The position numbers were made by a program, and so were the translations under genes. From an uncultured Flaviramulus sp. (lineage in GTDB: Bacteria; Bacteroidota; Bacteroidia; Flavobacteriales; Flavobacteriaceae), in NCBI GenBank assembly GCA_947501105.1, contig CANMUP010000005.1, forward strand, positions 62,001 to 126,000: a DNA stretch of 64,000 nucleotides, read 5' to 3'. Below the pieces are notes generated by a model, which searched no databases, was not told the DNA's origin, and saw only the letters and a program-made list of their open reading frames with translations. Shown here in pieces: positions 1 to 64,000 of this stretch (the first letter of the stretch is position 1; every line of letters begins with the position of its first letter).

Positions 1-519
1 ATTATGTTCTATTAGTTTAGAATACTTGAAACATATTAAAAAAAGAAATGTAAATATTCCTAATTTAAAAAAACTATAGGTCTTGAATTGAAATTTAAAT
101 TCTCTACTTGAAACACTATTTACTATAGTTTTTAATTTTAATAACGGTATAAAAAACATTACTGTCACAAATAATTCTTTAAACCCTATAAATTCATTAA
201 CAAATTCTATTACTTCATCAGGATTTGTATTTATAAAAACTAAAAGTGAAGATGGCCCAAAATGAATTTTAAAGTTAATATACATTAAAGTTTCTAACCA
301 TAACATTGCCACTATTAAAACTACAAATAGGCTATATAACTTTTTCTTAAATGAAACATTTTCAAAATGCTCTATAACAAAAACAATTAATGCTATAAAA
401 AAAAAGTTTTCAATTATATTAAAAAGCCTATATATAGAAAAAAAGTGAAATAATCCTTCAAATAAGTATTCAAGAATTAGCCAATAAATAAAAACAAGTA
501 TATATAATTTACCTTTCAA
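1..519 (-). CDS. Partial membrane protein, 3' end beyond the window
   Basis: Translating the minus strand from about 519 to the left edge gives one uninterrupted frame of about 173 residues with several hydrophobic stretches. I place the start at a TTG that overlaps the last codons of the upstream flippase gene; no ATG lies near there, so the start is uncertain. A segment reading FINTNPDEVIEFVNEFI follows the second or third membrane helix. This resembles the N-terminal membrane part of sulfatase-type phosphoethanolamine transferases, where a TN..E..EF motif is common, but this is inference from a short motif. It follows two Wzx-type genes, so a role in surface polysaccharide or lipid A decoration would fit. 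The catalytic part, if there is one, is outside the window. Confidence 0.55.
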   Translation of the reverse strand, partial: MKGKLYILVFIYWLILEYLFEGLFHFFSIYRLFNIIENFFFIALIVFVIEHFENVSFKKKLYSLFVVLIVAMLWLETLMYINFKIHFGPSSLLVFINTNPDEVIEFVNEFIGFKELFVTVMFFIPLLKLKTIVNSVSSREFKFQFKTYSFFKLGIFTFLFLICFKYSKLIEHN

Positions 520-1870
520 CCTTAATGATTCTTTTAGTTAGTAATGGCTTTCTAAATATAAATAGCATTAACAAGAAATAAAAAATATAACTTAAAGCAT
601 GACCAATCACGGCTCCCTCTAAATGAAATTTGTCAATAAAATAAATACTAAAAAAATAAACAGTAGAAACGTAAAATAATTCACCAAATAAATACCATAA
701 TAACATCTTTTTTGCTTGCATTTGGTATGCAATGGTAAATGATATTATTTTAAAGAAATCTCCTATGAGTTGCCAAAAAAATAAATCTTGTGTTGGAAGA
801 AACTCTTGGGTCAGAGTAATTCTAACTATCCAATATTTTAAAAAATAGATAATAATGAATCCAATTGCAACTGGTAACAATATTGTTTTATAAAATTTTA
901 CTATTAAGTTTCTAAAACCTTCGTCTGTTTTATTTTCTGATAGCTTTGGCAATAAATATAATGAAAAAAGACTCATAATAAACATAAGATAATATTGAGA
1001 TATTTTTATCATGGCCTCCCAATAACCTGCTTCTTTAAGACCAATAGTATCAATGATATGATTCTTAACAATAACATGTACAATTGGTATAGTTAAAGCC
1101 GTAAATATTGCCATTATTACAAATGATGATAACCCATTAAAATAATTTTTAGAGAAACTTGAAAATGAAATATTAGCAAAAATCAATTTAACTTCTTTAA
1201 TCCAAAATAATGTTATAAAAAGTAAAATTGAAGGCACAGTTACTATAGCTAAAATAGCCCCTTCTAATTTATGAAAATACATTAATAACACTATAATTAT
1301 CACATTAACAATGTAGCCAATTGTATTAATTATAATAATACTTTTATATTTTCCTAATCCATTAATAATGGATAGAATAAAGGTATTTAAAGTAAATAGA
1401 GGCAGTACATATGCTAAAATTTTAATAGCGTATGCATAAGTATTATTACCAAAAACTAAAACACAAAAATAATTAGAAAAAATTATTAAAATTAATAAAG
1501 CAAAAACAGTAAATATGGTTACTAAAAAAAAAGAAGTCGAAATAATTTTTTTTAGTTCTTGTTTGTTATTTTTATTCTCAGCAGTATATTTTATCAAACC
1601 ATTTTGTACTCCACTAACTGAAATACCTTGACAGCTAACTAAGAAGCTTCTTAAATTACCTGTAAAAGCCATCCCTTGTGGAAACAAAAAATATGCAACA
1701 GCTTTTGATAAAATAAAACCAGAAATCAATCTTGTAAAAACGCTTAGAGTATTAAACGAGGCTACTTTAACTAGCAAATTTTTTCTATAAATTCGTTTAA
1801 TTCTTTTAAACATTTTAAAAGCTAAATATAATAAGTAATACTCTTTAATACTACTTTTCTTCTTTTTCAA
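509..1870 (-). CDS. Wzx-type polysaccharide flippase (copy 2)
   Basis: A 453-residue polytopic membrane protein with about 12 predicted helices, in the MATE/MVF-like polysaccharide export superfamily and most like O-antigen translocases (WzxE type). It would move undecaprenyl-linked oligosaccharide across the inner membrane. The family-typical start is visible as LVKVASFNTLSVFTRLISG, followed by a GxxGNLRxF motif at about residue 70. The gene overlaps the 3' end of the preceding paralog by 20 bp, so the two are probably translationally coupled. An alternative start is MFKRIKR at residue 19, which would remove most of the overlap. The substrate cannot be told from the sequence. Confidence 0.85.
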   Translation of the reverse strand: MKKKKSSIKEYYLLYLAFKMFKRIKRIYRKNLLVKVASFNTLSVFTRLISGFILSKAVAYFLFPQGMAFTGNLRSFLVSCQGISVSGVQNGLIKYTAENKNNKQELKKIISTSFFLVTIFTVFALLILIIFSNYFCVLVFGNNTYAYAIKILAYVLPLFTLNTFILSIINGLGKYKSIIIINTIGYIVNVIIIVLLMYFHKLEGAILAIVTVPSILLFITLFWIKEVKLIFANISFSSFSKNYFNGLSSFVIMAIFTALTIPIVHVIVKNHIIDTIGLKEAGYWEAMIKISQYYLMFIMSLFSLYLLPKLSENKTDEGFRNLIVKFYKTILLPVAIGFIIIYFLKYWIVRITLTQEFLPTQDLFFWQLIGDFFKIISFTIAYQMQAKKMLLWYLFGELFYVSTVYFFSIYFIDKFHLEGAVIGHALSYIFYFLLMLFIFRKPLLTKRIIKVER

Positions 1871-3149
1871 CTCTAAACAAAGAACTTCTAAATATTAATA
1901 AAATAACACCATAATACATTAAGTAACTAACAAAATGTCCAATTACTGCTCCTTCCACACCAAATATTCTAATAAAATAAATACTTGTTGAATATAATAT
2001 TATGATTAAAAATGCTTCAGTTACCACGTAGTGCCAAAACATTTTCTTTGCTAAAAACTGATAGGCTATTACCATAGACAAAACTTTTAAAAAGTCTCCT
2101 AATAGCTGCCATAAAAACAAGTCTTCAACTGGTTTGAACTCCTCTGAAAAAACAATAGTAACAATATATGGCTTTAAAAAATAAATTAATAAAAAACCAA
2201 GAAATAATATAGGCATTACTGTTTTATAGAACCCAAAAACCTCTTTCCTGAACGCTTTGGCCGTATTAATTTCAGAAAAACGTGGTAATATATAAAGCGC
2301 CATTAAAGAGCTAACCAACATTAAATAGTATTTAGATATACGTGTCATGGCTTCCCAAAAACCGGCATCTTTATATCCTATATTTTCAATAATAAAAGAT
2401 CGAATAACTAAAGCAACTATTGGTAATAAAACGGCTGAGAACAATGCCATAACTGAATACGAGCTTAATCTTTTAAAATAACTAAAACTCACATACTTTA
2501 CTTGTATAAGCGGTGTTAAACTACGCCTATTTATAATACCTACTAGAGTGATTAAAAATATTAATGATTCGGCTATAACAACAGATATCAAAGCGCCTTC
2601 TAATTTTCTTTGAAAAATTAAAAGCAATGTAATAGAAACCCCCAAAATCTGCCCAATAATATTTATGATGATGAGTATTTTATACTTAGAAAAACCATTC
2701 ATTATTGAAAACGAAAACATATTCAAAGAATAAAAAGGCAATACAATGGCAAAAATTTTAATTACATATGCATAACTATTATAATTTGGAAATATAATGT
2801 TGTTAATATTTTCTGCATTAAAATAACATAAAAGTGATACTAGAATCGAAGAAACAAACCCAATATAATAGACAGTAGAAATGGTTCTGCTTAACCTAAC
2901 AACATTCTCTTTATATAGTGCTATATACTTTACTGCTCCTTTATAAAAGCCAAGTATTGCAACAGATTGGACAGAACTAACAAAATTGCGTAGATTACCT
3001 ATTAAAGCCAATCCTTCTGCTCCAATAAAAACAGCAATGGCTTTAGAGGTTAATATGCCAGCTATCATTCTAGTTAAAATTGCTGCAGTTTTTAACGAAG
3101 TAACTTTTATTAAAACATTGTTATTTATGTAGTCTATTAATTTTTTCAA
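1851..3149 (-). CDS. Wzx-type polysaccharide flippase (copy 1)
   Basis: A 432-residue membrane protein of the same family as the next gene. The two align along their whole length: shared blocks include the N-terminal VxSxxTxAxxTRxIxGxxxSKA region, the GNLRxF motif, the GYxxAGxWEAMxxISxYYLM block near residue 265 and the C-terminal EGAVIGHxxSY. The predicted role is flipping lipid-linked oligosaccharide to the periplasm. It is the first gene of the minus-strand unit, with a candidate promoter about 100 bp upstream. Two flippases in tandem suggest two different glycan substrates or a recent duplication that is diverging. Confidence 0.87.
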   Translation of the reverse strand: MKKLIDYINNNVLIKVTSLKTAAILTRMIAGILTSKAIAVFIGAEGLALIGNLRNFVSSVQSVAILGFYKGAVKYIALYKENVVRLSRTISTVYYIGFVSSILVSLLCYFNAENINNIIFPNYNSYAYVIKIFAIVLPFYSLNMFSFSIMNGFSKYKILIIINIIGQILGVSITLLLIFQRKLEGALISVVIAESLIFLITLVGIINRRSLTPLIQVKYVSFSYFKRLSSYSVMALFSAVLLPIVALVIRSFIIENIGYKDAGFWEAMTRISKYYLMLVSSLMALYILPRFSEINTAKAFRKEVFGFYKTVMPILFLGFLLIYFLKPYIVTIVFSEEFKPVEDLFLWQLLGDFLKVLSMVIAYQFLAKKMFWHYVVTEAFLIIILYSTSIYFIRIFGVEGAVIGHFVSYLMYYGVILLIFRSSLFRVEKEEK

Positions 3150-3251
3150 TTAATACGAATTTACTTTTCTTTAAAAAGGTTAGTTTTTTATTGCAATTTT
3201 TTGATAAAAAATAAGAAAATAGTGTTTAATTTTCTGTTTTTTTGAATGAAC

Positions 3252-3259
3252 CAAATATA
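3252..3259 (-). promoter_or_regulatory. Candidate -7 promoter element for the flippase operon
   Basis: On the minus strand this reads TATATTTG, a full match to the Bacteroidota -7 consensus TAnnTTTG. It lies about 100 bp upstream of the first flippase start. No clear TTG is seen at the -33 spacing, so this is a moderate call. Confidence 0.45.
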
Positions 3260-3337
3260 CAAAATCATTTAACGTATAGAGCTTAATATTAGTATATATA
3301 AGAAAATACTGAATAGTACACTATACAAAAACAATCG

Positions 3338-3577
3338 CTATTCTCGTTTAAAAAACAAATAGTATAAATTAACCGAAAAAATTGCAACATTGGCAATAAT
3401 TATTGGTAAGCCAATTCTTAACGTAGGCATTAAAAAACCATAAATAACAAATAAAATACAGCCTGTCATATTTACAAACCGTAATGTCTTTACATTTTTC
3501 ATAGTAAAAGAAATAAGTACCATCAAAGATGCCAAATAGCCTATATACTCTGTTCCAGTAATTCCGAATAACTCCAT
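3338..3577 (-). CDS. Small YgjV/SemiSWEET-like membrane protein
   Basis: A 79-residue protein with three hydrophobic segments (about residues 8-26, 33-50 and 55-75). The pattern GYxASxxVxISFxMKxxKTLRxxN followed by CILFVIYG resembles the half-transporter SemiSWEET/PQ-loop and Imp-YgjV families, whose members form dimers in the inner membrane. Substrate unknown. It stands alone between the typA terminator and the flippase operon, with its own short leader. The family match is by recognition of the pattern only. Confidence 0.6.
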   Translation of the reverse strand: MELFGITGTEYIGYLASLMVLISFTMKNVKTLRFVNMTGCILFVIYGFLMPTLRIGLPIIIANVAIFSVNLYYLFFKRE

Positions 3578-3585
3578 AATAATAT

Positions 3586-3621
3586 CATAAAAAAAGAGAA
3601 ACCCTATTAGAATTTCTCTTT
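3586..3621 (-). terminator. Rho-independent terminator of typA
   Basis: A 9-bp perfect stem (AAAGAGAAA with TTTCTCTTT, 11-nt loop) lies just past the typA stop. On the minus strand it is followed by a run of T, the classic intrinsic form. It separates typA from the small membrane protein gene. Confidence 0.8.
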
Positions 3622-3646
3622 AAAGAATTTTTACTAATTTAATAAA

Positions 3647-5446
3647 TTAGATTGATTTATTTCTTTTACGCTCTACCTCTGTTAAATAGATTTTACGTAA
3701 ACGTAAGTGGTTTGGTGTCACTTCTACATATTCATCTTTTTGGATATACTCTAAAGCTTCTTCTAAAGAAAACTTAATTGCAGGAACAATTTTAGCTTTA
3801 TCATCAGCACCAGAAGAACGAACGTTACTTAACTTTTTAGTTTTTGTTACGTTAACCGTCATGTCGTCTCCTCGAGAGTTTTCTCCAATAACTTGACCTT
3901 CGTAAATATCTTCGCCTGGATCAACAAAAAACTTACCTCTATCTTGTAGTTTATCAATAGAATAAGGGATAGCTTGTCCTTTCTCCATAGATACTAAACT
4001 TCCGTTTTGACGTTCTGGAATCCCGCCTTTTAAAGGTTGGTATTCTTTAAAACGGTGAGCCATAATAGCTTCACCTGCTGTGGCTGTCAAAAGTTGATTA
4101 CGTAAACCTATAATACCCCTTGACGGCACTAAAAACTCACAAACCATTCTTTCTCCTTTAGCCTCCATACTTAACATTTCACCTTTACGAAGTGTTACCA
4201 TTTCAATGGCTTTACCAGATACTGTTTCTGGTAAATCGATAGTCATTTCTTCAACTGGTTCACATTTAACACCATCAATCTCTTTAATGATAACTTGAGG
4301 TTGACCAATCTGCAATTCATAACCCTCACGACGCATCGTTTCAATTAAAACCGATAAGTGTAAAACTCCACGACCAAATACCATAAATTTATCTGCACTA
4401 TCAGTTTCTTCAACTCTTAATGCTAAGTTTTTTTCTAACTCTTTTGTTAAACGATCTTTAATATGACGAGAAGTAACAAACTTTCCATCTTTACCAAAAA
4501 ACGGTGAATCGTTAATAGTAAACAACATACTCATTGTTGGTTCATCAATAGCTATTGTTTTTAATGCTTCTGGAGTTTCAAAATCAGCCACAGTATCACC
4601 AATTTCAAAACCTTCTAAACCAACAATAGCACAAATATCGCCTGCAACAACTTCATCTACTTTTTTACGCCCTAATCCTTCAAACGTATGTAATTCTTTT
4701 ATCTTAGATTTTGCAATACTTCCGTCTCTTTTAACTAAAGATATATTTTGCCCTACTTTTAATTCACCACGTGTTAAACGTCCAATAGCTATTCTTCCTG
4801 TAAACGATGAAAAATCTAAAGATGTAATTAACATTTGAGTACTTCCTTCTTCAATTTTGGGAGCAGGAATATGGTCAATAACCATATCTAGTAACGGTTC
4901 AATATTTTCGGTTTCATTTTGCCAATCATCACTCATCCAATTGTTCTTAGCCGAACCATAAACAGTTGGAAAATCTAGTTGCCACTCTTCTGCACCTAAT
5001 TCAAACATTAAATCAAATACCTTTTCGTGCACCTCATCTGGTGTACAATTTTCTTTATCAACTTTATTGATAACTACACATGGCTTCAACCCTAAATCAA
5101 TTGCTTTTTGCAATACAAAACGCGTTTGAGGCATTGGCCCTTCAAAAGCATCAACTAAAAGTAAAACACCATCAGCCATATTTAAAACACGCTCTACTTC
5201 TCCACCAAAATCGGCGTGACCAGGCGTATCGATAATATTAATTTTCGTGTCTTTATAAATTACAGAAACGTTTTTAGATGTAATAGTAATTCCACGTTCG
5301 CGCTCTAAATCATTGTTATCAAGAATTAAATCACCTGTGTTTTCGTTTTCACGAAATAACTGACAGTGGTACATAATCTTATCTACCAAAGTCGTCTTAC
5401 CATGATCTACGTGTGCAATAATTGCAATATTTTTAATATTAGCCAT
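3647..5446 (-). CDS. typA: Translational GTPase TypA/BipA
   Basis: A ribosome-binding GTPase of the EF-G/LepA class, involved in stress adaptation and ribosome assembly. With the start chosen here the protein is 599 residues, the usual length. The G1 P-loop AHVDHGKT is at residues 10-17, followed by the G2 ITITSKN region, the G3 DTPGHADF and the G4 NKVD. The C-terminal part contains the BipA-specific PSRGIIGLRNQLLT block. The open frame extends 33 codons further upstream, but the extension is not homologous to TypA; the start at 5446 has a good AGGAG about 8 nt ahead and begins MANIKNIAIIAHVDHGK, as in the family. Confidence 0.97.
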   Translation of the reverse strand: MANIKNIAIIAHVDHGKTTLVDKIMYHCQLFRENENTGDLILDNNDLERERGITITSKNVSVIYKDTKINIIDTPGHADFGGEVERVLNMADGVLLLVDAFEGPMPQTRFVLQKAIDLGLKPCVVINKVDKENCTPDEVHEKVFDLMFELGAEEWQLDFPTVYGSAKNNWMSDDWQNETENIEPLLDMVIDHIPAPKIEEGSTQMLITSLDFSSFTGRIAIGRLTRGELKVGQNISLVKRDGSIAKSKIKELHTFEGLGRKKVDEVVAGDICAIVGLEGFEIGDTVADFETPEALKTIAIDEPTMSMLFTINDSPFFGKDGKFVTSRHIKDRLTKELEKNLALRVEETDSADKFMVFGRGVLHLSVLIETMRREGYELQIGQPQVIIKEIDGVKCEPVEEMTIDLPETVSGKAIEMVTLRKGEMLSMEAKGERMVCEFLVPSRGIIGLRNQLLTATAGEAIMAHRFKEYQPLKGGIPERQNGSLVSMEKGQAIPYSIDKLQDRGKFFVDPGEDIYEGQVIGENSRGDDMTVNVTKTKKLSNVRSSGADDKAKIVPAIKFSLEEALEYIQKDEYVEVTPNHLRLRKIYLTEVERKRNKSI

Positions 5447-5471
5447 AATGATGCTCCTTATTTTAAGCGTG

Positions 5472-5479
5472 CAAAGGTA
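5472..5479 (-). promoter_or_regulatory. Candidate -7 promoter element of typA
   Basis: The minus strand reads TACCTTTG, an exact fit to TAnnTTTG, placed 26 bp before the typA start codon. This gives a short leader and also argues against the longer upstream start, which would lie before the transcript begins. Confidence 0.55.
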
Positions 5480-5677
5480 CTTATAAATAATGGATAAATT
5501 ATATAATAACACCTTTTTGGGTATTCCCTTTTTTGACAAATTCAAAAAAGGTCGCGCTATACATTATATCTTTCTCGTTTTTAATACATTAAAAACAATA
5601 AAGGATGCCATTTCTATCGCTAATACAGCTAAAAAACGATAATTAAATTTCCATATAAAACTTACGTTTACAAATAG

Positions 5678-5685
5678 TATCTTTG
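5678..5685 (+). promoter_or_regulatory. Candidate -7 promoter element of kdsA
   Basis: TATCTTTG matches TAnnTTTG and ends 27 bp upstream of the kdsA start codon. The divergent typA promoter is about 200 bp away. Confidence 0.5.
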
Positions 5686-5712
5686 TAGCCTTAATTTGCA
5701 GAAACCTTTTTT

Positions 5713-6531
5713 ATGAATCTTCAAGACATTCCAAAAATAAAACATACAAATGCTAATAACTTCTTCCTATTATGTGGCCCTTGTGCGATTGAAGGCGAAG
5801 AGATGGCTTTAAGAATTGCTGAAAAAGTAGTTAACATAACAAACAAATTAGAAATTCCTTATGTATTTAAGGGTAGTTTTAAAAAAGCAAATAGAAGTAG
5901 AATAGATAGCTTTACAGGGATTGGTAACGAAAAAGCTTTAGAGATCCTTGCTAAAGTTTCAGAGAAATTTGATGTTCCTACCGTTACCGATATTCATGAA
6001 ACTAGCGATGCTACTTTAGCGGCTCAATATGTAGATGTTTTACAAATACCTGCCTTTTTGGTGCGTCAAACAGATTTAGTTGTAGCTGCAGCCAAAACGG
6101 GGAAAGTGGTTAACTTAAAAAAAGGACAGTTTATGAGTCCAGAAGCAATGAAACATGCTGTACAAAAAGTAAAAGATGCTGGTAGTGATAAAGCTTGGAT
6201 AACCGATAGAGGCACCATGTTTGGGTATCAAGATATGATTGTAGATTTTCGAGGTATTCCAACCATGCGTCAATATGCACCAACAGTTTTAGATGTAACA
6301 CACTCTTTACAACAACCTAACCAATCAGCTGGAGTAACTGGCGGTCGCCCAGATATGATTGAAACTATTGCCAGAGCTGGCATAGTTAACAATGTTGATG
6401 GTTTATTTATAGAAACACATTTTGACCCTGCAAATGCAAAAAGTGATGGTGCTAATATGTTGCATTTAGATAATTTAGAATCGTTACTTTCAAATTTAGT
6501 GGCTATTAGAAAAACGATTAATAATCTTTAG
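5713..6531 (+). CDS. kdsA: 3-deoxy-D-manno-octulosonate 8-phosphate synthase
   Basis: Condenses phosphoenolpyruvate with arabinose 5-phosphate to give Kdo 8-phosphate, an early cytoplasmic step of Kdo and lipopolysaccharide core synthesis. The 272 residues form a single TIM-barrel of the DAHP/KDO8P synthase family, at the normal length. Visible family motifs are GPCAIEGEE near the N-terminus, FKGSFKKANRS for PEP binding, and the central block ending GTMFGYQDMIVDFRG. It is transcribed alone, divergent from typA. It sits not far from the flippase genes, which fits a neighbourhood concerned with the outer surface. Confidence 0.97.
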   Translation: MNLQDIPKIKHTNANNFFLLCGPCAIEGEEMALRIAEKVVNITNKLEIPYVFKGSFKKANRSRIDSFTGIGNEKALEILAKVSEKFDVPTVTDIHETSDATLAAQYVDVLQIPAFLVRQTDLVVAAAKTGKVVNLKKGQFMSPEAMKHAVQKVKDAGSDKAWITDRGTMFGYQDMIVDFRGIPTMRQYAPTVLDVTHSLQQPNQSAGVTGGRPDMIETIARAGIVNNVDGLFIETHFDPANAKSDGANMLHLDNLESLLSNLVAIRKTINNL

Positions 6532-6606
6532 TAATTTTCTATTTTCACGGAAATAACAAATTCAATTGTAACTTTCTGCACTATGCGTAAGAGATCTGCT
6601 TTTTTT

Positions 6607-6984
6607 TTAAATAAACCAAGCCTTTTTACTTTGACTTAATTGTTTTGAAGCCGCATGCAATAAGGCAATAAAATTTTCTTGATCTAAATCTTCTAAAGTC
6701 TTAAGTTGAATAGAACGAACTTGTTTTCGTTTATTGTCATTTTTCAAAATAGGAAATTGTTTTTCAAGAAGAATACCCTGAACAAAAGCAACATCAACAT
6801 AATCTTTTCCTTTTAAAATATTTAAATAAATCATTGGTTTTTTACCAATATTATAAAACGGAATTTTGTAGCTATATCTTTCTATTACTTCCGGAAGTGT
6901 GTTCAAAATTAATCCTCTTACATAAAGCATTATGGATTGATGTGGTTCTTTTTGATTTATAAAATATTGGTCTACGGGTTTCAC
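6607..6984 (-). CDS. DUF1801 (YdhG-like) protein
   Basis: A 125-residue soluble protein with the DUF1801 fold: an N-terminal helical part (PHQSIMLYVRGLILNTLPEVIERYSYKIPFY) followed by KPMIYLNILKGKDYVDVAFVQG. The family is widespread and small, with a YdhG-like alpha/beta fold, and has no firm biochemical function. The gene is transcribed divergently from the transglutaminase-like gene, only 31 bp away. Nothing in the neighbourhood suggests its role. Confidence 0.8.
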   Translation of the reverse strand: MKPVDQYFINQKEPHQSIMLYVRGLILNTLPEVIERYSYKIPFYNIGKKPMIYLNILKGKDYVDVAFVQGILLEKQFPILKNDNKRKQVRSIQLKTLEDLDQENFIALLHAASKQLSQSKKAWFI

Positions 6985-7015
6985 TTTCGGAATAATTTTT
7001 GATTAAGTTAGTGCT

Positions 7016-7978
7016 ATGCAAAATAGAATATTATTCTTATTAATCTTTTTTTCACTTAGTTTATTTTCTCAAAACTATAATCATATTGATTCTAAAGTAA
7101 AAAGCTATTCAAGTATTTCAAATATTGAATCTTTAAGTCAAAAAATTAAACATGATTTTAATACTGATGAAGAAAAAGTAAGAGCCCTCTTCATTTGGAT
7201 TGTTGAAAACATAAAATATCAAGCAAGTGGCAGTAAATGGGCAGCTACAAGATTAGAGTTTTATTTCTCTGATTACCAAAAGAAAAGAGAAAAAAGAAAA
7301 AAAGAAGTGCGAATATTTGAAAAGGCCATTAAAAACAAAAAAGCCAATTGCTATGGTTATTCCTTAATTTTTAATGAGGTATGCGATTTACTTAATATTG
7401 AATCAGAAATTATTCTTGGGTTCTCTAGAGGTAATCTAAGCACTATTGGACAAGATATTAACTTAAAAAATCATTCTTGGAATGCCGTAAAATTAAATAA
7501 CCAATGGAAATTAATTGATATTACTTGGGCTAATGGTTACCTTGAAATTGAGAAGGCAGATAATAATGGTTATTACTATTTTAAAAATCCAAAAGAATTT
7601 TTAAACCAACATTTACCAGGAAATCCTAAATGGCAATTAGTTTTAAATAAAATATCGAAAAAAGACTTCATTACAAGACCTATTCTTTATCCAAAATATT
7701 ATTCTTCAAAATTTAAGCTCATAAAAGAAACCAAAGGCATCTTCAAAACATCCAAAGCAAACAAGTACATTAAAATTTATTTTAATGAAGTTCCAGTAAA
7801 TCCTCAATTAAGCTACGATTTTTTAAAATATTATTACTCAATACCTATAAACATAAAAAAGAATAAAGATGGTTCTCTTAGTCTAAAAATTGAATATAAG
7901 AAAAAAGAAAGTTCATATTTAACTCTTTACTCTAATCTTATTCCTATAATTGGTTTTAAGGTTGAATTTATTGATTAA
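7016..7978 (+). CDS. Secreted transglutaminase-like protein
   Basis: A 320-residue protein with a cleavable signal peptide (hydrophobic residues 3-18, ending SLFSQN) and a transglutaminase-core domain. The catalytic triad is seen as Cys112 in ANCYGYSLIF, His153 in NHSWNAVKL and Asp168 in LIDITW. Members of this superfamily in Bacteroidota are mostly predicted peptidases or cross-linking enzymes in the periplasm; which activity applies here is not known. The C-terminal 110 residues are lysine-rich beta sequence without a recognised domain. Single-gene transcription unit. Confidence 0.82.
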   Translation: MQNRILFLLIFFSLSLFSQNYNHIDSKVKSYSSISNIESLSQKIKHDFNTDEEKVRALFIWIVENIKYQASGSKWAATRLEFYFSDYQKKREKRKKEVRIFEKAIKNKKANCYGYSLIFNEVCDLLNIESEIILGFSRGNLSTIGQDINLKNHSWNAVKLNNQWKLIDITWANGYLEIEKADNNGYYYFKNPKEFLNQHLPGNPKWQLVLNKISKKDFITRPILYPKYYSSKFKLIKETKGIFKTSKANKYIKIYFNEVPVNPQLSYDFLKYYYSIPINIKKNKDGSLSLKIEYKKKESSYLTLYSNLIPIIGFKVEFID

Positions 7979-8028
7979 CTTTTCATATTAACAAAAATTT
8001 ATGACGTTTATTTCAAAATAATTTATTT

Positions 8029-8045
8029 ACTTTGTATTTCAAAGT
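8029..8045. promoter_or_regulatory. 17-bp palindromic operator, copy 1
   Basis: ACTTTG-TATTT-CAAAGT, a perfect 6-bp inverted repeat with 5-nt spacer, directly followed by ACTTT. It overlaps the probable -7 element and ends 8 bp before the start of the membrane protein gene at 8054. The same arms recur at 9025-9041 ahead of the next operon. Binding by the winged-helix regulator encoded at 8713 is inferred. Confidence 0.65.
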
Positions 8046-8053
8046 ACTTTTAT

Positions 8054-8668
8054 ATGGAATCAAAAGATTATTTAAAAGATATTAGCGAGATTAAAGATTT
8101 AATGAATAAATCTTCTCGTTTTATTTCGCTTAGCGGATTGTCAGGAATACTCGCTGGAGTTTATGCTCTTATTGGAGCAGCAGTAGCGTATTGGTTAGTT
8201 ATGAATTATAGCCAAGGAACATTAAGGCTCGATGGCCCAATTTATCAACTAGTCATGTTAGATTTATTTCTAATAGCACTTTTGAGTGCTGTAACTGGTA
8301 TTTTTTTAACCACAAGAAAAGCAAAAAAACATGGCGCCAAAATTTGGGATGCCACCTCTAGGCGATTAGTATTTAACTTTTTGATTCCCTTAATTGCTGG
8401 TGGATTATATATATTGATTATCCTCAGCCAAGGAAAGTACGGGCAAGCTGGGGGATTAATGCTAATTTTTTATGGATTGGCCCTTGTAAATGCTTCAAAA
8501 TATAGTATCGGTGATATTTGTTACTTAGGCTATGTACAAATTATACTTGGTTTAATAGGTGCTTGGAAACCTGGTTACGGTTTTTGGCTTTGGGTTTTAG
8601 GTTTCGGAGTTATGCATATTATCTATGGCTCTTGGATGCATTTTAAGTATGACGTAAAAAATAAATAG
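8054..8668 (+). CDS. Membrane protein co-transcribed with a winged-helix regulator
   Basis: A 204-residue integral membrane protein with about five helices (roughly 25-48, 65-90, 108-128, 133-150 and 155-192). The N-terminus is a short soluble helix with SKDYLKDISEIKDLMNKSSRF. I recognise the architecture as common in Flavobacteriaceae directly ahead of a small HTH regulator but know of no function. It is the first gene of the unit starting at the palindromic operator; the regulator gene follows after 44 bp. It could act as a membrane partner of the regulator, but that is inference from gene order. Confidence 0.65.
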   Translation: MESKDYLKDISEIKDLMNKSSRFISLSGLSGILAGVYALIGAAVAYWLVMNYSQGTLRLDGPIYQLVMLDLFLIALLSAVTGIFLTTRKAKKHGAKIWDATSRRLVFNFLIPLIAGGLYILIILSQGKYGQAGGLMLIFYGLALVNASKYSIGDICYLGYVQIILGLIGAWKPGYGFWLWVLGFGVMHIIYGSWMHFKYDVKNK

Positions 8669-8712
8669 TATTCGGTAGCAGTTTACTGTTAAACTAACAA
8701 ATAAACTTAAAA

Positions 8713-9003
8713 TTGAGCATAATAACTAACATAAATAAGGTATTCGATCACAGAATTAGATTAGGCATCATGTCTATTTTAATGGTGAATGAATATGCAG
8801 ATTTTAATATGCTAAAAGAGTTATTAGGAGCTACCGACGGCAATTTAGCAAGCCATACAAAGGCTTTAGAAAATGCTGAATACATAATGGTTGAGAAACA
8901 ATTTATTGGACGAAAACCTAACACGCGCTACTCTACTACAAAACTTGGTAGGGCTGCATTTAAAAAACATATTGAAGCACTTGAAAAATTAATTAATAAA
9001 TAA
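8713..9003 (+). CDS. Winged-helix transcriptional regulator
   Basis: A 96-residue protein that is almost entirely a winged-helix DNA-binding domain of the MarR/ArsR-like HTH_34 type: helices around NKVFDHRIRLGIMSILMVNEYADFNMLKELLGATDGNLASHTKALENAEYI and a wing with GRKPNTRYSTTKLGRAAFKKH. There is no effector domain or metal site. I use a TTG start at 8713 because the frame needs those residues for the first helix; the next ATG (8770) lies inside the domain. The probable targets are the two palindromes at 8029 and 9025, making it autoregulatory and the controller of the downstream operon. Confidence 0.85.
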   Translation: MSIITNINKVFDHRIRLGIMSILMVNEYADFNMLKELLGATDGNLASHTKALENAEYIMVEKQFIGRKPNTRYSTTKLGRAAFKKHIEALEKLINK

Positions 9004-9024
9004 TAACTATTTTTTTATCAATAA

Positions 9025-9041
9025 ACTTTGAAATACAAAGT
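9025..9041. promoter_or_regulatory. 17-bp palindromic operator, copy 2
   Basis: ACTTTG-AAATA-CAAAGT, followed again by ACTTT. The spacer is the reverse complement of that in copy 1, so each copy read on the opposite strand gives the other. It ends 17 bp ahead of the DUF4173 gene start. Confidence 0.65.
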
Positions 9042-9058
9042 ACTTTAAAATAACTCAA

Positions 9059-10438
9059 ATGAAAAACATACCATTATTAATCGGAGCCATTTTATTTAGC
9101 ACACTGTTTTACCGACAAGGCATTGGTTTAAACTTAAGCTTATTCAGTTTATTAACAATTTGTATTCTTTTCATTTATAATAAAACAGCTTTTACTAAAA
9201 AGTCTACAATTTTATTTAGCACTGTATTTTTAATAACAGCCGGAGCAGTATTTATATATAAGTCTAACCTTTCAATAATTGCGAATGTTGCTACGTTTAT
9301 CACATTAATAGGGCATGTAACCGAGCAAAAATCATCGGTTTACATAAATTGGATAAACGGTTTATACTCATCAATAGCAGGTTATTTTCATCGTAACTTT
9401 AATGATATTGAAAAAGATAAAAAGGTTGTACTCAAACGAAAAATAGATTATCTGCATTTAATAAAAATAATAGGTATTCCATTAGTTACACTTGTCATTT
9501 TTATAAGTTTATATAAAAACGGAAACCCTCTATTTAGTGATTTAATATCTAAAATAGATTTTAGTTTTATTAATATGCAATGGTTGTTGGTTACAACTCT
9601 TGGTTACTATTTACTAAATAATATTTCAAAACCTGTAAGAGTAGATCCCGCAACTACTCACGATTTAAACACGCTAAATTCTTTAGAAAAACGTGGTGAA
9701 ATTGAAATCGAGCAACTTAAAAAGGAAAACCAATTAGGTTTTATTTTAATAGCGCTACTTAATGTACTTATTCTTCTCTTTTTAATTACAGATATTACCT
9801 ATTTAGTTTCTACTACCGATTTAAGAGCTTCTGTTTTTTCAAATCAGGTACATAATGGAATTAACACCTTAATTGCGTCAATAATTATTGCAATAATAAT
9901 TATACTCTACTTTTTTAGAGGAAACTTAAACTTTTATAAGAATAACAAAAACCTCAAAACCGTTGCTTACATATGGATAATACTTAATATAATATTGGTA
10001 ATTAATATTGCTATTAAAGACTATCAATATATATATTATTTCGGCTTTACATATAAACGCATAGGTGTTTTAGTTTATTTATTACTTACAATAATAGGCT
10101 TATTTACTACTACTATTAAAGTAAAACAAATAAAAAACTTTTGGTATTTGTTTAGAGTAAATACACTTACAGCCTTTACAATTCTAATCATTACAAGCAC
10201 TATTAATTGGGATAATTACATAACATATTACAATCTTAATCATGCCAAGTCAATGGACTTTGATTATCTAATAAATCTATCTGACAACAACACCTTTCTT
10301 TTAAAAGATTATATAGATAAAAATAATTTAAATGTTGAAAAAGAGCTCGCTGTTGAAAGAAAGCACAAAGAATATTTACTTGAACTGGAAAACAACAAAT
10401 GGCAAGAAATACAATATGATAATTTTAAAATAAAATAA
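9059..10438 (+). CDS. DUF4173-like polytopic membrane protein
   Basis: A 459-residue protein with about 11-12 hydrophobic helices; the C-terminal 80 residues are soluble. It fits the DUF4173 family, often found after small winged-helix regulators in Bacteroidota. A short conserved block EKRGEIEIEQLKKENQLGFILIALLNVLILLFLITD is typical of the family as I know it. Function unknown. It is the first gene of a tightly spaced plus-strand series reaching the MSEP-CTERM gene, and its promoter carries palindrome copy 2, so the series is probably under the 8713 regulator. Confidence 0.7.
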   Translation: MKNIPLLIGAILFSTLFYRQGIGLNLSLFSLLTICILFIYNKTAFTKKSTILFSTVFLITAGAVFIYKSNLSIIANVATFITLIGHVTEQKSSVYINWINGLYSSIAGYFHRNFNDIEKDKKVVLKRKIDYLHLIKIIGIPLVTLVIFISLYKNGNPLFSDLISKIDFSFINMQWLLVTTLGYYLLNNISKPVRVDPATTHDLNTLNSLEKRGEIEIEQLKKENQLGFILIALLNVLILLFLITDITYLVSTTDLRASVFSNQVHNGINTLIASIIIAIIIILYFFRGNLNFYKNNKNLKTVAYIWIILNIILVINIAIKDYQYIYYFGFTYKRIGVLVYLLLTIIGLFTTTIKVKQIKNFWYLFRVNTLTAFTILIITSTINWDNYITYYNLNHAKSMDFDYLINLSDNNTFLLKDYIDKNNLNVEKELAVERKHKEYLLELENNKWQEIQYDNFKIK

Positions 10439-10439
10439 G

Positions 10440-10814
10440 ATGAATGTGCCTTCTGTCATTTTAAAATCAACACTATTATCTGCATCCATATTTTGGATAA
10501 TTGTAATGTCTGAAGATTTCAATTTAGATATGATTCCTTTTATATTCTTTTCGTTCATTCCAATTTCACTTTGCTGTTTAATAACTATTCTATTTACGAT
10601 AACACCTTTCTTTTGGTTAAAAAAAATGAATATGAGTAATAATGAAGTCTACAAAAAGTGGTTTCCATACTATGCTATAATATGTTTTAGCTTATGCTTT
10701 TATGGAGTTATAAAATCAAACTTTAATATTTACCCAATTAGTTTTCTTGCTTCTGCTTTTTTTACAACAATGCAGTCATGGATATGGTTTGCTAAAGCTA
10801 ATAATGCACAATAA
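10440..10814 (+). CDS. Small membrane protein of unknown function
   Basis: A 124-residue protein with about four hydrophobic segments and no motif I recognise. The start codon follows the preceding stop by one base, so the two are translationally linked. The gene lies in the operon that ends with exosortase K and its target. It could be an accessory of that system or simply a passenger. Confidence 0.65.
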   Translation: MNVPSVILKSTLLSASIFWIIVMSEDFNLDMIPFIFFSFIPISLCCLITILFTITPFFWLKKMNMSNNEVYKKWFPYYAIICFSLCFYGVIKSNFNIYPISFLASAFFTTMQSWIWFAKANNAQ

Positions 10815-10820
10815 TTCAAT

Positions 10821-11450
10821 ATGAAATATTTTAAAAAAATAACATTGATAATTGCTTTCATGATAATATACGCAATTACTATTAGCTATTGGATGACGTT
10901 TCAAGCTAAAGATTGTATTTATGATAACGTATTAGATGTGCCAAAAAATAAAGTCGGTCTAGTTTTAGGAGCAAGCAAGCTCACACCTAACGGAACTATA
11001 AATCTTTATTACAAATATAGGTTAGAGGCAGTGTATCAACTTTATAAATCTGGAAAAATTCAATTCATTTTAATAAGTGGGGACAATAGTAGGAAAGAGT
11101 ATGATGAGCCATCTGATTTTAAAAATGATTTAATAATAAAAGGTATTCCTAGAGAAAAAATATTTTTGGATTATGCAGGATTTAGGACTCTTGATTCTAT
11201 AGTTAGAGCTAAAGAGGTCTTTGGCTTAAATTCGGTAACCATAATATCTCAAAAATTTCATAACGAACGTGCCATATATCTTTCAAATCATTTTGACGTA
11301 AATGCAATTGCTTTTAATGCTCAAGATATTCGAGGGCACTATGGTGCAAAAACACGTTTAAGAGAATACTTAGCAAGAACAAAAGCATCAATCGATATTC
11401 TTTTTAATGTTGAACCAAAATTTTTAGGCAAGAAAATAAAAATCAAATGA
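10821..11450 (+). CDS. SanA/ElyC-like DUF218 envelope protein
   Basis: A 209-residue protein with one N-terminal membrane anchor (residues 8-28) and a DUF218 domain facing the periplasm. Family signatures are VGLVLGASKLTPNGTINLYYKYRLEAVYQLYKSGKI, the SGD turn in ILISGDNSRKEYDEP, GIPREKIFLDYAGFRTLDSIVRAK and ISQKFHNERAIYL. E. coli SanA and ElyC affect the envelope permeability barrier and lipid-carrier metabolism; the biochemical reaction is not established. It overlaps the next gene by 4 bp. Its presence in the exosortase operon supports an envelope-related theme. Confidence 0.85.
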   Translation: MKYFKKITLIIAFMIIYAITISYWMTFQAKDCIYDNVLDVPKNKVGLVLGASKLTPNGTINLYYKYRLEAVYQLYKSGKIQFILISGDNSRKEYDEPSDFKNDLIIKGIPREKIFLDYAGFRTLDSIVRAKEVFGLNSVTIISQKFHNERAIYLSNHFDVNAIAFNAQDIRGHYGAKTRLREYLARTKASIDILFNVEPKFLGKKIKIK

Positions 11451-11824
11451 ATCTTCAACTCAACAAGACATATTTAATAATATCCGTACTTCTTTTTATA
11501 GCAGAAGTACTTATTGCTACCTTTTTTAAGTATGGCTTTATTCGTTATACTTTTGGAGATTATCTGGTAGTTATACTACTCTACTGCTTCTTCAAAAGCT
11601 TTATAGAAATAAGCTCATTTAAACTAGCTATTTCAGTTTTAGTATTAGCATTTACAATTGAGTTTCTACAATTAATTAATGTTCTAGAAACACTAGGTTT
11701 TCAAGACAATTATTTGGCTAAACTAATATTGGGTAGCACATTCCATCTCTCAGATTTAGTGGCTTATACTCTTGGAATTATCACTGTTTTAATAGTTGAA
11801 TATAAATTACAAACCCATGGATAA
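11447..11824 (+). CDS. DUF2809-type membrane protein
   Basis: A 125-residue membrane protein with four helices. The pattern TFGDYLVVILLYCFFKSF, then FAFTIEFLQL and the terminal DLVAYTLGIITVLIVEY, agrees with the DUF2809 family. No function is known. It overlaps both neighbours by a few bases (4 bp upstream, 8 bp downstream), a clear operon arrangement. Confidence 0.75.
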   Translation: MNLQLNKTYLIISVLLFIAEVLIATFFKYGFIRYTFGDYLVVILLYCFFKSFIEISSFKLAISVLVLAFTIEFLQLINVLETLGFQDNYLAKLILGSTFHLSDLVAYTLGIITVLIVEYKLQTHG

Positions 11825-12476
11825 CATAAAACAGCTTTTTATAAATAGGTTTAAAACCTTTACACTATTAAGTATTTCAATAACTTTTTGTATTGTACTA
11901 CTTATGATTAGAATGAAACTTACACATTCCTTTTTCTACTTGTTTTTAGTTTGGAATTTGTTTTTAGCAGTCATTCCCTTTGTCATAACCACTTATTTAG
12001 TAAGTCTCCCCAAGCTTAATAAATTTGTATTAGCTTTTTGGTTTGGGGGATGGTTGCTTTTTTTACCAAATGCTCCATACATCGTTACAGATTTAATTCA
12101 TATTAGGCTAAGCAATACACGATTTGTTTGGCTAGATGTTATTGTTGTTACTTCTTTTGCTTTAAATGGACTTATACTATTTTACTTATCTTTTTTAGAC
12201 ATGATGAGTCTTTTAAATCATCATATAAAGAAACAGTACGCTTCCTTTTTCATCCCAATTCTATTGTTTCTAACAGCTTTTGGAGTTTATCTTGGTAGGT
12301 TTTTACGTTACAATTCATGGGAAATTATTCAAAATCCATTAGAATTATTTAATGATATTTTTCGAATTATCATTTACCCATCAAACCATATAGATGCATG
12401 GTTATTCACTATTCTATTTGGTGCCTTTTTACATATTGGTTTTTGGATTTATAACAACTTAAGAAACATTAATTAA
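11817..12476 (+). CDS. DUF1361 membrane protein
   Basis: A 219-residue polytopic protein of the DUF1361 family. Family landmarks are the loop FLPNAPYIVTDLIHI after the third helix and YLGRFLRYNSWEIIQNP after the fifth. I choose the start at 11817 (MDNIKQLF), an ATG that overlaps the preceding stop by 8 bp, instead of an ATG seven codons earlier that lies well inside the previous gene. Function unknown; DUF1361 members in Bacteroidota and Firmicutes are otherwise uncharacterised membrane proteins. The exosortase gene begins two bases after the stop. Confidence 0.82.
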   Translation: MDNIKQLFINRFKTFTLLSISITFCIVLLMIRMKLTHSFFYLFLVWNLFLAVIPFVITTYLVSLPKLNKFVLAFWFGGWLLFLPNAPYIVTDLIHIRLSNTRFVWLDVIVVTSFALNGLILFYLSFLDMMSLLNHHIKKQYASFFIPILLFLTAFGVYLGRFLRYNSWEIIQNPLELFNDIFRIIIYPSNHIDAWLFTILFGAFLHIGFWIYNNLRNIN

Positions 12477-12477
12477 A

Positions 12478-13002
12478 ATGAAACTGCCAAAGCATTCAAC
12501 ATATTATATTATAGGAATAACATTATTCGTTGGCTTAAAACTTATGTATTCCAATGCTAACAATAATCAGGTTTTTATCTTATTGAAGCCATTAGACAAG
12601 ATTGTTGGTTTTATTCTCGATTCCCATTCGGTTTACAATAATGACGTTGGCTTTTTTCATGAAAAACTAAATATTACTATAGATAAATCTTGCTCTGGTT
12701 TTAATTTTTTAATGCTCTCTTTTATACTATTATATTTTTCACTTTTAAAAAGTTTAAAGTCTCACTTTTTGAAAATTTCAGCAATTCTGGTAGCTTTATT
12801 TTTTGCTTATAGTTTTACACTATTTGTAAATGCATCACGTGTTTTAACAGCAATCTTTGTTGAAAAAAATACGAATTTAAATTATGCTTGGTTACACGAA
12901 GCCGAAGGTGTTTTTATTTATCTGTCCTTTCTTATCACTCTATATATTTTCATCAACTACGTTCAAAATAAAATCATAAATACTCATGAAAAATTTGCTT
13001 AA
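12478..13002 (+). CDS. xrtK: Exosortase K
   Basis: A short 174-residue exosortase, an integral membrane cysteine transpeptidase-like enzyme that recognises a C-terminal PEP-CTERM-like signal on one or a few exported proteins. The three catalytic positions of the family are visible: Cys72 in DKSCSGFNF, Arg121 in VNASRVLTA and His140 in WLHEAEG. The length and the adjacent MSEP-CTERM gene point to type K, not the long EpsH-like exosortases. It overlaps the target gene by 17 bp. In vivo processing by XrtK has not, to my knowledge, been shown; the role follows from family and gene pairing. Confidence 0.88.
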   Translation: MKLPKHSTYYIIGITLFVGLKLMYSNANNNQVFILLKPLDKIVGFILDSHSVYNNDVGFFHEKLNITIDKSCSGFNFLMLSFILLYFSLLKSLKSHFLKISAILVALFFAYSFTLFVNASRVLTAIFVEKNTNLNYAWLHEAEGVFIYLSFLITLYIFINYVQNKIINTHEKFA

Positions 13003-15784
13003 CCCAAAATGGTTGCTTGTTATAAACACGATTCCAGTAATTCTTTTGTTTTTTATTTATTATAACGAATTTGATGTTATAAAAACACTTTTGGAGGAAG
13101 ATAGTATACAACTATGGTTCAATTTTGGAGGCATTCTTTTTGGATTATCAATACTTCTTTTAGGGTATGTTCTGTTTAGTATTCAACAGAAAAAAGAAAT
13201 TTCTATTTTCTATGCATTTTCAACTTTAGTAGTATATACTATTTATCTATACTTCTATAGTATGTATAGCTCAGATATCATTCCTCGGAGTATTCCTAGA
13301 TGGATGCTTTCACAAAATTCAATTTTATACCCTGGTACATTTTTAATGCCAACATTGGCTCATGCTTTATTTGTTATAGTAATTAAATTAACCTCAAAAG
13401 CAAAAGATTTAAAAGCTTGGAAAAGCTTTTTACTAGCACTTTCAATTCCTTTACTTACTTATATTTTTGTTCAAGCCATTTTACCTCTTTGGCAACCTAC
13501 AAGTTATAGATATAATAATCATGTTTTAATTATTGGTTTAGTAGTAGGCGTTATTCTATTTCTATTCTTTTTAATTCGTAGTATTTATATTTTATCAATA
13601 AAAAAAGAAAAAAACTGGTCACAATTTTATTTAGCAGCAAAGTTTTTGGTAGGCGTCGTTTTTCCATTACTCGGTCTACTAATAAATAATCAATTTAACG
13701 GTGCTTTTGGAGATTTCAATACACCATGGTTTTATATTATTGCTCTAGCAAATGGCCTTCTAATTTGTGTGTCCTCATCTGAAAACAAACAGCATAGGCT
13801 TTTTCTATTTATTGCCAGATGCATAACATATTCTTTTACCTTCTATTTCTTCATTGTATTTCTTCCTTTTTTGCCTCTATCTGTTATTGCTATTATTGCC
13901 ATAGGTTTAGGTTTTTTAATGTTGACTCCTTTGGTGTTATTTATTATTCATACACAAGAATTATCGAGAGATTATAAGTTTCTAAAAAACATCTATTCTA
14001 AACAGTTTTTAATTATAACTGGAATCGTTGGGTTTCTTGTAATACCTACAATATTAGCTTTATCTTATCAAAGAGATAAAATTGTACTACATGAAACTCT
14101 AGATTACTTGTATAATCCTGATTACTCCAAGGATTATAATATAAATAAAGCATTTCTTAAAAAAACTTTAGAGGTTGTTAAACATAATAAGTCACGTAAT
14201 TCTGATTTTTTTATGAATTCCCAAACGCCTTATTTATCAAGTTTTTTTAATTGGATTGTTTTAGATAATTTGACTTTATCTGACACAAAAATTAAAACCA
14301 TTGAAAAGATATTTTTCGACACAAAACCATTTGATTTAAGGGCTGAAAGGCTGAGAAATAAAAACGTAGACATATCAAACATAAGTTCGAATAGTACTTA
14401 TAGTGAAGCTGATAACACATGGACAAGTTGGATAAATTTAGAAATTACAAACGCTAATAAAGACAATTTCACTTCTGAATATGCAACAACCATAGATTTA
14501 CCCAACGGATGCTGGATAAATGATTATTACCTTTATGTTGGTGACAGAAAAGAAATGGGGATTTTAACGGAAAAGAAATCGGCTATGTGGATTTTTTCTC
14601 AAATAAGAAACATCAATCAAGACCCGGGGTTGTTGCATTATTTAACTGGAAACAAAGTTTCTTTTAGAGTTTTTCCTTTTTCTGAAAATGAAGTAAGAAG
14701 AACAGGAATTCAATTTATACATAAAGAACCTGTTACGATTAAAATTGACAATCATAAACTTACATTAGGAGAAGAAAAAAAGACTCTAATCAATCATAAA
14801 AAAAATGACCAAGTCGTTTACATTTCTTCAAAAGAAAAAGAGACACTTAAAAAGATAAAGCGGACACCTTATTATCATTTTATTATCGATACTTCAGAAG
14901 AAAAAGATTCGTTAATAAATAACTATGCAAAAGCTCTAAATGATTTTATAATTGCTAATAATTTAGACATCAATAAAGCTAAAATAAGCTTTGCAAATAC
15001 CTATGCTATAACCAAAGATTTTAATGATGAATGGGTAAACAGTTTAAAAGGGCAAGATTTTGAGGGTGGATTTTATTTAGAACGCGCCATTAAAAAAGCA
15101 CTTTTTAATTCTTATACTAATATTTCTAACCACTACCCTATTATTATTGTAATTACAGATAACATGCTAGATGCTGTTATTAATAAAAACTTTGCAGATT
15201 TTAAAATAGCTTTCCCAGAAAGCAATCATTTTTATCATCTTAACACATTAGGCTATTTAGCTTCTCATAGCTTAGTATCAAATCCTAAAGAGTTTGTAAA
15301 TGATAATACCATGATAGATTTTGATAATGAGGTCTTAGTGTGGCCAAACCCAATTAATCCAATAGCTTATTTACCTAATGATAGTTTATCAAATATTGTT
15401 TTGAAAGATTCAGTTTTTAATTTTAGAGAAAACGCTATTAATCAATCAAACTGGAACGCAGGGTTACAGTTGCAAGGAAAATGGCTATCAGACATATTCT
15501 ATCCAGAACATGCGCAAAGAGATTGGAATAATGCTGTGAAAATGAGTTTTAAATCTAAAATAATGACACCGCTTACTTCTTATATTGTTGTTGAAAATGA
15601 AGCTCAAAAAGCTGTTTTACTTAGAAAACAAAAAGAAGTATTGGCTGGAAAAAAATCTTTAGACCTAAATGAAAGAACACAAAGCATGTCTGAACCAAAA
15701 TTAATACTATTATTAATTTTAGTTGGAGTGCTTTTATTTTTAAAGCGAAGGCAAATTATAAATCACTCTAAACCATCAACATAA
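12986..15784 (+). CDS. MSEP-CTERM sorted membrane protein with VIT-like and VWA-like regions
   Basis: A 932-residue protein. The N-terminal 370 residues form about 11 membrane helices. The periplasmic part has a VIT-like region (about 475-590, with TSWINLEITNANKDNFTSEYA, LPNGCWIND and FPFSENEVRRTGIQF) and then a degenerate VWA-like fold (about 610-780, from YYHFIIDTSEEKDSL). The C-terminus is a textbook sorting signal: MSEP at residues 901-904, a hydrophobic helix, then KRR near 925. This is the presumed sole client of the exosortase encoded immediately upstream. The VIT/VWA layout recalls inter-alpha-trypsin-inhibitor-like adhesins or chaperone-like surface proteins. The last 22 bp overlap the convergent dehydrogenase gene. 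Confidence 0.88.
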   Translation: MKNLLNPKWLLVINTIPVILLFFIYYNEFDVIKTLLEEDSIQLWFNFGGILFGLSILLLGYVLFSIQQKKEISIFYAFSTLVVYTIYLYFYSMYSSDIIPRSIPRWMLSQNSILYPGTFLMPTLAHALFVIVIKLTSKAKDLKAWKSFLLALSIPLLTYIFVQAILPLWQPTSYRYNNHVLIIGLVVGVILFLFFLIRSIYILSIKKEKNWSQFYLAAKFLVGVVFPLLGLLINNQFNGAFGDFNTPWFYIIALANGLLICVSSSENKQHRLFLFIARCITYSFTFYFFIVFLPFLPLSVIAIIAIGLGFLMLTPLVLFIIHTQELSRDYKFLKNIYSKQFLIITGIVGFLVIPTILALSYQRDKIVLHETLDYLYNPDYSKDYNINKAFLKKTLEVVKHNKSRNSDFFMNSQTPYLSSFFNWIVLDNLTLSDTKIKTIEKIFFDTKPFDLRAERLRNKNVDISNISSNSTYSEADNTWTSWINLEITNANKDNFTSEYATTIDLPNGCWINDYYLYVGDRKEMGILTEKKSAMWIFSQIRNINQDPGLLHYLTGNKVSFRVFPFSENEVRRTGIQFIHKEPVTIKIDNHKLTLGEEKKTLINHKKNDQVVYISSKEKETLKKIKRTPYYHFIIDTSEEKDSLINNYAKALNDFIIANNLDINKAKISFANTYAITKDFNDEWVNSLKGQDFEGGFYLERAIKKALFNSYTNISNHYPIIIVITDNMLDAVINKNFADFKIAFPESNHFYHLNTLGYLASHSLVSNPKEFVNDNTMIDFDNEVLVWPNPINPIAYLPNDSLSNIVLKDSVFNFRENAINQSNWNAGLQLQGKWLSDIFYPEHAQRDWNNAVKMSFKSKIMTPLTSYIVVENEAQKAVLLRKQKEVLAGKKSLDLNERTQSMSEPKLILLLILVGVLLFLKRRQIINHSKPST

Positions 15785-16968
15785 TCTTGCAAATAAGCAA
15801 AGCGATCAGTAAGTTTTCCATTTTCTGTCATTTTAGCACGCTCTAAAACACCATCGGCATCGTTATTAAAAAACGCAGGAATAACATGTTCTAAAAACAT
15901 ATCGCCAAAACCTTCGCTGGCATCTTTTGGGAGTTCGCATGGTAAGTTATCGACTGCCATAACTGTTATTGCGTTTTTTGCATCAAAATCAACTTCACTT
16001 TCTGTTTGTGGATTATAACCATAAAACGGGTCTGCAATAGTTGAAGCTCGTAATGTTGATGCTACAGGTCCGTCAACATCGCAAGAAATATCGGCTACTA
16101 AATTGATATTAAAATCTGGGTGTTTAGCATCTTCTCGCGTAAATAAATATGGTGCATTATTACCATAAAAATGACCGGCTATAAAGAAATCGGTTTCTTT
16201 AGCGTAGGGCATAAAGTTACTTTCGTAACCTGTTGGATCTTTATAAAACTCCCACTTATCACCTACTTTACCATCTTTACGCTTACTGTATTCCATTACA
16301 TCAACCAAGCAATAAACAGGTTCTGTAAATTTTGATGTTAAATACAAAGCGTCACTTACTTGCTTTATTTTTAAATGGTCTAGAATTTCTTTTGCTCCAT
16401 GAGCAACTTTTCCTGTACCTGACAATAAAATTTTAATATTTGGTAAAGTAATTTTATCTAACTCACGCTTAACAGCATCTAAATCGGCTAGGGTTTCTAC
16501 TTTAGGCAAACTGAATAAATTGTCTTTTAAACCCAATGCTCTAAAGCCGTTATAAGCGCCTACCAATCCTGCGTAGCGCCCAAAACCTATTAGCCTGAAG
16601 CCTTTTTCGTTTACTATAGTTTCGTGGTCGTACAACTCAATATTTTTATCAAGAATGGCTTGAAGTAATTTACGGTTATAGGGTTGTTTCTTTATGGTAT
16701 GTGAAAAGAAAAAATATTTTTTATTTGGAATTAAGTTTTCAATAGGTACTTCTTTTACACCAATCATAACATCGCAATCCCTTACATCATTTGTAACTTC
16801 TAACCTATTGCTTTTGTATTGCTCATCTGGAAAAATACGAATATCAGACGTTTCAACTTTAAATTCTCCTTGAGAGAATTTCTCCTTAGTTTCAGCAAAT
16901 TTTTCAGGAGAAAATACAACACGCCTGTCTGGTGGGTTTTTACGTTCTTTTATAATGGCAAACTTCAT
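15763..16968 (-). CDS. Saccharopine-dehydrogenase-like NAD(P)-dependent oxidoreductase
   Basis: A 401-residue soluble protein of the alanine dehydrogenase/transhydrogenase and lysine-forming saccharopine dehydrogenase superfamily. The N-terminal catalytic part starts KFAIIKERKNPPDRRVVFSP; a Rossmann nucleotide-binding motif GTGKVAHG follows at about residue 184, and SCDVDGPVASTLRAST lies in the C-terminal lobe. The true reaction could be saccharopine cleavage or another 2-oxo acid reductive amination; lysine biosynthesis neighbours are not present, so the pathway is open. Its 3' end overlaps the MSEP-CTERM gene tail-to-tail by 22 bp. Confidence 0.82.
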   Translation of the reverse strand: MKFAIIKERKNPPDRRVVFSPEKFAETKEKFSQGEFKVETSDIRIFPDEQYKSNRLEVTNDVRDCDVMIGVKEVPIENLIPNKKYFFFSHTIKKQPYNRKLLQAILDKNIELYDHETIVNEKGFRLIGFGRYAGLVGAYNGFRALGLKDNLFSLPKVETLADLDAVKRELDKITLPNIKILLSGTGKVAHGAKEILDHLKIKQVSDALYLTSKFTEPVYCLVDVMEYSKRKDGKVGDKWEFYKDPTGYESNFMPYAKETDFFIAGHFYGNNAPYLFTREDAKHPDFNINLVADISCDVDGPVASTLRASTIADPFYGYNPQTESEVDFDAKNAITVMAVDNLPCELPKDASEGFGDMFLEHVIPAFFNNDADGVLERAKMTENGKLTDRFAYLQDYVDGLE

Positions 16969-17033
16969 ATATATTTTGGTATAAATTTTGTACGAAAATA
17001 AGAGTTAATGTAGGTGTATACAAACTTTTTTGA

Positions 17034-17041
17034 TAACTTTG
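17034..17041 (+). promoter_or_regulatory. -7 promoter element ahead of the structured RNA
   Basis: TAACTTTG, an exact TAnnTTTG, placed just before the start of the folded element at 17044. Transcription would start within a few bases of the outer stem. Confidence 0.5.
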
Positions 17042-17043
17042 CT

Positions 17044-17147
17044 GCCCGCGTTAAGGATTGAAACGGCATCCTTTTGCTTTTTTGCAAAAGATATAGTGGA
17101 AAGCCTGACGCACTTTTGCCATTAAAAGTAAAAGTGGGTAACGCCCA
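17044..17147 (+). ncRNA. Structured RNA candidate upstream of tmRNA
   Basis: About 100 nt with nested pairing: an outer stem GCGTTA (17048-17053) with TAACGC (17139-17144), a hairpin AAGGAT/ATCCTT enclosing TGAAACGGC, a strong CTTTTGC/GCAAAAG hairpin at 17071-17090, and a CACTTTT/AAAAGTG hairpin at 17111-17136. A consensus promoter lies directly ahead and no open frame covers it. From memory, sequences beginning GCGTTAAGGATTGAAACGGC recur in flavobacterial genomes, and this may be one of the Bacteroidota RNA motifs from comparative surveys (Flavo-1 or 6S-like); I cannot fix which. Confidence 0.5.
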
Positions 17148-17155
17148 AATAAAAT

Positions 17156-17198
17156 TAATTGATGAGTTCCCGAAACTAGTTCGGGATTAATTCAATTA
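17156..17198. repeat. Long intergenic inverted repeat
   Basis: A two-tier palindrome: inner arms TCCCGAA (17068+100 to 17174) and TTCGGGA (17180-17186) around a 5-nt loop, and outer arms TAATTGA (17156-17162) and TCAATTA (17192-17198). There is no T-run, so a terminator is not clear. It may be an extragenic palindrome or part of the leader between the RNA candidate and ssrA. Confidence 0.5.
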
Positions 17199-17226
17199 CG
17201 TAAATTAAAATTTACTATTTCATTAA

Positions 17227-17618
17227 GGGGTCGACTGGTTTTGACAGCGAGATTAATTAAACGGTAAGCACGTCGTGTAATGGCATTGAAACACGTTAAA
17301 GGCTAGACCAAATTTTAAACGGCGAGAATAACTACGCTTTAGCTGCATAATCTGAATTATAGTAAGATTAGCCTTGTCCTACTAGGTAGGAAAGCTTTAT
17401 GTCTCTGGAAAGCCTTGGTTAACGGCGTTCCATTTTGAGGCATCGTAAATGTTAACATAGATTGGGTAGTGCTTTGTTGCCCTTTTGAAACTAAAAAAGA
17501 TAAGTTATAAGTGGGTTGTCTTTAACCAGCTTATAATCGAAAAACCAAGAAAAGAATAAGCGTGTAGAAAACTCTTTGATTACTTGTTTGGACGAGAGTT
17601 CGATTCTCTCCGACTCCA
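17227..17618 (+). ncRNA. ssrA: tmRNA
   Basis: Rescues stalled ribosomes and tags the nascent chain for degradation. The 5' end GGGGTCGACTGGTTTTGACAGCG and the 3' end with GTTCGATTCTCTCCGACTCCA are diagnostic; the first seven bases pair with CGACTCC at the 3' end to form the acceptor stem. The tag reading frame is at 17321-17350 and encodes GENNYALAA followed by TAA, giving A-GENNYALAA on the target, similar to other Bacteroidota tags. CCA is not fully encoded (CACA follows), so it would be added after transcription. An intrinsic terminator follows at once. Confidence 0.95.
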
Positions 17619-17620
17619 CA

Positions 17621-17659
17621 AAAAACCTGTAAACACTAAAATTTTACAGGTTTTTTTTA
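17621..17659 (+). terminator. Intrinsic terminator of ssrA
   Basis: AAAACCTGTAAA pairs with TTTACAGGTTTT across an 8-nt loop, followed by a run of T. It starts immediately after the tmRNA 3' end. Confidence 0.85.
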
Positions 17660-17915
17660 TTTTTAAAAAGCGCTAATTAAAATAAAATCTAAGATGATTT
17701 ATTGAAAGTTGCAGTTAAAAATTTTAGTAAATTATTATTTAGTATTATCTCATTTTTTAGATTGGTTATATCAGAGTAAATTAATAATATTCCGTATTAT
17801 TGTATAACTAGTATGAACAATATTCAATATAACATTGATTTTAATTCTCCTGACCGCATAAGTTTTTAATTACATAAAATTGAGCCATTTTATAATTAAA
17901 AAACAAGCTAATACT

Positions 17916-20900
17916 ATGGCTAACAATCTAGACTTGAGAAGTAAGCTTTTTTTCATAGGAATTATTCTTATGGCTATTATTAGTTGCGATAAAAAAAGTG
18001 AACATTCTATATCAAATAACCTTCCAGAAAATATTAAGTTAGATTCTTTACAAGAAATTAGTAACAATCTAAAAGAGATTCTTGATACATCAAATATTTT
18101 AAACGTTAAATATTCTACAGAACAACTAGATAACACCAAAGGCCTTTCAAACAGTTCTGTAAATACTATTTTTCAAGACTCTGAAAATTTATTATGGATT
18201 GGCACCTGGGATGGATTAAATAGATATGATGGTAGTAGCTTCAAGATTTTCCGCCCTGAATTAAATAATGAAAACAGTCTTTCCAATCAAGTTATCCTAA
18301 AAATTGATGAAGATTACTTGGGTTATATATGGGTGTTGACCATGCACGGTCTAAACAGATATGATAAAAAATCAAATACATTTAAAAGATATTATTTTAC
18401 AAGAAAGGATAAACCTCCTTTTTCTGAATTCGAATTTAATATGGCGATTGACGGTTCTAAAAAAGTCTATTGCGCGGTTAAAGATTGGGGGATTGGATAC
18501 TTTGATGGTCATAGTTTTCAATTTTTAAATACTAAAAACCTTCCAACCAATGCCATTAAAAAGATGGTATTCGCGCCGACAGGAGAATTACTTTTGTTAT
18601 TAGATAATAATGAACTCTACTCCCTAAAAATAAGTACGACGGAGGCAGGCGCAAAAAAAGTGTCTAAAATTGAAAAAGTTTTAAATGATGTTAGGGATTT
18701 TGGGGTATTATCTAAAGATAAAATATGTTTTATTTCTTCTTCTGGCAGTACGGGATTCTATTCTTTTAAAAACAGAATTGTACGACAAACTAATAAAGGT
18801 AAGTTCCAAAGTATTATATCCAATACTAAAGAAGGTCTTTTGCTATATGATAATTTAAGGTATTTTATCATTGATAGTCTGGAAAGAGTTAATGAGAATT
18901 CATGGGTTAAGAACTTAAAAAAACAAAAAGTAACAACCTTACTTCAAGGTACTGAAAATATAATTTGGACAGGAACAGATGGTGACGGAGTTTTTAAGAT
19001 GCACCCACTTAAAAAGGTGTTTAATCTCGTGTCTAAAACACAAGTGCCCGAAATGGATGGGGGCATTGTAAGGGTGTTTTTAGAGGTGGAAGGACATTCT
19101 TTTTGGGTAGGAACAAAAGGAAAAGGGTTGTTCCGATTCCCTTCTAAATTTCACTTAAACTCAAACGAGACATTACGTTATCAAAATTTCAATGAAAGCA
19201 ATAGCCCTATTAACAATGCCGTGTTTTCACTTTGTAAAGGAGCGGACGATCTTGTTTTTATTGGTACAGATGGGCAAGGAATTAATGTTTTTGATTTAAA
19301 ACAATCAAAGTTTATTAGTTGGCCAGAAATTGTTGGAAATGAATCCTGTGAATATTTTAAATCAACATATGCAATTTACCAAGATGAAAATGGATTTATT
19401 TGGCTTGGGACCAATGGTTATGGAATGATTCGATTTAAGATTTCTAGGTCAGGAAAGTCTTTAAAAGTAACTGAATTTGAACAATATTTGGCTGTAAGTG
19501 GAGTTGAGGGATCTTTAAGTAGCAATATTATTTTTTCAATAGTACCAAAAAACGATAAGGAGCTTTGGCTAGGAACTAGATTGGGCGGATTGAACCTTTT
19601 CAATAAGGAAACAGATGCATTTAAAGCATTCAAAAACAAAAAAAACGATTCTCAAAGTTTATCAAATAATGATATTTTGTGTCTTCATTTAGATTCAAAA
19701 AATAGACTTTGGATAGGTACAAGTTTCGGCTTGAATGTGTTGGAAGAATTTAATCAAGGTAATGTGCCAAAGTTTAAAAATTTCACTGTAAAAGAAGGTC
19801 TTCCAAATAATACCATTCATGGCATAATTTCCGATGAAGAATCAAACCTTTGGGTAAGTACAAATTTTGGCTTATCTAATTTTTTGTTCAATGAATCAAA
19901 ATTTATTAACTACACTAAAAGTGAAGGTTTGCAAAACAACGAATTTGCAGATGGTGCTTTTTATCAAAACGATAATTCTGATTTTATTTTTATGGGAGGA
20001 ATCAAAGGGTTTAATTACTTTTTGCCTTATAAAAAAGAAGAATCTCAGATTGTGCCAGATATTCTTATCGATAGAATTAGTGGTCAAAATCAAGACGTGC
20101 CCTATTATCAGGGGCTCGTTATATCTCCAAATTCAAAAATATTTCCGTCTATAGTTTTAGAACATAATCAAAACTTTTTTGATATTGAGTTGGCTGCTCT
20201 AACCTATATAAATAGTGAGAAATGCCAATATGCCTATAAATTGAATAATTTTGATCAAGACTGGAATATCATCAATAATAGAAGAATCATTTCCTTTACC
20301 AATGTACCAAAAGGGGCTTATTCATTGTTGATTAAATGGTCTAATGCCGATGGTGTTTGGAGTGATTCTGTGCATGCTATTGATATTAAAATTAAGCCTG
20401 TTTTTTGGCAATCAACAGTGGCTATTGCAATTTATCTTATCTTAATTCTTCTTTTTCTTCTTTTTGTATGGAGCTATTTTAATAAGCAGTATAAATTAAG
20501 GCAAAATATTATTTTTCAAAAACGAGAGGAAGAAATCCATCAAAACAGACTTACGTTTTTTACAAACATTGCACATGAATTTCAAACGCCTTTAACCTTG
20601 ATTGTCGGACCTATTCAAAAACTTGCTGAATCTGAAAGCCTAGGTGAAAGAAGTAAGAAATTTATAAACATGATACAGCGAAATTCTTCAAGATTATTTT
20701 TCTTAACACAACAGTTGCTTGAATTTAGAAAAGCTGAATATGATTATTTGGAAGTCACAGTTAAACAATTTGATCTGCTTGATTTGATTGAACAAATAGG
20801 AGAGTTGTTTGATGAATGGGCTTTAGATAAAAATATTGATTATTATATAGAGTTACCGTCTGAATTGGTTGGATGGTTTGATAAAGACAAAATTGAAAAA

Positions 20901-22145
20901 ATTATTTTTAACCTGTTGTCTAATGCGTTTAAATATACTCCTAAAAGTGGAACCATCAAACTACAGTTTAGTATACAGGACGATGCTGAAACAACACTTC
21001 ACATTAATGTATCCAATTCTGGTAAGGGCATTCCTAAAGAAAAATTGGAATCTTTATTTGATAGATTTTTCTTAACAGAAGATACCGAGGCATCAGATAC
21101 AGGTTTGTTTAGAACAGGTATTGGTTTGGCGTATGTTAAAAAGCTGGTAACGGTATTAAAAGGTGATATTAACGTTGTTAGTAAAGAAAATAAAGAAACC
21201 ATTTTCACAATTAAACTTCCTTGTAATAAAGAGTCGTTTAAAGAAAATGAATTAGATAGTGAAGCAAGTCAAATTTTGATTTCTGATTATCTTAAAAATA
21301 TTCTTGAAGAAACTCCAAATAAATCTGATGATACTTTTAATAAAATGTCATCACTAGAAGCATTTTTAGAGCAACGTAAAGTGGTGTTAATCATTGAGGA
21401 CGAAAAAGAAATTCAACTGTTTTTAAATGAATTGTTAAAAGAAAAATATAAAATCGTCATTGCTAATAACGGAATTGAAGCCTTAAAAATGATGAAAAAT
21501 GAGCTTCCTGATATTATTATTACCGATGTTATGATGACAGCCATGGATGGTATAGAGTTTTGCGAAAAAGTTAAAAACGACAATAAAACATGCCATATTC
21601 CTGTAATAATGCTTACCGCAAAAAGTTCAGTACAGCACCGCATTGAAGGGTTGGAAAGTGGTGCTAACTCATACATCCCAAAACCATTCCATCCAGACCA
21701 TATTCTTGTTAGGGTGCAAAAACTTCTTGAAGAAAAGGAACTTATATTAAAACATCTATCTCAAGATACCTTTACAGAGAATATTAAAAACCTTCCTGTA
21801 AATAAGGACGATAAAGAATTGCTAAGAAACGTTATTAAACTAATACGCAGTAATATAGATAATGAAAACTTACAAAGTCTATTTATAGAGGAACAGTTAG
21901 GGATTAGTAATTCACAACTATATAGAAAGATTAAGCAAAACTTTGGTTTTTCACCTGGAGACTTAATACGAACTATAAGGCTAAAGTATGCAGCTGAATT
22001 ATTAAGAAAAAGTAATTGTACAGTCTCTGAGGTTTGTTATCAATCCGGTTTTAATAACCGATCTTACTTTTATAGGGAGTTTAAAAAAATGTATAACAGT
22101 ACTCCTAAAAATTATCAACTCCAAAATAATCCTAGAATATCTTAA
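17916..22145 (+). CDS. Hybrid two-component system regulator (HTCS) of the GH130 locus
   Basis: A one-protein sensor, kinase and transcription factor of 1409 residues, the usual HTCS length. Order: N-terminal signal or anchor; periplasmic two-bladed-propeller region of Reg_prop repeats (about 60-720, many LWIGTxxGLN motifs); Y_Y_Y domain (to about 825); membrane helix (about 835-857); HisKA with His887 in IAHEFQTPL; HATPase; receiver with phosphoacceptor Asp1204 in ITDVMMTAMDG; AraC-type HTH at the C-terminus. It senses a breakdown oligosaccharide and activates the adjacent PUL. I start at the ATG (MANNLDL) and not the TTG 12 codons upstream. The N-terminus ends MAIISC, a lipobox-like site, unusual for this family. 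Confidence 0.95.
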   Translation: MANNLDLRSKLFFIGIILMAIISCDKKSEHSISNNLPENIKLDSLQEISNNLKEILDTSNILNVKYSTEQLDNTKGLSNSSVNTIFQDSENLLWIGTWDGLNRYDGSSFKIFRPELNNENSLSNQVILKIDEDYLGYIWVLTMHGLNRYDKKSNTFKRYYFTRKDKPPFSEFEFNMAIDGSKKVYCAVKDWGIGYFDGHSFQFLNTKNLPTNAIKKMVFAPTGELLLLLDNNELYSLKISTTEAGAKKVSKIEKVLNDVRDFGVLSKDKICFISSSGSTGFYSFKNRIVRQTNKGKFQSIISNTKEGLLLYDNLRYFIIDSLERVNENSWVKNLKKQKVTTLLQGTENIIWTGTDGDGVFKMHPLKKVFNLVSKTQVPEMDGGIVRVFLEVEGHSFWVGTKGKGLFRFPSKFHLNSNETLRYQNFNESNSPINNAVFSLCKGADDLVFIGTDGQGINVFDLKQSKFISWPEIVGNESCEYFKSTYAIYQDENGFIWLGTNGYGMIRFKISRSGKSLKVTEFEQYLAVSGVEGSLSSNIIFSIVPKNDKELWLGTRLGGLNLFNKETDAFKAFKNKKNDSQSLSNNDILCLHLDSKNRLWIGTSFGLNVLEEFNQGNVPKFKNFTVKEGLPNNTIHGIISDEESNLWVSTNFGLSNFLFNESKFINYTKSEGLQNNEFADGAFYQNDNSDFIFMGGIKGFNYFLPYKKEESQIVPDILIDRISGQNQDVPYYQGLVISPNSKIFPSIVLEHNQNFFDIELAALTYINSEKCQYAYKLNNFDQDWNIINNRRIISFTNVPKGAYSLLIKWSNADGVWSDSVHAIDIKIKPVFWQSTVAIAIYLILILLFLLFVWSYFNKQYKLRQNIIFQKREEEIHQNRLTFFTNIAHEFQTPLTLIVGPIQKLAESESLGERSKKFINMIQRNSSRLFFLTQQLLEFRKAEYDYLEVTVKQFDLLDLIEQIGELFDEWALDKNIDYYIELPSELVGWFDKDKIEKIIFNLLSNAFKYTPKSGTIKLQFSIQDDAETTLHINVSNSGKGIPKEKLESLFDRFFLTEDTEASDTGLFRTGIGLAYVKKLVTVLKGDINVVSKENKETIFTIKLPCNKESFKENELDSEASQILISDYLKNILEETPNKSDDTFNKMSSLEAFLEQRKVVLIIEDEKEIQLFLNELLKEKYKIVIANNGIEALKMMKNELPDIIITDVMMTAMDGIEFCEKVKNDNKTCHIPVIMLTAKSSVQHRIEGLESGANSYIPKPFHPDHILVRVQKLLEEKELILKHLSQDTFTENIKNLPVNKDDKELLRNVIKLIRSNIDNENLQSLFIEEQLGISNSQLYRKIKQNFGFSPGDLIRTIRLKYAAELLRKSNCTVSEVCYQSGFNNRSYFYREFKKMYNSTPKNYQLQNNPRIS

Positions 22146-22174
22146 GTCAATTGTCTTTAAAAGAGGTGATTACA

Positions 22175-22215
22175 AATAGTGTACACTATTGATGAAATAG
22201 TGTACACTATTTCAT
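22175..22215. promoter_or_regulatory. Twin palindromes upstream of the susC/susD operon
   Basis: AATAGTGTACACTATT occurs twice, at 22175-22190 and 22196-22211; the second extends to a 24-bp perfect palindrome (22192-22215). Their centres are 21 bp apart, two helical turns, and they lie about 13-50 bp ahead of a -7-like TACCTTTA at 22228. This is the natural place for the HTCS AraC domain or another regulator of the locus to bind. The palindromes also lie just after the HTCS stop. Confidence 0.7.
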
Positions 22216-22227
22216 GTGCCCTACATT

Positions 22228-22235
22228 TACCTTTA
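22228..22235 (+). promoter_or_regulatory. Candidate -7 element of the GH130-locus susC operon
   Basis: TACCTTTA, one base from TAnnTTTG, downstream of the twin palindromes and about 118 bp ahead of the susC start. A weak -7 box would fit an activator-dependent promoter. Confidence 0.4.
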
Positions 22236-22305
22236 TGGAGTGATTTTTAAATCATAATCATATAACAAGCTAAACATTAACTAATCTATTTAATTATTTA
22301 GAATT

Positions 22306-22356
22306 ATGAAAAAAACTACTCAAATTATGAATCAATTAAAAACATTCTCATCATGA
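22306..22356 (+). CDS. 16-codon leader frame overlapping the susC start
   Basis: ATG at 22306 opens a short frame for MKKTTQIMNQLKTFSS. Its TGA stop overlaps the susC ATG in an ATGA junction, the typical arrangement for translational coupling. The peptide itself resembles the first residues of SusC-like signal sequences, so it may instead be the remnant of an older susC start. Whether it is translated is unknown. Confidence 0.35.
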   Translation: MKKTTQIMNQLKTFSS

Positions 22357-25300
22357 AAAAAAATATTATTTATAACATATTCTTGATATGGGCAATATTA
22401 TTAGGAGGTACGTTATTTGCTCAAACCGTTACGGGTACTGTTTCAGATAACAATGGTGCTATTCCAGGCGTAAATATTATTGTGAAGAACACATCTAAAG
22501 GAGCTGTAACCGATTTTGATGGGAACTACACCATTAATAATGTAGATCAAAACGCTGTTTTGGTTTTTAGTTTTTTAGGGTACACAACAAAGGAAGTTTC
22601 TATTAATGGAAAGACTGTAATTGATGTTGTATTGATAGAAGATTCACAGGCATTAGATGAAATTGTTCTTGTTGGATATTCATCAAGAAAAAAATCGACA
22701 TTAACTGGAGCATTAACCGTTGTTGATGTAGAGGGACTAAATAAAGCTAGAACTTCAAATGTAGCACAATCTTTGCAAGGACAAGTTGCAGGTGTGCAGG
22801 TTGCTTCAAGCAGTGGTGCTCCTGGAGGAAATATTGAAGTCACTATTCGTGGAGTGGGAACTATAGGAAATAATACGCCGCTTTATATTGTTGATGGAGT
22901 GCCTTCTCGTGATATTTCTTTTTTAAACCAATCAGATATTCAAACGATGACAGTTTTAAAAGATGCCGCAGCAGCTTCAATTTATGGAGCAAGAGCATCT
23001 GCAGGAGTTGTTTTAATTACAACCAAGAGCGGTAAAAAAGGAAAAATGACTCTTGAGGCTAACTACTTTTACGGAATTCAAAGCGCAACTAATCTTCCTA
23101 CTATGTTAAATGCTGCTCAGTATATAGATGTAACTGAAAAAGCTTGGAACAATACTTTTACCGGAACAAATCCTTATACAGCAGATAGAGGAAGATCAGA
23201 TTTTGGAGACACCAATTGGCTTGATGAATTATTTGAATCGGGTTCATCACAAAATTTACAATTATCAGCCAGTGGTGGTAGCGATAAAGTGCAATTTTTA
23301 ATGTCTTTAGGATATTATGGTGAAAATGGTATTGTAGTTTATAACAATGATAAATATCAAAGATTGAACTTCAGAACCAATATCAATGCTCAATTAACAG
23401 ATAAATTTAAAGTTGGTACAAACCTCCAATTATCATATTCAATCCAAGATAAAGTTCCCTCAACAGGTGAAAGTTTAATTAGATTTGCTTTATTAAGAGC
23501 TCCAGTAATTCCTTTATTTAAGAGTGTAAATGATCCTACATATTCAGTTGAAGATCCTTTTACTGATATGCCCTTTTTTACGCCTACTGGTTACGACCAA
23601 GGATTGAACAGAACCATGTATGAAATGGTAGGAAACCCTATCGCCCAAGCATATTTTTCTGACGATAGAACGACAAGGTTTCAAACATTTGGTAATATTT
23701 ATGGGGAGTATAAAATAATGAAAGACCTTACTTTTAGAAGTAATGTGGGTATAGATTTATCATTTTATCACGATAAAACTTTTAATGTAAATTATGGTGA
23801 TGATGATGGAGGCGGAAGTGCAATTGATCAAGGATTGGGCAGACGTAATAGACCAAACAATTTGGGTGAATTAAGAGGAGAAGCCTTTACGTTTACCTTT
23901 AGTAATACATTAAATTATCTAAAAACATTTAATGATAGACATGATTTTAGTGCTATGCTTGGTACAGAATTAGTTTCAAATTACGAATCTTTTATAGGTG
24001 CAAGTAGAGCACGGTTTCCTTATACCGTTGATGAATTTAGATATTTAGATCAAGGAGGCTCAGGTCTTGATGTTAACAATTCTGGTACTGCATCAGAATA
24101 TGGGTTGTTTTCAGTGTTTGGATCAACATCGTACGTATTGGATAATAAATATATGATAACCGCGAATCTAAGAGCAGATGCTTCTTCAAGATTTTCTGAG
24201 AATAATCGTTGGGGATATTTTCCATCTGTTTCAGCAGGTTGGAAATTGTCAGATGAAGATTTTTTAAGTGATGCTGATTGGTTATCTAATTTAAAATTAA
24301 GAGCGAGTTGGGGTCAAGTAGGAAATCAAAACATTGATGATTATTCTTATTTGGAGTTGCTTAGAGCAGGAGATATTCCTGGAAGAGACCGTTTTGGTAA
24401 TCCCGATTTAAAATGGGAGACTTCTACTCAAAAAAACATAGGTATCGATGTTGGTTTGTTAAACAACAAATTGGTGTTTAATGCCGAGTATTATATAAAA
24501 AACACAACTGATATCTTATTGCCTATAGGATTGCCTGGCATATTTGGAGATTTGCAACCAACTATTGTAAATGCTGGAGAGGTTAGTAATAAAGGATTCG
24601 AATTTTCTGCTAATTATAGGAATTCAGACCATGAATTTAAATATAGTATAAATGCAAATTTTTCAACATTAGTAAATAACGTTGAAAAATTACATCCAAA
24701 TGTACCTAGTATAGTTACTGATAAATATAGAACGGTTGTTGGGCAATCTTTAAATTCATATTATGGTTATAAAATGATCGGGATTTACCAAAACCAAGCT
24801 GAAGTAGATGCACATTTAACAGCTGGTAATGCACAGCCAGGTGATATCAAATTTAAAGATGTTAATGGAGATGGTAGAATAAGCCCTGATTTTGATAGAG
24901 AATTTATTGGATCTTCAATACCAGATTTAACCTATGGTTTTGCCTTTAACGCCGAGTACAAGAAATTTGATTTTTCATTGTTTGTGCAAGGTGTAGGTGG
25001 TATTGAAAAATATAACGATGGAAAGAAAATTGTAGATTTTGATACACGACCATTTAACTATACTACAGCTATTTTGGGGTCTTGGGATGGTGAAGGTAGC
25101 ACCAATAGTATGCCAAGGGTTGCATTTAATGATAACGGAAGTAGTAATGTATCTAGTCTGTTTGTAGAAGATGCCTCATATTTTCGTCTTAAAAACATTG
25201 AAATTGGATACACATTAGATGGTATTAATGGGTTTCAAGATATGCGTTTATATATATCTGGTAAAAATTTATTCACATCAACTGATTATACTGGTTTAGA

Positions 25301-25382
25301 CCCAGAAGTTTCAGGATTGGTAGATAACGGAACGTATCCATCTTCAACATCTGTTTTGTTTGGAGTAAACGTTAAATTTTAA
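22353..25382 (+). CDS. SusC/RagA-type TonB-dependent transporter (GH130 locus)
   Basis: A 1009-residue outer-membrane barrel importing oligosaccharides with TonB energy. Signal peptide (residues 1-23, ending LFAQ), carboxypeptidase-like regulatory domain (about 25-100, GTVSDNNGAIPGVNIIVKNTSKG), plug domain with the family motif IRGVGTIGNNTPLYIVDGVPSRDI and VLKDAAAASIYGARASAGVVLITTKSG, then the 22-strand barrel. The partner SusD gene follows after 18 bp. It is downstream of the HTCS and the twin palindromes and should be activated by them. The substrate is not evident from the barrel; the GH130 gene suggests a mannose-containing glycan. Confidence 0.96.
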   Translation: MKKNIIYNIFLIWAILLGGTLFAQTVTGTVSDNNGAIPGVNIIVKNTSKGAVTDFDGNYTINNVDQNAVLVFSFLGYTTKEVSINGKTVIDVVLIEDSQALDEIVLVGYSSRKKSTLTGALTVVDVEGLNKARTSNVAQSLQGQVAGVQVASSSGAPGGNIEVTIRGVGTIGNNTPLYIVDGVPSRDISFLNQSDIQTMTVLKDAAAASIYGARASAGVVLITTKSGKKGKMTLEANYFYGIQSATNLPTMLNAAQYIDVTEKAWNNTFTGTNPYTADRGRSDFGDTNWLDELFESGSSQNLQLSASGGSDKVQFLMSLGYYGENGIVVYNNDKYQRLNFRTNINAQLTDKFKVGTNLQLSYSIQDKVPSTGESLIRFALLRAPVIPLFKSVNDPTYSVEDPFTDMPFFTPTGYDQGLNRTMYEMVGNPIAQAYFSDDRTTRFQTFGNIYGEYKIMKDLTFRSNVGIDLSFYHDKTFNVNYGDDDGGGSAIDQGLGRRNRPNNLGELRGEAFTFTFSNTLNYLKTFNDRHDFSAMLGTELVSNYESFIGASRARFPYTVDEFRYLDQGGSGLDVNNSGTASEYGLFSVFGSTSYVLDNKYMITANLRADASSRFSENNRWGYFPSVSAGWKLSDEDFLSDADWLSNLKLRASWGQVGNQNIDDYSYLELLRAGDIPGRDRFGNPDLKWETSTQKNIGIDVGLLNNKLVFNAEYYIKNTTDILLPIGLPGIFGDLQPTIVNAGEVSNKGFEFSANYRNSDHEFKYSINANFSTLVNNVEKLHPNVPSIVTDKYRTVVGQSLNSYYGYKMIGIYQNQAEVDAHLTAGNAQPGDIKFKDVNGDGRISPDFDREFIGSSIPDLTYGFAFNAEYKKFDFSLFVQGVGGIEKYNDGKKIVDFDTRPFNYTTAILGSWDGEGSTNSMPRVAFNDNGSSNVSSLFVEDASYFRLKNIEIGYTLDGINGFQDMRLYISGKNLFTSTDYTGLDPEVSGLVDNGTYPSSTSVLFGVNVKF

Positions 25383-25400
25383 TTTTAAAAAACTGAAATA

Positions 25401-26879
25401 ATGAAAAAATTATTTAAAAGCATACTTATAACATTTTGCTTTACTACTGCTATAATTGGTTGTACAAGTGAATTGGATAACGAACCAATAGGAAAATTAA
25501 CTGAAGATTTAGTGGATACTGAACTGGCTGCAGTTACTTTAGAAGCATTGATAAGCTCGTCATATCATCCTCTTGGTAATACTTTAAATGGTGTTGTGCC
25601 AGGTTGGAGATGGGATTTAGGAACCGTATTTAGAAACGATATTGTATTGCAAGATATTGCAGCTAATGATATGAATAAGAAATGGAATCCAGACGGTGAT
25701 CAACCTTGGATGGATAAAGTAAGTGATTTTTCTTTTACTACAGAAAATCAAGCTTTTAATGGAATTTGGGTATATGATTTTATTGGGATTAATAGATTAA
25801 ACCTTGGTATTGGTTTTTTAACTGATGGCGAAACAGTTCCAAATTCTGGAATGAGTGAGGCTCGCAAAAATCAACTATTATCTGAAGCTTATTTTTTAAA
25901 AGCGTATTACTATTTTGATTTGGTAAACAACTTTGGAGATGTGCCTTTGTTAACTAAATCTCCTGAGTCTTTTCAGGAAGCTGCAGACGCTTCAGTAAGA
26001 TCTTCTAAAGCTGACGTTTTAACTCAAATAACTTCAGATTTAACGAATGCTAAATCGTTAGCGTCTAATGCTAAATATCCTGATGGTTCACAACCTTGGA
26101 GAGCTTCAAAAGGAGCTATTATTGCCTTGCAAGCTAAAGTGGCGTTATTTTCTGAAGATTGGCCAACCGTGTTAAGTTTAATTACAGAATTAGATGGTTT
26201 AGGACATTATAGCCTTAATGCTGAATATTTTGATAGTTTTGATGCTAATCTTGAATTTACTGATAATGAAGTAATTTTTGCTTATGATCATCGATCAAAT
26301 GAAACTCCAAATAATACAAATGGTCTTCGTGATGTAGTTGGCTGGGGGTTTTTCGCACCTACAGATGATTTTATCCAAGCCTTTGAACCAAATGATCCAA
26401 GGTTACTATATACAACTACTGCTGATCCAAACAATAAGGCATCTTATAAAATTAGAGGATCGGTTGCAGATAACCCAGATTATGGCAACAAAATTTATAT
26501 TCGGTATGCAGATGTATTGCTATGGAAAGCAGAAGCACTTCTTGAAACAGGTGACTTACCTGGAGCCATTACCATAATTAATCAAATAAGAAACAGAGCT
26601 AGAACAAGCTCTACGGCTGATGGTTCAGTAATACCACTAGGTGCGTTGCCAGATAGAGCAAACTCTACAAACGCTTCTGAAATAAAAGAGTGGTTAATGC
26701 ATGAAAGAAGAGTTGAGTTAGGATTTGAATCTCAAAGATTTAATGACTTAAAAAGATGGGGAACGGCTCAAACCGAACTTTCTGGTAAAGGGTTCCAAAG
26801 TCATCACAATTTGTTCCCAATACCTCAAGTGGATATTGATAAATCTGGAGGTACAATTACACAAAATGCAGGTTATTAG
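25401..26879 (+). CDS. SusD/RagB-type surface glycan-binding lipoprotein (GH130 locus)
   Basis: A 492-residue lipoprotein with the lipobox IIGC at residue 21, sitting as a lid on the SusC barrel. TPR-containing N-terminal part (EAYFLKAYYYFDLVNNFGDVPLLTKSPES is the family hallmark) and C-terminal RYADVLLWKAEALLETG, LMHERRVELGFESQRFNDLKRWG and the end NLFPIPQVDIDKSGGTITQNAGY. The gene follows susC closely and is followed by an intrinsic terminator at 26923, so distal genes may be transcribed less or from their own promoter. Confidence 0.95.
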   Translation: MKKLFKSILITFCFTTAIIGCTSELDNEPIGKLTEDLVDTELAAVTLEALISSSYHPLGNTLNGVVPGWRWDLGTVFRNDIVLQDIAANDMNKKWNPDGDQPWMDKVSDFSFTTENQAFNGIWVYDFIGINRLNLGIGFLTDGETVPNSGMSEARKNQLLSEAYFLKAYYYFDLVNNFGDVPLLTKSPESFQEAADASVRSSKADVLTQITSDLTNAKSLASNAKYPDGSQPWRASKGAIIALQAKVALFSEDWPTVLSLITELDGLGHYSLNAEYFDSFDANLEFTDNEVIFAYDHRSNETPNNTNGLRDVVGWGFFAPTDDFIQAFEPNDPRLLYTTTADPNNKASYKIRGSVADNPDYGNKIYIRYADVLLWKAEALLETGDLPGAITIINQIRNRARTSSTADGSVIPLGALPDRANSTNASEIKEWLMHERRVELGFESQRFNDLKRWGTAQTELSGKGFQSHHNLFPIPQVDIDKSGGTITQNAGY

Positions 26880-26922
26880 TTGCTTTTTTTAAGATCATTA
26901 ACATTAGTTTGAGTTAGTTTTT

Positions 26923-26962
26923 AGAGAAGTAGTTATTTAAGTAATTGCTACTTCTCTTTTTT
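26923..26962 (+). terminator. Intrinsic terminator after susD (GH130 locus)
   Basis: AGAGAAGTAG (26923-26932) pairs with CTACTTCTCT (26948-26957), followed by a T-run. It separates susC/susD from the GH130 gene. Confidence 0.75.
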
Positions 26963-27019
26963 ATAATTACCCAATAAAATTATGCTCTTTTTATCCTTTA
27001 ATAATGAATTAAATTAGAT

Positions 27020-28069
27020 ATGGCAGATATTGCAATTCGACATAATCAAAACCCTTTATTGTCTCCCAAAGATTTAGACCCTAGCAATGAAAACATGATG
27101 ATTGAATGTTTGCTAAATCCGGGCGTGTTTGAATTTAATGAAAAAACAGGGCTTCTAGTAAGGGTAGCAGAGCGCACAGTTCAAAAAGAAGGTGTCATGT
27201 CTGTACCAATTTACAATGATTTTGGTAAAGTTGAAATTTTGGATTTCGATTTAAATGATTCAAAGCTAGATGCGTCTGATGCCAGAGTTATCAATTATGA
27301 TGGCACAGATTATTTAACAACCATATCCCACCTTAGATTACTTTTTAGTGATGACGGAATTAATTTTGAAGTTTCAGAAATGTATCCTTCACTTTTTGGA
27401 GAAGGTGAATATGAAAGTTATGGCATTGAAGATTGTAGGGTTTCAAAAATTGACAACACATATTATTTAACCTATACCATGGTATCACCAAATGGTGTAG
27501 GCGTAGGGTTAAGGACTACTAAAGATTGGAAAAACTTTGAAAAGAAAGGCATGATTTTTAGTCCACACAATAAAGATTGCGCCATTTTTGAAGAAAAAAT
27601 AAATGGAAAATACTACGCTTTGCATAGACCAAGCAGTCCAGAGCTTGGGGGAAATTACATCTGGCTCTCAGAGTCCCCAGATAGCATCCATTGGGGTAAT
27701 CATAAATGTATAGCAAAAACAAGAAATGGAAAGTTTGATAGCAAACGGTTAGGCGCTGGAGCAGCACCTATTAAAACAGATAAAGGCTGGTTAATGATTT
27801 ATCATGGAGCAACAGAGGTACATCGCTATTGTTTAGGAGCCATACTATTGGATTTAAAAGATCCTTCAATAGTAATTGCACGTTCCAAAGAACCAATTAT
27901 GGAACCTATTGCAACATACGAAAAAACCGGTTTTTTTGGCAATGTTGTTTTTACCAATGGACATATTGTTGATGGAGATACCATCAAAATTTATTACGGA
28001 GCGTCAGACGAACATGTTTGTCTTGCAAATTGCTCAATTAACCAAATATTGAAAACACTTGAAAAATAA
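27020..28069 (+). CDS. GH130 family glycoside phosphorylase or beta-mannosidase
   Basis: A 349-residue five-bladed beta-propeller protein without a signal peptide, so cytoplasmic. GH130 members phosphorolyse beta-mannosides, or hydrolyse beta-1,2-mannosides in some subfamilies. The catalytic Asp is Asp138 in YGIEDCRVS; most relatives have EDPR at this spot, here a Cys replaces Pro. Other landmarks are ALHRPSSPELGG, KRLGAGAAPIKTDKGWLMIYHGATE and GFFGNVVFTNGHI. I cannot decide phosphorylase from hydrolase by eye. It overlaps the MFS gene by one base (TAATG), so the imported disaccharide would be cleaved inside the cell. Confidence 0.9.
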   Translation: MADIAIRHNQNPLLSPKDLDPSNENMMIECLLNPGVFEFNEKTGLLVRVAERTVQKEGVMSVPIYNDFGKVEILDFDLNDSKLDASDARVINYDGTDYLTTISHLRLLFSDDGINFEVSEMYPSLFGEGEYESYGIEDCRVSKIDNTYYLTYTMVSPNGVGVGLRTTKDWKNFEKKGMIFSPHNKDCAIFEEKINGKYYALHRPSSPELGGNYIWLSESPDSIHWGNHKCIAKTRNGKFDSKRLGAGAAPIKTDKGWLMIYHGATEVHRYCLGAILLDLKDPSIVIARSKEPIMEPIATYEKTGFFGNVVFTNGHIVDGDTIKIYYGASDEHVCLANCSINQILKTLEK

Positions 28070-29382
28070 TGGGAAAATTGGCAGGAGTAGGACTAAAAGA
28101 TTTTACTAGAAGCGCAAAAATACTGATACTTACCAATACTATTTACGCTTTTGTATTACCAGTAATCGACATTTTTGTAGCTTCATATATCATGAGAAAC
28201 TCAGATGACCCATCCAAAGTTATTTTATATCAACTGGCAATTTATGTAGGTATCCCTATTACTTTTTTTATAAATGGCTTTTTATTAAACACCATTAATA
28301 TCAAAAGATTATTTTCTTTAGGAATGATATTAAGTGGTGTTTCCATGGTTTTTATGATGTCTTTGGATGAAATAAATTATACAGGAATAGCTATAGCTGG
28401 TTTAATTATGGGAATGTCTTTTGGTTTATATTGGGCAAATAGAGATTATTTAGTGCTTGCTACTACAAAAGACAAAACACGAAATTTTTATTATGGCTTA
28501 GAAACATTTCTTTATACAATTATTGCGTCTATAGTACCTGTAATGATTGGATGGTTCTTAATAAACGGAAATGAAGTAGAAGGTGAAATTTCAAATGATG
28601 CTGTTAATTCAGGGTATAGGATTATAACAATGATAGTTTTTGGAATCACCATTTTAGCATCTATTGTATTTCATTTTGGAACCTATGAAAAACCAAAGAG
28701 TGAAAAGTTTTTGTACTTTACATTTCATAAACTTTGGAAAAAAATGCTTCAATTAGCAGTATTAAAAGGATTGGCACAAGGTTTTATTGTTACAGCACCT
28801 GCCATGTTGATGATGAAATTTTTCCACTCAGAAGGTGCATTGGGTTCGGCCATTTCAATTGGAGCTGTTATAGCTGCAGTAATTATGCTTGTTTTAGGTA
28901 AAATATCTAAACCAAAACATCGTTTAATAATTTTTTCAGTAGGGCTCATTTGCTTTTTCTTAGCATCATTTTTTAATGGTTTGCTTTTTAATACAACAGG
29001 TGTTATCATATTCATGTTTTTATTATTAATATCTAGACCTGTTCTTGATATTGCTTATTTTCCTATTCAATTAAAAGTCATAGATTTATTGTCTTCCATT
29101 GAAAACAGAAATGAGTTTTCTTATATTCTAAATCATGAATTCGGGTTGTTTGTCGGTCGTTTTTTAGGAGCTGTCACTTTTTTAGTAATCGCCTTTTATA
29201 TAAATACAGACATTGCATTAAGATATGCTTTATTAATTATAGGAATACTTCAATTACTATCAATAATCATTGCGAAACAGCTTTTAAAACAACAAGAAGT
29301 ATTAGAAAAAGAAACATTAGCGACTAAAAAGATATTCACCACTCAAAGTGAAGATTCTGTAGGTGCTATAACGGTTCAATAA
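28069..29382 (+). CDS. MFS sugar transporter of the GH130 locus
   Basis: A 437-residue protein with about 12 helices in the inner membrane. The segment LIMGMSFGLYWANRDYLVLATTKDKTRNFYYGLETF resembles the loop 2-3 region of MFS proteins found with GH130 genes. It most likely moves the periplasmic disaccharide into the cytoplasm for the GH130 enzyme, whose stop codon overlaps its start. There is no cellobiose epimerase nearby, unlike in mannosyl-glucose operons. Confidence 0.88.
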   Translation: MGKLAGVGLKDFTRSAKILILTNTIYAFVLPVIDIFVASYIMRNSDDPSKVILYQLAIYVGIPITFFINGFLLNTINIKRLFSLGMILSGVSMVFMMSLDEINYTGIAIAGLIMGMSFGLYWANRDYLVLATTKDKTRNFYYGLETFLYTIIASIVPVMIGWFLINGNEVEGEISNDAVNSGYRIITMIVFGITILASIVFHFGTYEKPKSEKFLYFTFHKLWKKMLQLAVLKGLAQGFIVTAPAMLMMKFFHSEGALGSAISIGAVIAAVIMLVLGKISKPKHRLIIFSVGLICFFLASFFNGLLFNTTGVIIFMFLLLISRPVLDIAYFPIQLKVIDLLSSIENRNEFSYILNHEFGLFVGRFLGAVTFLVIAFYINTDIALRYALLIIGILQLLSIIIAKQLLKQQEVLEKETLATKKIFTTQSEDSVGAITVQ

Positions 29383-29403
29383 AAAAAGAAGCCTATTTGA
29401 CAG

Positions 29404-31161
29404 ATGAAAACACTTAAAATGAAATATATTATAGTTTTAATGATTGGCTTAGGTTTTTATTCATGCAAAACCGAACCATCAAAATTCACTTTAGAAAACC
29501 CTATCAATCAACTTCAATTGAGTCGAATTGATTCCATGCCTAATTTACCTAAACCATTTAAAATTATCGACTTCAATCAGATAGCAAAAGATTATGATAG
29601 ATTAGTTTACGACCCAAACCAAACAGGAATGTATTGGCCCTTAATCTGGAAAGACAATTCTCGTAAAAATATAGACCAAGAAACCTATGGGATTTATACA
29701 GCAATGGGTGATGTTAGACAGGGAATAGAACATTATGATGGTATTTTTCATGAATCTTTGGCGAGTATTGGCTCTGTATTAGGGAGCAGTTTGGTAGGTA
29801 TAGATAAATCTAGCCAGAATGGTGAAAATTATACCGGTATGCTAAAAAATTATTTCAATTCTGAGACAGAATGGAATATTATAATGAATAATACGTGTCC
29901 AGAAGTTGCTCAATTAGGAGGAGGTTATGCACGCGATTGGTGGTATGATGTGTATCCCAACGTTATGTTTTATGCGGTTGCAGATTTTTATCCAAACGAA
30001 AAAGGTTATGAACCAATTTTACGATCTGTGGCAGATAAATTTTTTGAGGCTGATGCTGTTTTAAGTGGCAATTACGAATACTCTTTTTTTAATTACGCCA
30101 CTATGGAACCAACTAAAAATTGGATTTGTGGACAAGAAGATGTGGCTGCAGGGCATGCTTATGTATTGTATTCCGCCTATCAAAAATTTAACGACCCAAA
30201 ATATTTACAAGGAGCAAAATCATCATTAGAAGCACTTTTAAAGCAGAAAGAAAATAGGTTTTATGAAATATTAATGCCTTTTGGAGCATATGTAGCAGCC
30301 AGATTAAATGCCGAAGAAGGAACCAATTATGACTATTCAAAAATATTAGATTGGACTTTTGATGGCACCTCGGTTTGTAGAGAAGGATGGGGGGTTTTGG
30401 TTGACAATTGGAATGGTTATGATGTTTCTGGTATTGTAGGAAGTACAGTTCATAATGGAGGGTTTGGCTTTTTAATGAATACCTATGATACTATGTGGCC
30501 ATTAGTGCCTATGGTTAGATACGATCAGCGCTATGCAAATGCTATAGGGAAATGGATGTTAAATGCCGCAAATGCATCTCGCCTATTTTATCCAAATGAA
30601 ATTCCAGATGAGCATCAAACAATTCCTGAGGAAAAAGAACATACTAAAGGCGTCATTGCATATGAAGGCCTTATCAAAAGTTCTCATTATGAAGAGGAAG
30701 GCTTGTATTTAGACTTAAAAGCTCCTATTGCAATAGGAGATGGAATGAAATGGAACAAAGACAACCCTAAAGTGTCTCAATTCAGTGTTTATGGAAGTGG
30801 ACATGTAGGCATTGCCGGAGCCATTATTTCAAGAACAAATGTTGATAATATCTTGCAATTAGATTTATTGGCAACAGATTTTTATAAATCCGAAGCACAT
30901 CCTTCTTATCTATATTATAATCCAAATCCAGAAGTTAAACAAGTGATTATTTCAACAGGAGAACAAGAATTAAAGATTTATGACGCCATTCAAAGAGCAT
31001 TTATTGCTGAAAATGTAACAGGCAATTTTTCTTTTAATGTAGCTAAAGAGCATTCATCTTTATTAATTTTTGTTCCTCAAGGTGCTATTGTTTCAGAGAG
31101 AAACGGAAAGTTATATGCCGATGATGTAGTGATAGATTATCATTATAGATTGAAAGTATAG
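29404..31161 (+). CDS. Large lipoprotein of unknown family, possible alpha/alpha-barrel glycosidase
   Basis: A 585-residue lipoprotein (lipobox FYSC, Cys at about residue 21). I do not recognise the family. The middle 300 residues look like repeated helical pairs with aromatic and acidic clusters: GGGYARDWWYDVYPNVMFYAVADFY, ICGQEDVAAGHAYVLYSAYQKF and REGWGVLVDNWNGYDVSGIVGSTVHNGGFGF, reminiscent of six-hairpin glycosidase toroids. The last 90 residues read as a beta-sandwich ending LYADDVVIDYHYRL. It is located between the MFS gene and a broken GH13 gene, so it may be the periplasmic or surface enzyme producing the GH130 substrate. Functional assignment is inference only. Confidence 0.6.
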   Translation: MKTLKMKYIIVLMIGLGFYSCKTEPSKFTLENPINQLQLSRIDSMPNLPKPFKIIDFNQIAKDYDRLVYDPNQTGMYWPLIWKDNSRKNIDQETYGIYTAMGDVRQGIEHYDGIFHESLASIGSVLGSSLVGIDKSSQNGENYTGMLKNYFNSETEWNIIMNNTCPEVAQLGGGYARDWWYDVYPNVMFYAVADFYPNEKGYEPILRSVADKFFEADAVLSGNYEYSFFNYATMEPTKNWICGQEDVAAGHAYVLYSAYQKFNDPKYLQGAKSSLEALLKQKENRFYEILMPFGAYVAARLNAEEGTNYDYSKILDWTFDGTSVCREGWGVLVDNWNGYDVSGIVGSTVHNGGFGFLMNTYDTMWPLVPMVRYDQRYANAIGKWMLNAANASRLFYPNEIPDEHQTIPEEKEHTKGVIAYEGLIKSSHYEEEGLYLDLKAPIAIGDGMKWNKDNPKVSQFSVYGSGHVGIAGAIISRTNVDNILQLDLLATDFYKSEAHPSYLYYNPNPEVKQVIISTGEQELKIYDAIQRAFIAENVTGNFSFNVAKEHSSLLIFVPQGAIVSERNGKLYADDVVIDYHYRLKV

Positions 31162-31164
31162 AAC

Positions 31165-31521
31165 ATGAAAGCAGTTGTTCCTTTTATTTTATTTTTAGTA
31201 ATGATTTCTTCTTGCAATTCAAAGATTATTTCAGATTCATCAAAGAAAACATGGTGGAAAGAGACTGTTTTTTATGAAATTTATATGCCTAGTTATAAAG
31301 ACGGCGATAATGATGGTTATAGCGATTTTAAAGGATTAACATCAAAGTTAGATTATATTGAAAAGCTTGGAGTTAAGGGGATTTGGTTAACACCTTTTCT
31401 TCAATCACCAAAAGTTGATAACGGATATGATGTTTCTGATTATTATGCTATCGACTCAACTTATGGCACTCTGGAAGATTTTAAACATTTCTTAGAAGAG
31501 AATGATAAAACTGGTATTTAA
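31165..31521 (+). pseudogene. GH13 alpha-glucosidase-like gene truncated after 118 codons
   Basis: The N-terminus is a lipoprotein signal (MISSCNSK) followed by the beginning of a GH13 barrel: WWKETVFYEIYMPSYKDGDNDGYSDFKGL, LDYIEKLGVKGIWLTPFLQSP and NGYDVSDYYAIDSTYGTLEDFKHFL, as in oligo-1,6-glucosidases. The frame stops right after ENDKTGI, where intact relatives continue into the first catalytic-region strand. About 400 residues with all three catalytic residues are absent. It is not an amber-type break with the rest following: the downstream DNA is unrelated. Confidence 0.88.
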
Positions 31522-31763
31522 AAATTAATAACTTTAATAAAAAAGAAATAAAAAACTTGCAACCCAAATGTAAACGGACTTTCTTATTAAGTAAATAAGA
31601 AGGGTTAACCAATATTGAAATTGCAGAACAACTTAATGTATCTATTAAAACTGTTGAAGCTCAAATAACCAAAGCGTTTTCAATTATACGTAAAAAAGTG
31701 GGTAATAAAACCAATGGTATTTTGTTTTTACTTTTTGGAAAACGCGAAATAGTTACTATTTAG
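31522..31763 (+). pseudogene. 3' remnant of an ECF sigma factor (FecI-like) with an internal stop
   Basis: Reading the frame that ends at 31763 gives KKEIKNLQPKCKRTFLLSK, then TAA, then EGLTNIEIAEQLNVSIKT, then VEAQITKAFSIIRKKVG. This is region 4 of a FecI-type RNA polymerase sigma-70 factor, as found with anti-sigma/SusC/SusD units in Bacteroidota. The stop at about 31605 replaces a codon usually Lys or Arg. Region 2 and the start are missing, and no anti-sigma or SusC gene follows. The fragment touches the broken GH13 gene, so one deletion may have removed both missing parts. Confidence 0.75.
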
Positions 31764-31778
31764 CAAATATAATAGTCA

Positions 31779-33446
31779 CTAATTTATTGTTTTTTCCAAC
31801 AGTACTAACTCATATTCAGTATTAAAAACCACTTTGCCTTTTTTAACAATAACCGTTTTACCGCTATAAGCATCATTTAAAATTTCACCATCTTTAAATA
31901 CTTTAGAAACATCTAACGCTTTTTTTCCTTTTGGTAAATCTAAACCAATTACTACCAGATCAATATAATTGTCTTTTGAAAAACTTCTGCTAAACAGGTA
32001 TGGTTCTTTTGAAATCATTTGATGAATTCCTGCTCCTATAGCTGGATGATTTGCTCTAAATTGTCCTAACTTTTGCCAATGTTTTATAATATTTTTGGTT
32101 TGTACATCATTAGTAATAGCATTCCAATTCATGAAAGAACGTAATGTAGCATCACCTTCTGTACCTTCTATAATTAATGATCGTGCAGATTCATCGCCAT
32201 AATATACTTGAGAAGTGCCTGGGGCAAGTAACAATTTTGTTGCCGTTTCGAAGGGCTTTTCGCGAGTAGCATCAAAAGGCTGTCCGTCATCATGCGATGA
32301 TAAATAATTTAAAGTGCCATAACCTTTTAAATCGTTATTTAGATATTTTGAATAATTAGTAAACAACGTTTCGTAATCTTGCTGTGCTACATTCCATTTG
32401 AACTGAAAATTGATAAGGCTTTGAAAGGCACTATCAAAATAATTTACTTTTTTATCTCCAAAATCGAAATACTTCCCTGTGTTAATACCATAGTTATAAA
32501 CCTCTCCTACTAAATAGAATTTATTGTCATCTAAAACTTTATCTGGATGATTTTTTTTGTATTCAGTAAAAGCATAATCACATTCAGCCTTAAATTCTTG
32601 CCATACATATTCTTCGGTATGTTTTACGGTATCTACTCGGTATCCATCAATACCAAATTCAGTAATATAATCTGTTAACCATTTCATGATATAAAAACGT
32701 GGTGCTCGCGGATGTCCAGTTCTTTTAAAAAATGCATCAAGTTCTGCTACTTCTTGCTCGTAACGTCCTTCTTTTTTCCATTTTTCGACTAATTGCAGTG
32801 GTAATTCCACAGACTCATTACTTTCTGTTTTTATATCTGGAAGGTTTTTAACTAAGGTACAGGTTATTGTATTTTCGTAGTTATTGTATTCACATTTTGG
32901 TTCCGTACGCACCCAATCACTCGGCCATACAGGATCCTTTTCCGTTACTGGTCCAGTATGATTTATAACAGCATCTAATAAAATTCTAATATTATTTTTA
33001 TGTGCTACTTGCACTAATTTTTTCAAGTCAGCTTTAGTCCCTAAATTAGGCTCAATGGCAGTCCAATCGCTAGTCCAATAACCATGAAACCCATAAGTAA
33101 CCCCTGTTCCTTCATCTGTTCCTCCATGAATTTGTTCTACAATAGGCGTCATCCAAATAGCATTGATTCCTAAACTGGTGAAATATCCTTCTTCAATTTT
33201 TTGAGTAATCCCTTTTAAATCACCCCCTTCAAAACCACGAAGCTTACCTGTTTCAAGGTTTCTATTAAAATTAATATCGTTTGAAACATCTCCATTGTTA
33301 AAACGATCAGTCAACAAAAAATAAACGTTAGCAGCCTCCCAAACAAATGGTGCTTTAGTTTCTTCTACAGTTAACTTTTGATTGTTTTTTTTTCCGCAGC
33401 CAATGAATATTAAACCTAATAAAATTCCAATTACTAATTGCCTCAT
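31779..33446 (-). CDS. GH13 alpha-amylase-family lipoprotein (distal gene of the maltose operon)
   Basis: A 555-residue lipoprotein (lipobox FIGC at residues 14-17) with a full GH13 barrel. Family regions are DAVINHTGP, GIDGYRVDTVKH with the nucleophile Asp, FYLVGEVYNYG with the acid/base Glu and LSSHDDGQPF with the third Asp. It resembles SusG-like or MalS-like alpha-amylases acting on malto-oligosaccharides; an outer-membrane or periplasmic site fits the lipid anchor. It is the last of eight genes in a run with spacers of 1-60 bp. The next frame upstream ends one base before its start codon. Confidence 0.93.
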   Translation of the reverse strand: MRQLVIGILLGLIFIGCGKKNNQKLTVEETKAPFVWEAANVYFLLTDRFNNGDVSNDINFNRNLETGKLRGFEGGDLKGITQKIEEGYFTSLGINAIWMTPIVEQIHGGTDEGTGVTYGFHGYWTSDWTAIEPNLGTKADLKKLVQVAHKNNIRILLDAVINHTGPVTEKDPVWPSDWVRTEPKCEYNNYENTITCTLVKNLPDIKTESNESVELPLQLVEKWKKEGRYEQEVAELDAFFKRTGHPRAPRFYIMKWLTDYITEFGIDGYRVDTVKHTEEYVWQEFKAECDYAFTEYKKNHPDKVLDDNKFYLVGEVYNYGINTGKYFDFGDKKVNYFDSAFQSLINFQFKWNVAQQDYETLFTNYSKYLNNDLKGYGTLNYLSSHDDGQPFDATREKPFETATKLLLAPGTSQVYYGDESARSLIIEGTEGDATLRSFMNWNAITNDVQTKNIIKHWQKLGQFRANHPAIGAGIHQMISKEPYLFSRSFSKDNYIDLVVIGLDLPKGKKALDVSKVFKDGEILNDAYSGKTVIVKKGKVVFNTEYELVLLEKTIN

Positions 33447-33447
33447 G

Positions 33448-35328
33448 CTATTGCAGTTTTAAGATGAATGATTCTAAAGAATTTATTTTAACACTAATTT
33501 CTCCAACACCATTTTCAATAATCAAATCTGTTGAAAATTGTTTATATAATTGATCTTCAACTTTATATTTGCTTTTATCCAAATTCCATGTATCAATAAT
33601 ATTTTTTGGGATTTTTAAATTGAATTCATAGTCATTATCAGAATCAAAATTAGAAATAATGACAAGTTTTTCCGTATCACCCCAACGTACAAAAGATAAT
33701 ACTTTATCATTATAACCTTCAATGTGTTCTCGATTATATAAATGAATATCTTGATAGGCACCTGTAAGTGCAGAGCTATTAATAGTAAAGTTTAATAATC
33801 GCTTATAAAAATTACGTAAGGTTTTCTCTTCATCACTTAATTGCCCACCATCAAATTGTTTGTTATTTACCCAACGTTGGTGCGCTGGAACACCCACATA
33901 ATCAAAAATTGAAGTACGTGTAGGATCTCCAAAGCCTGTTTCCTCCGAACCATCCTCTCCTACTTCTTGTGCAAAATACACCATAGTTGGTGATGTACTT
34001 ATTGTAGCAGAAACTACCATAGCTGGCTTTCCTTTTTTAGCATCTCCTGCAAAATCTGGACTTGCTATACGTTGCTCATCATGGTTTTCTAAAAAGTGAA
34101 GCATTTGATGCTCAATATCTTTTAAATCTGTTTGAATTGGAGGTATATTATCTGTTTTTCCATGCCCTTGCATGATATGCTTAATGGTATCATATAATTG
34201 GACTTTATCATACAAATAATCCATTTTCCCTTTTTTAATATAATCTCTATATAAACTTGGGTTATAGACTTCGGCTAATAAAAAGGCGTCCTGATTTTTC
34301 ATTTTAATTGACGAATTCATATAACTCCAAAATTCTACAGGTACCATTTCTGCCATATCGTAACGAAACCCGTCTACATCCATTTCAATCCAATACAGTG
34401 CAATATCTTTAAATTTTGTCCACGAACTTGGAACTGTTTTGTCTTTCCAAAATTCAAAGTGCTTTTTATAACTTTCATTTTCAAATCCATTTGGAAGCGT
34501 ATCGAAATCTTTTCTCCCATCTGGACTAACACCATAATTAATTTTTACAGTTTCGTACCAATCTCCCATATTTGGTTGAGATAATCGTGAGCCATTACCT
34601 GTCCATTTTGCAGGAACCTCTTCAAACTTTCCATCTACTAAAGGATGATTCTCTTTGCCTAAGGGCGAATAATCGTGTTCCCAAATAGGTACTTTAAAAG
34701 CTTCGTTTGGGCTATAATAAAAATTATTATCAACATGGTAAACTACTGATTTATCATCGGTAGCACCAAAATCTTTAACTCCTTTTGGGTTTGTTAACCC
34801 TTGATAGTTTCTGGCAATATGATTGGGAACAATATCAATAATGACTTTTAATCCAGCCTCGTGAGAACGTTTAATAAGTGCTTTAAATTCTTCTAACCTG
34901 TTTTCTGGGTTTTCAGCTAAATCTGGATTAACATTATAATAATCCTTTACAGCGTAAGGAGAACCTGCTCTTCCTTTTACAACATCTGGATCATCATTAG
35001 AGATTCCATACTTTGTATAATCTGTAATCACATCATGATGTGGCACACCAGTATACCAAATGTGCGTTACACCTAATTCTTTAATTTCTTTTAATGCTTT
35101 AGGTGTAAAATCATTAAACTTGCCAACCCCGTTTTCTTCAATTGTTCCCCACGGCTTATTTGTTGTATTTGTATTTCCAAACAAACGTGTAAATACCTGA
35201 TATACTACTTTCTTATTCTTTATCTCTTTTTTGTTAGGTATAGATTCAAGAACTGGGCTCGTTTCTTTTTTACACCCAACGCACATCAAGAAAAGGAGAA
35301 TTATTATGTGTATATATTGCTTATTCAT
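33448..35328 (-). CDS. GH13 alpha-amylase-family lipoprotein
   Basis: A 626-residue lipoprotein (lipobox CVGC at about residue 19). The GH13 regions are IIDIVPNHIAR, VDGFRYDMAEMVP, AFLLAEVYNP and LENHDEQRI, with all three acids present. The N-terminal VVYQVFTRLFGNTNTTNKPWG is of the type seen in Bacteroidota alpha-amylases beside GH31 and GH65 genes. A long insertion around residues 180-270 in the barrel (WTGNGSRLSQPNMGDWY) is specific to this subgroup. Likely substrate: malto-oligosaccharides or limit dextrins in the periplasm. Confidence 0.93.
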   Translation of the reverse strand: MNKQYIHIIILLFLMCVGCKKETSPVLESIPNKKEIKNKKVVYQVFTRLFGNTNTTNKPWGTIEENGVGKFNDFTPKALKEIKELGVTHIWYTGVPHHDVITDYTKYGISNDDPDVVKGRAGSPYAVKDYYNVNPDLAENPENRLEEFKALIKRSHEAGLKVIIDIVPNHIARNYQGLTNPKGVKDFGATDDKSVVYHVDNNFYYSPNEAFKVPIWEHDYSPLGKENHPLVDGKFEEVPAKWTGNGSRLSQPNMGDWYETVKINYGVSPDGRKDFDTLPNGFENESYKKHFEFWKDKTVPSSWTKFKDIALYWIEMDVDGFRYDMAEMVPVEFWSYMNSSIKMKNQDAFLLAEVYNPSLYRDYIKKGKMDYLYDKVQLYDTIKHIMQGHGKTDNIPPIQTDLKDIEHQMLHFLENHDEQRIASPDFAGDAKKGKPAMVVSATISTSPTMVYFAQEVGEDGSEETGFGDPTRTSIFDYVGVPAHQRWVNNKQFDGGQLSDEEKTLRNFYKRLLNFTINSSALTGAYQDIHLYNREHIEGYNDKVLSFVRWGDTEKLVIISNFDSDNDYEFNLKIPKNIIDTWNLDKSKYKVEDQLYKQFSTDLIIENGVGEISVKINSLESFILKLQ

Positions 35329-35332
35329 AAAG

Positions 35333-37729
35333 CTATTTTTTAAATTTAATTTTGACGTTTTTCTCTTTTGAAGTACTCCAAACTAATGGAATAGTTAAGA
35401 CATTCTTTTTAGTATCCCATATGCCTTTAATCTTTTTTCCATCAATTTTTATTCGCTTTGGTTGGTTTTTAATATTATGAATAATCAAATCAATTTGCTT
35501 AGATTTTGATTGAAAATCAGGACCATTTTCTGCTTCGAAATTAATCTCTAACCAACGCTTCTTAATTTTTGCTTCAAACTCTAAAATTTCATACTGTCCT
35601 TTTTCATAAGCATTAGTCGTTTCACCATCATCATTATAAAGTTTTCGCTCACTTTCTTTAACAGAATTATGGTGATAATAATGAACCTCTAAAGTATTCA
35701 CATCATAATCTTCTGTACTTTGCATAGGTTTTGCCATAGAGATAAAAGCTCCTGCTCGAATATAGGTTGGAATTGAATTTTCTTTTAAACCTATGGTTTT
35801 TGTTTGTCCACCATTAATGATTTCATCAGTATAAAAATCAAACCAGATATGATTCTTGGTAAAATATATGTCTTGATTTTTTATTCCAGCTTCTAAAACT
35901 GGTGATACCAAAATATCGTGTCCCCATAAATAACTTTTAGAGTAATTAAATAGTTTTTGATTATTTGGTTCTTCAAAAAATAAAGGTCGCATTAAAGGCT
36001 TTCCAAACTGATTATTCTCGTAAACTAATTGATAATTATAAGGCAGTAACTTATAACGTAATTCTATTGCCTTTTTTGTTAAAGCTTTCGCTTTTTTACT
36101 TCTAAAAACAGGTTCACTAGGAACATCTTCTTGAGCGTGAGGTCTAAAAACAGGTTGAAAAACACCGTATTGCAGCCACCGAACATATAATTCATCATCT
36201 AAATTTGCACCAGCAAATCCACCTAAGTCAGAGTGCATATATGCCAATCCTTGCATTCCCATTTGTAACGCAATTTCTGGTTGGCTTTGTAAACCTCCCC
36301 AAGTTCTATTTACATCTCCAGACCATGGAATAAGACCATAGCGTTGCGAGCCTGAATATCCTGCGCGCATTAAAATAAATGGTCGCATGTTAGGAAAATC
36401 TCTTTTATAACCCTCATGTATTAATCGCGCCCAATCGTGACCGTAAATGTTGTGAACTTCATCAGCTGTTCCTTTGGCATGAATCAAATTTGATGGATGT
36501 ACTTCTGGCTCACCCAAATCTCCCCAAACACCAGCAACTCCTTTATTTGTTAAATCTTTATAAATATTCCAAAACCATAGCTCAGCTTCTGGTTTATATA
36601 TATCTATTAAACCAGTATTCCCAAAATAAAAATCATATCTATAAGGATTTCCGATAGAATCTTTTGCTAAAACATCCTCTTTTACAGCCTCTTCCCATCG
36701 CTTTGAAGTTGACAAAATAAATGGTTCTGTAATCGTTATCGTTTTAACGCCCTTATTTTTTAAACGGGTCACCATGCCTTCAAAATCGGGAAACGAATCG
36801 CGAAAAACCTCTAAATTACCCATGGTTCCTATCATTTCTTTGCCAAACCAATATAGGTCTAAAATAATAGCATCTACAGGTATCTTTTCTTTTTTAAACT
36901 TATTAATGGTTACTTCGACTTCCTGTTGTGAGTGATAACCAAATCTGCTTGAAAAATTACCTAAAGCCCAACGTGAAGGCATCGGTTGTTTTCCTGTTAA
37001 ATTTGTATAATTATCAATAATATCAAGCCAAGAATCACCTACTATAACTTGATAGGTTTTTCTACCAGAAATGGTTTCGTAAGTTAATGTGTTATCCTTT
37101 TTACTATCTAAATCTAAAAATCCAATTGGCGCATTATCAAAATGAACCATATATTTATTTGAAGACATGACAATAGGAAGTGTAAAATTCATTAATTCAC
37201 TTCGCGTTTCGTAACCATAATGTGCCTTATTATATAGCTGTAATCGATTACCACGGCGATTCATCCCTAAAGCGCGAGCTCCTCCGCCATATAAAACTTC
37301 ATCTTTTTTTAAATTGAATTGAATGGTTTCTAAGCTATCGTTTTTTGAATAGCCCCCTTTTTCAGAAATGATTGATTTTCCTTTATAAGAATAGGATATT
37401 TGAAAAGGTTTTTTTTGAATATTAACTTGGATTCCACCTGTCTTCAATTCAATTTTATCAAAGCTTTCTTTTATTTCTTTAAAACCAAAGTTTGGCTTTT
37501 GTACAACTGCATGAGATATGGTATCATAAGAACTCTTATCAGAAATAGGCCTGAATATTGTCTCAACTATATTTGAGTTATAAGCTCTAAATATATAAAC
37601 ACCATCACTAACAATTACTCCAAATAAATCTTGCTTCGATTCTGTATTGATGAATTTACGATCTGCATTTTGTCCAAAAGACAAAGCTGATAATAATAGA
37701 CAAAATAAGAATAACTTTAAATGTTTCAT
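35333..37729 (-). CDS. GH31 alpha-glucosidase, secreted
   Basis: A 798-residue enzyme with an ordinary signal peptide (ending LSFGQ). GH31 landmarks: RWALGNFSSRFGYHSQQEV, IILDLYWFG, and GVWGDLGEPEVHP with the nucleophile Asp404; the acid/base region reads WSGDVNRTWGGLQSQP. It releases glucose from the non-reducing end of malto-oligosaccharides, probably in the periplasm. The N-terminal beta-sandwich (about 30-250) and C-terminal domains are of typical size. It lies between the esterase gene and a GH13 gene, with 4 to 9 bp spacers. Confidence 0.95.
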   Translation of the reverse strand: MKHLKLFLFCLLLSALSFGQNADRKFINTESKQDLFGVIVSDGVYIFRAYNSNIVETIFRPISDKSSYDTISHAVVQKPNFGFKEIKESFDKIELKTGGIQVNIQKKPFQISYSYKGKSIISEKGGYSKNDSLETIQFNLKKDEVLYGGGARALGMNRRGNRLQLYNKAHYGYETRSELMNFTLPIVMSSNKYMVHFDNAPIGFLDLDSKKDNTLTYETISGRKTYQVIVGDSWLDIIDNYTNLTGKQPMPSRWALGNFSSRFGYHSQQEVEVTINKFKKEKIPVDAIILDLYWFGKEMIGTMGNLEVFRDSFPDFEGMVTRLKNKGVKTITITEPFILSTSKRWEEAVKEDVLAKDSIGNPYRYDFYFGNTGLIDIYKPEAELWFWNIYKDLTNKGVAGVWGDLGEPEVHPSNLIHAKGTADEVHNIYGHDWARLIHEGYKRDFPNMRPFILMRAGYSGSQRYGLIPWSGDVNRTWGGLQSQPEIALQMGMQGLAYMHSDLGGFAGANLDDELYVRWLQYGVFQPVFRPHAQEDVPSEPVFRSKKAKALTKKAIELRYKLLPYNYQLVYENNQFGKPLMRPLFFEEPNNQKLFNYSKSYLWGHDILVSPVLEAGIKNQDIYFTKNHIWFDFYTDEIINGGQTKTIGLKENSIPTYIRAGAFISMAKPMQSTEDYDVNTLEVHYYHHNSVKESERKLYNDDGETTNAYEKGQYEILEFEAKIKKRWLEINFEAENGPDFQSKSKQIDLIIHNIKNQPKRIKIDGKKIKGIWDTKKNVLTIPLVWSTSKEKNVKIKFKK

Positions 37730-37737
37730 TATACACT

Positions 37738-38898
37738 CTATTGATTAATAAACAACCAAGAAATTGCTTGTTTAAATTCGGTTTTCCAAAATGATTCACT
37801 GTGAGTTCCATTTGGTTCTATTTTTTTATGAATATTTGAAAAACCATTTGACTCCATCAACTCAAACATTTTATTCATGTTATTAACCATCTCTTCTCCT
37901 TCTTTATCTCCTATCAAATAATAAAACTTAGAGTTATTAGGATGCTCTTTTGTAAACTTAAAACCATCTTCAGCATACCAAAATGATGGAGAAAATGCAC
38001 CGGCTTTCCCAAACACATCTGGTCTTTTAACTGTAGCATAATGTGCAAATAAGCCACCTAAAGACGATCCCATTATGCCTGTGTTATTATGGTCAGATTT
38101 GGTTCTGTATGCTTTATCAATTTTAGGTTTTAAGTTATTTACCAAAAAATCTAAATACAATTCACCTTCACCTTTCCCATATTTTTCATTATCCCAAGCC
38201 GAATATTCATTTAAACGTTTATTTCCTCCATGATCTATTGCTACAACAATAAGTTCAAAACCAGTCTCATTATACATTGCGTTTAATGTTTCATCAACCT
38301 CCCACTCGCCAGTGTAAGAGGTTTTAACATCAAATATATTTTGCCCATCTTGGAAATATAAAACTGGATAGTGCTTATTAGAAGTTTCATAATTAGGTGG
38401 TAAATACACACTTACTTTACGTTTTCGATTTAACTGTGGAATTTCAAAATCTTCAGCAAACACATGTACATTTTTTGACGCTGTTGATGTTTGATTATTT
38501 TCAACTAAATTATACCAGTTTGCAATATTTACCTCAACTTTCTCGTCTTGTTTCGTAAAAGTATAGATTCGGTTTTCAATTGGATTTCCATTTTCTAAAC
38601 ACTCAACAGTTTCCCAATTTCCTTGTGTGAACTTAAAATTAATAGTTTCTCGATATTTAGGAATGGTAATACTATAATTATTATTTTTCTTTTTTAATTT
38701 GAATTGCTCTCTGCCACCAGACCAGCCTTCAAAATCACCAGAAATATAAATTTCTTTATTATAATCGTGATTATTTGGGAACTGGTTAATAACAAACGTA
38801 ACTTCCTCATTGCCCAACAGTTTATTATCATCTTGCTTTTTATCTAAACAAGAAATCAATACAATACTTAATATTAAGATAACTAGGTGCTTTTTCAT
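37738..38898 (-). CDS. Lipoprotein esterase with a starch-binding-like N-terminal domain
   Basis: A 386-residue lipoprotein (lipobox LISC at residue 17). Residues 30-125 look like a CBM20/CBM48-type beta-sandwich (EIYISGDFEGWSGGREQFKLKK). Residues 140-386 are an alpha/beta-hydrolase of the esterase-D/PF00756 type: nucleophile Ser279 in MGSSLGG and a C-terminal His in NGTHSESFW; the acid is probably in the YLIGDKEGEE loop. It sits inside a maltodextrin operon, so it may remove acyl groups from modified alpha-glucan, but no esterified substrate is established. A carbohydrate-binding module on an esterase is a notable combination here. Confidence 0.85.
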   Translation of the reverse strand: MKKHLVILILSIVLISCLDKKQDDNKLLGNEEVTFVINQFPNNHDYNKEIYISGDFEGWSGGREQFKLKKKNNNYSITIPKYRETINFKFTQGNWETVECLENGNPIENRIYTFTKQDEKVEVNIANWYNLVENNQTSTASKNVHVFAEDFEIPQLNRKRKVSVYLPPNYETSNKHYPVLYFQDGQNIFDVKTSYTGEWEVDETLNAMYNETGFELIVVAIDHGGNKRLNEYSAWDNEKYGKGEGELYLDFLVNNLKPKIDKAYRTKSDHNNTGIMGSSLGGLFAHYATVKRPDVFGKAGAFSPSFWYAEDGFKFTKEHPNNSKFYYLIGDKEGEEMVNNMNKMFELMESNGFSNIHKKIEPNGTHSESFWKTEFKQAISWLFINQ

Positions 38899-38952
38899 TG
38901 TAATATTTATAATGATAGCTTTTGAGGAATTAGAGAATAATTTTAAATAAAG

Positions 38953-40938
38953 TTATTGCTTCGTTGTTAAGGTGATACTCCCTTTTTCTTTTAAAATTAG
39001 CTTGTCGTTCCATTCAATTACATCTCCAGTTATGATATTATTTAATGGTTTTCCATTTAAATCTATTTCTTCAAATCGTTTTAAATCTAATTCAATCTCG
39101 CTATCATTTTTATTTAAAATATGGACAACCGTTTCATCTTCCAAAACTCTAAACAATACATAAATACTATTTTCTGGAGCAAAATGAATTGTTTTTCCAT
39201 TATGAATTGCTTTGCTGTTTTTGCGATAATTGAGCAGTTTTTTTAAATACTCCTGCATGTCTTTTTGAGCATCGGTTAAGCCTTCTCCAGTAAATGCATT
39301 TACAGTGTCTCCTTGCCAACCTCCAGGGAAATCTGTACGAATTAAACCATGATCTCCCGGTTTATCAAAATCGTCCATTAAAATTTCTGTGCCATAGTAC
39401 AACTGTGGAATTCTAGGTAAAGTCAACAAATAACTTAAAGCCATTTTAGTGTTTATAACATCGCCCTTAAGTTGAGTAAAAATGCGACTCATATCATGAT
39501 TATCTGGGAAAATCATAATGTTTTGTGGGCTTGCATAATGAAAATCGTTTGCTAAACCTTCGTAAATTTTTACTAAGCCTTTATTCCATGATTCTTCTTC
39601 ATTTAAAGCATTAATAATATTAGATTGCATCGCAAAATCCATGGTAGACTTCAAATTAGAATCGTATCCATCTTTATTGTTTGCCCCTTCTTGCCAATAA
39701 CCAATTAGCAGTGGATTATAACTCCATTCTTCTCCAACAATACTAAAATTAGGGTATTCATTCATTATAGCTCCTGCCCAATCACTCATAAAATCTTTAT
39801 CAGGATATGGATAAGTATCTTGACGAATACCTGCTAAACCTACGGTTTCTATCCACCAAATACTATTTTGAATAATATATTTAGCCATAAACGGATTGCG
39901 CTGATTTAAGTCTGGCATTTGGTGTGTAAACCAACCATCTCTATTACCATCAACATCTGCTTTAGCTGCATAAATATCTTGATTGCTTGTACGTCTGTGG
40001 TTAGAATAGGTAGCCAAATCCCATTTCCATTTATCTTTGTTTTTTTCGTAATCTTCTTGATGATTTACCCAATCTTTAAACGGCAAATCTTTCATCCACC
40101 AATGTTCTACACCACAATGATTGGCGACTTGATCCATTACTAGTTTAATGTTTCTCGATTTTGCTTTATCGGCAAGTTCTCTGTACTCTGATAATGTTCC
40201 AAAGCGCGGGTCTATTTCATAAAAATCGGTCATGGCATAACCATGATATGATGACCTGGGCATGTTGTTAGTTAATAATGGGCAAGACCAAATGGCTGTA
40301 AAACCCATATCTTGAATATAATCTAAATGATTGATAATTCCTTTTATATCACCACCATGCCTTGCATAATCATCATTTCTATTAATCGTTGCTTCCTTTA
40401 ATAGGCTAACTTTTTGTCCTAATTCATTAATACCCGTTTTTTTTAAAAAAATATCATTTGAAGTGTCTCCATTTGCAAATCGATCTGGAGTAATTAAATA
40501 TAACACATCAGAACTATCAAAACCTATATAATCTTCAGCTTGCTTTTCTCTAGACTTAATTTCATAAGTATGTATTAATTCTTCATTATTTTCAATCTTA
40601 AAAACAATATTGAATTTACCTGCTTCTACAGTTTTATCAATATTCAAATCAATAAATAAGTAATTTGGACTATCTGCCTTATGTACTTTTTTAATTGAAA
40701 TACCTTCGTATGAAATTTCAGGTTTTGCTTTTGAAATATCAGGATGATTAACCAGCAATTGTAATTCGGAATTTTTAAAACCAACCCACCAATTTGATGG
40801 TTCAATACGTTCAATATCATTACGCTCAACTACTGATGTATAAGTCTCCGCTTTATCTGAAACTTTATCATTTTGTTCTTTGCATGATATACTAAAAACA
40901 AGTACGAATAAAAGATATATTTTGATTGATTTTTGCAT
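38953..40938 (-). CDS. SusA-like GH13 neopullulanase/cyclomaltodextrinase, lipoprotein
   Basis: A 661-residue protein with lipobox FSISC at residue 19, an N-terminal Ig-like CMD domain (about 40-135), a GH13 barrel and a C-terminal beta domain. Catalytic regions: MDQVANHCG, GLAGIRQDTYPYPD with the nucleophile, SIVGEEWSYNP with the acid/base and FPDNHDMSRIF. This arrangement matches SusA and relatives, which hydrolyse cyclodextrins, pullulan and malto-oligosaccharides in the periplasm. It is next to the GH65 gene after 23 bp. Confidence 0.94.
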   Translation of the reverse strand: MQKSIKIYLLFVLVFSISCKEQNDKVSDKAETYTSVVERNDIERIEPSNWWVGFKNSELQLLVNHPDISKAKPEISYEGISIKKVHKADSPNYLFIDLNIDKTVEAGKFNIVFKIENNEELIHTYEIKSREKQAEDYIGFDSSDVLYLITPDRFANGDTSNDIFLKKTGINELGQKVSLLKEATINRNDDYARHGGDIKGIINHLDYIQDMGFTAIWSCPLLTNNMPRSSYHGYAMTDFYEIDPRFGTLSEYRELADKAKSRNIKLVMDQVANHCGVEHWWMKDLPFKDWVNHQEDYEKNKDKWKWDLATYSNHRRTSNQDIYAAKADVDGNRDGWFTHQMPDLNQRNPFMAKYIIQNSIWWIETVGLAGIRQDTYPYPDKDFMSDWAGAIMNEYPNFSIVGEEWSYNPLLIGYWQEGANNKDGYDSNLKSTMDFAMQSNIINALNEEESWNKGLVKIYEGLANDFHYASPQNIMIFPDNHDMSRIFTQLKGDVINTKMALSYLLTLPRIPQLYYGTEILMDDFDKPGDHGLIRTDFPGGWQGDTVNAFTGEGLTDAQKDMQEYLKKLLNYRKNSKAIHNGKTIHFAPENSIYVLFRVLEDETVVHILNKNDSEIELDLKRFEEIDLNGKPLNNIITGDVIEWNDKLILKEKGSITLTTKQ

Positions 40939-40961
40939 GCTATCGATTTTAAATAGTTAAT

Positions 40962-43268
40962 CTAAACAGTTACTAAATTATTGGGTTCAATTGTTACCAA
41001 TTCATCGTTAACCAAAATTTGTAAAGAAGACTCATTCTCTAACTCAAAATTAGTTTCATTTTGACAGACATTTACTTTTATAATTGCTCCTCTAAAATTC
41101 ACTTTAAATGAATAAGCATCCCATTGTTTTGGGATTTTTGGGGTAAAGGATAAAATATTATCCTTAACTCGCATCCCGCCAAAACCTTCAACTATACTCA
41201 TCCACGTACCAGCCATTGATGTTATGTGTAATCCTTCGTGTACCTCATGGTTATAATCGTCTAAATCCAAACGAGATGTTTGCAAATAAAATTCGTATGC
41301 TTGTTCCATTCTGCCTAATTTAGCAGCTTGAATACTGTGAACACAAGGAGACAATGAGCTTTCGTGCACCGTAAAAGGTTCATAAAAATCAAAATGTTTT
41401 TCTAATTCGTCCTTTGTAAATTCATCTTCAAAGAAATAGAAACCTTGTAAAACATCGGCTTGTTTTATATAAGGTGAACGCAAGATTTTATCCCAAGACC
41501 ACTTTTGGTTAATTGGTCTTTGCGATTTATCTAAATTAGACACAGGAATTAATTCTTTATCTAAAAAGCCGTCTTGCTGAAGATATACTTGATGTTTTTC
41601 TGAATAAGGAAAATACATATTATCGGCAACCGCTTTCCAAAGTGCCATTTCTGTTTTAGAAAGTTTAACTTTTTTTGCAATTCTTAAAAAATCTGAGTGA
41701 TAATCTGCATCAACTTTTTCAATCGTTTCTATAGTATAATTAATGCACCATTGTGCCAAATAATTAGTATACCAATTGTTATTTACATTGTTCTCGTATT
41801 CGTTTGGTCCAGTAACTCCAAGAATAACATATTTGTTTTTTTCTTTAGAAAAGTTAGCACGTTGTTGCCAGAAACGGGCAATACCAATTAGTACTTCTAA
41901 CCCTTTTTCAGGAATATAACTATAGTCTCCAGTATAACGATGATAATTAAATATAGCAAATGCGATGGCTCCGTTACGATGAATTTCTTCAAATGTAATT
42001 TCCCACTCGTTATGGCATTCTTCACCATTCATGGTAACCATTGGGTATAATGCTGCGCCATCCTTTAATCCAATGTTTTTAGCATTATCAATAGCTTTTT
42101 CTAAATGATTATAGCGATATTCCAACAAGCTTCTAGCTACTTGTTGATCTTTTGTTGCCATATAAAAGGGAATACAATACGCTTCGGTGTCCCAATAAGT
42201 GCTACCTCCATATTTTTCGCCTGTAAATCCTTTTGGGCCAATATTTAATCTAGAATCTTTACCTAAATAGGTTTGATTTAATTGAAAAATATTAAAGCGA
42301 ATACCCTGTTGCGCTTTTACATCTCCGGTAATATTAATATCGGCACGTTCCCAGATATTTGCCCAAGCTTCTTTTTGCATTAGTAACAAACCTTCAAAAC
42401 CAATTTTTTTAGCTTTTTCTAAAGTTTGCTTTGATACTAAAGCCAATTCACTTTTATCATAATTTCTGTCGGCAACATAACCTCCAAATTTTTGAATAGA
42501 ATAAGTTTCACCCTTCTCAACTTGTTGATTATAATTAAAAGAGACTTGGTTCAAATCTGTTTTTATGCTAGGTTTTATTGAAACTTCTTTATTATTTATA
42601 AAGACTTTAGATTCCATAAACGTACAGGTATAAAAATCTGTTTTCATGGTTTTTGCCTCAATAAATGCCTGATGGTTTTTATGATTAATGTTTAAAACAT
42701 TCCAAAACTTATCATCCCAATTGGTATCTTCATTAGTAATACTAGCATCTAAATAGGGTTGAAACTGAATTTTAGCATTGCCATTTAAAGGCGTAATATT
42801 ATATTCTATTGCTCCTAACTCTTCTAAATCTAAACTTAAAAAACGCTTAGTTTCAACCTCAACTTGGATATTATTTTTCAGTTTAGCAGTAAAACATCGA
42901 GATAACCAACCTTCTTGCATGTTGAGTTCTCTTTTAAAATTCTCAACCTTTTTACATGAGAATAAGTCTAGTTGTTCATCATTTACAGAAACATTTATCC
43001 CTATCCAATTTGGTGCATTAAGTACTTTAGCAAAATATTCTGGATACCCGTTTTTCCACCAACCTACTCTAGTTTTGTCTGGATAATAAACACCAGCAAT
43101 ATAACTGCCTTGAAATGTTGGTCCAGAATAATGCTCTTCAAAATTAGCACGTTGTCCCATAGCACCGTTACCAATGCTAAATAAACTTTCGGAAGATTTT
43201 ACACGATTTGCATCAAAGTCTTCTTCTATTAAGGACCAATTATCTGGTTTTATATAATCTTGATTCAT
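40962..43268 (-). CDS. GH65 maltose phosphorylase
   Basis: A 768-residue cytoplasmic enzyme, no signal peptide, the normal size for the family. It splits maltose with phosphate to glucose and beta-glucose 1-phosphate. The general acid is Glu490 in TGPNEYENNVNNNWYTN; the phosphate-binding end is near HEGLHITSMAGTWM. Its product is the substrate of the beta-phosphoglucomutase encoded just upstream, and the sugar comes through the MFS transporter at the head of the operon. Kojibiose or trehalose phosphorylase are alternatives within GH65; the maltose context argues for maltose. Confidence 0.95.
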   Translation of the reverse strand: MNQDYIKPDNWSLIEEDFDANRVKSSESLFSIGNGAMGQRANFEEHYSGPTFQGSYIAGVYYPDKTRVGWWKNGYPEYFAKVLNAPNWIGINVSVNDEQLDLFSCKKVENFKRELNMQEGWLSRCFTAKLKNNIQVEVETKRFLSLDLEELGAIEYNITPLNGNAKIQFQPYLDASITNEDTNWDDKFWNVLNINHKNHQAFIEAKTMKTDFYTCTFMESKVFINNKEVSIKPSIKTDLNQVSFNYNQQVEKGETYSIQKFGGYVADRNYDKSELALVSKQTLEKAKKIGFEGLLLMQKEAWANIWERADINITGDVKAQQGIRFNIFQLNQTYLGKDSRLNIGPKGFTGEKYGGSTYWDTEAYCIPFYMATKDQQVARSLLEYRYNHLEKAIDNAKNIGLKDGAALYPMVTMNGEECHNEWEITFEEIHRNGAIAFAIFNYHRYTGDYSYIPEKGLEVLIGIARFWQQRANFSKEKNKYVILGVTGPNEYENNVNNNWYTNYLAQWCINYTIETIEKVDADYHSDFLRIAKKVKLSKTEMALWKAVADNMYFPYSEKHQVYLQQDGFLDKELIPVSNLDKSQRPINQKWSWDKILRSPYIKQADVLQGFYFFEDEFTKDELEKHFDFYEPFTVHESSLSPCVHSIQAAKLGRMEQAYEFYLQTSRLDLDDYNHEVHEGLHITSMAGTWMSIVEGFGGMRVKDNILSFTPKIPKQWDAYSFKVNFRGAIIKVNVCQNETNFELENESSLQILVNDELVTIEPNNLVTV

Positions 43269-43326
43269 TTTTATTTATTATTAAAATAAGAGTCTTCATT
43301 TTAATTCACTCTTCAACGTAATGCTC

Positions 43327-44007
43327 TTATATTTTCTCTAATTCTTTCTTTTTTACTTTACTTATTTTCTCAATAAATTCTGAGCTTATCTCAGTAAAAT
43401 CTTTAAAAACAAAGTCGGCTTCGTTTAAAACAGAAACTTCACCAATACCTATTGAAATCATGTTTGCGGTATTTGCCGCTTGAATCCCTGCAACAGAGTC
43501 CTCAAAAACAACGCAATTTTCTACTGATACATTTACCTTACTTGCAGCTTTTAAAAACACTTCAGGATCGGGCTTTGCGTTAGTAACATCGTTACCATCA
43601 ACAATAGCATTAAATTGATGCAATAGGTTTACTTTTTTAAGTATTTGTTTAGAATTTTTACTTGCAGAACCTAAAGCTATAGGCTGATTTTGTTGAGATA
43701 AGTAATTCAATATTTTTGTTACATCTGGAAGAATTTCGCTTTCATCCATATTAGAAATGTAGCTTAAGTATTCTTCATTTTTTTTAGACATAAGTTTTAA
43801 AAACTCCTCATTAGAGAGTGTTTTGTTTCCCCACTCAAGAATCTTTTTTAATGAGCTTTCTCTACTTACCCCTTTTAATTGTTCGTTTTGTATATGCGTA
43901 AAATCTATACCTATACTATTAGCTAAAGCTTTCCAAGCTAAATAATGATATTTTGCAGTGTCTACAATAACACCGTCTAAATCGAATATAAATCCTTTTT
44001 TATTCAT
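43327..44007 (-). CDS. pgmB: Beta-phosphoglucomutase
   Basis: A 226-residue HAD-superfamily phosphomutase converting beta-glucose 1-phosphate to glucose 6-phosphate. The nucleophile is Asp9 and the acid/base Asp11 in FDLDGVIVDTAKYH; the cap domain carries LKGVSRESSLKKIL, and the later motifs are LGSASKNS, DVTNAKPDPEVFL and VFEDSVAGIQAA. It lies next to GH65 and the transporter, the normal trio for phosphorolytic maltose use. Confidence 0.96.
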   Translation of the reverse strand: MNKKGFIFDLDGVIVDTAKYHYLAWKALANSIGIDFTHIQNEQLKGVSRESSLKKILEWGNKTLSNEEFLKLMSKKNEEYLSYISNMDESEILPDVTKILNYLSQQNQPIALGSASKNSKQILKKVNLLHQFNAIVDGNDVTNAKPDPEVFLKAASKVNVSVENCVVFEDSVAGIQAANTANMISIGIGEVSVLNEADFVFKDFTEISSEFIEKISKVKKKELEKI

Positions 44008-44016
44008 TTTTTAAGA

Positions 44017-45372
44017 TTAAATTACATCATCTACATCCTTTACTTTATAAACTAAAGATGCAGCGATTAAAAAACTTACTCCACTCATCATCAAAGCAAA
44101 TATGGCTTGATTTCCATAAGCATACTTTACAAGCGGACCTCCAATTAAAGCGTTGATTATTTGAGGTATTACTATGAAGAAATTAAAAATACCCATGTAA
44201 ACGCCCATTTTTTTAGGCGAAATTGAACCTGCCAAAATTGCGTAAGGCATAGCCAAAATACTGGCCCAAGCGATACCAACGCCTACCATAGAAACAATTA
44301 GCCAATTTTTATCTGGCATAACATAAATAGAGAGCAAACCTAATCCACCGATAATAAGAGATAAAGAATGTGTTTTCTTTCTACCTATTCTCTTAGCTAT
44401 GTATGGCAAAGTGAAAGCATAAAGTGCGGAAACTAAATTATAAACTCCGAAAAGAATACCAACCCAATCTCCAGCATCTTGATACAAGCTACTGCTACTG
44501 TCTGTATGCGATAATCCATATACGTGTTGTGCAATTGCTGGCGTTGCAAAAACCCACATTCCAAAAAGTCCAAACCAAGAAAAGAATTGCACCCAACTAA
44601 GTTGACGCATAGTTTCAGGCATTTTCTTGAAGTCCTCAAAAATATCTAGTAAGCTAGATTTTTCTTCGCCTCCATCTTTTTCCAAAGCTTCAGAATGCGC
44701 TTTTTCATCTTCGAAGCTTGCTAATTCTTCTGGCGAATACTCTTTTGTAGTTGCAACCGTAACTAAAATTGAAATTATTAGAATGACTGCTCCAATAATA
44801 AAAGAGAGTATTAGGTTTAAGGGAACTGCTCCTTCAACTGTTTCATTAGACACACTAAACCAATTAGTTAAAGCGTAAGGCAACCAAGATCCAATAACAG
44901 CACCAAAACCAATGAGGGCCGTTTGCACACTAAAACCTAACGTACGCTGGTCGGTTCTTAAATTATCACCAACTAAGGCTCGAAACGGCTCCATTGCAAT
45001 GTTGAACGAGGCATCCATTATCATGAGCATACCTGCACCTACCCAAAGAGCCGGCAAAAATGCTATAAACATATCAGCCTGTGGCATGAGTACTAAACCT
45101 ATAGATGCTAAAATAGCACCAACTAAAAAATAAGGTTTACGTCTGCCAAATTTTCCCCAAGTTTTATCGCTATAGTGCCCAATTACTGGTTGAACAATTA
45201 ACCCCATCAAAGGCGCTATTATCCAAAACCAAGATAGCTCATGAACATCTGCTCCAAAAATTTGTAAAATTCTGCTGGCATTGGCGTTTTGCAGTGCAAA
45301 ACCCATTTGTATCCCCAAAAAACCGAAACTCATGTTCCAAATTTCCCAGAAACTTAATCTACGCTTTTCCAT
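44017..45372 (-). CDS. MFS maltose/oligosaccharide transporter
   Basis: A 451-residue inner-membrane protein of the major facilitator superfamily with about 12 helices. The motif HYSDKTWGKFGRRKPYFLVGAILAS in loop 2-3 and the N-terminal FLGIQMGFALQNANASRILQIFGAD are as in SLC45/MalT-like flavobacterial maltose transporters. It is the first gene of the mal operon and should deliver maltose to GH65. The operon promoter is about 100 bp upstream. Confidence 0.93.
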   Translation of the reverse strand: MEKRRLSFWEIWNMSFGFLGIQMGFALQNANASRILQIFGADVHELSWFWIIAPLMGLIVQPVIGHYSDKTWGKFGRRKPYFLVGAILASIGLVLMPQADMFIAFLPALWVGAGMLMIMDASFNIAMEPFRALVGDNLRTDQRTLGFSVQTALIGFGAVIGSWLPYALTNWFSVSNETVEGAVPLNLILSFIIGAVILIISILVTVATTKEYSPEELASFEDEKAHSEALEKDGGEEKSSLLDIFEDFKKMPETMRQLSWVQFFSWFGLFGMWVFATPAIAQHVYGLSHTDSSSSLYQDAGDWVGILFGVYNLVSALYAFTLPYIAKRIGRKKTHSLSLIIGGLGLLSIYVMPDKNWLIVSMVGVGIAWASILAMPYAILAGSISPKKMGVYMGIFNFFIVIPQIINALIGGPLVKYAYGNQAIFALMMSGVSFLIAASLVYKVKDVDDVI

Positions 45373-45429
45373 TAATAGTATGTTTAAATTAATACTATTT
45401 CGATAAGCGGTAACTTATCAAAACTTATT

Positions 45430-45447
45430 GTGAGAAGTGAAAATATA
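45430..45447. promoter_or_regulatory. 18-bp shared element, copy in the mal operon leader
   Basis: GTGAGAAGTGAAAATATA on the plus strand, identical to 46795-46812 ahead of susC. Here it lies in the 5' leader of the minus-strand operon, flanked by inverted AACTTAT/ATAAGTT arms (45422-45451). Probable operator or leader element common to both halves of the starch system. Confidence 0.55.
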
Positions 45448-45463
45448 AGTTTTGATTTCGAAT

Positions 45464-45471
45464 CAAAGATA
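45464..45471 (-). promoter_or_regulatory. -7 element of the mal operon
   Basis: Minus strand TATCTTTG, an exact TAnnTTTG, about 92 bp ahead of the transporter start. The leader contains two inverted repeats and the 18-bp shared element. Confidence 0.55.
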
Positions 45472-45526
45472 TAAAAGAATTTTATTTTTCCTAATAAAAC
45501 TTTTACTTCAATAATATTTAACGAAA

Positions 45527-46600
45527 CTATTTAGTTGATTCTCTTTCGATTATTTCGGTTTCAATAACCACTTTTATAAAGTCTGATTTTCTTTCATCAT
45601 TAGTGAAATACTGGTCGTCTTCAGTGTCTGCTGCCACTAATCTATCAATTAATAAATTCGCGGCTTGCTCACCAATTTTTTGACCATGTTGGCTAACTGT
45701 AGTTAAACTTGGTGTTGCATGTTTTGAGAGAACTCCATCAGTGAAACCAATAACTTGAATATTGTCTGGAATACTTAAACCTAGCTTTCTTGCTACCTTC
45801 ATTGCAGTAACAGCATAAAGCTCGTTAACTGCAAAAACACCATCAATATTACCATTAGTTTTGAAGAATTGTTCTATTTCAAGTTCTAAATCTTCTAAAT
45901 GATTTTCAACATCTAAACTATCATCAATCTTCAATATTAAATTAGGATTAGCTATTATTTTATGGCTTTCTAAAGCTTCTATATAGCCTTGAGTTCTTAG
46001 TCTTCCAACACTTACATAATCCATAGTAGTTATAAGTGCAATATTTTTACAATTGTTCTCAATAAGCTTTTTTACGGCCTTAACCGATCCATTAAAATCG
46101 TCAACAATTACCTTGTCACAATCCACTTCATTTACAACTCTATCAAACATTACAATGGGCATTCCTTGATTTATGGTAGCATTAAAATGATGGTAATCTT
46201 GTTTCAATAAGGTCTCTTTAGAGATTGACAAAATAAACCCATCAATACTACCATTAGCAAGCATTTCCATATTGATAATTTCTTTTGTAAACGATTCGTT
46301 TGATAACCCTACGATAACATTATAACCACGCCTGTTTGCAACTAACTCTATTCCTCTAATTACTGTAGAGAAAAAATGGTGTACTATCTCTGGAATTAAT
46401 ATTCCAATAGTTTTAGTTTTTCTGTTCTTTAAACTAAGTGCAATATTATTGGGTTTATAGTTATAAAGCTTAGCAAAGGCTTGTATTTTTTGCGTAGTAT
46501 CTTCGCTAATTTCTTTGCTATTACTAAGCGCTTTTGAAACCGTTGAAATAGAAACATCTAATTCTCGCGCTATTTGTTTCAAAGTTATTTTTCTTTTCAT
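45527..46600 (-). CDS. LacI/GalR-family regulator of the starch system
   Basis: A 357-residue repressor or activator. HTH at residues 3-24 (ITLKQIARELDVSISTVSKALS) followed by the hinge helix and a periplasmic-binding-protein-like effector domain (TIGILIPEIVHHFFSTVIRGIE, then DGFILSISKET, VIGFTDGVLSKHATPSLTTV). It lies between the divergent mal and sus operons, the typical position for their common regulator. A perfect operator CGAAAACGTTTTCG, of the kind LacI proteins bind, lies about 125 bp from its start. The effector would be maltose or a related sugar. Confidence 0.93.
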   Translation of the reverse strand: MKRKITLKQIARELDVSISTVSKALSNSKEISEDTTQKIQAFAKLYNYKPNNIALSLKNRKTKTIGILIPEIVHHFFSTVIRGIELVANRRGYNVIVGLSNESFTKEIINMEMLANGSIDGFILSISKETLLKQDYHHFNATINQGMPIVMFDRVVNEVDCDKVIVDDFNGSVKAVKKLIENNCKNIALITTMDYVSVGRLRTQGYIEALESHKIIANPNLILKIDDSLDVENHLEDLELEIEQFFKTNGNIDGVFAVNELYAVTAMKVARKLGLSIPDNIQVIGFTDGVLSKHATPSLTTVSQHGQKIGEQAANLLIDRLVAADTEDDQYFTNDERKSDFIKVVIETEIIERESTK

Positions 46601-46708
46601 TGAGCAATTTATTTAATAGCAATCAATTATTTTATAAAAAATCCTTTATAAAGATATTATTTTTAATATGTAATTATGCATGTTTTCTTCAATAAAAACA
46701 GTAAATCA

Positions 46709-46738
46709 TGAAAAGTTTTCAACACGAAAACGTTTTCG
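46709..46738. promoter_or_regulatory. LacI-type operator pair
   Basis: CGAAAACGTTTTCG (46725-46738) is a perfect 14-bp palindrome with the central CG of LacI-family operators. A second, imperfect one, TGAAAAGTTTTCA (46709-46721), lies beside it. They stand between the regulator gene and susC, upstream of the likely susC promoter, which suggests activation or autoregulation. Confidence 0.7.
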
Positions 46739-46794
46739 CTAAGAATTTCGTAATTCAAAATTATTTCTTTACATAGACTTTACATAGTTTTAAC

Positions 46795-46812
46795 GTGAGA
46801 AGTGAAAATATA
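46795..46812. promoter_or_regulatory. 18-bp shared element, copy ahead of susC
   Basis: GTGAGAAGTGAAAATATA, the exact sequence found at 45430-45447. It directly follows a -7-like TAGTTTTA and precedes the susC start by 36 bp. Confidence 0.55.
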
Positions 46813-46848
46813 TACTGACTAATTTAAAAATTAACTCAAAGAATTTAT

Positions 46849-49752
46849 ATGAAAACAACAATTAATAGTTTATTGTTTTTGCTGTTTATTATGCCAACAC
46901 TCATGTTTGGTCAAAATACACTTACGGGAACAGTAACAGAGCAATCAACTTCTATTCCGCTTCCAGGAGTAAATGTCGTTATAAAAAACACGACAACTGG
47001 AACATCAACAGATTTTGATGGCAATTATCAAATTGACGTTAACAATGGAGATGTTATTGTATTCTCTTATATAGGTTATCAAATAATTGAAATTACTTAT
47101 TCAGGGCAAGCTTCATTAAATGTTCAATTAATTGAAGACACAGCCCAATTGAACGAAATTGTTATCATTGGTTATGGATCTACAACTAAAAAAGATGCCA
47201 CAGGCTCAGTTGAAGCAATAACCTCTGAAGATTTTACAAAAGGAAACATTGTCACTACCGAGAATTTATTAAGTGGTCGTGTATCTGGTGTTAGTATTAC
47301 AACTGATGGTGCCCCTGGTACTGGGTCTCAAATTACAATTCGAGGCGGCTCTTCCATAAATGCATCAAATAATCCACTTATTATTATTGACGGATTACCA
47401 ATTGATAATAATGGCTTAAATGGTTCTAGAGGTATTTTAGCAAGTATCAACCCTAACGATATTGATTCGTTCTCAGTTTTAAAAGATGCATCTGCAACCG
47501 CAATTTATGGGTCTAGAGCATCAAATGGTGTTATTATTATAGTAACCAAAAAAGGGAAGTCTACATTTAGTGCCACTTACGATACTCAATATAGCTTTGG
47601 TGAAATAACAGATAGAATAGATGTTTTTTCTGCTAATGCTTACAGACAGTTAGTTGCATCTCAGCCAATTAACGGAACAACGCTAGACGAAAGTTTGTTA
47701 GGCGGTGCAAACACCAATTGGCAAGATGAAATTTTCAGAAATACAGTATCATCTCAACATAATATATCTATGCAAGGTTCTCTTTTTAAAGTATTGCCTG
47801 CAAGATTTTCTTTTGGAGTTACTGACCAAGAAGGTGCAATTATAACATCAGAATTTGAAAGAAGAAGTTTAGGTTTAGCTTTAAACCCAAAATTCTTTGA
47901 TGATCATTTAAAAGTTAGTTTAAACGCAAACCTTGCTTTTGAAGATAATAGATTTGGTAATAACGTTGGAGGTGCTTTACGCTACGACCCAACACAGCCA
48001 GTATATGATCCATCATCACCTTTTGGAGGTTTTTACCAGCATAGAAATGGAACAATTATTTCTAACGGTACTACAAACCCTGTGGCATCGCTATTACAAA
48101 CTAATAATACAGGTGATTCTAATAGAACTTACGGGAATTTAAATTTTGACTATAGATTTCATTTTTTACCAGAATTAAGAGCTGTATTAAATATTGGATA
48201 TGATGAGACTGAAGCAAAAACTATAAATGTAACATCTACCTTGGTTCCTACAAACGATCCTGTTAAAGGAAATGATTCTAGAGGTTATCAAAAAAGAACG
48301 AATAAATTACTTGATGGTTATTTAACTTACAATAAAGAATTTGATAAATTCCGTACTGAATTTACTGCAGGTTATTCTTATCAAAAGTTTACCAATAACG
48401 GAAGTAATACAGGCAACAGTAGAGATCCATTAAATTTTTCATCAACTTTTGCAGACCCAGATGTGGTTTTAATAGGATTATTTGGTAGAGCCAATGTTAC
48501 TTTTCTAGATAAATATTTGTTAACATTAACATATAGACGTGACGGAACATCGCGTTTCAGTAAAGAAAACCAATGGGGTGATTTTCCTGCTGCTGCTTTG
48601 GCTTGGAACATAAGTGATGAAGATTTCCTAAAAGATTCAAAACTAATTTCTAATTTAAAATTAAGAGCTAGTTATGGTATTACTGGACAACAAGAGCTAC
48701 AAGAAAAAGACATATTCTTGAACAGATATAGAGGCGGTGACGTCAATTCACAATATCAATTTGGGAATACGGTTATTCAGTCTTTAATAGCATCAGAAAT
48801 CAATCCAGATATAAAATGGGAAGAAACAGCAACTATAGAGTTTGGTATAGATTATGGATTGTTTGATGAAAGACTTTCTGGGTCATTAAACTTCTTTCAA
48901 AAAAATTCAACCGATTTATTATTTACTGCTTCTGTAGCAGATGGTACTAACTTTTCAAACAGTATTATTCAAAACATTGGCGAGTTACAAATTCAAGGTA
49001 TCGAGTTTTCTTTAAATGCAGATGTTGTTAAACAAGATGACTTTACTGTTGATTTCAACTTTAATGCAACTTTTCTAGATAGAGAAATTAAAGAATTAGC
49101 ACTAGGTCAAGATGTAAGAACTGGTGGTATTTCTGGTGGTACAGGAAACAATATTCAAATATTAAGAGAAGGTTTTTCTCCTAATTCATTTAGTGTTTTC
49201 AAACAATTATATGATAACTCAGGAAATCCTATTGAAGGTGCCTTTGTAGATTTAAATGGCGATAACGTTATTAATGATGACGATCGTTATTTAAAAGAAA
49301 ACCCTGGAGCAGATGTTATTTTAGGATTTCAATCTAACATCAATTACAAAAACTTAGATTTATCTTTTAACTTAAGAGCTAACTTAGGGAACTACGTTTA
49401 TAACAACGTAAACTCTTCTAGAGCACAATACGAGTTATTACAAGATAATGCTGTGTTAGGAAATGTACCAACATCGGTTTTAAATACAGGATTCCAAAGA
49501 ACTTCTGATGTAATCATTTCTGATATTTATGTTGAAGATGCATCATTCCTAAAAATGGATAATATAACGTTAGGTTATACTTTTAACAAAATCTCTAAAC
49601 ATTTAAAAAGCTTAAGATTATGGGGAGGTATTCAAAACGTATTTACTATAACTAATTATAGCGGACTAGATCCAGAAGTATTTAATGGAATTGATAATAC
49701 AATTTACCCTAGACCAAGAACTATTTTGGCTGGAGCTAATTTTAAATTTTAA
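46849..49752 (+). CDS. susC: SusC-type TonB-dependent maltodextrin transporter
   Basis: A 967-residue outer-membrane transporter: signal peptide ending LMFGQ, regulatory domain (GTVTEQSTSIPLPGVNVVIKNTTTG), plug domain with IRGGSSINASNNPLIIIDGLPIDN and VLKDASATAIYGSRASNGVIIIVTKKG, and a barrel ending RTILAGANFKF. It imports malto-oligosaccharides produced at the surface. SusD follows after 8 bp, and SusE-like, SusF-like and amylase genes follow. LacI operators and the shared element lie in its promoter region. Confidence 0.96.
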   Translation: MKTTINSLLFLLFIMPTLMFGQNTLTGTVTEQSTSIPLPGVNVVIKNTTTGTSTDFDGNYQIDVNNGDVIVFSYIGYQIIEITYSGQASLNVQLIEDTAQLNEIVIIGYGSTTKKDATGSVEAITSEDFTKGNIVTTENLLSGRVSGVSITTDGAPGTGSQITIRGGSSINASNNPLIIIDGLPIDNNGLNGSRGILASINPNDIDSFSVLKDASATAIYGSRASNGVIIIVTKKGKSTFSATYDTQYSFGEITDRIDVFSANAYRQLVASQPINGTTLDESLLGGANTNWQDEIFRNTVSSQHNISMQGSLFKVLPARFSFGVTDQEGAIITSEFERRSLGLALNPKFFDDHLKVSLNANLAFEDNRFGNNVGGALRYDPTQPVYDPSSPFGGFYQHRNGTIISNGTTNPVASLLQTNNTGDSNRTYGNLNFDYRFHFLPELRAVLNIGYDETEAKTINVTSTLVPTNDPVKGNDSRGYQKRTNKLLDGYLTYNKEFDKFRTEFTAGYSYQKFTNNGSNTGNSRDPLNFSSTFADPDVVLIGLFGRANVTFLDKYLLTLTYRRDGTSRFSKENQWGDFPAAALAWNISDEDFLKDSKLISNLKLRASYGITGQQELQEKDIFLNRYRGGDVNSQYQFGNTVIQSLIASEINPDIKWEETATIEFGIDYGLFDERLSGSLNFFQKNSTDLLFTASVADGTNFSNSIIQNIGELQIQGIEFSLNADVVKQDDFTVDFNFNATFLDREIKELALGQDVRTGGISGGTGNNIQILREGFSPNSFSVFKQLYDNSGNPIEGAFVDLNGDNVINDDDRYLKENPGADVILGFQSNINYKNLDLSFNLRANLGNYVYNNVNSSRAQYELLQDNAVLGNVPTSVLNTGFQRTSDVIISDIYVEDASFLKMDNITLGYTFNKISKHLKSLRLWGGIQNVFTITNYSGLDPEVFNGIDNTIYPRPRTILAGANFKF

Positions 49753-49760
49753 AAAAAACT

Positions 49761-51362
49761 ATGAAAACAAGATTTAAAATACACAAAACAATTGGGTATG
49801 TAATGCTTTTCGTTTTGGCATTAACATCCTGTACTGACGATTTGAATATCGTACCAAATGACGACCAAACCACTTTAAGCGAAGATCTTTTTAATGATGA
49901 AGCTGCATATAAACAAGTACTAGCTGGTGTCTATGCCAATTTAGCCTTAACAGGTACAGACGGTGGTGGTAGCTCAAACCTTAAAAATATTGATGCTGGA
50001 ACCAGTCAATTTGGACGTGTCCTTTTATATGTACAAACACTTTCTGCAGATCAAATGATTTGGTCTTATGAAAATGACCCAGGAACTAGAGAAATACAAA
50101 GAAATTTATGGACGGCTCAAAATCCATTACTCTTAGGTATGTTTAGTAGAGCACATCTTTCTATAGCATTAGCAAATAACTTTTTAAGAGAAACTACAGA
50201 TGCAAAATTAGACTCAAGAAATGTTTCTACATCCGTAAGAAATGAGATGCCAGCTTATAGAGCAGAAGCTCGATTAATGAGAGCTATGGCATATTACTAC
50301 ATGATGGATATTTTTGGGAAAGCAAACTTTGTTACTGAAGATGATGCACTTAATTCTCAACCTCCTGTATATGAAAGAGCAGATTTATTCACTTTTATAG
50401 AAAGTGAATTATTAGCTATTGATACAGATTTAGTAAACTCAAGACAAAATGAATACGGAAGAGCAGATAAAGCAGTTGCATACATGATTTTAGCAAAAAT
50501 GTATTTGAATGCACAAGTTTATGTAGGTACAGATCGTAATGCAGATTGTTTAAGCTATTGTGAAAAAATAATTGCAGGTGGTTACTCATTAGCTACCAAT
50601 TATCTTCACAACTTTATGGCAGATAACAATACAAATTCTGCTACAAACGAAATTATTTTCCCTATTATTTCAGATGGATTTACAACCCAAAATTTTGGAC
50701 CTACAACAGTAATGATTAACGGTTCTGTTGGAAGTATTGAAGTAAACGGAGCAGAAGTTGGTGTTGGTGCCGGCGGATGGGGCGGTGCTCTTAGAGTTAG
50801 AAAACAATTTGTAGAATTGTTTGACGGTTCTTTTGCTGATGATACTAGAAATACTATCATTTCAGAAGGAAGACCTATCGATATAAATGACATATCTGAT
50901 AAAGATTCAGGTTATATCATTCAAAAATACTCTAATGCGACTTCAACTGGAGGTTTTGGAGTAGATCAAACCTTTGTTGACACAGATTTTCCATTATTTA
51001 GATTAGCCGATGTATATTTAATGTATGCTGAAGCTCATTTAAGAGGAGGTGGCGGAAACGCTAGCACTGCACTTGGGTATGTAAATGACTTAAGAACTAG
51101 AGCTAACAATTCTAATATGGTAACAGCTGCTGGTTTAACTTTAGATTTTATTTTAGACGAAAGGTCTCGTGAACTTCATTGGGAAGCTCATCGCAGACAA
51201 GATTTAATTCGTTACAACAAGTTTACTGGCGGTAATTACAATTGGGCTTGGAAAGGAAATGGAAGCAATGGTATCTCGTTACCTGCACACTTTGATGTAT
51301 ACCCTATTCCTACAGCAAGTATGGCGGCAAATCCTAATCTTACTCAAAACACAGGATATTAA
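49761..51362 (+). CDS. susD: SusD-type starch-binding lipoprotein
   Basis: A 533-residue surface lipoprotein (lipobox LTSC at residue 24). SusD family landmarks are EARLMRAMAYYYMMDIFGKANFV, FRLADVYLMYAEAHLRGGGG and the end YPIPTASMAANPNLTQNTGY. It binds the chain ends and hands them to the adjacent SusC. Glycine-rich loops near residue 335 (GAEVGVGAGGWGGALRVR) are unlike the first SusD of the window. Confidence 0.95.
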   Translation: MKTRFKIHKTIGYVMLFVLALTSCTDDLNIVPNDDQTTLSEDLFNDEAAYKQVLAGVYANLALTGTDGGGSSNLKNIDAGTSQFGRVLLYVQTLSADQMIWSYENDPGTREIQRNLWTAQNPLLLGMFSRAHLSIALANNFLRETTDAKLDSRNVSTSVRNEMPAYRAEARLMRAMAYYYMMDIFGKANFVTEDDALNSQPPVYERADLFTFIESELLAIDTDLVNSRQNEYGRADKAVAYMILAKMYLNAQVYVGTDRNADCLSYCEKIIAGGYSLATNYLHNFMADNNTNSATNEIIFPIISDGFTTQNFGPTTVMINGSVGSIEVNGAEVGVGAGGWGGALRVRKQFVELFDGSFADDTRNTIISEGRPIDINDISDKDSGYIIQKYSNATSTGGFGVDQTFVDTDFPLFRLADVYLMYAEAHLRGGGGNASTALGYVNDLRTRANNSNMVTAAGLTLDFILDERSRELHWEAHRRQDLIRYNKFTGGNYNWAWKGNGSNGISLPAHFDVYPIPTASMAANPNLTQNTGY

Positions 51363-51382
51363 AATTAAAACAAATTAACACG

Positions 51383-52480
51383 ATGAAAAAAATTAAAAGA
51401 ATTTCAGCAGTTAGTATTATTGGCTTAGTTTTACTATTCCTTAGTTCTTGCGAAGATACAACTGATACATTCCAAATATCTGCACCAACAGCACCTGTTT
51501 TGGCAGATTTAAACTTTACGCAAATAGAGCTTGATGCGGTTAACACATCTAACCCAGCACTTACATTAAATTGGGTTGAATCTGATTACGGGCAACAAAC
51601 TGCAATAAATTACGCTGTTCAATTTGCTAGCAATGATACTTTTACAAATCCAGTAACTGCAGCATCTATCACCGGTAAAAGTGATATAACACTATCGATA
51701 AGTGAAATTAATGCTGCTGCAGGTAATGCAGGACTAAACCCTTTTGAATGGGCTACTTTGTATACCAGAATTGTAGCTTCAATTGGATCTCAAAATAGTG
51801 AGCAAATAAATTCAAATACTATTCAATTTGATGTATTCCCATACTTTAACTATGTATTTAATGATTATTATTTAGTTGGAGATGCGACTGCTCCAGGTTG
51901 GAACAATAATAACAACAACCCTGCTTTGTTTAGAGACGAAAATAACAGTAATGTATATTATTACACTGGGTTTTGGGCTGATAACGGGCATTTTAAGGTA
52001 TTACAAACCAAAGGGCTATGGCAGCCACAATGGGGAACTGATGATGGTAGTACTGTTGGAAATAATCCCGGAGGTGGCGATGATCCAGAAAGATTTCCTT
52101 ATGGAGGTGGCGATGGTATTCCAGAAGGATTTTATACGTTTACAATAAACCTTGGAAATAACACTTTTACTTTTGAGCCTTTTGATGCCTCAGGAATTAC
52201 AAGTCCTGTAACATTATCAATTCAAGGGTCAAGTGTTGCTAGTACAACTGCTATGACACCATTAGCCTTTGATGGGCACATTTGGTTTGCATCTGGAATA
52301 CATTTAACTCCTGGAGAAGCTTCGTTTTTAGCAGACTCAGATACTTGGGGTAGTTCTACTTCATTCTCTGGAGTGGCTACAAATGGTGGCGGATCAATTC
52401 CTGTAATAGTTGAAGATGATTACGATGTTTGGTTTAACGACTTAACTGGTCGTTACATTCTTATTCCGTTGAATTTATAA
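51383..52480 (+). CDS. susE: SusE-like starch-binding lipoprotein
   Basis: A 365-residue lipoprotein (lipobox FLSSC at residue 23). The N-terminal SusE-type domain (ISAPTAPVLADLNFTQIELDAVNTSNPALTLNWVESDYG) has the pattern TLNW; two beta-sandwich binding domains follow, the first with FNDYYLVGDATAPGWNNNNNNPALFRDENNS, the second near the C-terminus. It binds alpha-glucan at the surface and helps channel it to SusC/D. Located directly after susD; the SusF-like gene follows after 17 bp. Confidence 0.88.
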   Translation: MKKIKRISAVSIIGLVLLFLSSCEDTTDTFQISAPTAPVLADLNFTQIELDAVNTSNPALTLNWVESDYGQQTAINYAVQFASNDTFTNPVTAASITGKSDITLSISEINAAAGNAGLNPFEWATLYTRIVASIGSQNSEQINSNTIQFDVFPYFNYVFNDYYLVGDATAPGWNNNNNNPALFRDENNSNVYYYTGFWADNGHFKVLQTKGLWQPQWGTDDGSTVGNNPGGGDDPERFPYGGGDGIPEGFYTFTINLGNNTFTFEPFDASGITSPVTLSIQGSSVASTTAMTPLAFDGHIWFASGIHLTPGEASFLADSDTWGSSTSFSGVATNGGGSIPVIVEDDYDVWFNDLTGRYILIPLNL

Positions 52481-52497
52481 TCATAAAAAAAATAGAT

Positions 52498-54174
52498 ATG
52501 AATTTATATATAAAAAAAATCAGCTTTCTTTTACTTTCATTTGCCTTCATTTTTACAGCTTGTGAAACCGAAGAAAGTATAACAATAACAACTCCAGAAG
52601 CTAAATTTGTTTTAAACACACCAGGTATTAGCACTGTGTTTTTAAATTTTGCTTTACCAGATAATCCAGCGTTTACCATTTCTTGGAATGATGAAATAAC
52701 TGGAGGTGGTTCTTATAATGTAGAGATGTCTACAGACGAGGCCTTTACTGCTCCTGTATCTTTAGGAACTACTGATAGTAGTAATTTTTCAATGACAGTA
52801 GCAGATTTTAATAATGCTATTGCTGGTACTGGTGTTAGCACATTTAAAGATATTGCTATTTATATGAGAGTTTCTACTGGAAGCCAAATTTCAAACAATA
52901 TTTTACTTCTAGTTACAACATATCCTGTAAATGCTCCTGAAATAAATAATGTAAATAACGGAGATTCGTTTGCTTTATCTTTAGATAATAATGATGTTAC
53001 AGCTATAACTGTAGAATGGGATGATCCTATTTTAGATTCTTCATTAAATCAAGATGTAGATTACGTACTCGAAGCTGCAACAGCAGGTACAGATTTTACA
53101 ATGCCTATAGAGGCTGGTAATGTAACTAATCAAAACTCCATAGCATTAACAAATGCTCAGTTAAATGCTATTGCTATTCAAAGTGGAATAGCTGTTGATA
53201 TGACTGGAGATTTAGATATAAGAGTAAAAGCAACTATCACTGATAATACATCAGGGTCTATTTTAGAAAGAATTTCTTCAACAGTTACAATATCTGTAAC
53301 GACTTACTTAACAGTTTTAGATTTATCTTCTAACTGGGGTATTGTAGGAGAAGTTACAGGTTGGGGAGGCTCACCAGATTTACCTTTTTGGACAACAGAT
53401 GTTGATGGTGTTTTTGTAGCTTATGTTACCTTACCTACTGGTGAAATTAAGTTTAGAGAAAATATGGATTGGGCGAACAATTATGGAGATAACGGTGCCG
53501 ATGGAACTCTTGATGGTGGCGGTACTAACATTAATATTACCACTGCTGGGTCTTATAAAGTAACTATGGATTTAAATAACCTAACCTACACTATTGAAAA
53601 TTTTTCATTAGGAATTGTAGGTGGTGCTTATAACGATTGGGGTGCAACTCCAGATTTCATGTTAGAATACGATCAATATTCTGATGTATTTAGAGGTATT
53701 GTAACCTTAATTGATGGCGAAATGAAGTTTAGGATGAACAACGATTGGGGAACCAATTGGGGTGATGATGGTGTAGATGGCACTTTAGATGCTGGTGGAG
53801 CTAATATTGTTGTAACTGCTGGAATTTACATTGCTACTGTGAATATGAATGATTTAACATATACTCTAGAACCAATAGATAACGTTTGGGGATTAGTAGG
53901 TGGTGCTTACAATGATTGGGGAGCAACTCCAGATGCACAGTTTACAAGAGATTGGTCTCGTCCTTTTAATGATATTTGGATTCTTAATGATGTTACCTTA
54001 ATTGATGGCGAATATAAATTTAGAGCCAACAACGATTGGGGTGTCAACTATGGAGACGATGGTGGTGATGGTGTTTTAGAAGCTGGCGGTGCTAATTTAG
54101 TTACTACAGCAGGAACTTATTCTTTCGTTTTAGATTTTTCTGATCCTGCAAACCCAACGTACACCAAAAATTAA
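52498..54174 (+). CDS. SusF-like lipoprotein with three tandem starch-binding modules
   Basis: A 558-residue lipoprotein (lipobox FTAC at residue 20). After two N-terminal SusE/fibronectin-like domains (TISWNDEITGGGSYNVEM and TVEWDDPILDSSLNQDVDYVLEA), three copies of a roughly 91-residue module occur at about 279-369, 371-461 and 463-558. Each has the pattern (L/I)VGGAYNDWGATPD, then EMKFRMNNDWG(T/V)NWGDDG, then DGTLDAGGAN and NDLTYTLE. The modules resemble starch-binding domains of SusF. An intrinsic terminator follows the gene, ahead of the amylase gene. Confidence 0.9.
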   Translation: MNLYIKKISFLLLSFAFIFTACETEESITITTPEAKFVLNTPGISTVFLNFALPDNPAFTISWNDEITGGGSYNVEMSTDEAFTAPVSLGTTDSSNFSMTVADFNNAIAGTGVSTFKDIAIYMRVSTGSQISNNILLLVTTYPVNAPEINNVNNGDSFALSLDNNDVTAITVEWDDPILDSSLNQDVDYVLEAATAGTDFTMPIEAGNVTNQNSIALTNAQLNAIAIQSGIAVDMTGDLDIRVKATITDNTSGSILERISSTVTISVTTYLTVLDLSSNWGIVGEVTGWGGSPDLPFWTTDVDGVFVAYVTLPTGEIKFRENMDWANNYGDNGADGTLDGGGTNINITTAGSYKVTMDLNNLTYTIENFSLGIVGGAYNDWGATPDFMLEYDQYSDVFRGIVTLIDGEMKFRMNNDWGTNWGDDGVDGTLDAGGANIVVTAGIYIATVNMNDLTYTLEPIDNVWGLVGGAYNDWGATPDAQFTRDWSRPFNDIWILNDVTLIDGEYKFRANNDWGVNYGDDGGDGVLEAGGANLVTTAGTYSFVLDFSDPANPTYTKN

Positions 54175-54190
54175 ATTTATTTTATACTTA

Positions 54191-54219
54191 AAAAAGGCTG
54201 ATGTATATCAGCCTTTTTT
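54191..54219 (+). terminator. Intrinsic terminator between the susF-like gene and the amylase gene
   Basis: AAAAAGGCTGAT pairs with ATCAGCCTTTTT across a GTAT loop, followed by further T. It lies only 19 bp ahead of the next start codon, so it probably lowers amylase expression by partial termination. Confidence 0.85.
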
Positions 54220-54237
54220 TTCCTAAAGAATTAAGCT

Positions 54238-56994
54238 ATGAAAAAAATATTACTCTTTCATTTTTTATTGTTTGTATCGCTATCATTTTCACAAAGTGTT
54301 ACTACAGTTCCTGTAATTCCAACAGCTTCTGATGTTATAACCATTACATTTGATGCAACGGGTTCAGAATTAGATGGCTACACAGGTGATGTTTATGCTC
54401 ATACTGGAGTCATTACTACAAGTTCAACAAGTAATACCGATTGGAAACATGTAATTGGAAACTGGGGAAACAATGTAACACAGCCTCAATTAACACGCTT
54501 AGGAACTAACAGTTACCAGTTAATAATTACTCCAGACATTGCGACCTATTATAGCTCTGGTGCAGATGTTGTAACAGATATTGCTATAGTTTTTAGAAAT
54601 AGTGCCGGAGATGCACAATCAAGACCTGATATTTTTATTCCAATCTTTGCTACTGGTTTAAATGTAACCATTACTAATCCTTCAAATGAATCGGTTTATA
54701 ATTTGAATGATAACATTACCATTAGCGCTGAATCTAGTATAAATGCAGATTTAGAATTAAAAGTGAATAATGTATCTGAGCAAACAGCTTTAAATACAAC
54801 TACAATTTCTAAATCTTATACATTTACTTCAACAGGAAGTTATACTATAGAAGCTAATGCAACAGAAAATAGTGAAACTAAAACAGAACAAATTTCTGTA
54901 TATGTAAAAACAACAACTCAAAATGAAACCTTACCAACAGGTTTAGAAAATGGTTTTAACGATAATGGAGATGGCACAGTTACATTTGTTTTGCAAGCTC
55001 CTTTAAAAACAGATGTTTTTTTAATTGGTGGATTTAATAATTGGACACTTAACGGAACTTACCAAATGAAAAAAGATGGAAATACGTTTTGGTTAACTGT
55101 TAATGGTTTAGATCCTAATACAGAATACGCTTACCAGTATTTTGTTGATTATAGTATAAAGGTAGCCGACCCTTATGCAAAAAAAATACTTGACCCTAAT
55201 AACGATCAATTTATATCAAACACAACCTACCCTAGTTTAATGGCATATCCAACAGGAGATGCTACTGGTAATGTGTCTACTTTTAAAATAAATGAAGCAT
55301 CTTATTCATGGCAATCAAATGCATTTGTAAAACCAAATAAAGAAAACCTAATTATCTATGAAATGCTAATTAGAGATTTTACCGAAACTGATTCTTTTAT
55401 TGATGCTATGACTCACCTAGATTATCTTGAACAATTAGGTGTAAACACTATTGAATTAATGCCAATTAGCGAATTTGAAGGCAACGATAGTTGGGGTTAT
55501 AACCCATCGTTTCATGGCGCTTTAGATAAAGCATATGGTACTCAAAATCATTTTAAAGAATTTGTTGATGAATGTCATCTACGTGGTATTGCAGTCGTTA
55601 TAGATGTGGTTTATAATCATGCTTTTAGCCAAAGCCCTTTAGCACAATTATATTGGGATTCTGGCAATAACAAACCTGCAGCTAATAATCCGTGGTTAAA
55701 TCCAGATGCAAAACATCCTTTTAATGTGGGCTACGATTTTAATCACGAAAGCGTTTATACCAAAACCTATGTAAAGCAAACTTTAAAATACTGGGTTGAT
55801 GAATTTAGAGTAGATGGTTTTAGATTTGATTTATCAAAAGGGTTTACACAAACTAACAATCCAAGTAATGTTGGTGCATGGGGAAATTATGATGCATCAA
55901 GAATAACTATTCTACAAGATTACGCAGATTATATTTGGAATAATGTATCATCTGATACTTACATGATATTAGAACATTTTGCAGATAATTCTGAAGAAAC
56001 TGTTTTAGCAGATTACGGTTTTATGCTTTGGGGAAACATTAATCATAATTTCAACCAAAATACTATGGGCTACGCTACAGATGCAGATGTCTCTTGGCTG
56101 TCTTATAGCAACAGAGGTTGGGCTAATCCGCATGTTGTTGGCTACATGGAAAGTCATGACGAAGAACGTTTAATGGTTAAAAACATAGCTTACGGAAACT
56201 CAAGTGGAGGTTATAATGTAAAAGATTTAGGCACTGCTTTAGATAGACAAGAGGCTGCTTCTGCTATCTTTTATGGAATTCCTGGACCAAAAATGCTCTG
56301 GCAATTTGGAGAGTTAGGATACGATAAAAGTATCAATTGCGATGGTGATATTACAAATGGCTCCTGTAGGTTAGACAGGAAACCTGTGGCTTGGACACTT
56401 GGTTATGACTCTGATTCAGACAGAATGGATTTGTATAATGTTACAGCAAAAATGATGCAGTTAAAAAAACAATTTCCATCTACTTTTAATACTAATAATT
56501 TTAACTTAAGCGTTGGCGGATTAGCAAAACGTATTAATTTATATGATAATGTTGGATCCTTAGATGTTGTTATAGTTGCCAATTTTGATGTAACTACACA
56601 ATCAGTCAATCCAAATTTTCCAGCAACAGGAACATGGTATGATACGTTTTCAAATACAAGTATAAATGTTACAAACCCAACTGCTGCTTTAAGTTTACAA
56701 CCTGGAGAATATAGGTTATATTCTAAAACTCAAAATTTAAGTGTACAAGATTCTGAAAAAAATAATCTTGTAAAAGCTTATCCTAATCCAACTTCTAACG
56801 CTTTTCAAATAAATAAATTTGTTGAATCTGTTTCAGTTTTCGATTTAACAGGAAAACAGGTTAAAGCATTTAAAGGTAGTTTTAATACAGGACACGCTTT
56901 TGATATTTCTGATTTACGACCTAGTATATATTTAGCTAAGATTAATAGCAACTTAGATGAACAAGTCACAATAAAAATTGTGAAACTAGATTAA
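54238..56994 (+). CDS. Exported GH13 amylase/pullulanase with T9SS sorting domain
   Basis: A 918-residue multi-domain enzyme: signal peptide (ending LSFSQ), an alpha-glucan-binding-like domain (about 25-145), an Ig-like domain (about 145-235), a CBM48-like domain (about 250-320, FNNWTLNGTYQMKKDGNTF), the GH13 barrel and a C-terminal type A sorting domain (from KAYPNPTSN). Catalytic regions are VIDVVYNHAFS, FRVDGFRFDLSKG with the nucleophile, MILEHFADN with the acid/base and MESHDEERL. Size and modules suit a surface-exposed starch or pullulan degrading enzyme that feeds the SusC/D pair. Confidence 0.93.
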   Translation: MKKILLFHFLLFVSLSFSQSVTTVPVIPTASDVITITFDATGSELDGYTGDVYAHTGVITTSSTSNTDWKHVIGNWGNNVTQPQLTRLGTNSYQLIITPDIATYYSSGADVVTDIAIVFRNSAGDAQSRPDIFIPIFATGLNVTITNPSNESVYNLNDNITISAESSINADLELKVNNVSEQTALNTTTISKSYTFTSTGSYTIEANATENSETKTEQISVYVKTTTQNETLPTGLENGFNDNGDGTVTFVLQAPLKTDVFLIGGFNNWTLNGTYQMKKDGNTFWLTVNGLDPNTEYAYQYFVDYSIKVADPYAKKILDPNNDQFISNTTYPSLMAYPTGDATGNVSTFKINEASYSWQSNAFVKPNKENLIIYEMLIRDFTETDSFIDAMTHLDYLEQLGVNTIELMPISEFEGNDSWGYNPSFHGALDKAYGTQNHFKEFVDECHLRGIAVVIDVVYNHAFSQSPLAQLYWDSGNNKPAANNPWLNPDAKHPFNVGYDFNHESVYTKTYVKQTLKYWVDEFRVDGFRFDLSKGFTQTNNPSNVGAWGNYDASRITILQDYADYIWNNVSSDTYMILEHFADNSEETVLADYGFMLWGNINHNFNQNTMGYATDADVSWLSYSNRGWANPHVVGYMESHDEERLMVKNIAYGNSSGGYNVKDLGTALDRQEAASAIFYGIPGPKMLWQFGELGYDKSINCDGDITNGSCRLDRKPVAWTLGYDSDSDRMDLYNVTAKMMQLKKQFPSTFNTNNFNLSVGGLAKRINLYDNVGSLDVVIVANFDVTTQSVNPNFPATGTWYDTFSNTSINVTNPTAALSLQPGEYRLYSKTQNLSVQDSEKNNLVKAYPNPTSNAFQINKFVESVSVFDLTGKQVKAFKGSFNTGHAFDISDLRPSIYLAKINSNLDEQVTIKIVKLD

Positions 56995-57015
56995 TTTTTT
57001 TGTTAATTATTAATT

Positions 57016-57049
57016 AAAAAAGCATCTCAAATCTTTGAGATGCTTTTTT
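57016..57049. terminator. Bidirectional intrinsic terminator
   Basis: AAAAAAGCATCTCAAA and TTTGAGATGCTTTTTT form a 16-bp stem with a 2-base (TC) gap, with T-runs on both strands. It lies between the convergent amylase and T9SS-protein genes. Confidence 0.9.
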
Positions 57050-57073
57050 GTTTAATTTTTCTAAAACTTGTGT

Positions 57074-58591
57074 TTACTTCTTCACTAGTTTTATGCTTTG
57101 TAAGCTATTATCAGACTTTATTTTTGCAAAATATAATCCTGCTTTTAGACTAGAACCATCTATTGTTGCTTCACTTGTATCCGGAGTAAGTGATAATACT
57201 TGTTTTCCTAATATATCATAAACTTGAATAGATGATATTTTTTGATTTTTAGATTTAACAATCCAATTATCTTGCGTAGGATTTGGATATGCTTTAAGTG
57301 ATGATAATTCAAAATCATCAATACTTAAAACGGTAGCTCCTAAGGTAATGTTATCAATAATGTAAGTGCCTGAAAGACCTTGAGTATCTGTTCCATTTTC
57401 ATTAGGACTAGCAGCTATACCTCCCAAATCTCCTGTATCTGTAAAAATATGCAATCTTTCTCTTGAACCTAAACCTGCATTGAAATCTAATTCTACATTT
57501 TTTACAACTTGTCCTATAGTTTGAAAATTCGCTTCAAGAGATCCACCACCACCTTGGAAACTAACTCCATGTTGGTGTACTTCTCCTGGTGCTGCTGTTG
57601 TTGACTGGATTGTAAATCTTAAAGTATTATTTGCATCATCACTTAAATCAATAGGTGTAGTAAAAGTTACTGAGGCATTATCCCAAGCATTAACTGCACC
57701 TACTATTTGTAGTACATCATTTCCAGTACCGTTTGAAATAACAGCACCGTCACCTACTGTCCAATTGTGAAGAGTTCCATCAAAATCAAATGGTAATTCT
57801 ACTGGGTATACAAATGATACTGTATATGTTTGTGTAGTTGTACCGTTTGCGGCAGTAACCTCCACGGTTGTATCTCCAGGTATTCCTCCAGCTGGAGTAA
57901 CTACAGCACTTGCACCTGCATCATTTGTAGTTGCAGTAACAGTTGGAACAACCATCACTCCATTGGCTACAGCATAAGTATAACTAATAGTCCCTGAATC
58001 AAAACCACTTATTGTAACAGCATCAACTTGTAAATCACTTAATGTCGCATCTGCCCCAACAGGATCTGCACCTAAACTAATATTGTCTATAATGTATGTA
58101 CCTGAAAGACCACCTGTAGGTGTACCTGACTCACCTCCAGTACCAGCTTGAACACCAAAGTTTCCAGTATCAGTAAAAATCACCATTTTTTCTCTTGAAC
58201 CTAAGCCTGACTCAAAATTTAGTTCTACATTTTTTACATCTTGACCAGTAGTTTGAAAATTTAATTCAATAGCTCCGCCACCGCCTTGGAAGCTAACACC
58301 ATGTTGGTGTACTTCTCCTGGTGCAGCTGTTGTTGACTGTATCGAGAACCTTAGTGTATTGTTTGCGTCATCAGAAAGATCGATTGGCACCGCAAAAGTT
58401 ACTTGAGCATTATCCCAATCTGCAGTCGCACCAACTATTTCTAATACATCATTTCCAGTACCATTTGATATAACAGAACCTCCATCTTGAATAAATCCAT
58501 GTGTAGTGGCTTCAAAATCAAAAGGCAACGCTTGGGAAAACCCAAAAGATGCAGTTAAAAGCATTAATAGTAAAGTAATTTTTTTCATCAT
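57074..58591 (-). CDS. T9SS-exported protein with two copies of a glycan-binding-like module
   Basis: A 505-residue secreted protein: signal peptide ending FGFSQ, a first beta-sandwich module (about 22-175), a cadherin-like beta-sandwich insertion (about 180-265, GTISYTYAVANGVMVVPTVTATT), a second copy of the module (about 267-420) and a type A sorting domain (from LKAYPNPTQDNWIVKS). The two modules are very similar, both with NTLRFSIQSTTAAPGEVHQ, GVSFQGGGG and an SGTYIIDNI(S/T)LG end. No catalytic residues are apparent. The context next to a GH17 gene suggests a surface binding protein for beta-1,3-glucan. Confidence 0.75.
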   Translation of the reverse strand: MMKKITLLLMLLTASFGFSQALPFDFEATTHGFIQDGGSVISNGTGNDVLEIVGATADWDNAQVTFAVPIDLSDDANNTLRFSIQSTTAAPGEVHQHGVSFQGGGGAIELNFQTTGQDVKNVELNFESGLGSREKMVIFTDTGNFGVQAGTGGESGTPTGGLSGTYIIDNISLGADPVGADATLSDLQVDAVTISGFDSGTISYTYAVANGVMVVPTVTATTNDAGASAVVTPAGGIPGDTTVEVTAANGTTTQTYTVSFVYPVELPFDFDGTLHNWTVGDGAVISNGTGNDVLQIVGAVNAWDNASVTFTTPIDLSDDANNTLRFTIQSTTAAPGEVHQHGVSFQGGGGSLEANFQTIGQVVKNVELDFNAGLGSRERLHIFTDTGDLGGIAASPNENGTDTQGLSGTYIIDNITLGATVLSIDDFELSSLKAYPNPTQDNWIVKSKNQKISSIQVYDILGKQVLSLTPDTSEATIDGSSLKAGLYFAKIKSDNSLQSIKLVKK

Positions 58592-59035
58592 AAATTAGTT
58601 TTAAATTAATTAATATTTAATCAAAAACCAGTAGCCTATTTTTCTTTTGAAAAGGAATAACAGAATTTTAGTTTTCGCTTTTTATAAATATAAAGGGGAA
58701 TTATTATAGAATTACCATAATGCAGCACTACAAAAAACATACAATAAAGCAAATAGATGTTTTTAATATGAATTTAATAAAAGCCTGAGTAAATACAGGA
58801 CTTTTGGCAGTTTATCAATTGAATTAAAATCGATTTAATCTTGATTTTTATGACTTTGTATAGGTAATGTATAGGTAATGACCAAGCAAAAAAAACATTC
58901 TACAATTATTAGAGGTTGAAATTGCATCATAAAACGCTAATTAACTGATTAATACACAAACAAATGACCCACTATTTATATAGTTTCACACTATAATGTT
59001 AAAAAAACAGAAACAAAATAATCTCGTAGAAATTT
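58592..59035. other. Intergenic region with a tandem repeat, otherwise featureless
   Basis: A 444-bp AT-rich gap between two minus-strand genes. It should hold the promoter of the T9SS protein gene and the 3' end of the FG-GAP gene. I see an exact direct repeat TGTATAGGTAA twice at 58857-58878, and an inverted ACTAT/ATAGT at about 58971-58986. No open frame or RNA gene is apparent. Confidence 0.5.
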
Positions 59036-62000
59036 CTAATTATTCAGATTAAATATTGACAATGGGGAATCATTATTGGTAACAATAATTAAGTTCTTAT
59101 TAGGTTGAACTATGTTGCTAATGTTTCGGCTATCTTGAGGAACATAAAAGCCACTTTCTAAAGGAGATAATCTTTGAAATCTGTTTTTGCCATCTCCTAA
59201 AAAAATATTTCCTATACCAGCATCGTAACGCGTTGTTTCAACTTCTACCCCATAATGATTACCAACAGTTATTATATCTTTATAACCGTCTTTATTAAAA
59301 TCTAATACAAGTGCCGACTTAATTGGAGAAATTTGTGCTTGTATTGGTAAACTACTAATTATAAGCTTACCATTTTCGTTTATCAGAATAATACTTTCAA
59401 AACTATTTATCTCATAAACAACAGCGTCTTCAACTTTATCTTCTGGTAAAATATCTACTAATTTAGAAGATGCAAAACTATGAAAATCTTTAAATTTATC
59501 AGCAACATAGGGCATTTGCTGGCTTGTACATTCTTTACCACGTAATGGCACATAATCATCCTTATAGAACTTTGCCAAAATAATATCGTTAGTTCCGTTA
59601 TTATCAAAGTCGTTAGCATATACCTTAAATGGATGTTCTTTTGAGGCTTTAAATTTATTGTTTTTCCCAAGGTTACCAATAATATAATCATCATCACCAT
59701 CATTATCTAAATCATTGGCAGTTATAGACCACCAAATACCTCTTGTACCATTTAATCCATATTTTTCAGTGCTATTTACGAAGGTTCCAGAATTATTTTC
59801 CAAAACAGTAATTTCCATCCATTCGCCTACTATCATTAAATCATCATCTCCATCTTTATCAATATCTGTAAAAACAGCATCGGTAACCATACCAATATTT
59901 TTCAATGCAGTATTTATTTTATCTGGTGCCAATGTATACTTTCCGTTATCATTCATCAGGATATAACTGCTAGCTGGAAAGCCATATTTTCCAGATATAA
60001 GTCTTGTGCCAACAAATAAATCTAGATCACCGTCCTTATCAATATCTGAAGCTTTAATACTTTGCGAGCTTTCATAAATATTAGGCAAAGCATTATTACT
60101 TTTAGCAAACTCTCCAACACCATTGTTTAGGTACAACCTGTCTTTTAAAAGTTTATTACCCCTTTTATATTCGCTACCTCCACTAGTAATGTACAAATCA
60201 AGATCTTTATCATTATCTACATCCAAAAATAAAGCTTCCAAATCTTCTGAAGCCTTATCATTTTCCCAAGGCTGAAATTTAGATTCTTCAAATCCACCTT
60301 CCTTTTTCTGCAAATAAAGTACACCGCTTTGGTCAACAGCTCCGCCTACAAACAAATCTTCAAGGTTGTCTCCATTTACATCTCCAACGGCTGTGAAGGG
60401 ACCATTTTGTGAAATATTATGAGGTAATAAGATCTCTTCTTGAAATTCATTAAACTTGTTTTCTTTATGAGTAAATGCTAACCCTAAACTTGAAGATTCT
60501 ATTTGAGTTACTAATGTCTCTTTGTTAACACTAGTTTTAGAAATATTTTTTGCTTTTGAGTATTTAACTGTTAATTCTCTATTTGCGCTTACATTTTTAA
60601 ATATATTAGTTTTTCCATCTGGCCATCTAACTTCAACTTTTTCTACCTCAACATCTTTACCTAAACCAAAGAATAAACCAGATTCAACTGAAGACAAATA
60701 TCCTCGAGTTACTGTATTTTCTGCAATTTGTGTTTTTCCATTATGATGAATAATAGCTTTAGCTCCGTAGCCAAAATTATTTTTTTCTGGTCCTTTTAAA
60801 CTAATTTCAAGGAAATTCCCTGTCGCTTTATTTTCATAAACAAAGGCAGAAGCTTCCATATTATTTACCACAACGTCTAAATCGCCATCATTATCTAAAT
60901 CACCATAGGCCATACCGCTTGAAAAGCTTGGGGTGTTAAATCCCCAGTCTTTTGTTACTTTATCAAATTTTAATCCTCCAGTATTCTTATAGGCATGATT
61001 AGCTAGAGGTACCGATGGCGCTAATTTTGCCATACTTAAAAAATCTTGCGATCCTGTATTGAGTTTCTCATTCAAACCGATTAAAAAATCATTATTACGT
61101 ACATCTTTTTTAACGCCATTTGAAACTATTATGTCTTTATAACCATCATTATCTAAATCAACAAGTAAACCTGCCCAACTCCAATCTGTCTTAGCAATTC
61201 CTGCAATACTTGCAACATCTGAAAAACTTCCATTTCCATTATTAATTTGAAGTGCATTAGCCATATATTGATAATGCTTTCCAGAATTTACAATCTTATA
61301 AAATTCTTCAGTACTCATTGAACCCATATTGGTTTTAGACCTGTAATGATCATCAGAAGCCATATCTAGTGTGATTAAATCCATAAGACCATCATTGTTT
61401 ATGTCTCCAGTATCTGTACCCATACTAAATTGGGAAATATGCTTTAGATTTTCATCAATAACATTTCTAAACGTTCCATTACCATTATTATAATACATTA
61501 CATCAGGTTCATCATAATCATTTGCAATATATAGGTCTGTCCATCCGTCATTATTAAAATCGGTAGCGCTAACACTCAAGCCATATGTTAATGCTCTCGA
61601 TATACCAACTTCTTTTGAAACGTCGTAATATCTACCGTTATCATTTCTATAGAGCTTATCAGAATAATATATTTCACGCTTTTTTGGAATATTAATGTAG
61701 CGTTTAAATAGTCTTGCATCTGGTAGTTGATTGACTTGATACATATCTAAATCACCATCATTATCCATATCAAAAAAAACAGCTTGTGAAGAAAAACCTG
61801 CGTCTGCCAAACCATATTGCATTGCAGATTCTGTAAAAGTAAGGTCCTGATTATTTATATACAATTGATTTTTCCGCTCTTCAGGTTTCATTGACTCACC
61901 ATTTCTACTAACATAAATGTCTAAATACCCATCGCTATTAACATCTGCCATAGTAACTCCCCATGACCAACCACTATTTCTTGCAGCTCTTGATTTTTTG

Positions 62001-62329
62001 GTTATATCCTCAAATTTAAAATCTCCCTTATTTAAATATAATCTGTCACTAACTTGGTTTCCACAGAAAAATATATCTGGTAATCCGTCATTATTAATAT
62101 CTCCAATAGCAACGCCAGCACCACTGTATATTTGATTATAATATAAGTGATTTACTGTTTTAGATTCTTTAATCGAATTATTGAAGTCTATACCTGTTTC
62201 CTTAGATGTGAGTAACTCAAACCCTCCAATTAATACTTCTGGATATAAATTGCGTTCTGGCTTTTGGCAGGAAGTAGCTAAAAAAATAATTAAGAGTAGG
62301 GTTATATAAGATGAAATACTAATTTTCAT
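59036..62329 (-). CDS. FG-GAP/VCBS repeat lipoprotein with ASPIC/UnbV domain
   Basis: A 1097-residue lipoprotein (lipobox ATSC at about residue 19). It consists of more than a dozen FG-GAP/VCBS repeats with calcium-type loops (GDINNDGLPDIF, DVNSDGYLDIY, DMDNDGDLDMY, DLDNDGDLDVVV), folding as two beta-propellers, with an ASPIC/UnbV domain between them at about 535-610 (NFGYGAKAIIHHNGKTQIAE and VRWPDGKTNIF). I start at the ATG at 62329; a start 15 codons upstream is possible but would add a charged stretch before the signal. Such CRTAC1-like proteins are common in Bacteroidota polysaccharide loci, role unknown; a surface binding or adhesion function is inferred. Confidence 0.88.
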   Translation of the reverse strand: MKISISSYITLLLIIFLATSCQKPERNLYPEVLIGGFELLTSKETGIDFNNSIKESKTVNHLYYNQIYSGAGVAIGDINNDGLPDIFFCGNQVSDRLYLNKGDFKFEDITKKSRAARNSGWSWGVTMADVNSDGYLDIYVSRNGESMKPEERKNQLYINNQDLTFTESAMQYGLADAGFSSQAVFFDMDNDGDLDMYQVNQLPDARLFKRYINIPKKREIYYSDKLYRNDNGRYYDVSKEVGISRALTYGLSVSATDFNNDGWTDLYIANDYDEPDVMYYNNGNGTFRNVIDENLKHISQFSMGTDTGDINNDGLMDLITLDMASDDHYRSKTNMGSMSTEEFYKIVNSGKHYQYMANALQINNGNGSFSDVASIAGIAKTDWSWAGLLVDLDNDGYKDIIVSNGVKKDVRNNDFLIGLNEKLNTGSQDFLSMAKLAPSVPLANHAYKNTGGLKFDKVTKDWGFNTPSFSSGMAYGDLDNDGDLDVVVNNMEASAFVYENKATGNFLEISLKGPEKNNFGYGAKAIIHHNGKTQIAENTVTRGYLSSVESGLFFGLGKDVEVEKVEVRWPDGKTNIFKNVSANRELTVKYSKAKNISKTSVNKETLVTQIESSSLGLAFTHKENKFNEFQEEILLPHNISQNGPFTAVGDVNGDNLEDLFVGGAVDQSGVLYLQKKEGGFEESKFQPWENDKASEDLEALFLDVDNDKDLDLYITSGGSEYKRGNKLLKDRLYLNNGVGEFAKSNNALPNIYESSQSIKASDIDKDGDLDLFVGTRLISGKYGFPASSYILMNDNGKYTLAPDKINTALKNIGMVTDAVFTDIDKDGDDDLMIVGEWMEITVLENNSGTFVNSTEKYGLNGTRGIWWSITANDLDNDGDDDYIIGNLGKNNKFKASKEHPFKVYANDFDNNGTNDIILAKFYKDDYVPLRGKECTSQQMPYVADKFKDFHSFASSKLVDILPEDKVEDAVVYEINSFESIILINENGKLIISSLPIQAQISPIKSALVLDFNKDGYKDIITVGNHYGVEVETTRYDAGIGNIFLGDGKNRFQRLSPLESGFYVPQDSRNISNIVQPNKNLIIVTNNDSPLSIFNLNN

Positions 62330-62486
62330 TTTTTTAATTAAGATATTAAATGTTTTGAAAAGAACTAAATCCATAAATTATCTTTTTAATATAAAAATTA
62401 GTATTTCATATGCTAAGTTAAGTAATAATACAGTTTTATTATAGTTATTTTCTGTATCAAGGAAAAATTAAAATTTTATTTAAAAT

Positions 62487-63425
62487 CTATACAAAAACCG
62501 ATTTTCCTCTTTTTAATAATGGGTTAGTATTACTAGAAAACTTTAGTTTTTCATTTTTATCCCATAAGCCCCAAAAAGCACCTACATCACCTTCAGCCCC
62601 AACCTTCCATGATTCATCAAACGATGAAAAGTAAAAAATATCAATATCGTCTTCTTTAGACCATAATTGCGTATTTATAAAGTATTTAATGGCATTTTCG
62701 TATGATGGTATAGCTCCTTGTAAACCTTCACCTTCACTAGGCCATCCCGTTTCAGAAATGATAATCTTTTTACCATTAGCTACTCTAGAAGCTTGATTGA
62801 ACATATCTTTCATATATAATAAAGAATATTCTAAACTACAACCTTCCCAATACGGATAACAGTTTGCTAAAATAACATCACAGGCTTCAGTAATTTTTGG
62901 ACGCTGTACAAATTCATAATAAGCATCTACATAACCCACAGGAATATCTTTTGGAAGCGCTTCTTTAACTTGATACATGAACCCTAAAAGTTCTTCTTCA
63001 GTTAAGTCTCCTCTATACATCACTTCATTTCCTACAGCCGCAATATCTACATATCCATCATTTGCTAATTGGATAAGTCCTGCAACTTCTTTTTTGTTAA
63101 TATCTGGGTCATCTCCTAACCAAGCTCCAACCAATGTTTTTATACCATACTCCTTTGCAATACGAGGAATAGCCTCATTACCATCAGTACATGAAAAAGA
63201 ACGTATCCATTTTGTATATGGTTTTATAATTTTCATTCGTCTATGAATTTGCGCTTCAGAAATTTGATCTCCTGGTTCTTGGCCTTCTTCATAAGGACTA
63301 AACCCTATACCATGCATTCCTTCTTTCAAAACTCTCTTAAATATATTTTCTAATCCTTTTGTTGTCTTGTTATTAAGATTAGCTCCTAATAATGACATCA
63401 TTCTATGGTCTCTTCTACTTGACAT
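62487..63425 (-). CDS. GH17 beta-1,3-glucanase, no signal peptide
   Basis: A 312-residue TIM-barrel enzyme of the GH17 type. The acid/base is Glu134 in AAVGNEVMYRGD and the nucleophile Glu225 in ISETGWPS; other family parts are HGIGFSPYEEGQ and DGYVDIAAVGNE. The protein begins MSSRRDHRMM with no hydrophobic segment, and an in-frame stop lies six codons upstream, so it is probably cytoplasmic. It would cleave laminari-oligosaccharides brought in by the symporter encoded 28 bp upstream. Transglycosylase activity is also possible in this family. Confidence 0.92.
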   Translation of the reverse strand: MSSRRDHRMMSLLGANLNNKTTKGLENIFKRVLKEGMHGIGFSPYEEGQEPGDQISEAQIHRRMKIIKPYTKWIRSFSCTDGNEAIPRIAKEYGIKTLVGAWLGDDPDINKKEVAGLIQLANDGYVDIAAVGNEVMYRGDLTEEELLGFMYQVKEALPKDIPVGYVDAYYEFVQRPKITEACDVILANCYPYWEGCSLEYSLLYMKDMFNQASRVANGKKIIISETGWPSEGEGLQGAIPSYENAIKYFINTQLWSKEDDIDIFYFSSFDESWKVGAEGDVGAFWGLWDKNEKLKFSSNTNPLLKRGKSVFV

Positions 63426-63453
63426 TACTTTTGTTTTTTATTTATGAACTTTT

Positions 63454-64000
63454 CTATAATTCTCCTCTTCTTTTTACTAATTCTACTTTAATTTCTCTTG
63501 ATCTAGTTTCATTTAAATTATATTTCCACATAATCCAAACAGCAATAGCCGCAGTAATAGCTGGTATCACAATATCTGCTATTCGTAACTTTGTCATTGT
63601 TTCAGCTGTTTGAGACACAGCACCTTCGTCGAAACCAACTAAACTTAATATTGCTCCTCCTAGTACCAAAGCAAGTGCCTGTCCCAACTTAACAAACCAC
63701 CAGTATATTGCACCAAAGGTACCTTCCTTACGAGGCATACCATTTTCAAGTTCATCTAAATCACACACGTCGGCCGTCATACTCATCATTAAGGTAAATA
63801 ATCCCCCTAAACCAAAAGCCATAAGCGGAATAGGCACGAACATTAACCATGGACCACCTTGACTAGTATCCATACTAAACCATGACATACCAATGCTGTC
63901 TAAAAAAGGGTTAATTGCATCAAATATTGATGCTACAAAATTGTTTAATCCAATACCAGCAGTTGATTGATTGAATTGTGAGTTTAAGTCATTATCAAAA
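63454..64000 (-). CDS. Partial GPH/MFS sugar:cation symporter, 5' end beyond the window
   Basis: The minus-strand frame is open from its stop at 63454 to the right edge, at least 182 residues, and lacks its start. It has several helices and the GPH signature GLFTLMMSMTADVCDLDELENGMPRKEGTFGAIYWWFVKLGQAL. This is the C-terminal part of a glycoside-pentoside-hexuronide:cation symporter-like protein. It is the upstream neighbour of the GH17 gene, which points to a beta-glucan oligosaccharide substrate. Confidence 0.88.
   Translation of the reverse strand, partial: FDNDLNSQFNQSTAGIGLNNFVASIFDAINPFLDSIGMSWFSMDTSQGGPWLMFVPIPLMAFGLGGLFTLMMSMTADVCDLDELENGMPRKEGTFGAIYWWFVKLGQALALVLGGAILSLVGFDEGAVSQTAETMTKLRIADIVIPAITAAIAVWIMWKYNLNETRSREIKVELVKRRGEL

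Follow-up and report, generated by a model that had tools for sequence, protein, structure and literature searches.

Exosortase K (XrtK) and the MSEP-CTERM proteins are already named families (TIGR04287 and TIGR04286), from which their pairing is known. Like the EpsH exosortases of the PEP-CTERM system, XrtK scores above cut-off in TIGR04178 and Pfam PF09721, and the tail of its client has the same layout of motif, hydrophobic helix and basic end. Unlike that system, the XrtK system has one client adjoining the enzyme, with MSEP or MTEP as motif. Another Bacteroidota exosortase with a neighbouring system gene, xrtF of Flavobacterium johnsoniae, belongs to a different exosortase family. Deletion mutants of the xrtF system are affected in colonisation and biofilm according to excerpts of PMC10936215, a paper whose main text does not contain the words XrtK and MSEP. 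In the library searched, no paper was found on exosortase K, MSEP-CTERM, XrtK or XrtN, and cassette carriage, transfer and envelope-cassette linkage of the pair appear in no paper found. The families were already named; what is new here is evidence that xrtK and MSEP travel together as one unit, which in some genomes takes the form of an integron-like cassette.

The window, a 64,000-nt stretch from an uncultured Flaviramulus sp., carries the pair on its forward strand. The xrtK gene (12478..13002, 174 aa) encodes a member of TIGR04287 (130.2 bits, 5e-38; curated NCBIfam cut-off 55) that also matches TIGR04178 (8.4e-9), and the client gene (12986..15784, 932 aa) encodes a full-length member of TIGR04286 (928.9 bits, 3e-279, profile positions 1-916 of 920; cut-off 150). 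With both scores far above the cut-offs, the identities proposed in the initial annotation are borne out, and no difference at the protein level separates these proteins from their families. XrtK contains one cysteine (Cys72), one arginine (Arg121) and six histidines, among them His140; the three residues singled out at first are invariant in 72/72 aligned XrtK, the window included and L117 omitted. A sequence search for related solved structures gave none up to E 1. By analogy with its family, XrtK would act on the MSEP-tailed client by cysteine transpeptidase-type catalysis. The window's genome was searched with the XrtK model only, and one enzyme for one client is to be read as a statement about the locus.

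The overlap between the two genes (17 nt, 12986..13002), the length of the client and its MSEP-helix-KRR C-terminus were all as first noted. An overlap of exactly 17 nt is found in 42 of the 73 loci measured, and XrtK and client are probably translated together via this overlap. The tight pairing also claimed at first holds widely: XrtK lies directly upstream of the client in 73/80 loci, the window included, and five of the other seven loci begin at a contig edge. The sorting tail (residues 901-926; 15686..15763, + strand) consists of MSEP (901-904), a hydrophobic helix and KRR. Among 71 aligned rows, P904 is kept in 71, E903 in 70, M901 in 69 and S902 in 63. Identity among clients goes down to 24%, yet the XrtK triad and the client tail are kept. 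Where the tail departs from this form, so does the enzyme. Locus L113 has no xrtK, and its client, otherwise the same, has a PEP-CTERM-type tail with VPEP as motif (weak matches to PEP-CTERM models, all under cut-offs) in a genome with three EpsH exosortases. The Synergistaceae locus L118 has a shortened client whose tail is encoded in a different frame, and a search for exosortases there found none. These two cases suggest that tail and enzyme vary together. L118 was also considered as a clean loss of both, which was rejected: with a tail still present in another frame, the locus looks decayed.

The client was initially described as unusual, with a polytopic N-terminus followed by VIT-like and VWA-like regions. 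The first part stands: loop charges show a positive-inside bias that fits 11 helices with the N-terminus inside, although the stretch after the last of these helices, assumed to be outside, holds 5.3 K+R and 5.6 D+E per 37 residues, which counts against this topology. The other two regions are less secure. The VIT-like domain (about residues 460-600; 14363..14785, + strand) matches PF08487 weakly (2.2e-4, 21.8 bits, under the cut-off of 26.5), whereas the VWA-like part is read from a low-confidence model and has an incomplete MIDAS, with D635 in 70/71 rows, S637 in 61/71 and the following positions not conserved. The structure model of the client is poor (pLDDT 61.7), and the VIT/VWA fold assignment is not secure. 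By sequence, nothing convincing was found among solved structures, the ITI chain H4 reaching only E 0.066. In VIA-align comparisons over residues 457-890, the client resembles the inter-alpha-trypsin inhibitor (ITI) heavy chain structures 6fpz and 6fpy (VIT-VWA) with Z of 7.7 and 7.6, both under 8, and rmsd of 5.6 and 6.0 over 198 and 217 residues. ITI heavy chains are cut and become attached through their C-terminus to a glycan; unlike the client, they are not known to have N-terminal membrane helices. The VIT protein of the XrtN system (TIGR04477) is a sister client: its model matches client residues 177-575, which take in the VIT region and some of the helices (1.9e-21). The score is 76 bits where the cut-off lies at 250, and the client is not a member of that family.

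This topology bears on the fate of the client. It had been proposed that XrtK processing frees or relocates a large VIT/VWA domain and that the upstream DUF4153, SanA-like, DUF2809 and DUF1361 genes are accessory parts, which we now consider improbable. The VIT/VWA-like part is predicted to be periplasmic and anchored on the inner membrane by about 11 N-terminal helices, barring a second cut, so that cutting of the tail alone would not release the client. As a rather probable reading, we favour a portable two-gene unit encoding XrtK and an anchored client with a modified C-terminus, which is sometimes an integron-like cassette and in the window resides in a non-dedicated envelope cassette. XrtK, in the inner membrane, would cut at the periplasmic MSEP, take off the tail helix and join or free the new client C-terminus. 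The product would be an inner-membrane-anchored VIT/VWA-like domain whose modified C-terminus is most likely attached to some molecule of the envelope, and would not be released.

The envelope cassette precedes the pair on the same strand. It starts with a gene for a 204-aa protein (8054..8668; 19/80 loci, no family above cut-off) and an HTH_34 winged-helix regulator (8713..9003; PF13601 2.7e-30). The next gene, taken at first for DUF4173, encodes a DUF4153 protein (9059..10438; PF13687 2.9e-39), whose place is taken by CreD in other loci. Then come a 124-aa protein (10440..10814; 5/80 loci) and the three products that had been read correctly: a SanA-like DUF218 protein (10821..11450; PF02698 5.7e-17; NF008092 1.1e-56, 191.8 bits, under the cut-off of 363) and the DUF2809 (11447..11824; PF10990 6.7e-23) and DUF1361 (11814..12476; PF07099 2.1e-38) membrane proteins. 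From the DUF4153 gene on, gaps are of at most 6 nt or replaced by overlaps, and this single run is in favour of accessory roles, as is the position of DUF1361, close to the pair in all six genomes that have it among ten with the pair. On the other hand, in close relatives such as L042, CreD substitutes for DUF4153, SanA and the 124-aa gene, and the 204-aa gene has no good match in 33 of the 79 genomes with a client homologue (the window and 78 others). The cassette also occurs without xrtK or MSEP in 11/11 regions, including the window's genus, these regions having been picked for cassette presence from genomes without an MSEP match over cut-off. In the window, an AlaDh/PNT-like gene on the opposite strand (15763..16968) overlaps the 3' end of MSEP by 22 nt with its own 3' end; in the empty site of G300, the 3' end of this gene overlaps DUF1361, also by 22 nt.

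Linkage of pair and cassette is nevertheless common. The pair and the 204-aa gene lie at most 10 kb apart in 19 of the 46 genomes having both (the weak matches of G704 and G678 excluded) and not within 10 kb in the other 27, where some contigs are short. The lack of linkage that was to refute the initial proposal is therefore not what gene order gives. DUF1361 occurs in 6/10 genomes with the pair against 23/70 without an MSEP match over cut-off, and the 204-aa gene in 8/10 against 41/70, the 70 genomes being defined by the MSEP search and not by an xrtK search. It is a dedication of the CreD/DUF4153 cassette genes to the xrtK-MSEP system that the gene content of these genomes contradicts. The pair would rather be resident there, with surroundings, and perhaps expression conditions, in common. 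Outside the envelope cassette, a fixed set of neighbours was considered and rejected: of the genes closest to unlinked copies, CreD alone was prominent (2/81), and generic domains were equally frequent. Among the best 25 of 156 families, no defence gene adjoined unlinked copies in more than 2/81 neighbours. As side observations, a 189-aa ORF recurs within 10 kb of the pair in L066, L069, L071, L073 and L099, a 363-aa ORF does so in L080, L087 and five Kordia loci, and in Flavobacteriaceae genes adjoining the envelope cassette also recur within this distance.

The linkage, together with the many invariant residues of the client's N-terminal helices, could also suit a regulated inner-membrane sensor, in which the VIT/VWA-like part would bind an envelope ligand, tail trimming by XrtK would act as a switch on the signalling of the 11-helix domain or on its stability, and the CreD/DUF4153 cassette would be the output. 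Linkage to envelope-integrity genes is seen in several lineages, and in Stenotrophomonas maltophilia CreD maintains envelope integrity (passages of PMC4689548). We hold this to be unlikely: NCBIfam and Pfam profile searches recognised no signalling domain in the client, and many copies of the pair are located away from the cassette.

The history of the linkage can be followed on the client tree, where 18/71 rows are cassette-linked and eight label changes are needed, at least five of them on strongly supported branches; these changes may be gains or losses, which the tree does not separate, and, according to a warning of the tree program, the placement of the long Kordia and L113/L117 branches may be wrong. 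The alignment (A2) and tree exclude nine of the 80 loci, eight for short or split clients (L074, L077, L092, L104, L106, L109, L111 and L118) and L110 by omission. The copies of the window, Gaetbulibacter, Jejuia and Psychroserpens occupy a common site and group together in one supported clade, as would be expected if the pair were an ancestral part of a Flavobacteriaceae envelope operon, lost many times, with transfer limited to few lineages; the inability of the tree to tell gains from losses also leaves room for this. Such an origin seems doubtful to us, for the position of the pair within the cassette differs by lineage and pair and TypA identities are in strong conflict in some lineages. 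The DNA of xrtK-MSEP shows 92% identity in Aequorivita and Flavobacterium, whose TypA identity is 77%; for Flavobacterium and Balneola, the two values are 83% and 58%. Gaetbulibacter and Flavobacterium provide a counter-example (pair 61%, TypA 81%), and Marivirga was excluded from this comparison, no TypA orthologue being found. DNA common to such distant genomes over more than 200 nt is confined to the pair and its edges. To judge from these identities, xrtK and MSEP wander together between genomes by horizontal transfer, as one unit of two genes. Searches for relatives were negative on PLSDB plasmids for the L056 client (up to E 1e-10) and in viral contigs for the client alignment.

In some genomes, the unit would move as an integron-like cassette. 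An attC-like hairpin just after MSEP is clear in 5/80 loci (five genomes) and one is weak, and in three of the five genomes such a hairpin also precedes the pair; in the window, no attC-like site flanks the pair, and our attC-like model (R1) has no match at E up to 1. L051, L054 and L056 have a folded attC-like site at the cassette 3' end, found by a scan without model and by matches to R1, which for these relatives arise by construction, the model being built partly from their sites. Two strict attC scans had missed most sites, which the third, model-free scan found. Base pairing of the hairpin is supported by covariation, with changes on both sides at 17/18 base pairs. As in integrons, small ORFs lie on one strand and a recombinase adjoins the arrays, and the start of each of the six L056 cassettes is complementary to its own 3' site at 5-7 of 8 positions, against 0-5 for other sites (66/80 loci were usable for this comparison). 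A transposon with fixed terminal repeats was rejected, every array cassette having its own end sequence that matches its own start. Taken as a cassette, the pair would measure about 3.5 kb from its coordinates; in the passages of Ghaly 2021 (PMC8352920), 4 kb corresponds to twice the largest annotated cassette. From the 36 array intervals, one longer than 2.5 kb was left out. Unlike integron integrases, the recombinases scanned carry no IntI-specific segment and score under the integron-integrase cut-off. In G695, G698 and G700, none of the matches listed to an integrase with this segment is over cut-off, and the best ones stop near position 180 and restart near 237-242; the cassettes of L051, L054 and L056 are therefore termed integron-like only.

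The genome of the window itself carries 37 attC-like sites behind a recombinase devoid of the IntI-specific segment. In its phylum, attC-like matches occur in 78/148 genomes (outside Bacteroidota and Balneolota, the model covered three MAGs), in contrast to the one complete integron in Bacteroidetes proper named in the passages of a published survey (PMC9024848); how many integrase-less arrays the phylum holds is not stated there. We lean slightly towards the view that a widespread Bacteroidota integron-like system, with a XerA-like recombinase lacking the IntI-specific segment, mobilises among many cassettes exosortase K and its only client as a complete sorting system of two genes, for which the CreD/DUF4153 envelope operon is a recurrent place of settlement. 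Travel of the pair as a unit helps to account for its patchy distribution, and it suggests that no further partner is required beside enzyme and client. Since the pair is linked to CreD/DUF4153 in several lineages, envelope stress is the place to search for a phenotype. Exosortases are usually thought to serve surface export; what benefit a C-terminal change would bring to a protein retained at the inner membrane is a puzzle that can be put to the test.

Exosortase K (xrtK, 12478-13002) and its client (12986-15784, 932 aa) constitute a known enzyme-client pair, which the initial annotation had read correctly: the ORFs, residues, 17-nt overlap and tail that it gave were all borne out. NCBIfam names the enzyme exosortase K (130 bits, cut-off 55) and the client MSEP-CTERM (929 bits, cut-off 150), and a search with the XrtK model found one match in the genome of the window. 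XrtK is rare in the phylum, being above cut-off in 4/296 sampled genomes, while MSEP is above cut-off in 9/397 genomes of the family (the window's genome counted in both). A scan of species genomes located client relatives at 79 loci, 80 with the window, in Bacteroidota and other phyla; those outside Bacteroidota all come from MAGs, except Balneola. XrtK lies directly upstream of the client in 73 of these 80 loci. Five of the other seven start at a contig edge, leaving L113 and L118 as true exceptions. C72, R121 and H140 are unchanged in 72/72 aligned XrtK, window included (the XrtK of L117, within a long open frame, was excluded), and 42/73 loci, by longest-ORF starts, have an overlap of exactly 17 nt. 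Among 71 aligned clients, those other than the window's display 24-89% identity to it, and the tail motif is kept as P904 in 71/71, E903 in 70/71, M901 in 69/71 and S902 in 63/71. At L077 and L104 the client ORF is split in two, by frameshift or assembly error.

Nine sequences went into the AlphaFold2 model of the client, whose confidence is low (pLDDT 61.7). In it, 11-12 N-terminal helices precede a beta-rich region that starts near residue 460; a mixed region and the tail helix follow. When 11 helices are assumed, with borders placed by hand according to hydropathy and the model, the charge of the loops across the 71 clients fits an N-in orientation: the mean K+R count is 1.0-2.7 for inside loops and 0-1.0 for those outside between helices, and the 37 residues past the last N-terminal helix, assigned outside, hold 5.3 K+R and 5.6 D+E. 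In this topology the periplasm would contain the MSEP motif and a region of about 530 residues, and the KRR end would lie inside, the arrangement that an exosortase substrate needs. In VIA-align, most of the 50 matches listed cover residues 453-599; among them, only two entries of inter-alpha-inhibitor heavy chain 1 reach residue 890, 6fpz (Z 7.7, rmsd 5.6) and 6fpy (Z 7.6, rmsd 6.0). The periplasmic part is therefore likely, rather than shown, to be VIT-VWA, since a Z below 8 may reflect merely a common arrangement. The initial annotation supposed that processing by XrtK would release or relocate a large domain. This was not borne out: the N-terminus is predicted to be embedded in the membrane, so that tail removal cannot by itself release the domain. 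Processing probably alters this VIT/VWA-like protein at its C-terminus and leaves it anchored in the inner membrane.

Tail and enzyme covary in a few cases, which agree with an enzyme-substrate relation. L113 encodes a client homologue (9785-12793, 2.7e-120) in a locus devoid of xrtK; the protein ends in VPEP, a helix and a basic stretch, a tail to which PEP-CTERM models give weak scores under their cut-offs, and its genome encodes three EpsH-family exosortases elsewhere than at the client locus. L117, from Spirochaetota, combines a DEP tail with an XrtK-like enzyme scoring under the XrtK cut-off. The homologue of L118 (9929-12178) lacks the first helices, has its tail in another frame and looks decayed; a search of this Synergistaceae genome for an exosortase found no match.

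Upstream of the pair runs a series of envelope genes: a 204-aa gene, HTH_34, DUF4153 (9059-10438, named DUF4173 in the initial annotation and corrected by family search), a 124-aa gene, a SanA-like gene, DUF2809 and DUF1361. DUF4153, the SanA-like gene, DUF2809 and DUF1361 had been proposed as possible accessory parts of the sorting system, and the distribution of the cassette argues against it. We sampled 80 genomes of the family, 10 with the pair and 70 in which no MSEP match exceeds the cut-off, the latter chosen by MSEP alone and not by xrtK. DUF1361 is present in 6/10 of the former versus 23/70 of the latter, and the 204-aa gene in 8/10 versus 41/70. Twelve further regions were chosen because each holds DUF1361 and the 204-aa gene: eleven, all from genomes lacking the pair, contain the cassette without xrtK or MSEP, and the twelfth (L195 in G289) carries both. 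In G300, of the same genus, the 3′ ends of DUF1361 and an AlaDh/PNT-like gene overlap by 22 nt; in the window it is MSEP that overlaps the AlaDh/PNT-like gene by 22 nt, in place of DUF1361. Compared in this way, the two show a clean presence/absence of the pair. In G673, also of this genus, about 665 nt separate DUF1361 from the AlaDh/PNT-like gene. Elsewhere CreD occupies the position that DUF4153 has in the window (CreD in 13 and DUF4153 in 8 of the 80 loci), and the two were never found together among the 80 loci and the twelve chosen regions. CreD loss harms envelope integrity in Stenotrophomonas maltophilia (PMC4689548). The upstream genes thus form an independent envelope cassette. Further along the window are a tmRNA with the tag GENNYALAA (17227-17619) and, by eye from translation, a 1421-aa hybrid two-component sensor/regulator ORF followed by a 1009-aa SusC-like ORF (17880-25382).

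Conserved linkage of the upstream genes with xrtK is nevertheless real in several lineages, although the cassette also occurs without the pair. Of 46 genomes that match both the pair and the 204-aa gene well (the window's and 45 of 78 distinct genomes, the weak matches G704 and G678 being excluded), 19 have them at most 10 kb apart. In 21/80 loci the pair has CreD or DUF4153 nearby; in L097 and L098, which are among them, CreD is directly upstream of it. On a client tree quickly built from 71 rows, the 18 linked rows call for 8 changes, of which 5 or more fall on branches with strong support. Label shuffles gave a mean of 16.1 changes and 0/500 as low as 8; the tree program warned of possible misplacement of the long branches of Kordia and L113/L117. 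Linkage thus appears to have been gained or lost several times, in a direction that the tree does not tell. The neighbours are a separate envelope cassette, linked to the pair in several lineages. L066, L069, L071, L073 and L099, from several families, share a cluster of a 189-aa ORF no more than 10 kb from the pair.

Some comparisons point to horizontal transfer of the pair. Its DNA was compared in seven genomes with that of TypA, a label given by eye to the window gene 3647-5545. Between Aequorivita (L051) and Flavobacterium NRK F7 (L056) the pair is 92% identical and TypA 77%; between Flavobacterium and Balneola, of another phylum, the values are 83% and 58%. Other comparisons go in the opposite direction, e.g. 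Gaetbulibacter/Flavobacterium with 61% for the pair and 81% for TypA. In blastn of 14 loci, shared stretches above 200 nt are limited to the pair and its edges, for example 3540 nt in L051/L056. PLSDB plasmids, searched for relatives of the L056 client to E 1e-10, and viral contigs, searched with the client alignment, gave none.

The edges of the pair are GTTACCACACAT ahead of xrtK and ACGTGTGGTAAC past MSEP in L051, L054, L056 and L060, and the same with small changes in L080. In L056 small ORFs on the same strand surround the pair, with hairpins of 122-158 nt between them. A model-free hairpin scan found eight such sites in L056, and L054 and L051 gave three and two; two shuffles of each locus gave 0. 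In the full set of 80 loci the scan yielded 54, versus 8.5 in shuffles, and in the 64-kb window two scattered hits. Six cassette starts of L056 match their own 3′ site at 5-7/8 positions and other sites at 0-5. Thirteen aligned sites, some of them near-copies, share 18 base pairs, 17 with changes on both sides, and were used to build an attC-like site model, R1, which includes L051, L054, L056 and L060 but not L080. An R1 site lies directly past MSEP in all five loci, and in L051, L054 and L056 a second one ends at the start of the pair. The site past MSEP in L055 is weak (E 0.07), hairpin-scan hits past MSEP in L053 and L084 were unconfirmed by R1, and the window has no R1 match at E up to 1. 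Of 66 usable loci, 5 match their own end with a score of at least 6, against 0.8% of mismatched pairs, which include some homologues. Judged from these sites, the cassette form of the pair is sure for a few genomes only. In L043 (near 20823) and L044 (20722-22335), attC-like sites lie about 8-10 kb from a resident, operon-bound pair.

R1 matches are present in 13/16 genomes searched (two in Balneola) and absent from three MAGs named Pseudomonadales, Elusimicrobia and Treponema; they reach E 1e-6 or better, with rough E-values, in 78/148 genomes sampled from the phylum. The window's genome itself has 37 attC-like sites on one strand (G000:C5:404000-463999, L246-L248), on the same contig about 283 kb past the window's end. 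Ahead of this array is a gene for a 380-aa XerA-like tyrosine recombinase (L246 5164-6306); about 465 nt separate its stop from the first site. Thirty of 35 cassettes (one interval above 2.5 kb being excluded) match their own 3′ site at 6 or 7/7 positions, a total reached by 0/10000 shuffles. Eight recombinases were inspected among the matches listed, five picked for nearby sites and three (G746, G703 and G704) blind to sites. R1 matches lie downstream of seven, G746 and G704 included; that of G703, near a contig end, has none, and L250 has sites on both sides of the gene. The four of these recombinases scanned against NCBIfam are above cut-off for NF040815 (site-specific tyrosine recombinase/integron integrase); in the same scan, the integron-integrase model matched them in pieces only, below cut-off, with the segment near 180-238 absent. 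As this defining segment is absent, we class the putative array/recombinase system as integron-like, not as an integron. Among the matches listed, a true IntI is over cut-off in 1/35 genomes, G736 (L095), in which a search for R1 sites found none. The IntegronFinder 2.0 paper names one complete integron in Bacteroidetes proper, in Salinibacter ruber (PMC9024848), while The Natural History of Integrons (PMC8618304) and the archaeal-integron paper (PMC9668308) count Bacteroidota among phyla with integrons. We found no description of the present integron-like type in the literature searched, subscription papers being mostly outside its reach. The wider history of the pair is that of a mobile two-gene unit, which in some relatives is an integron-like cassette.
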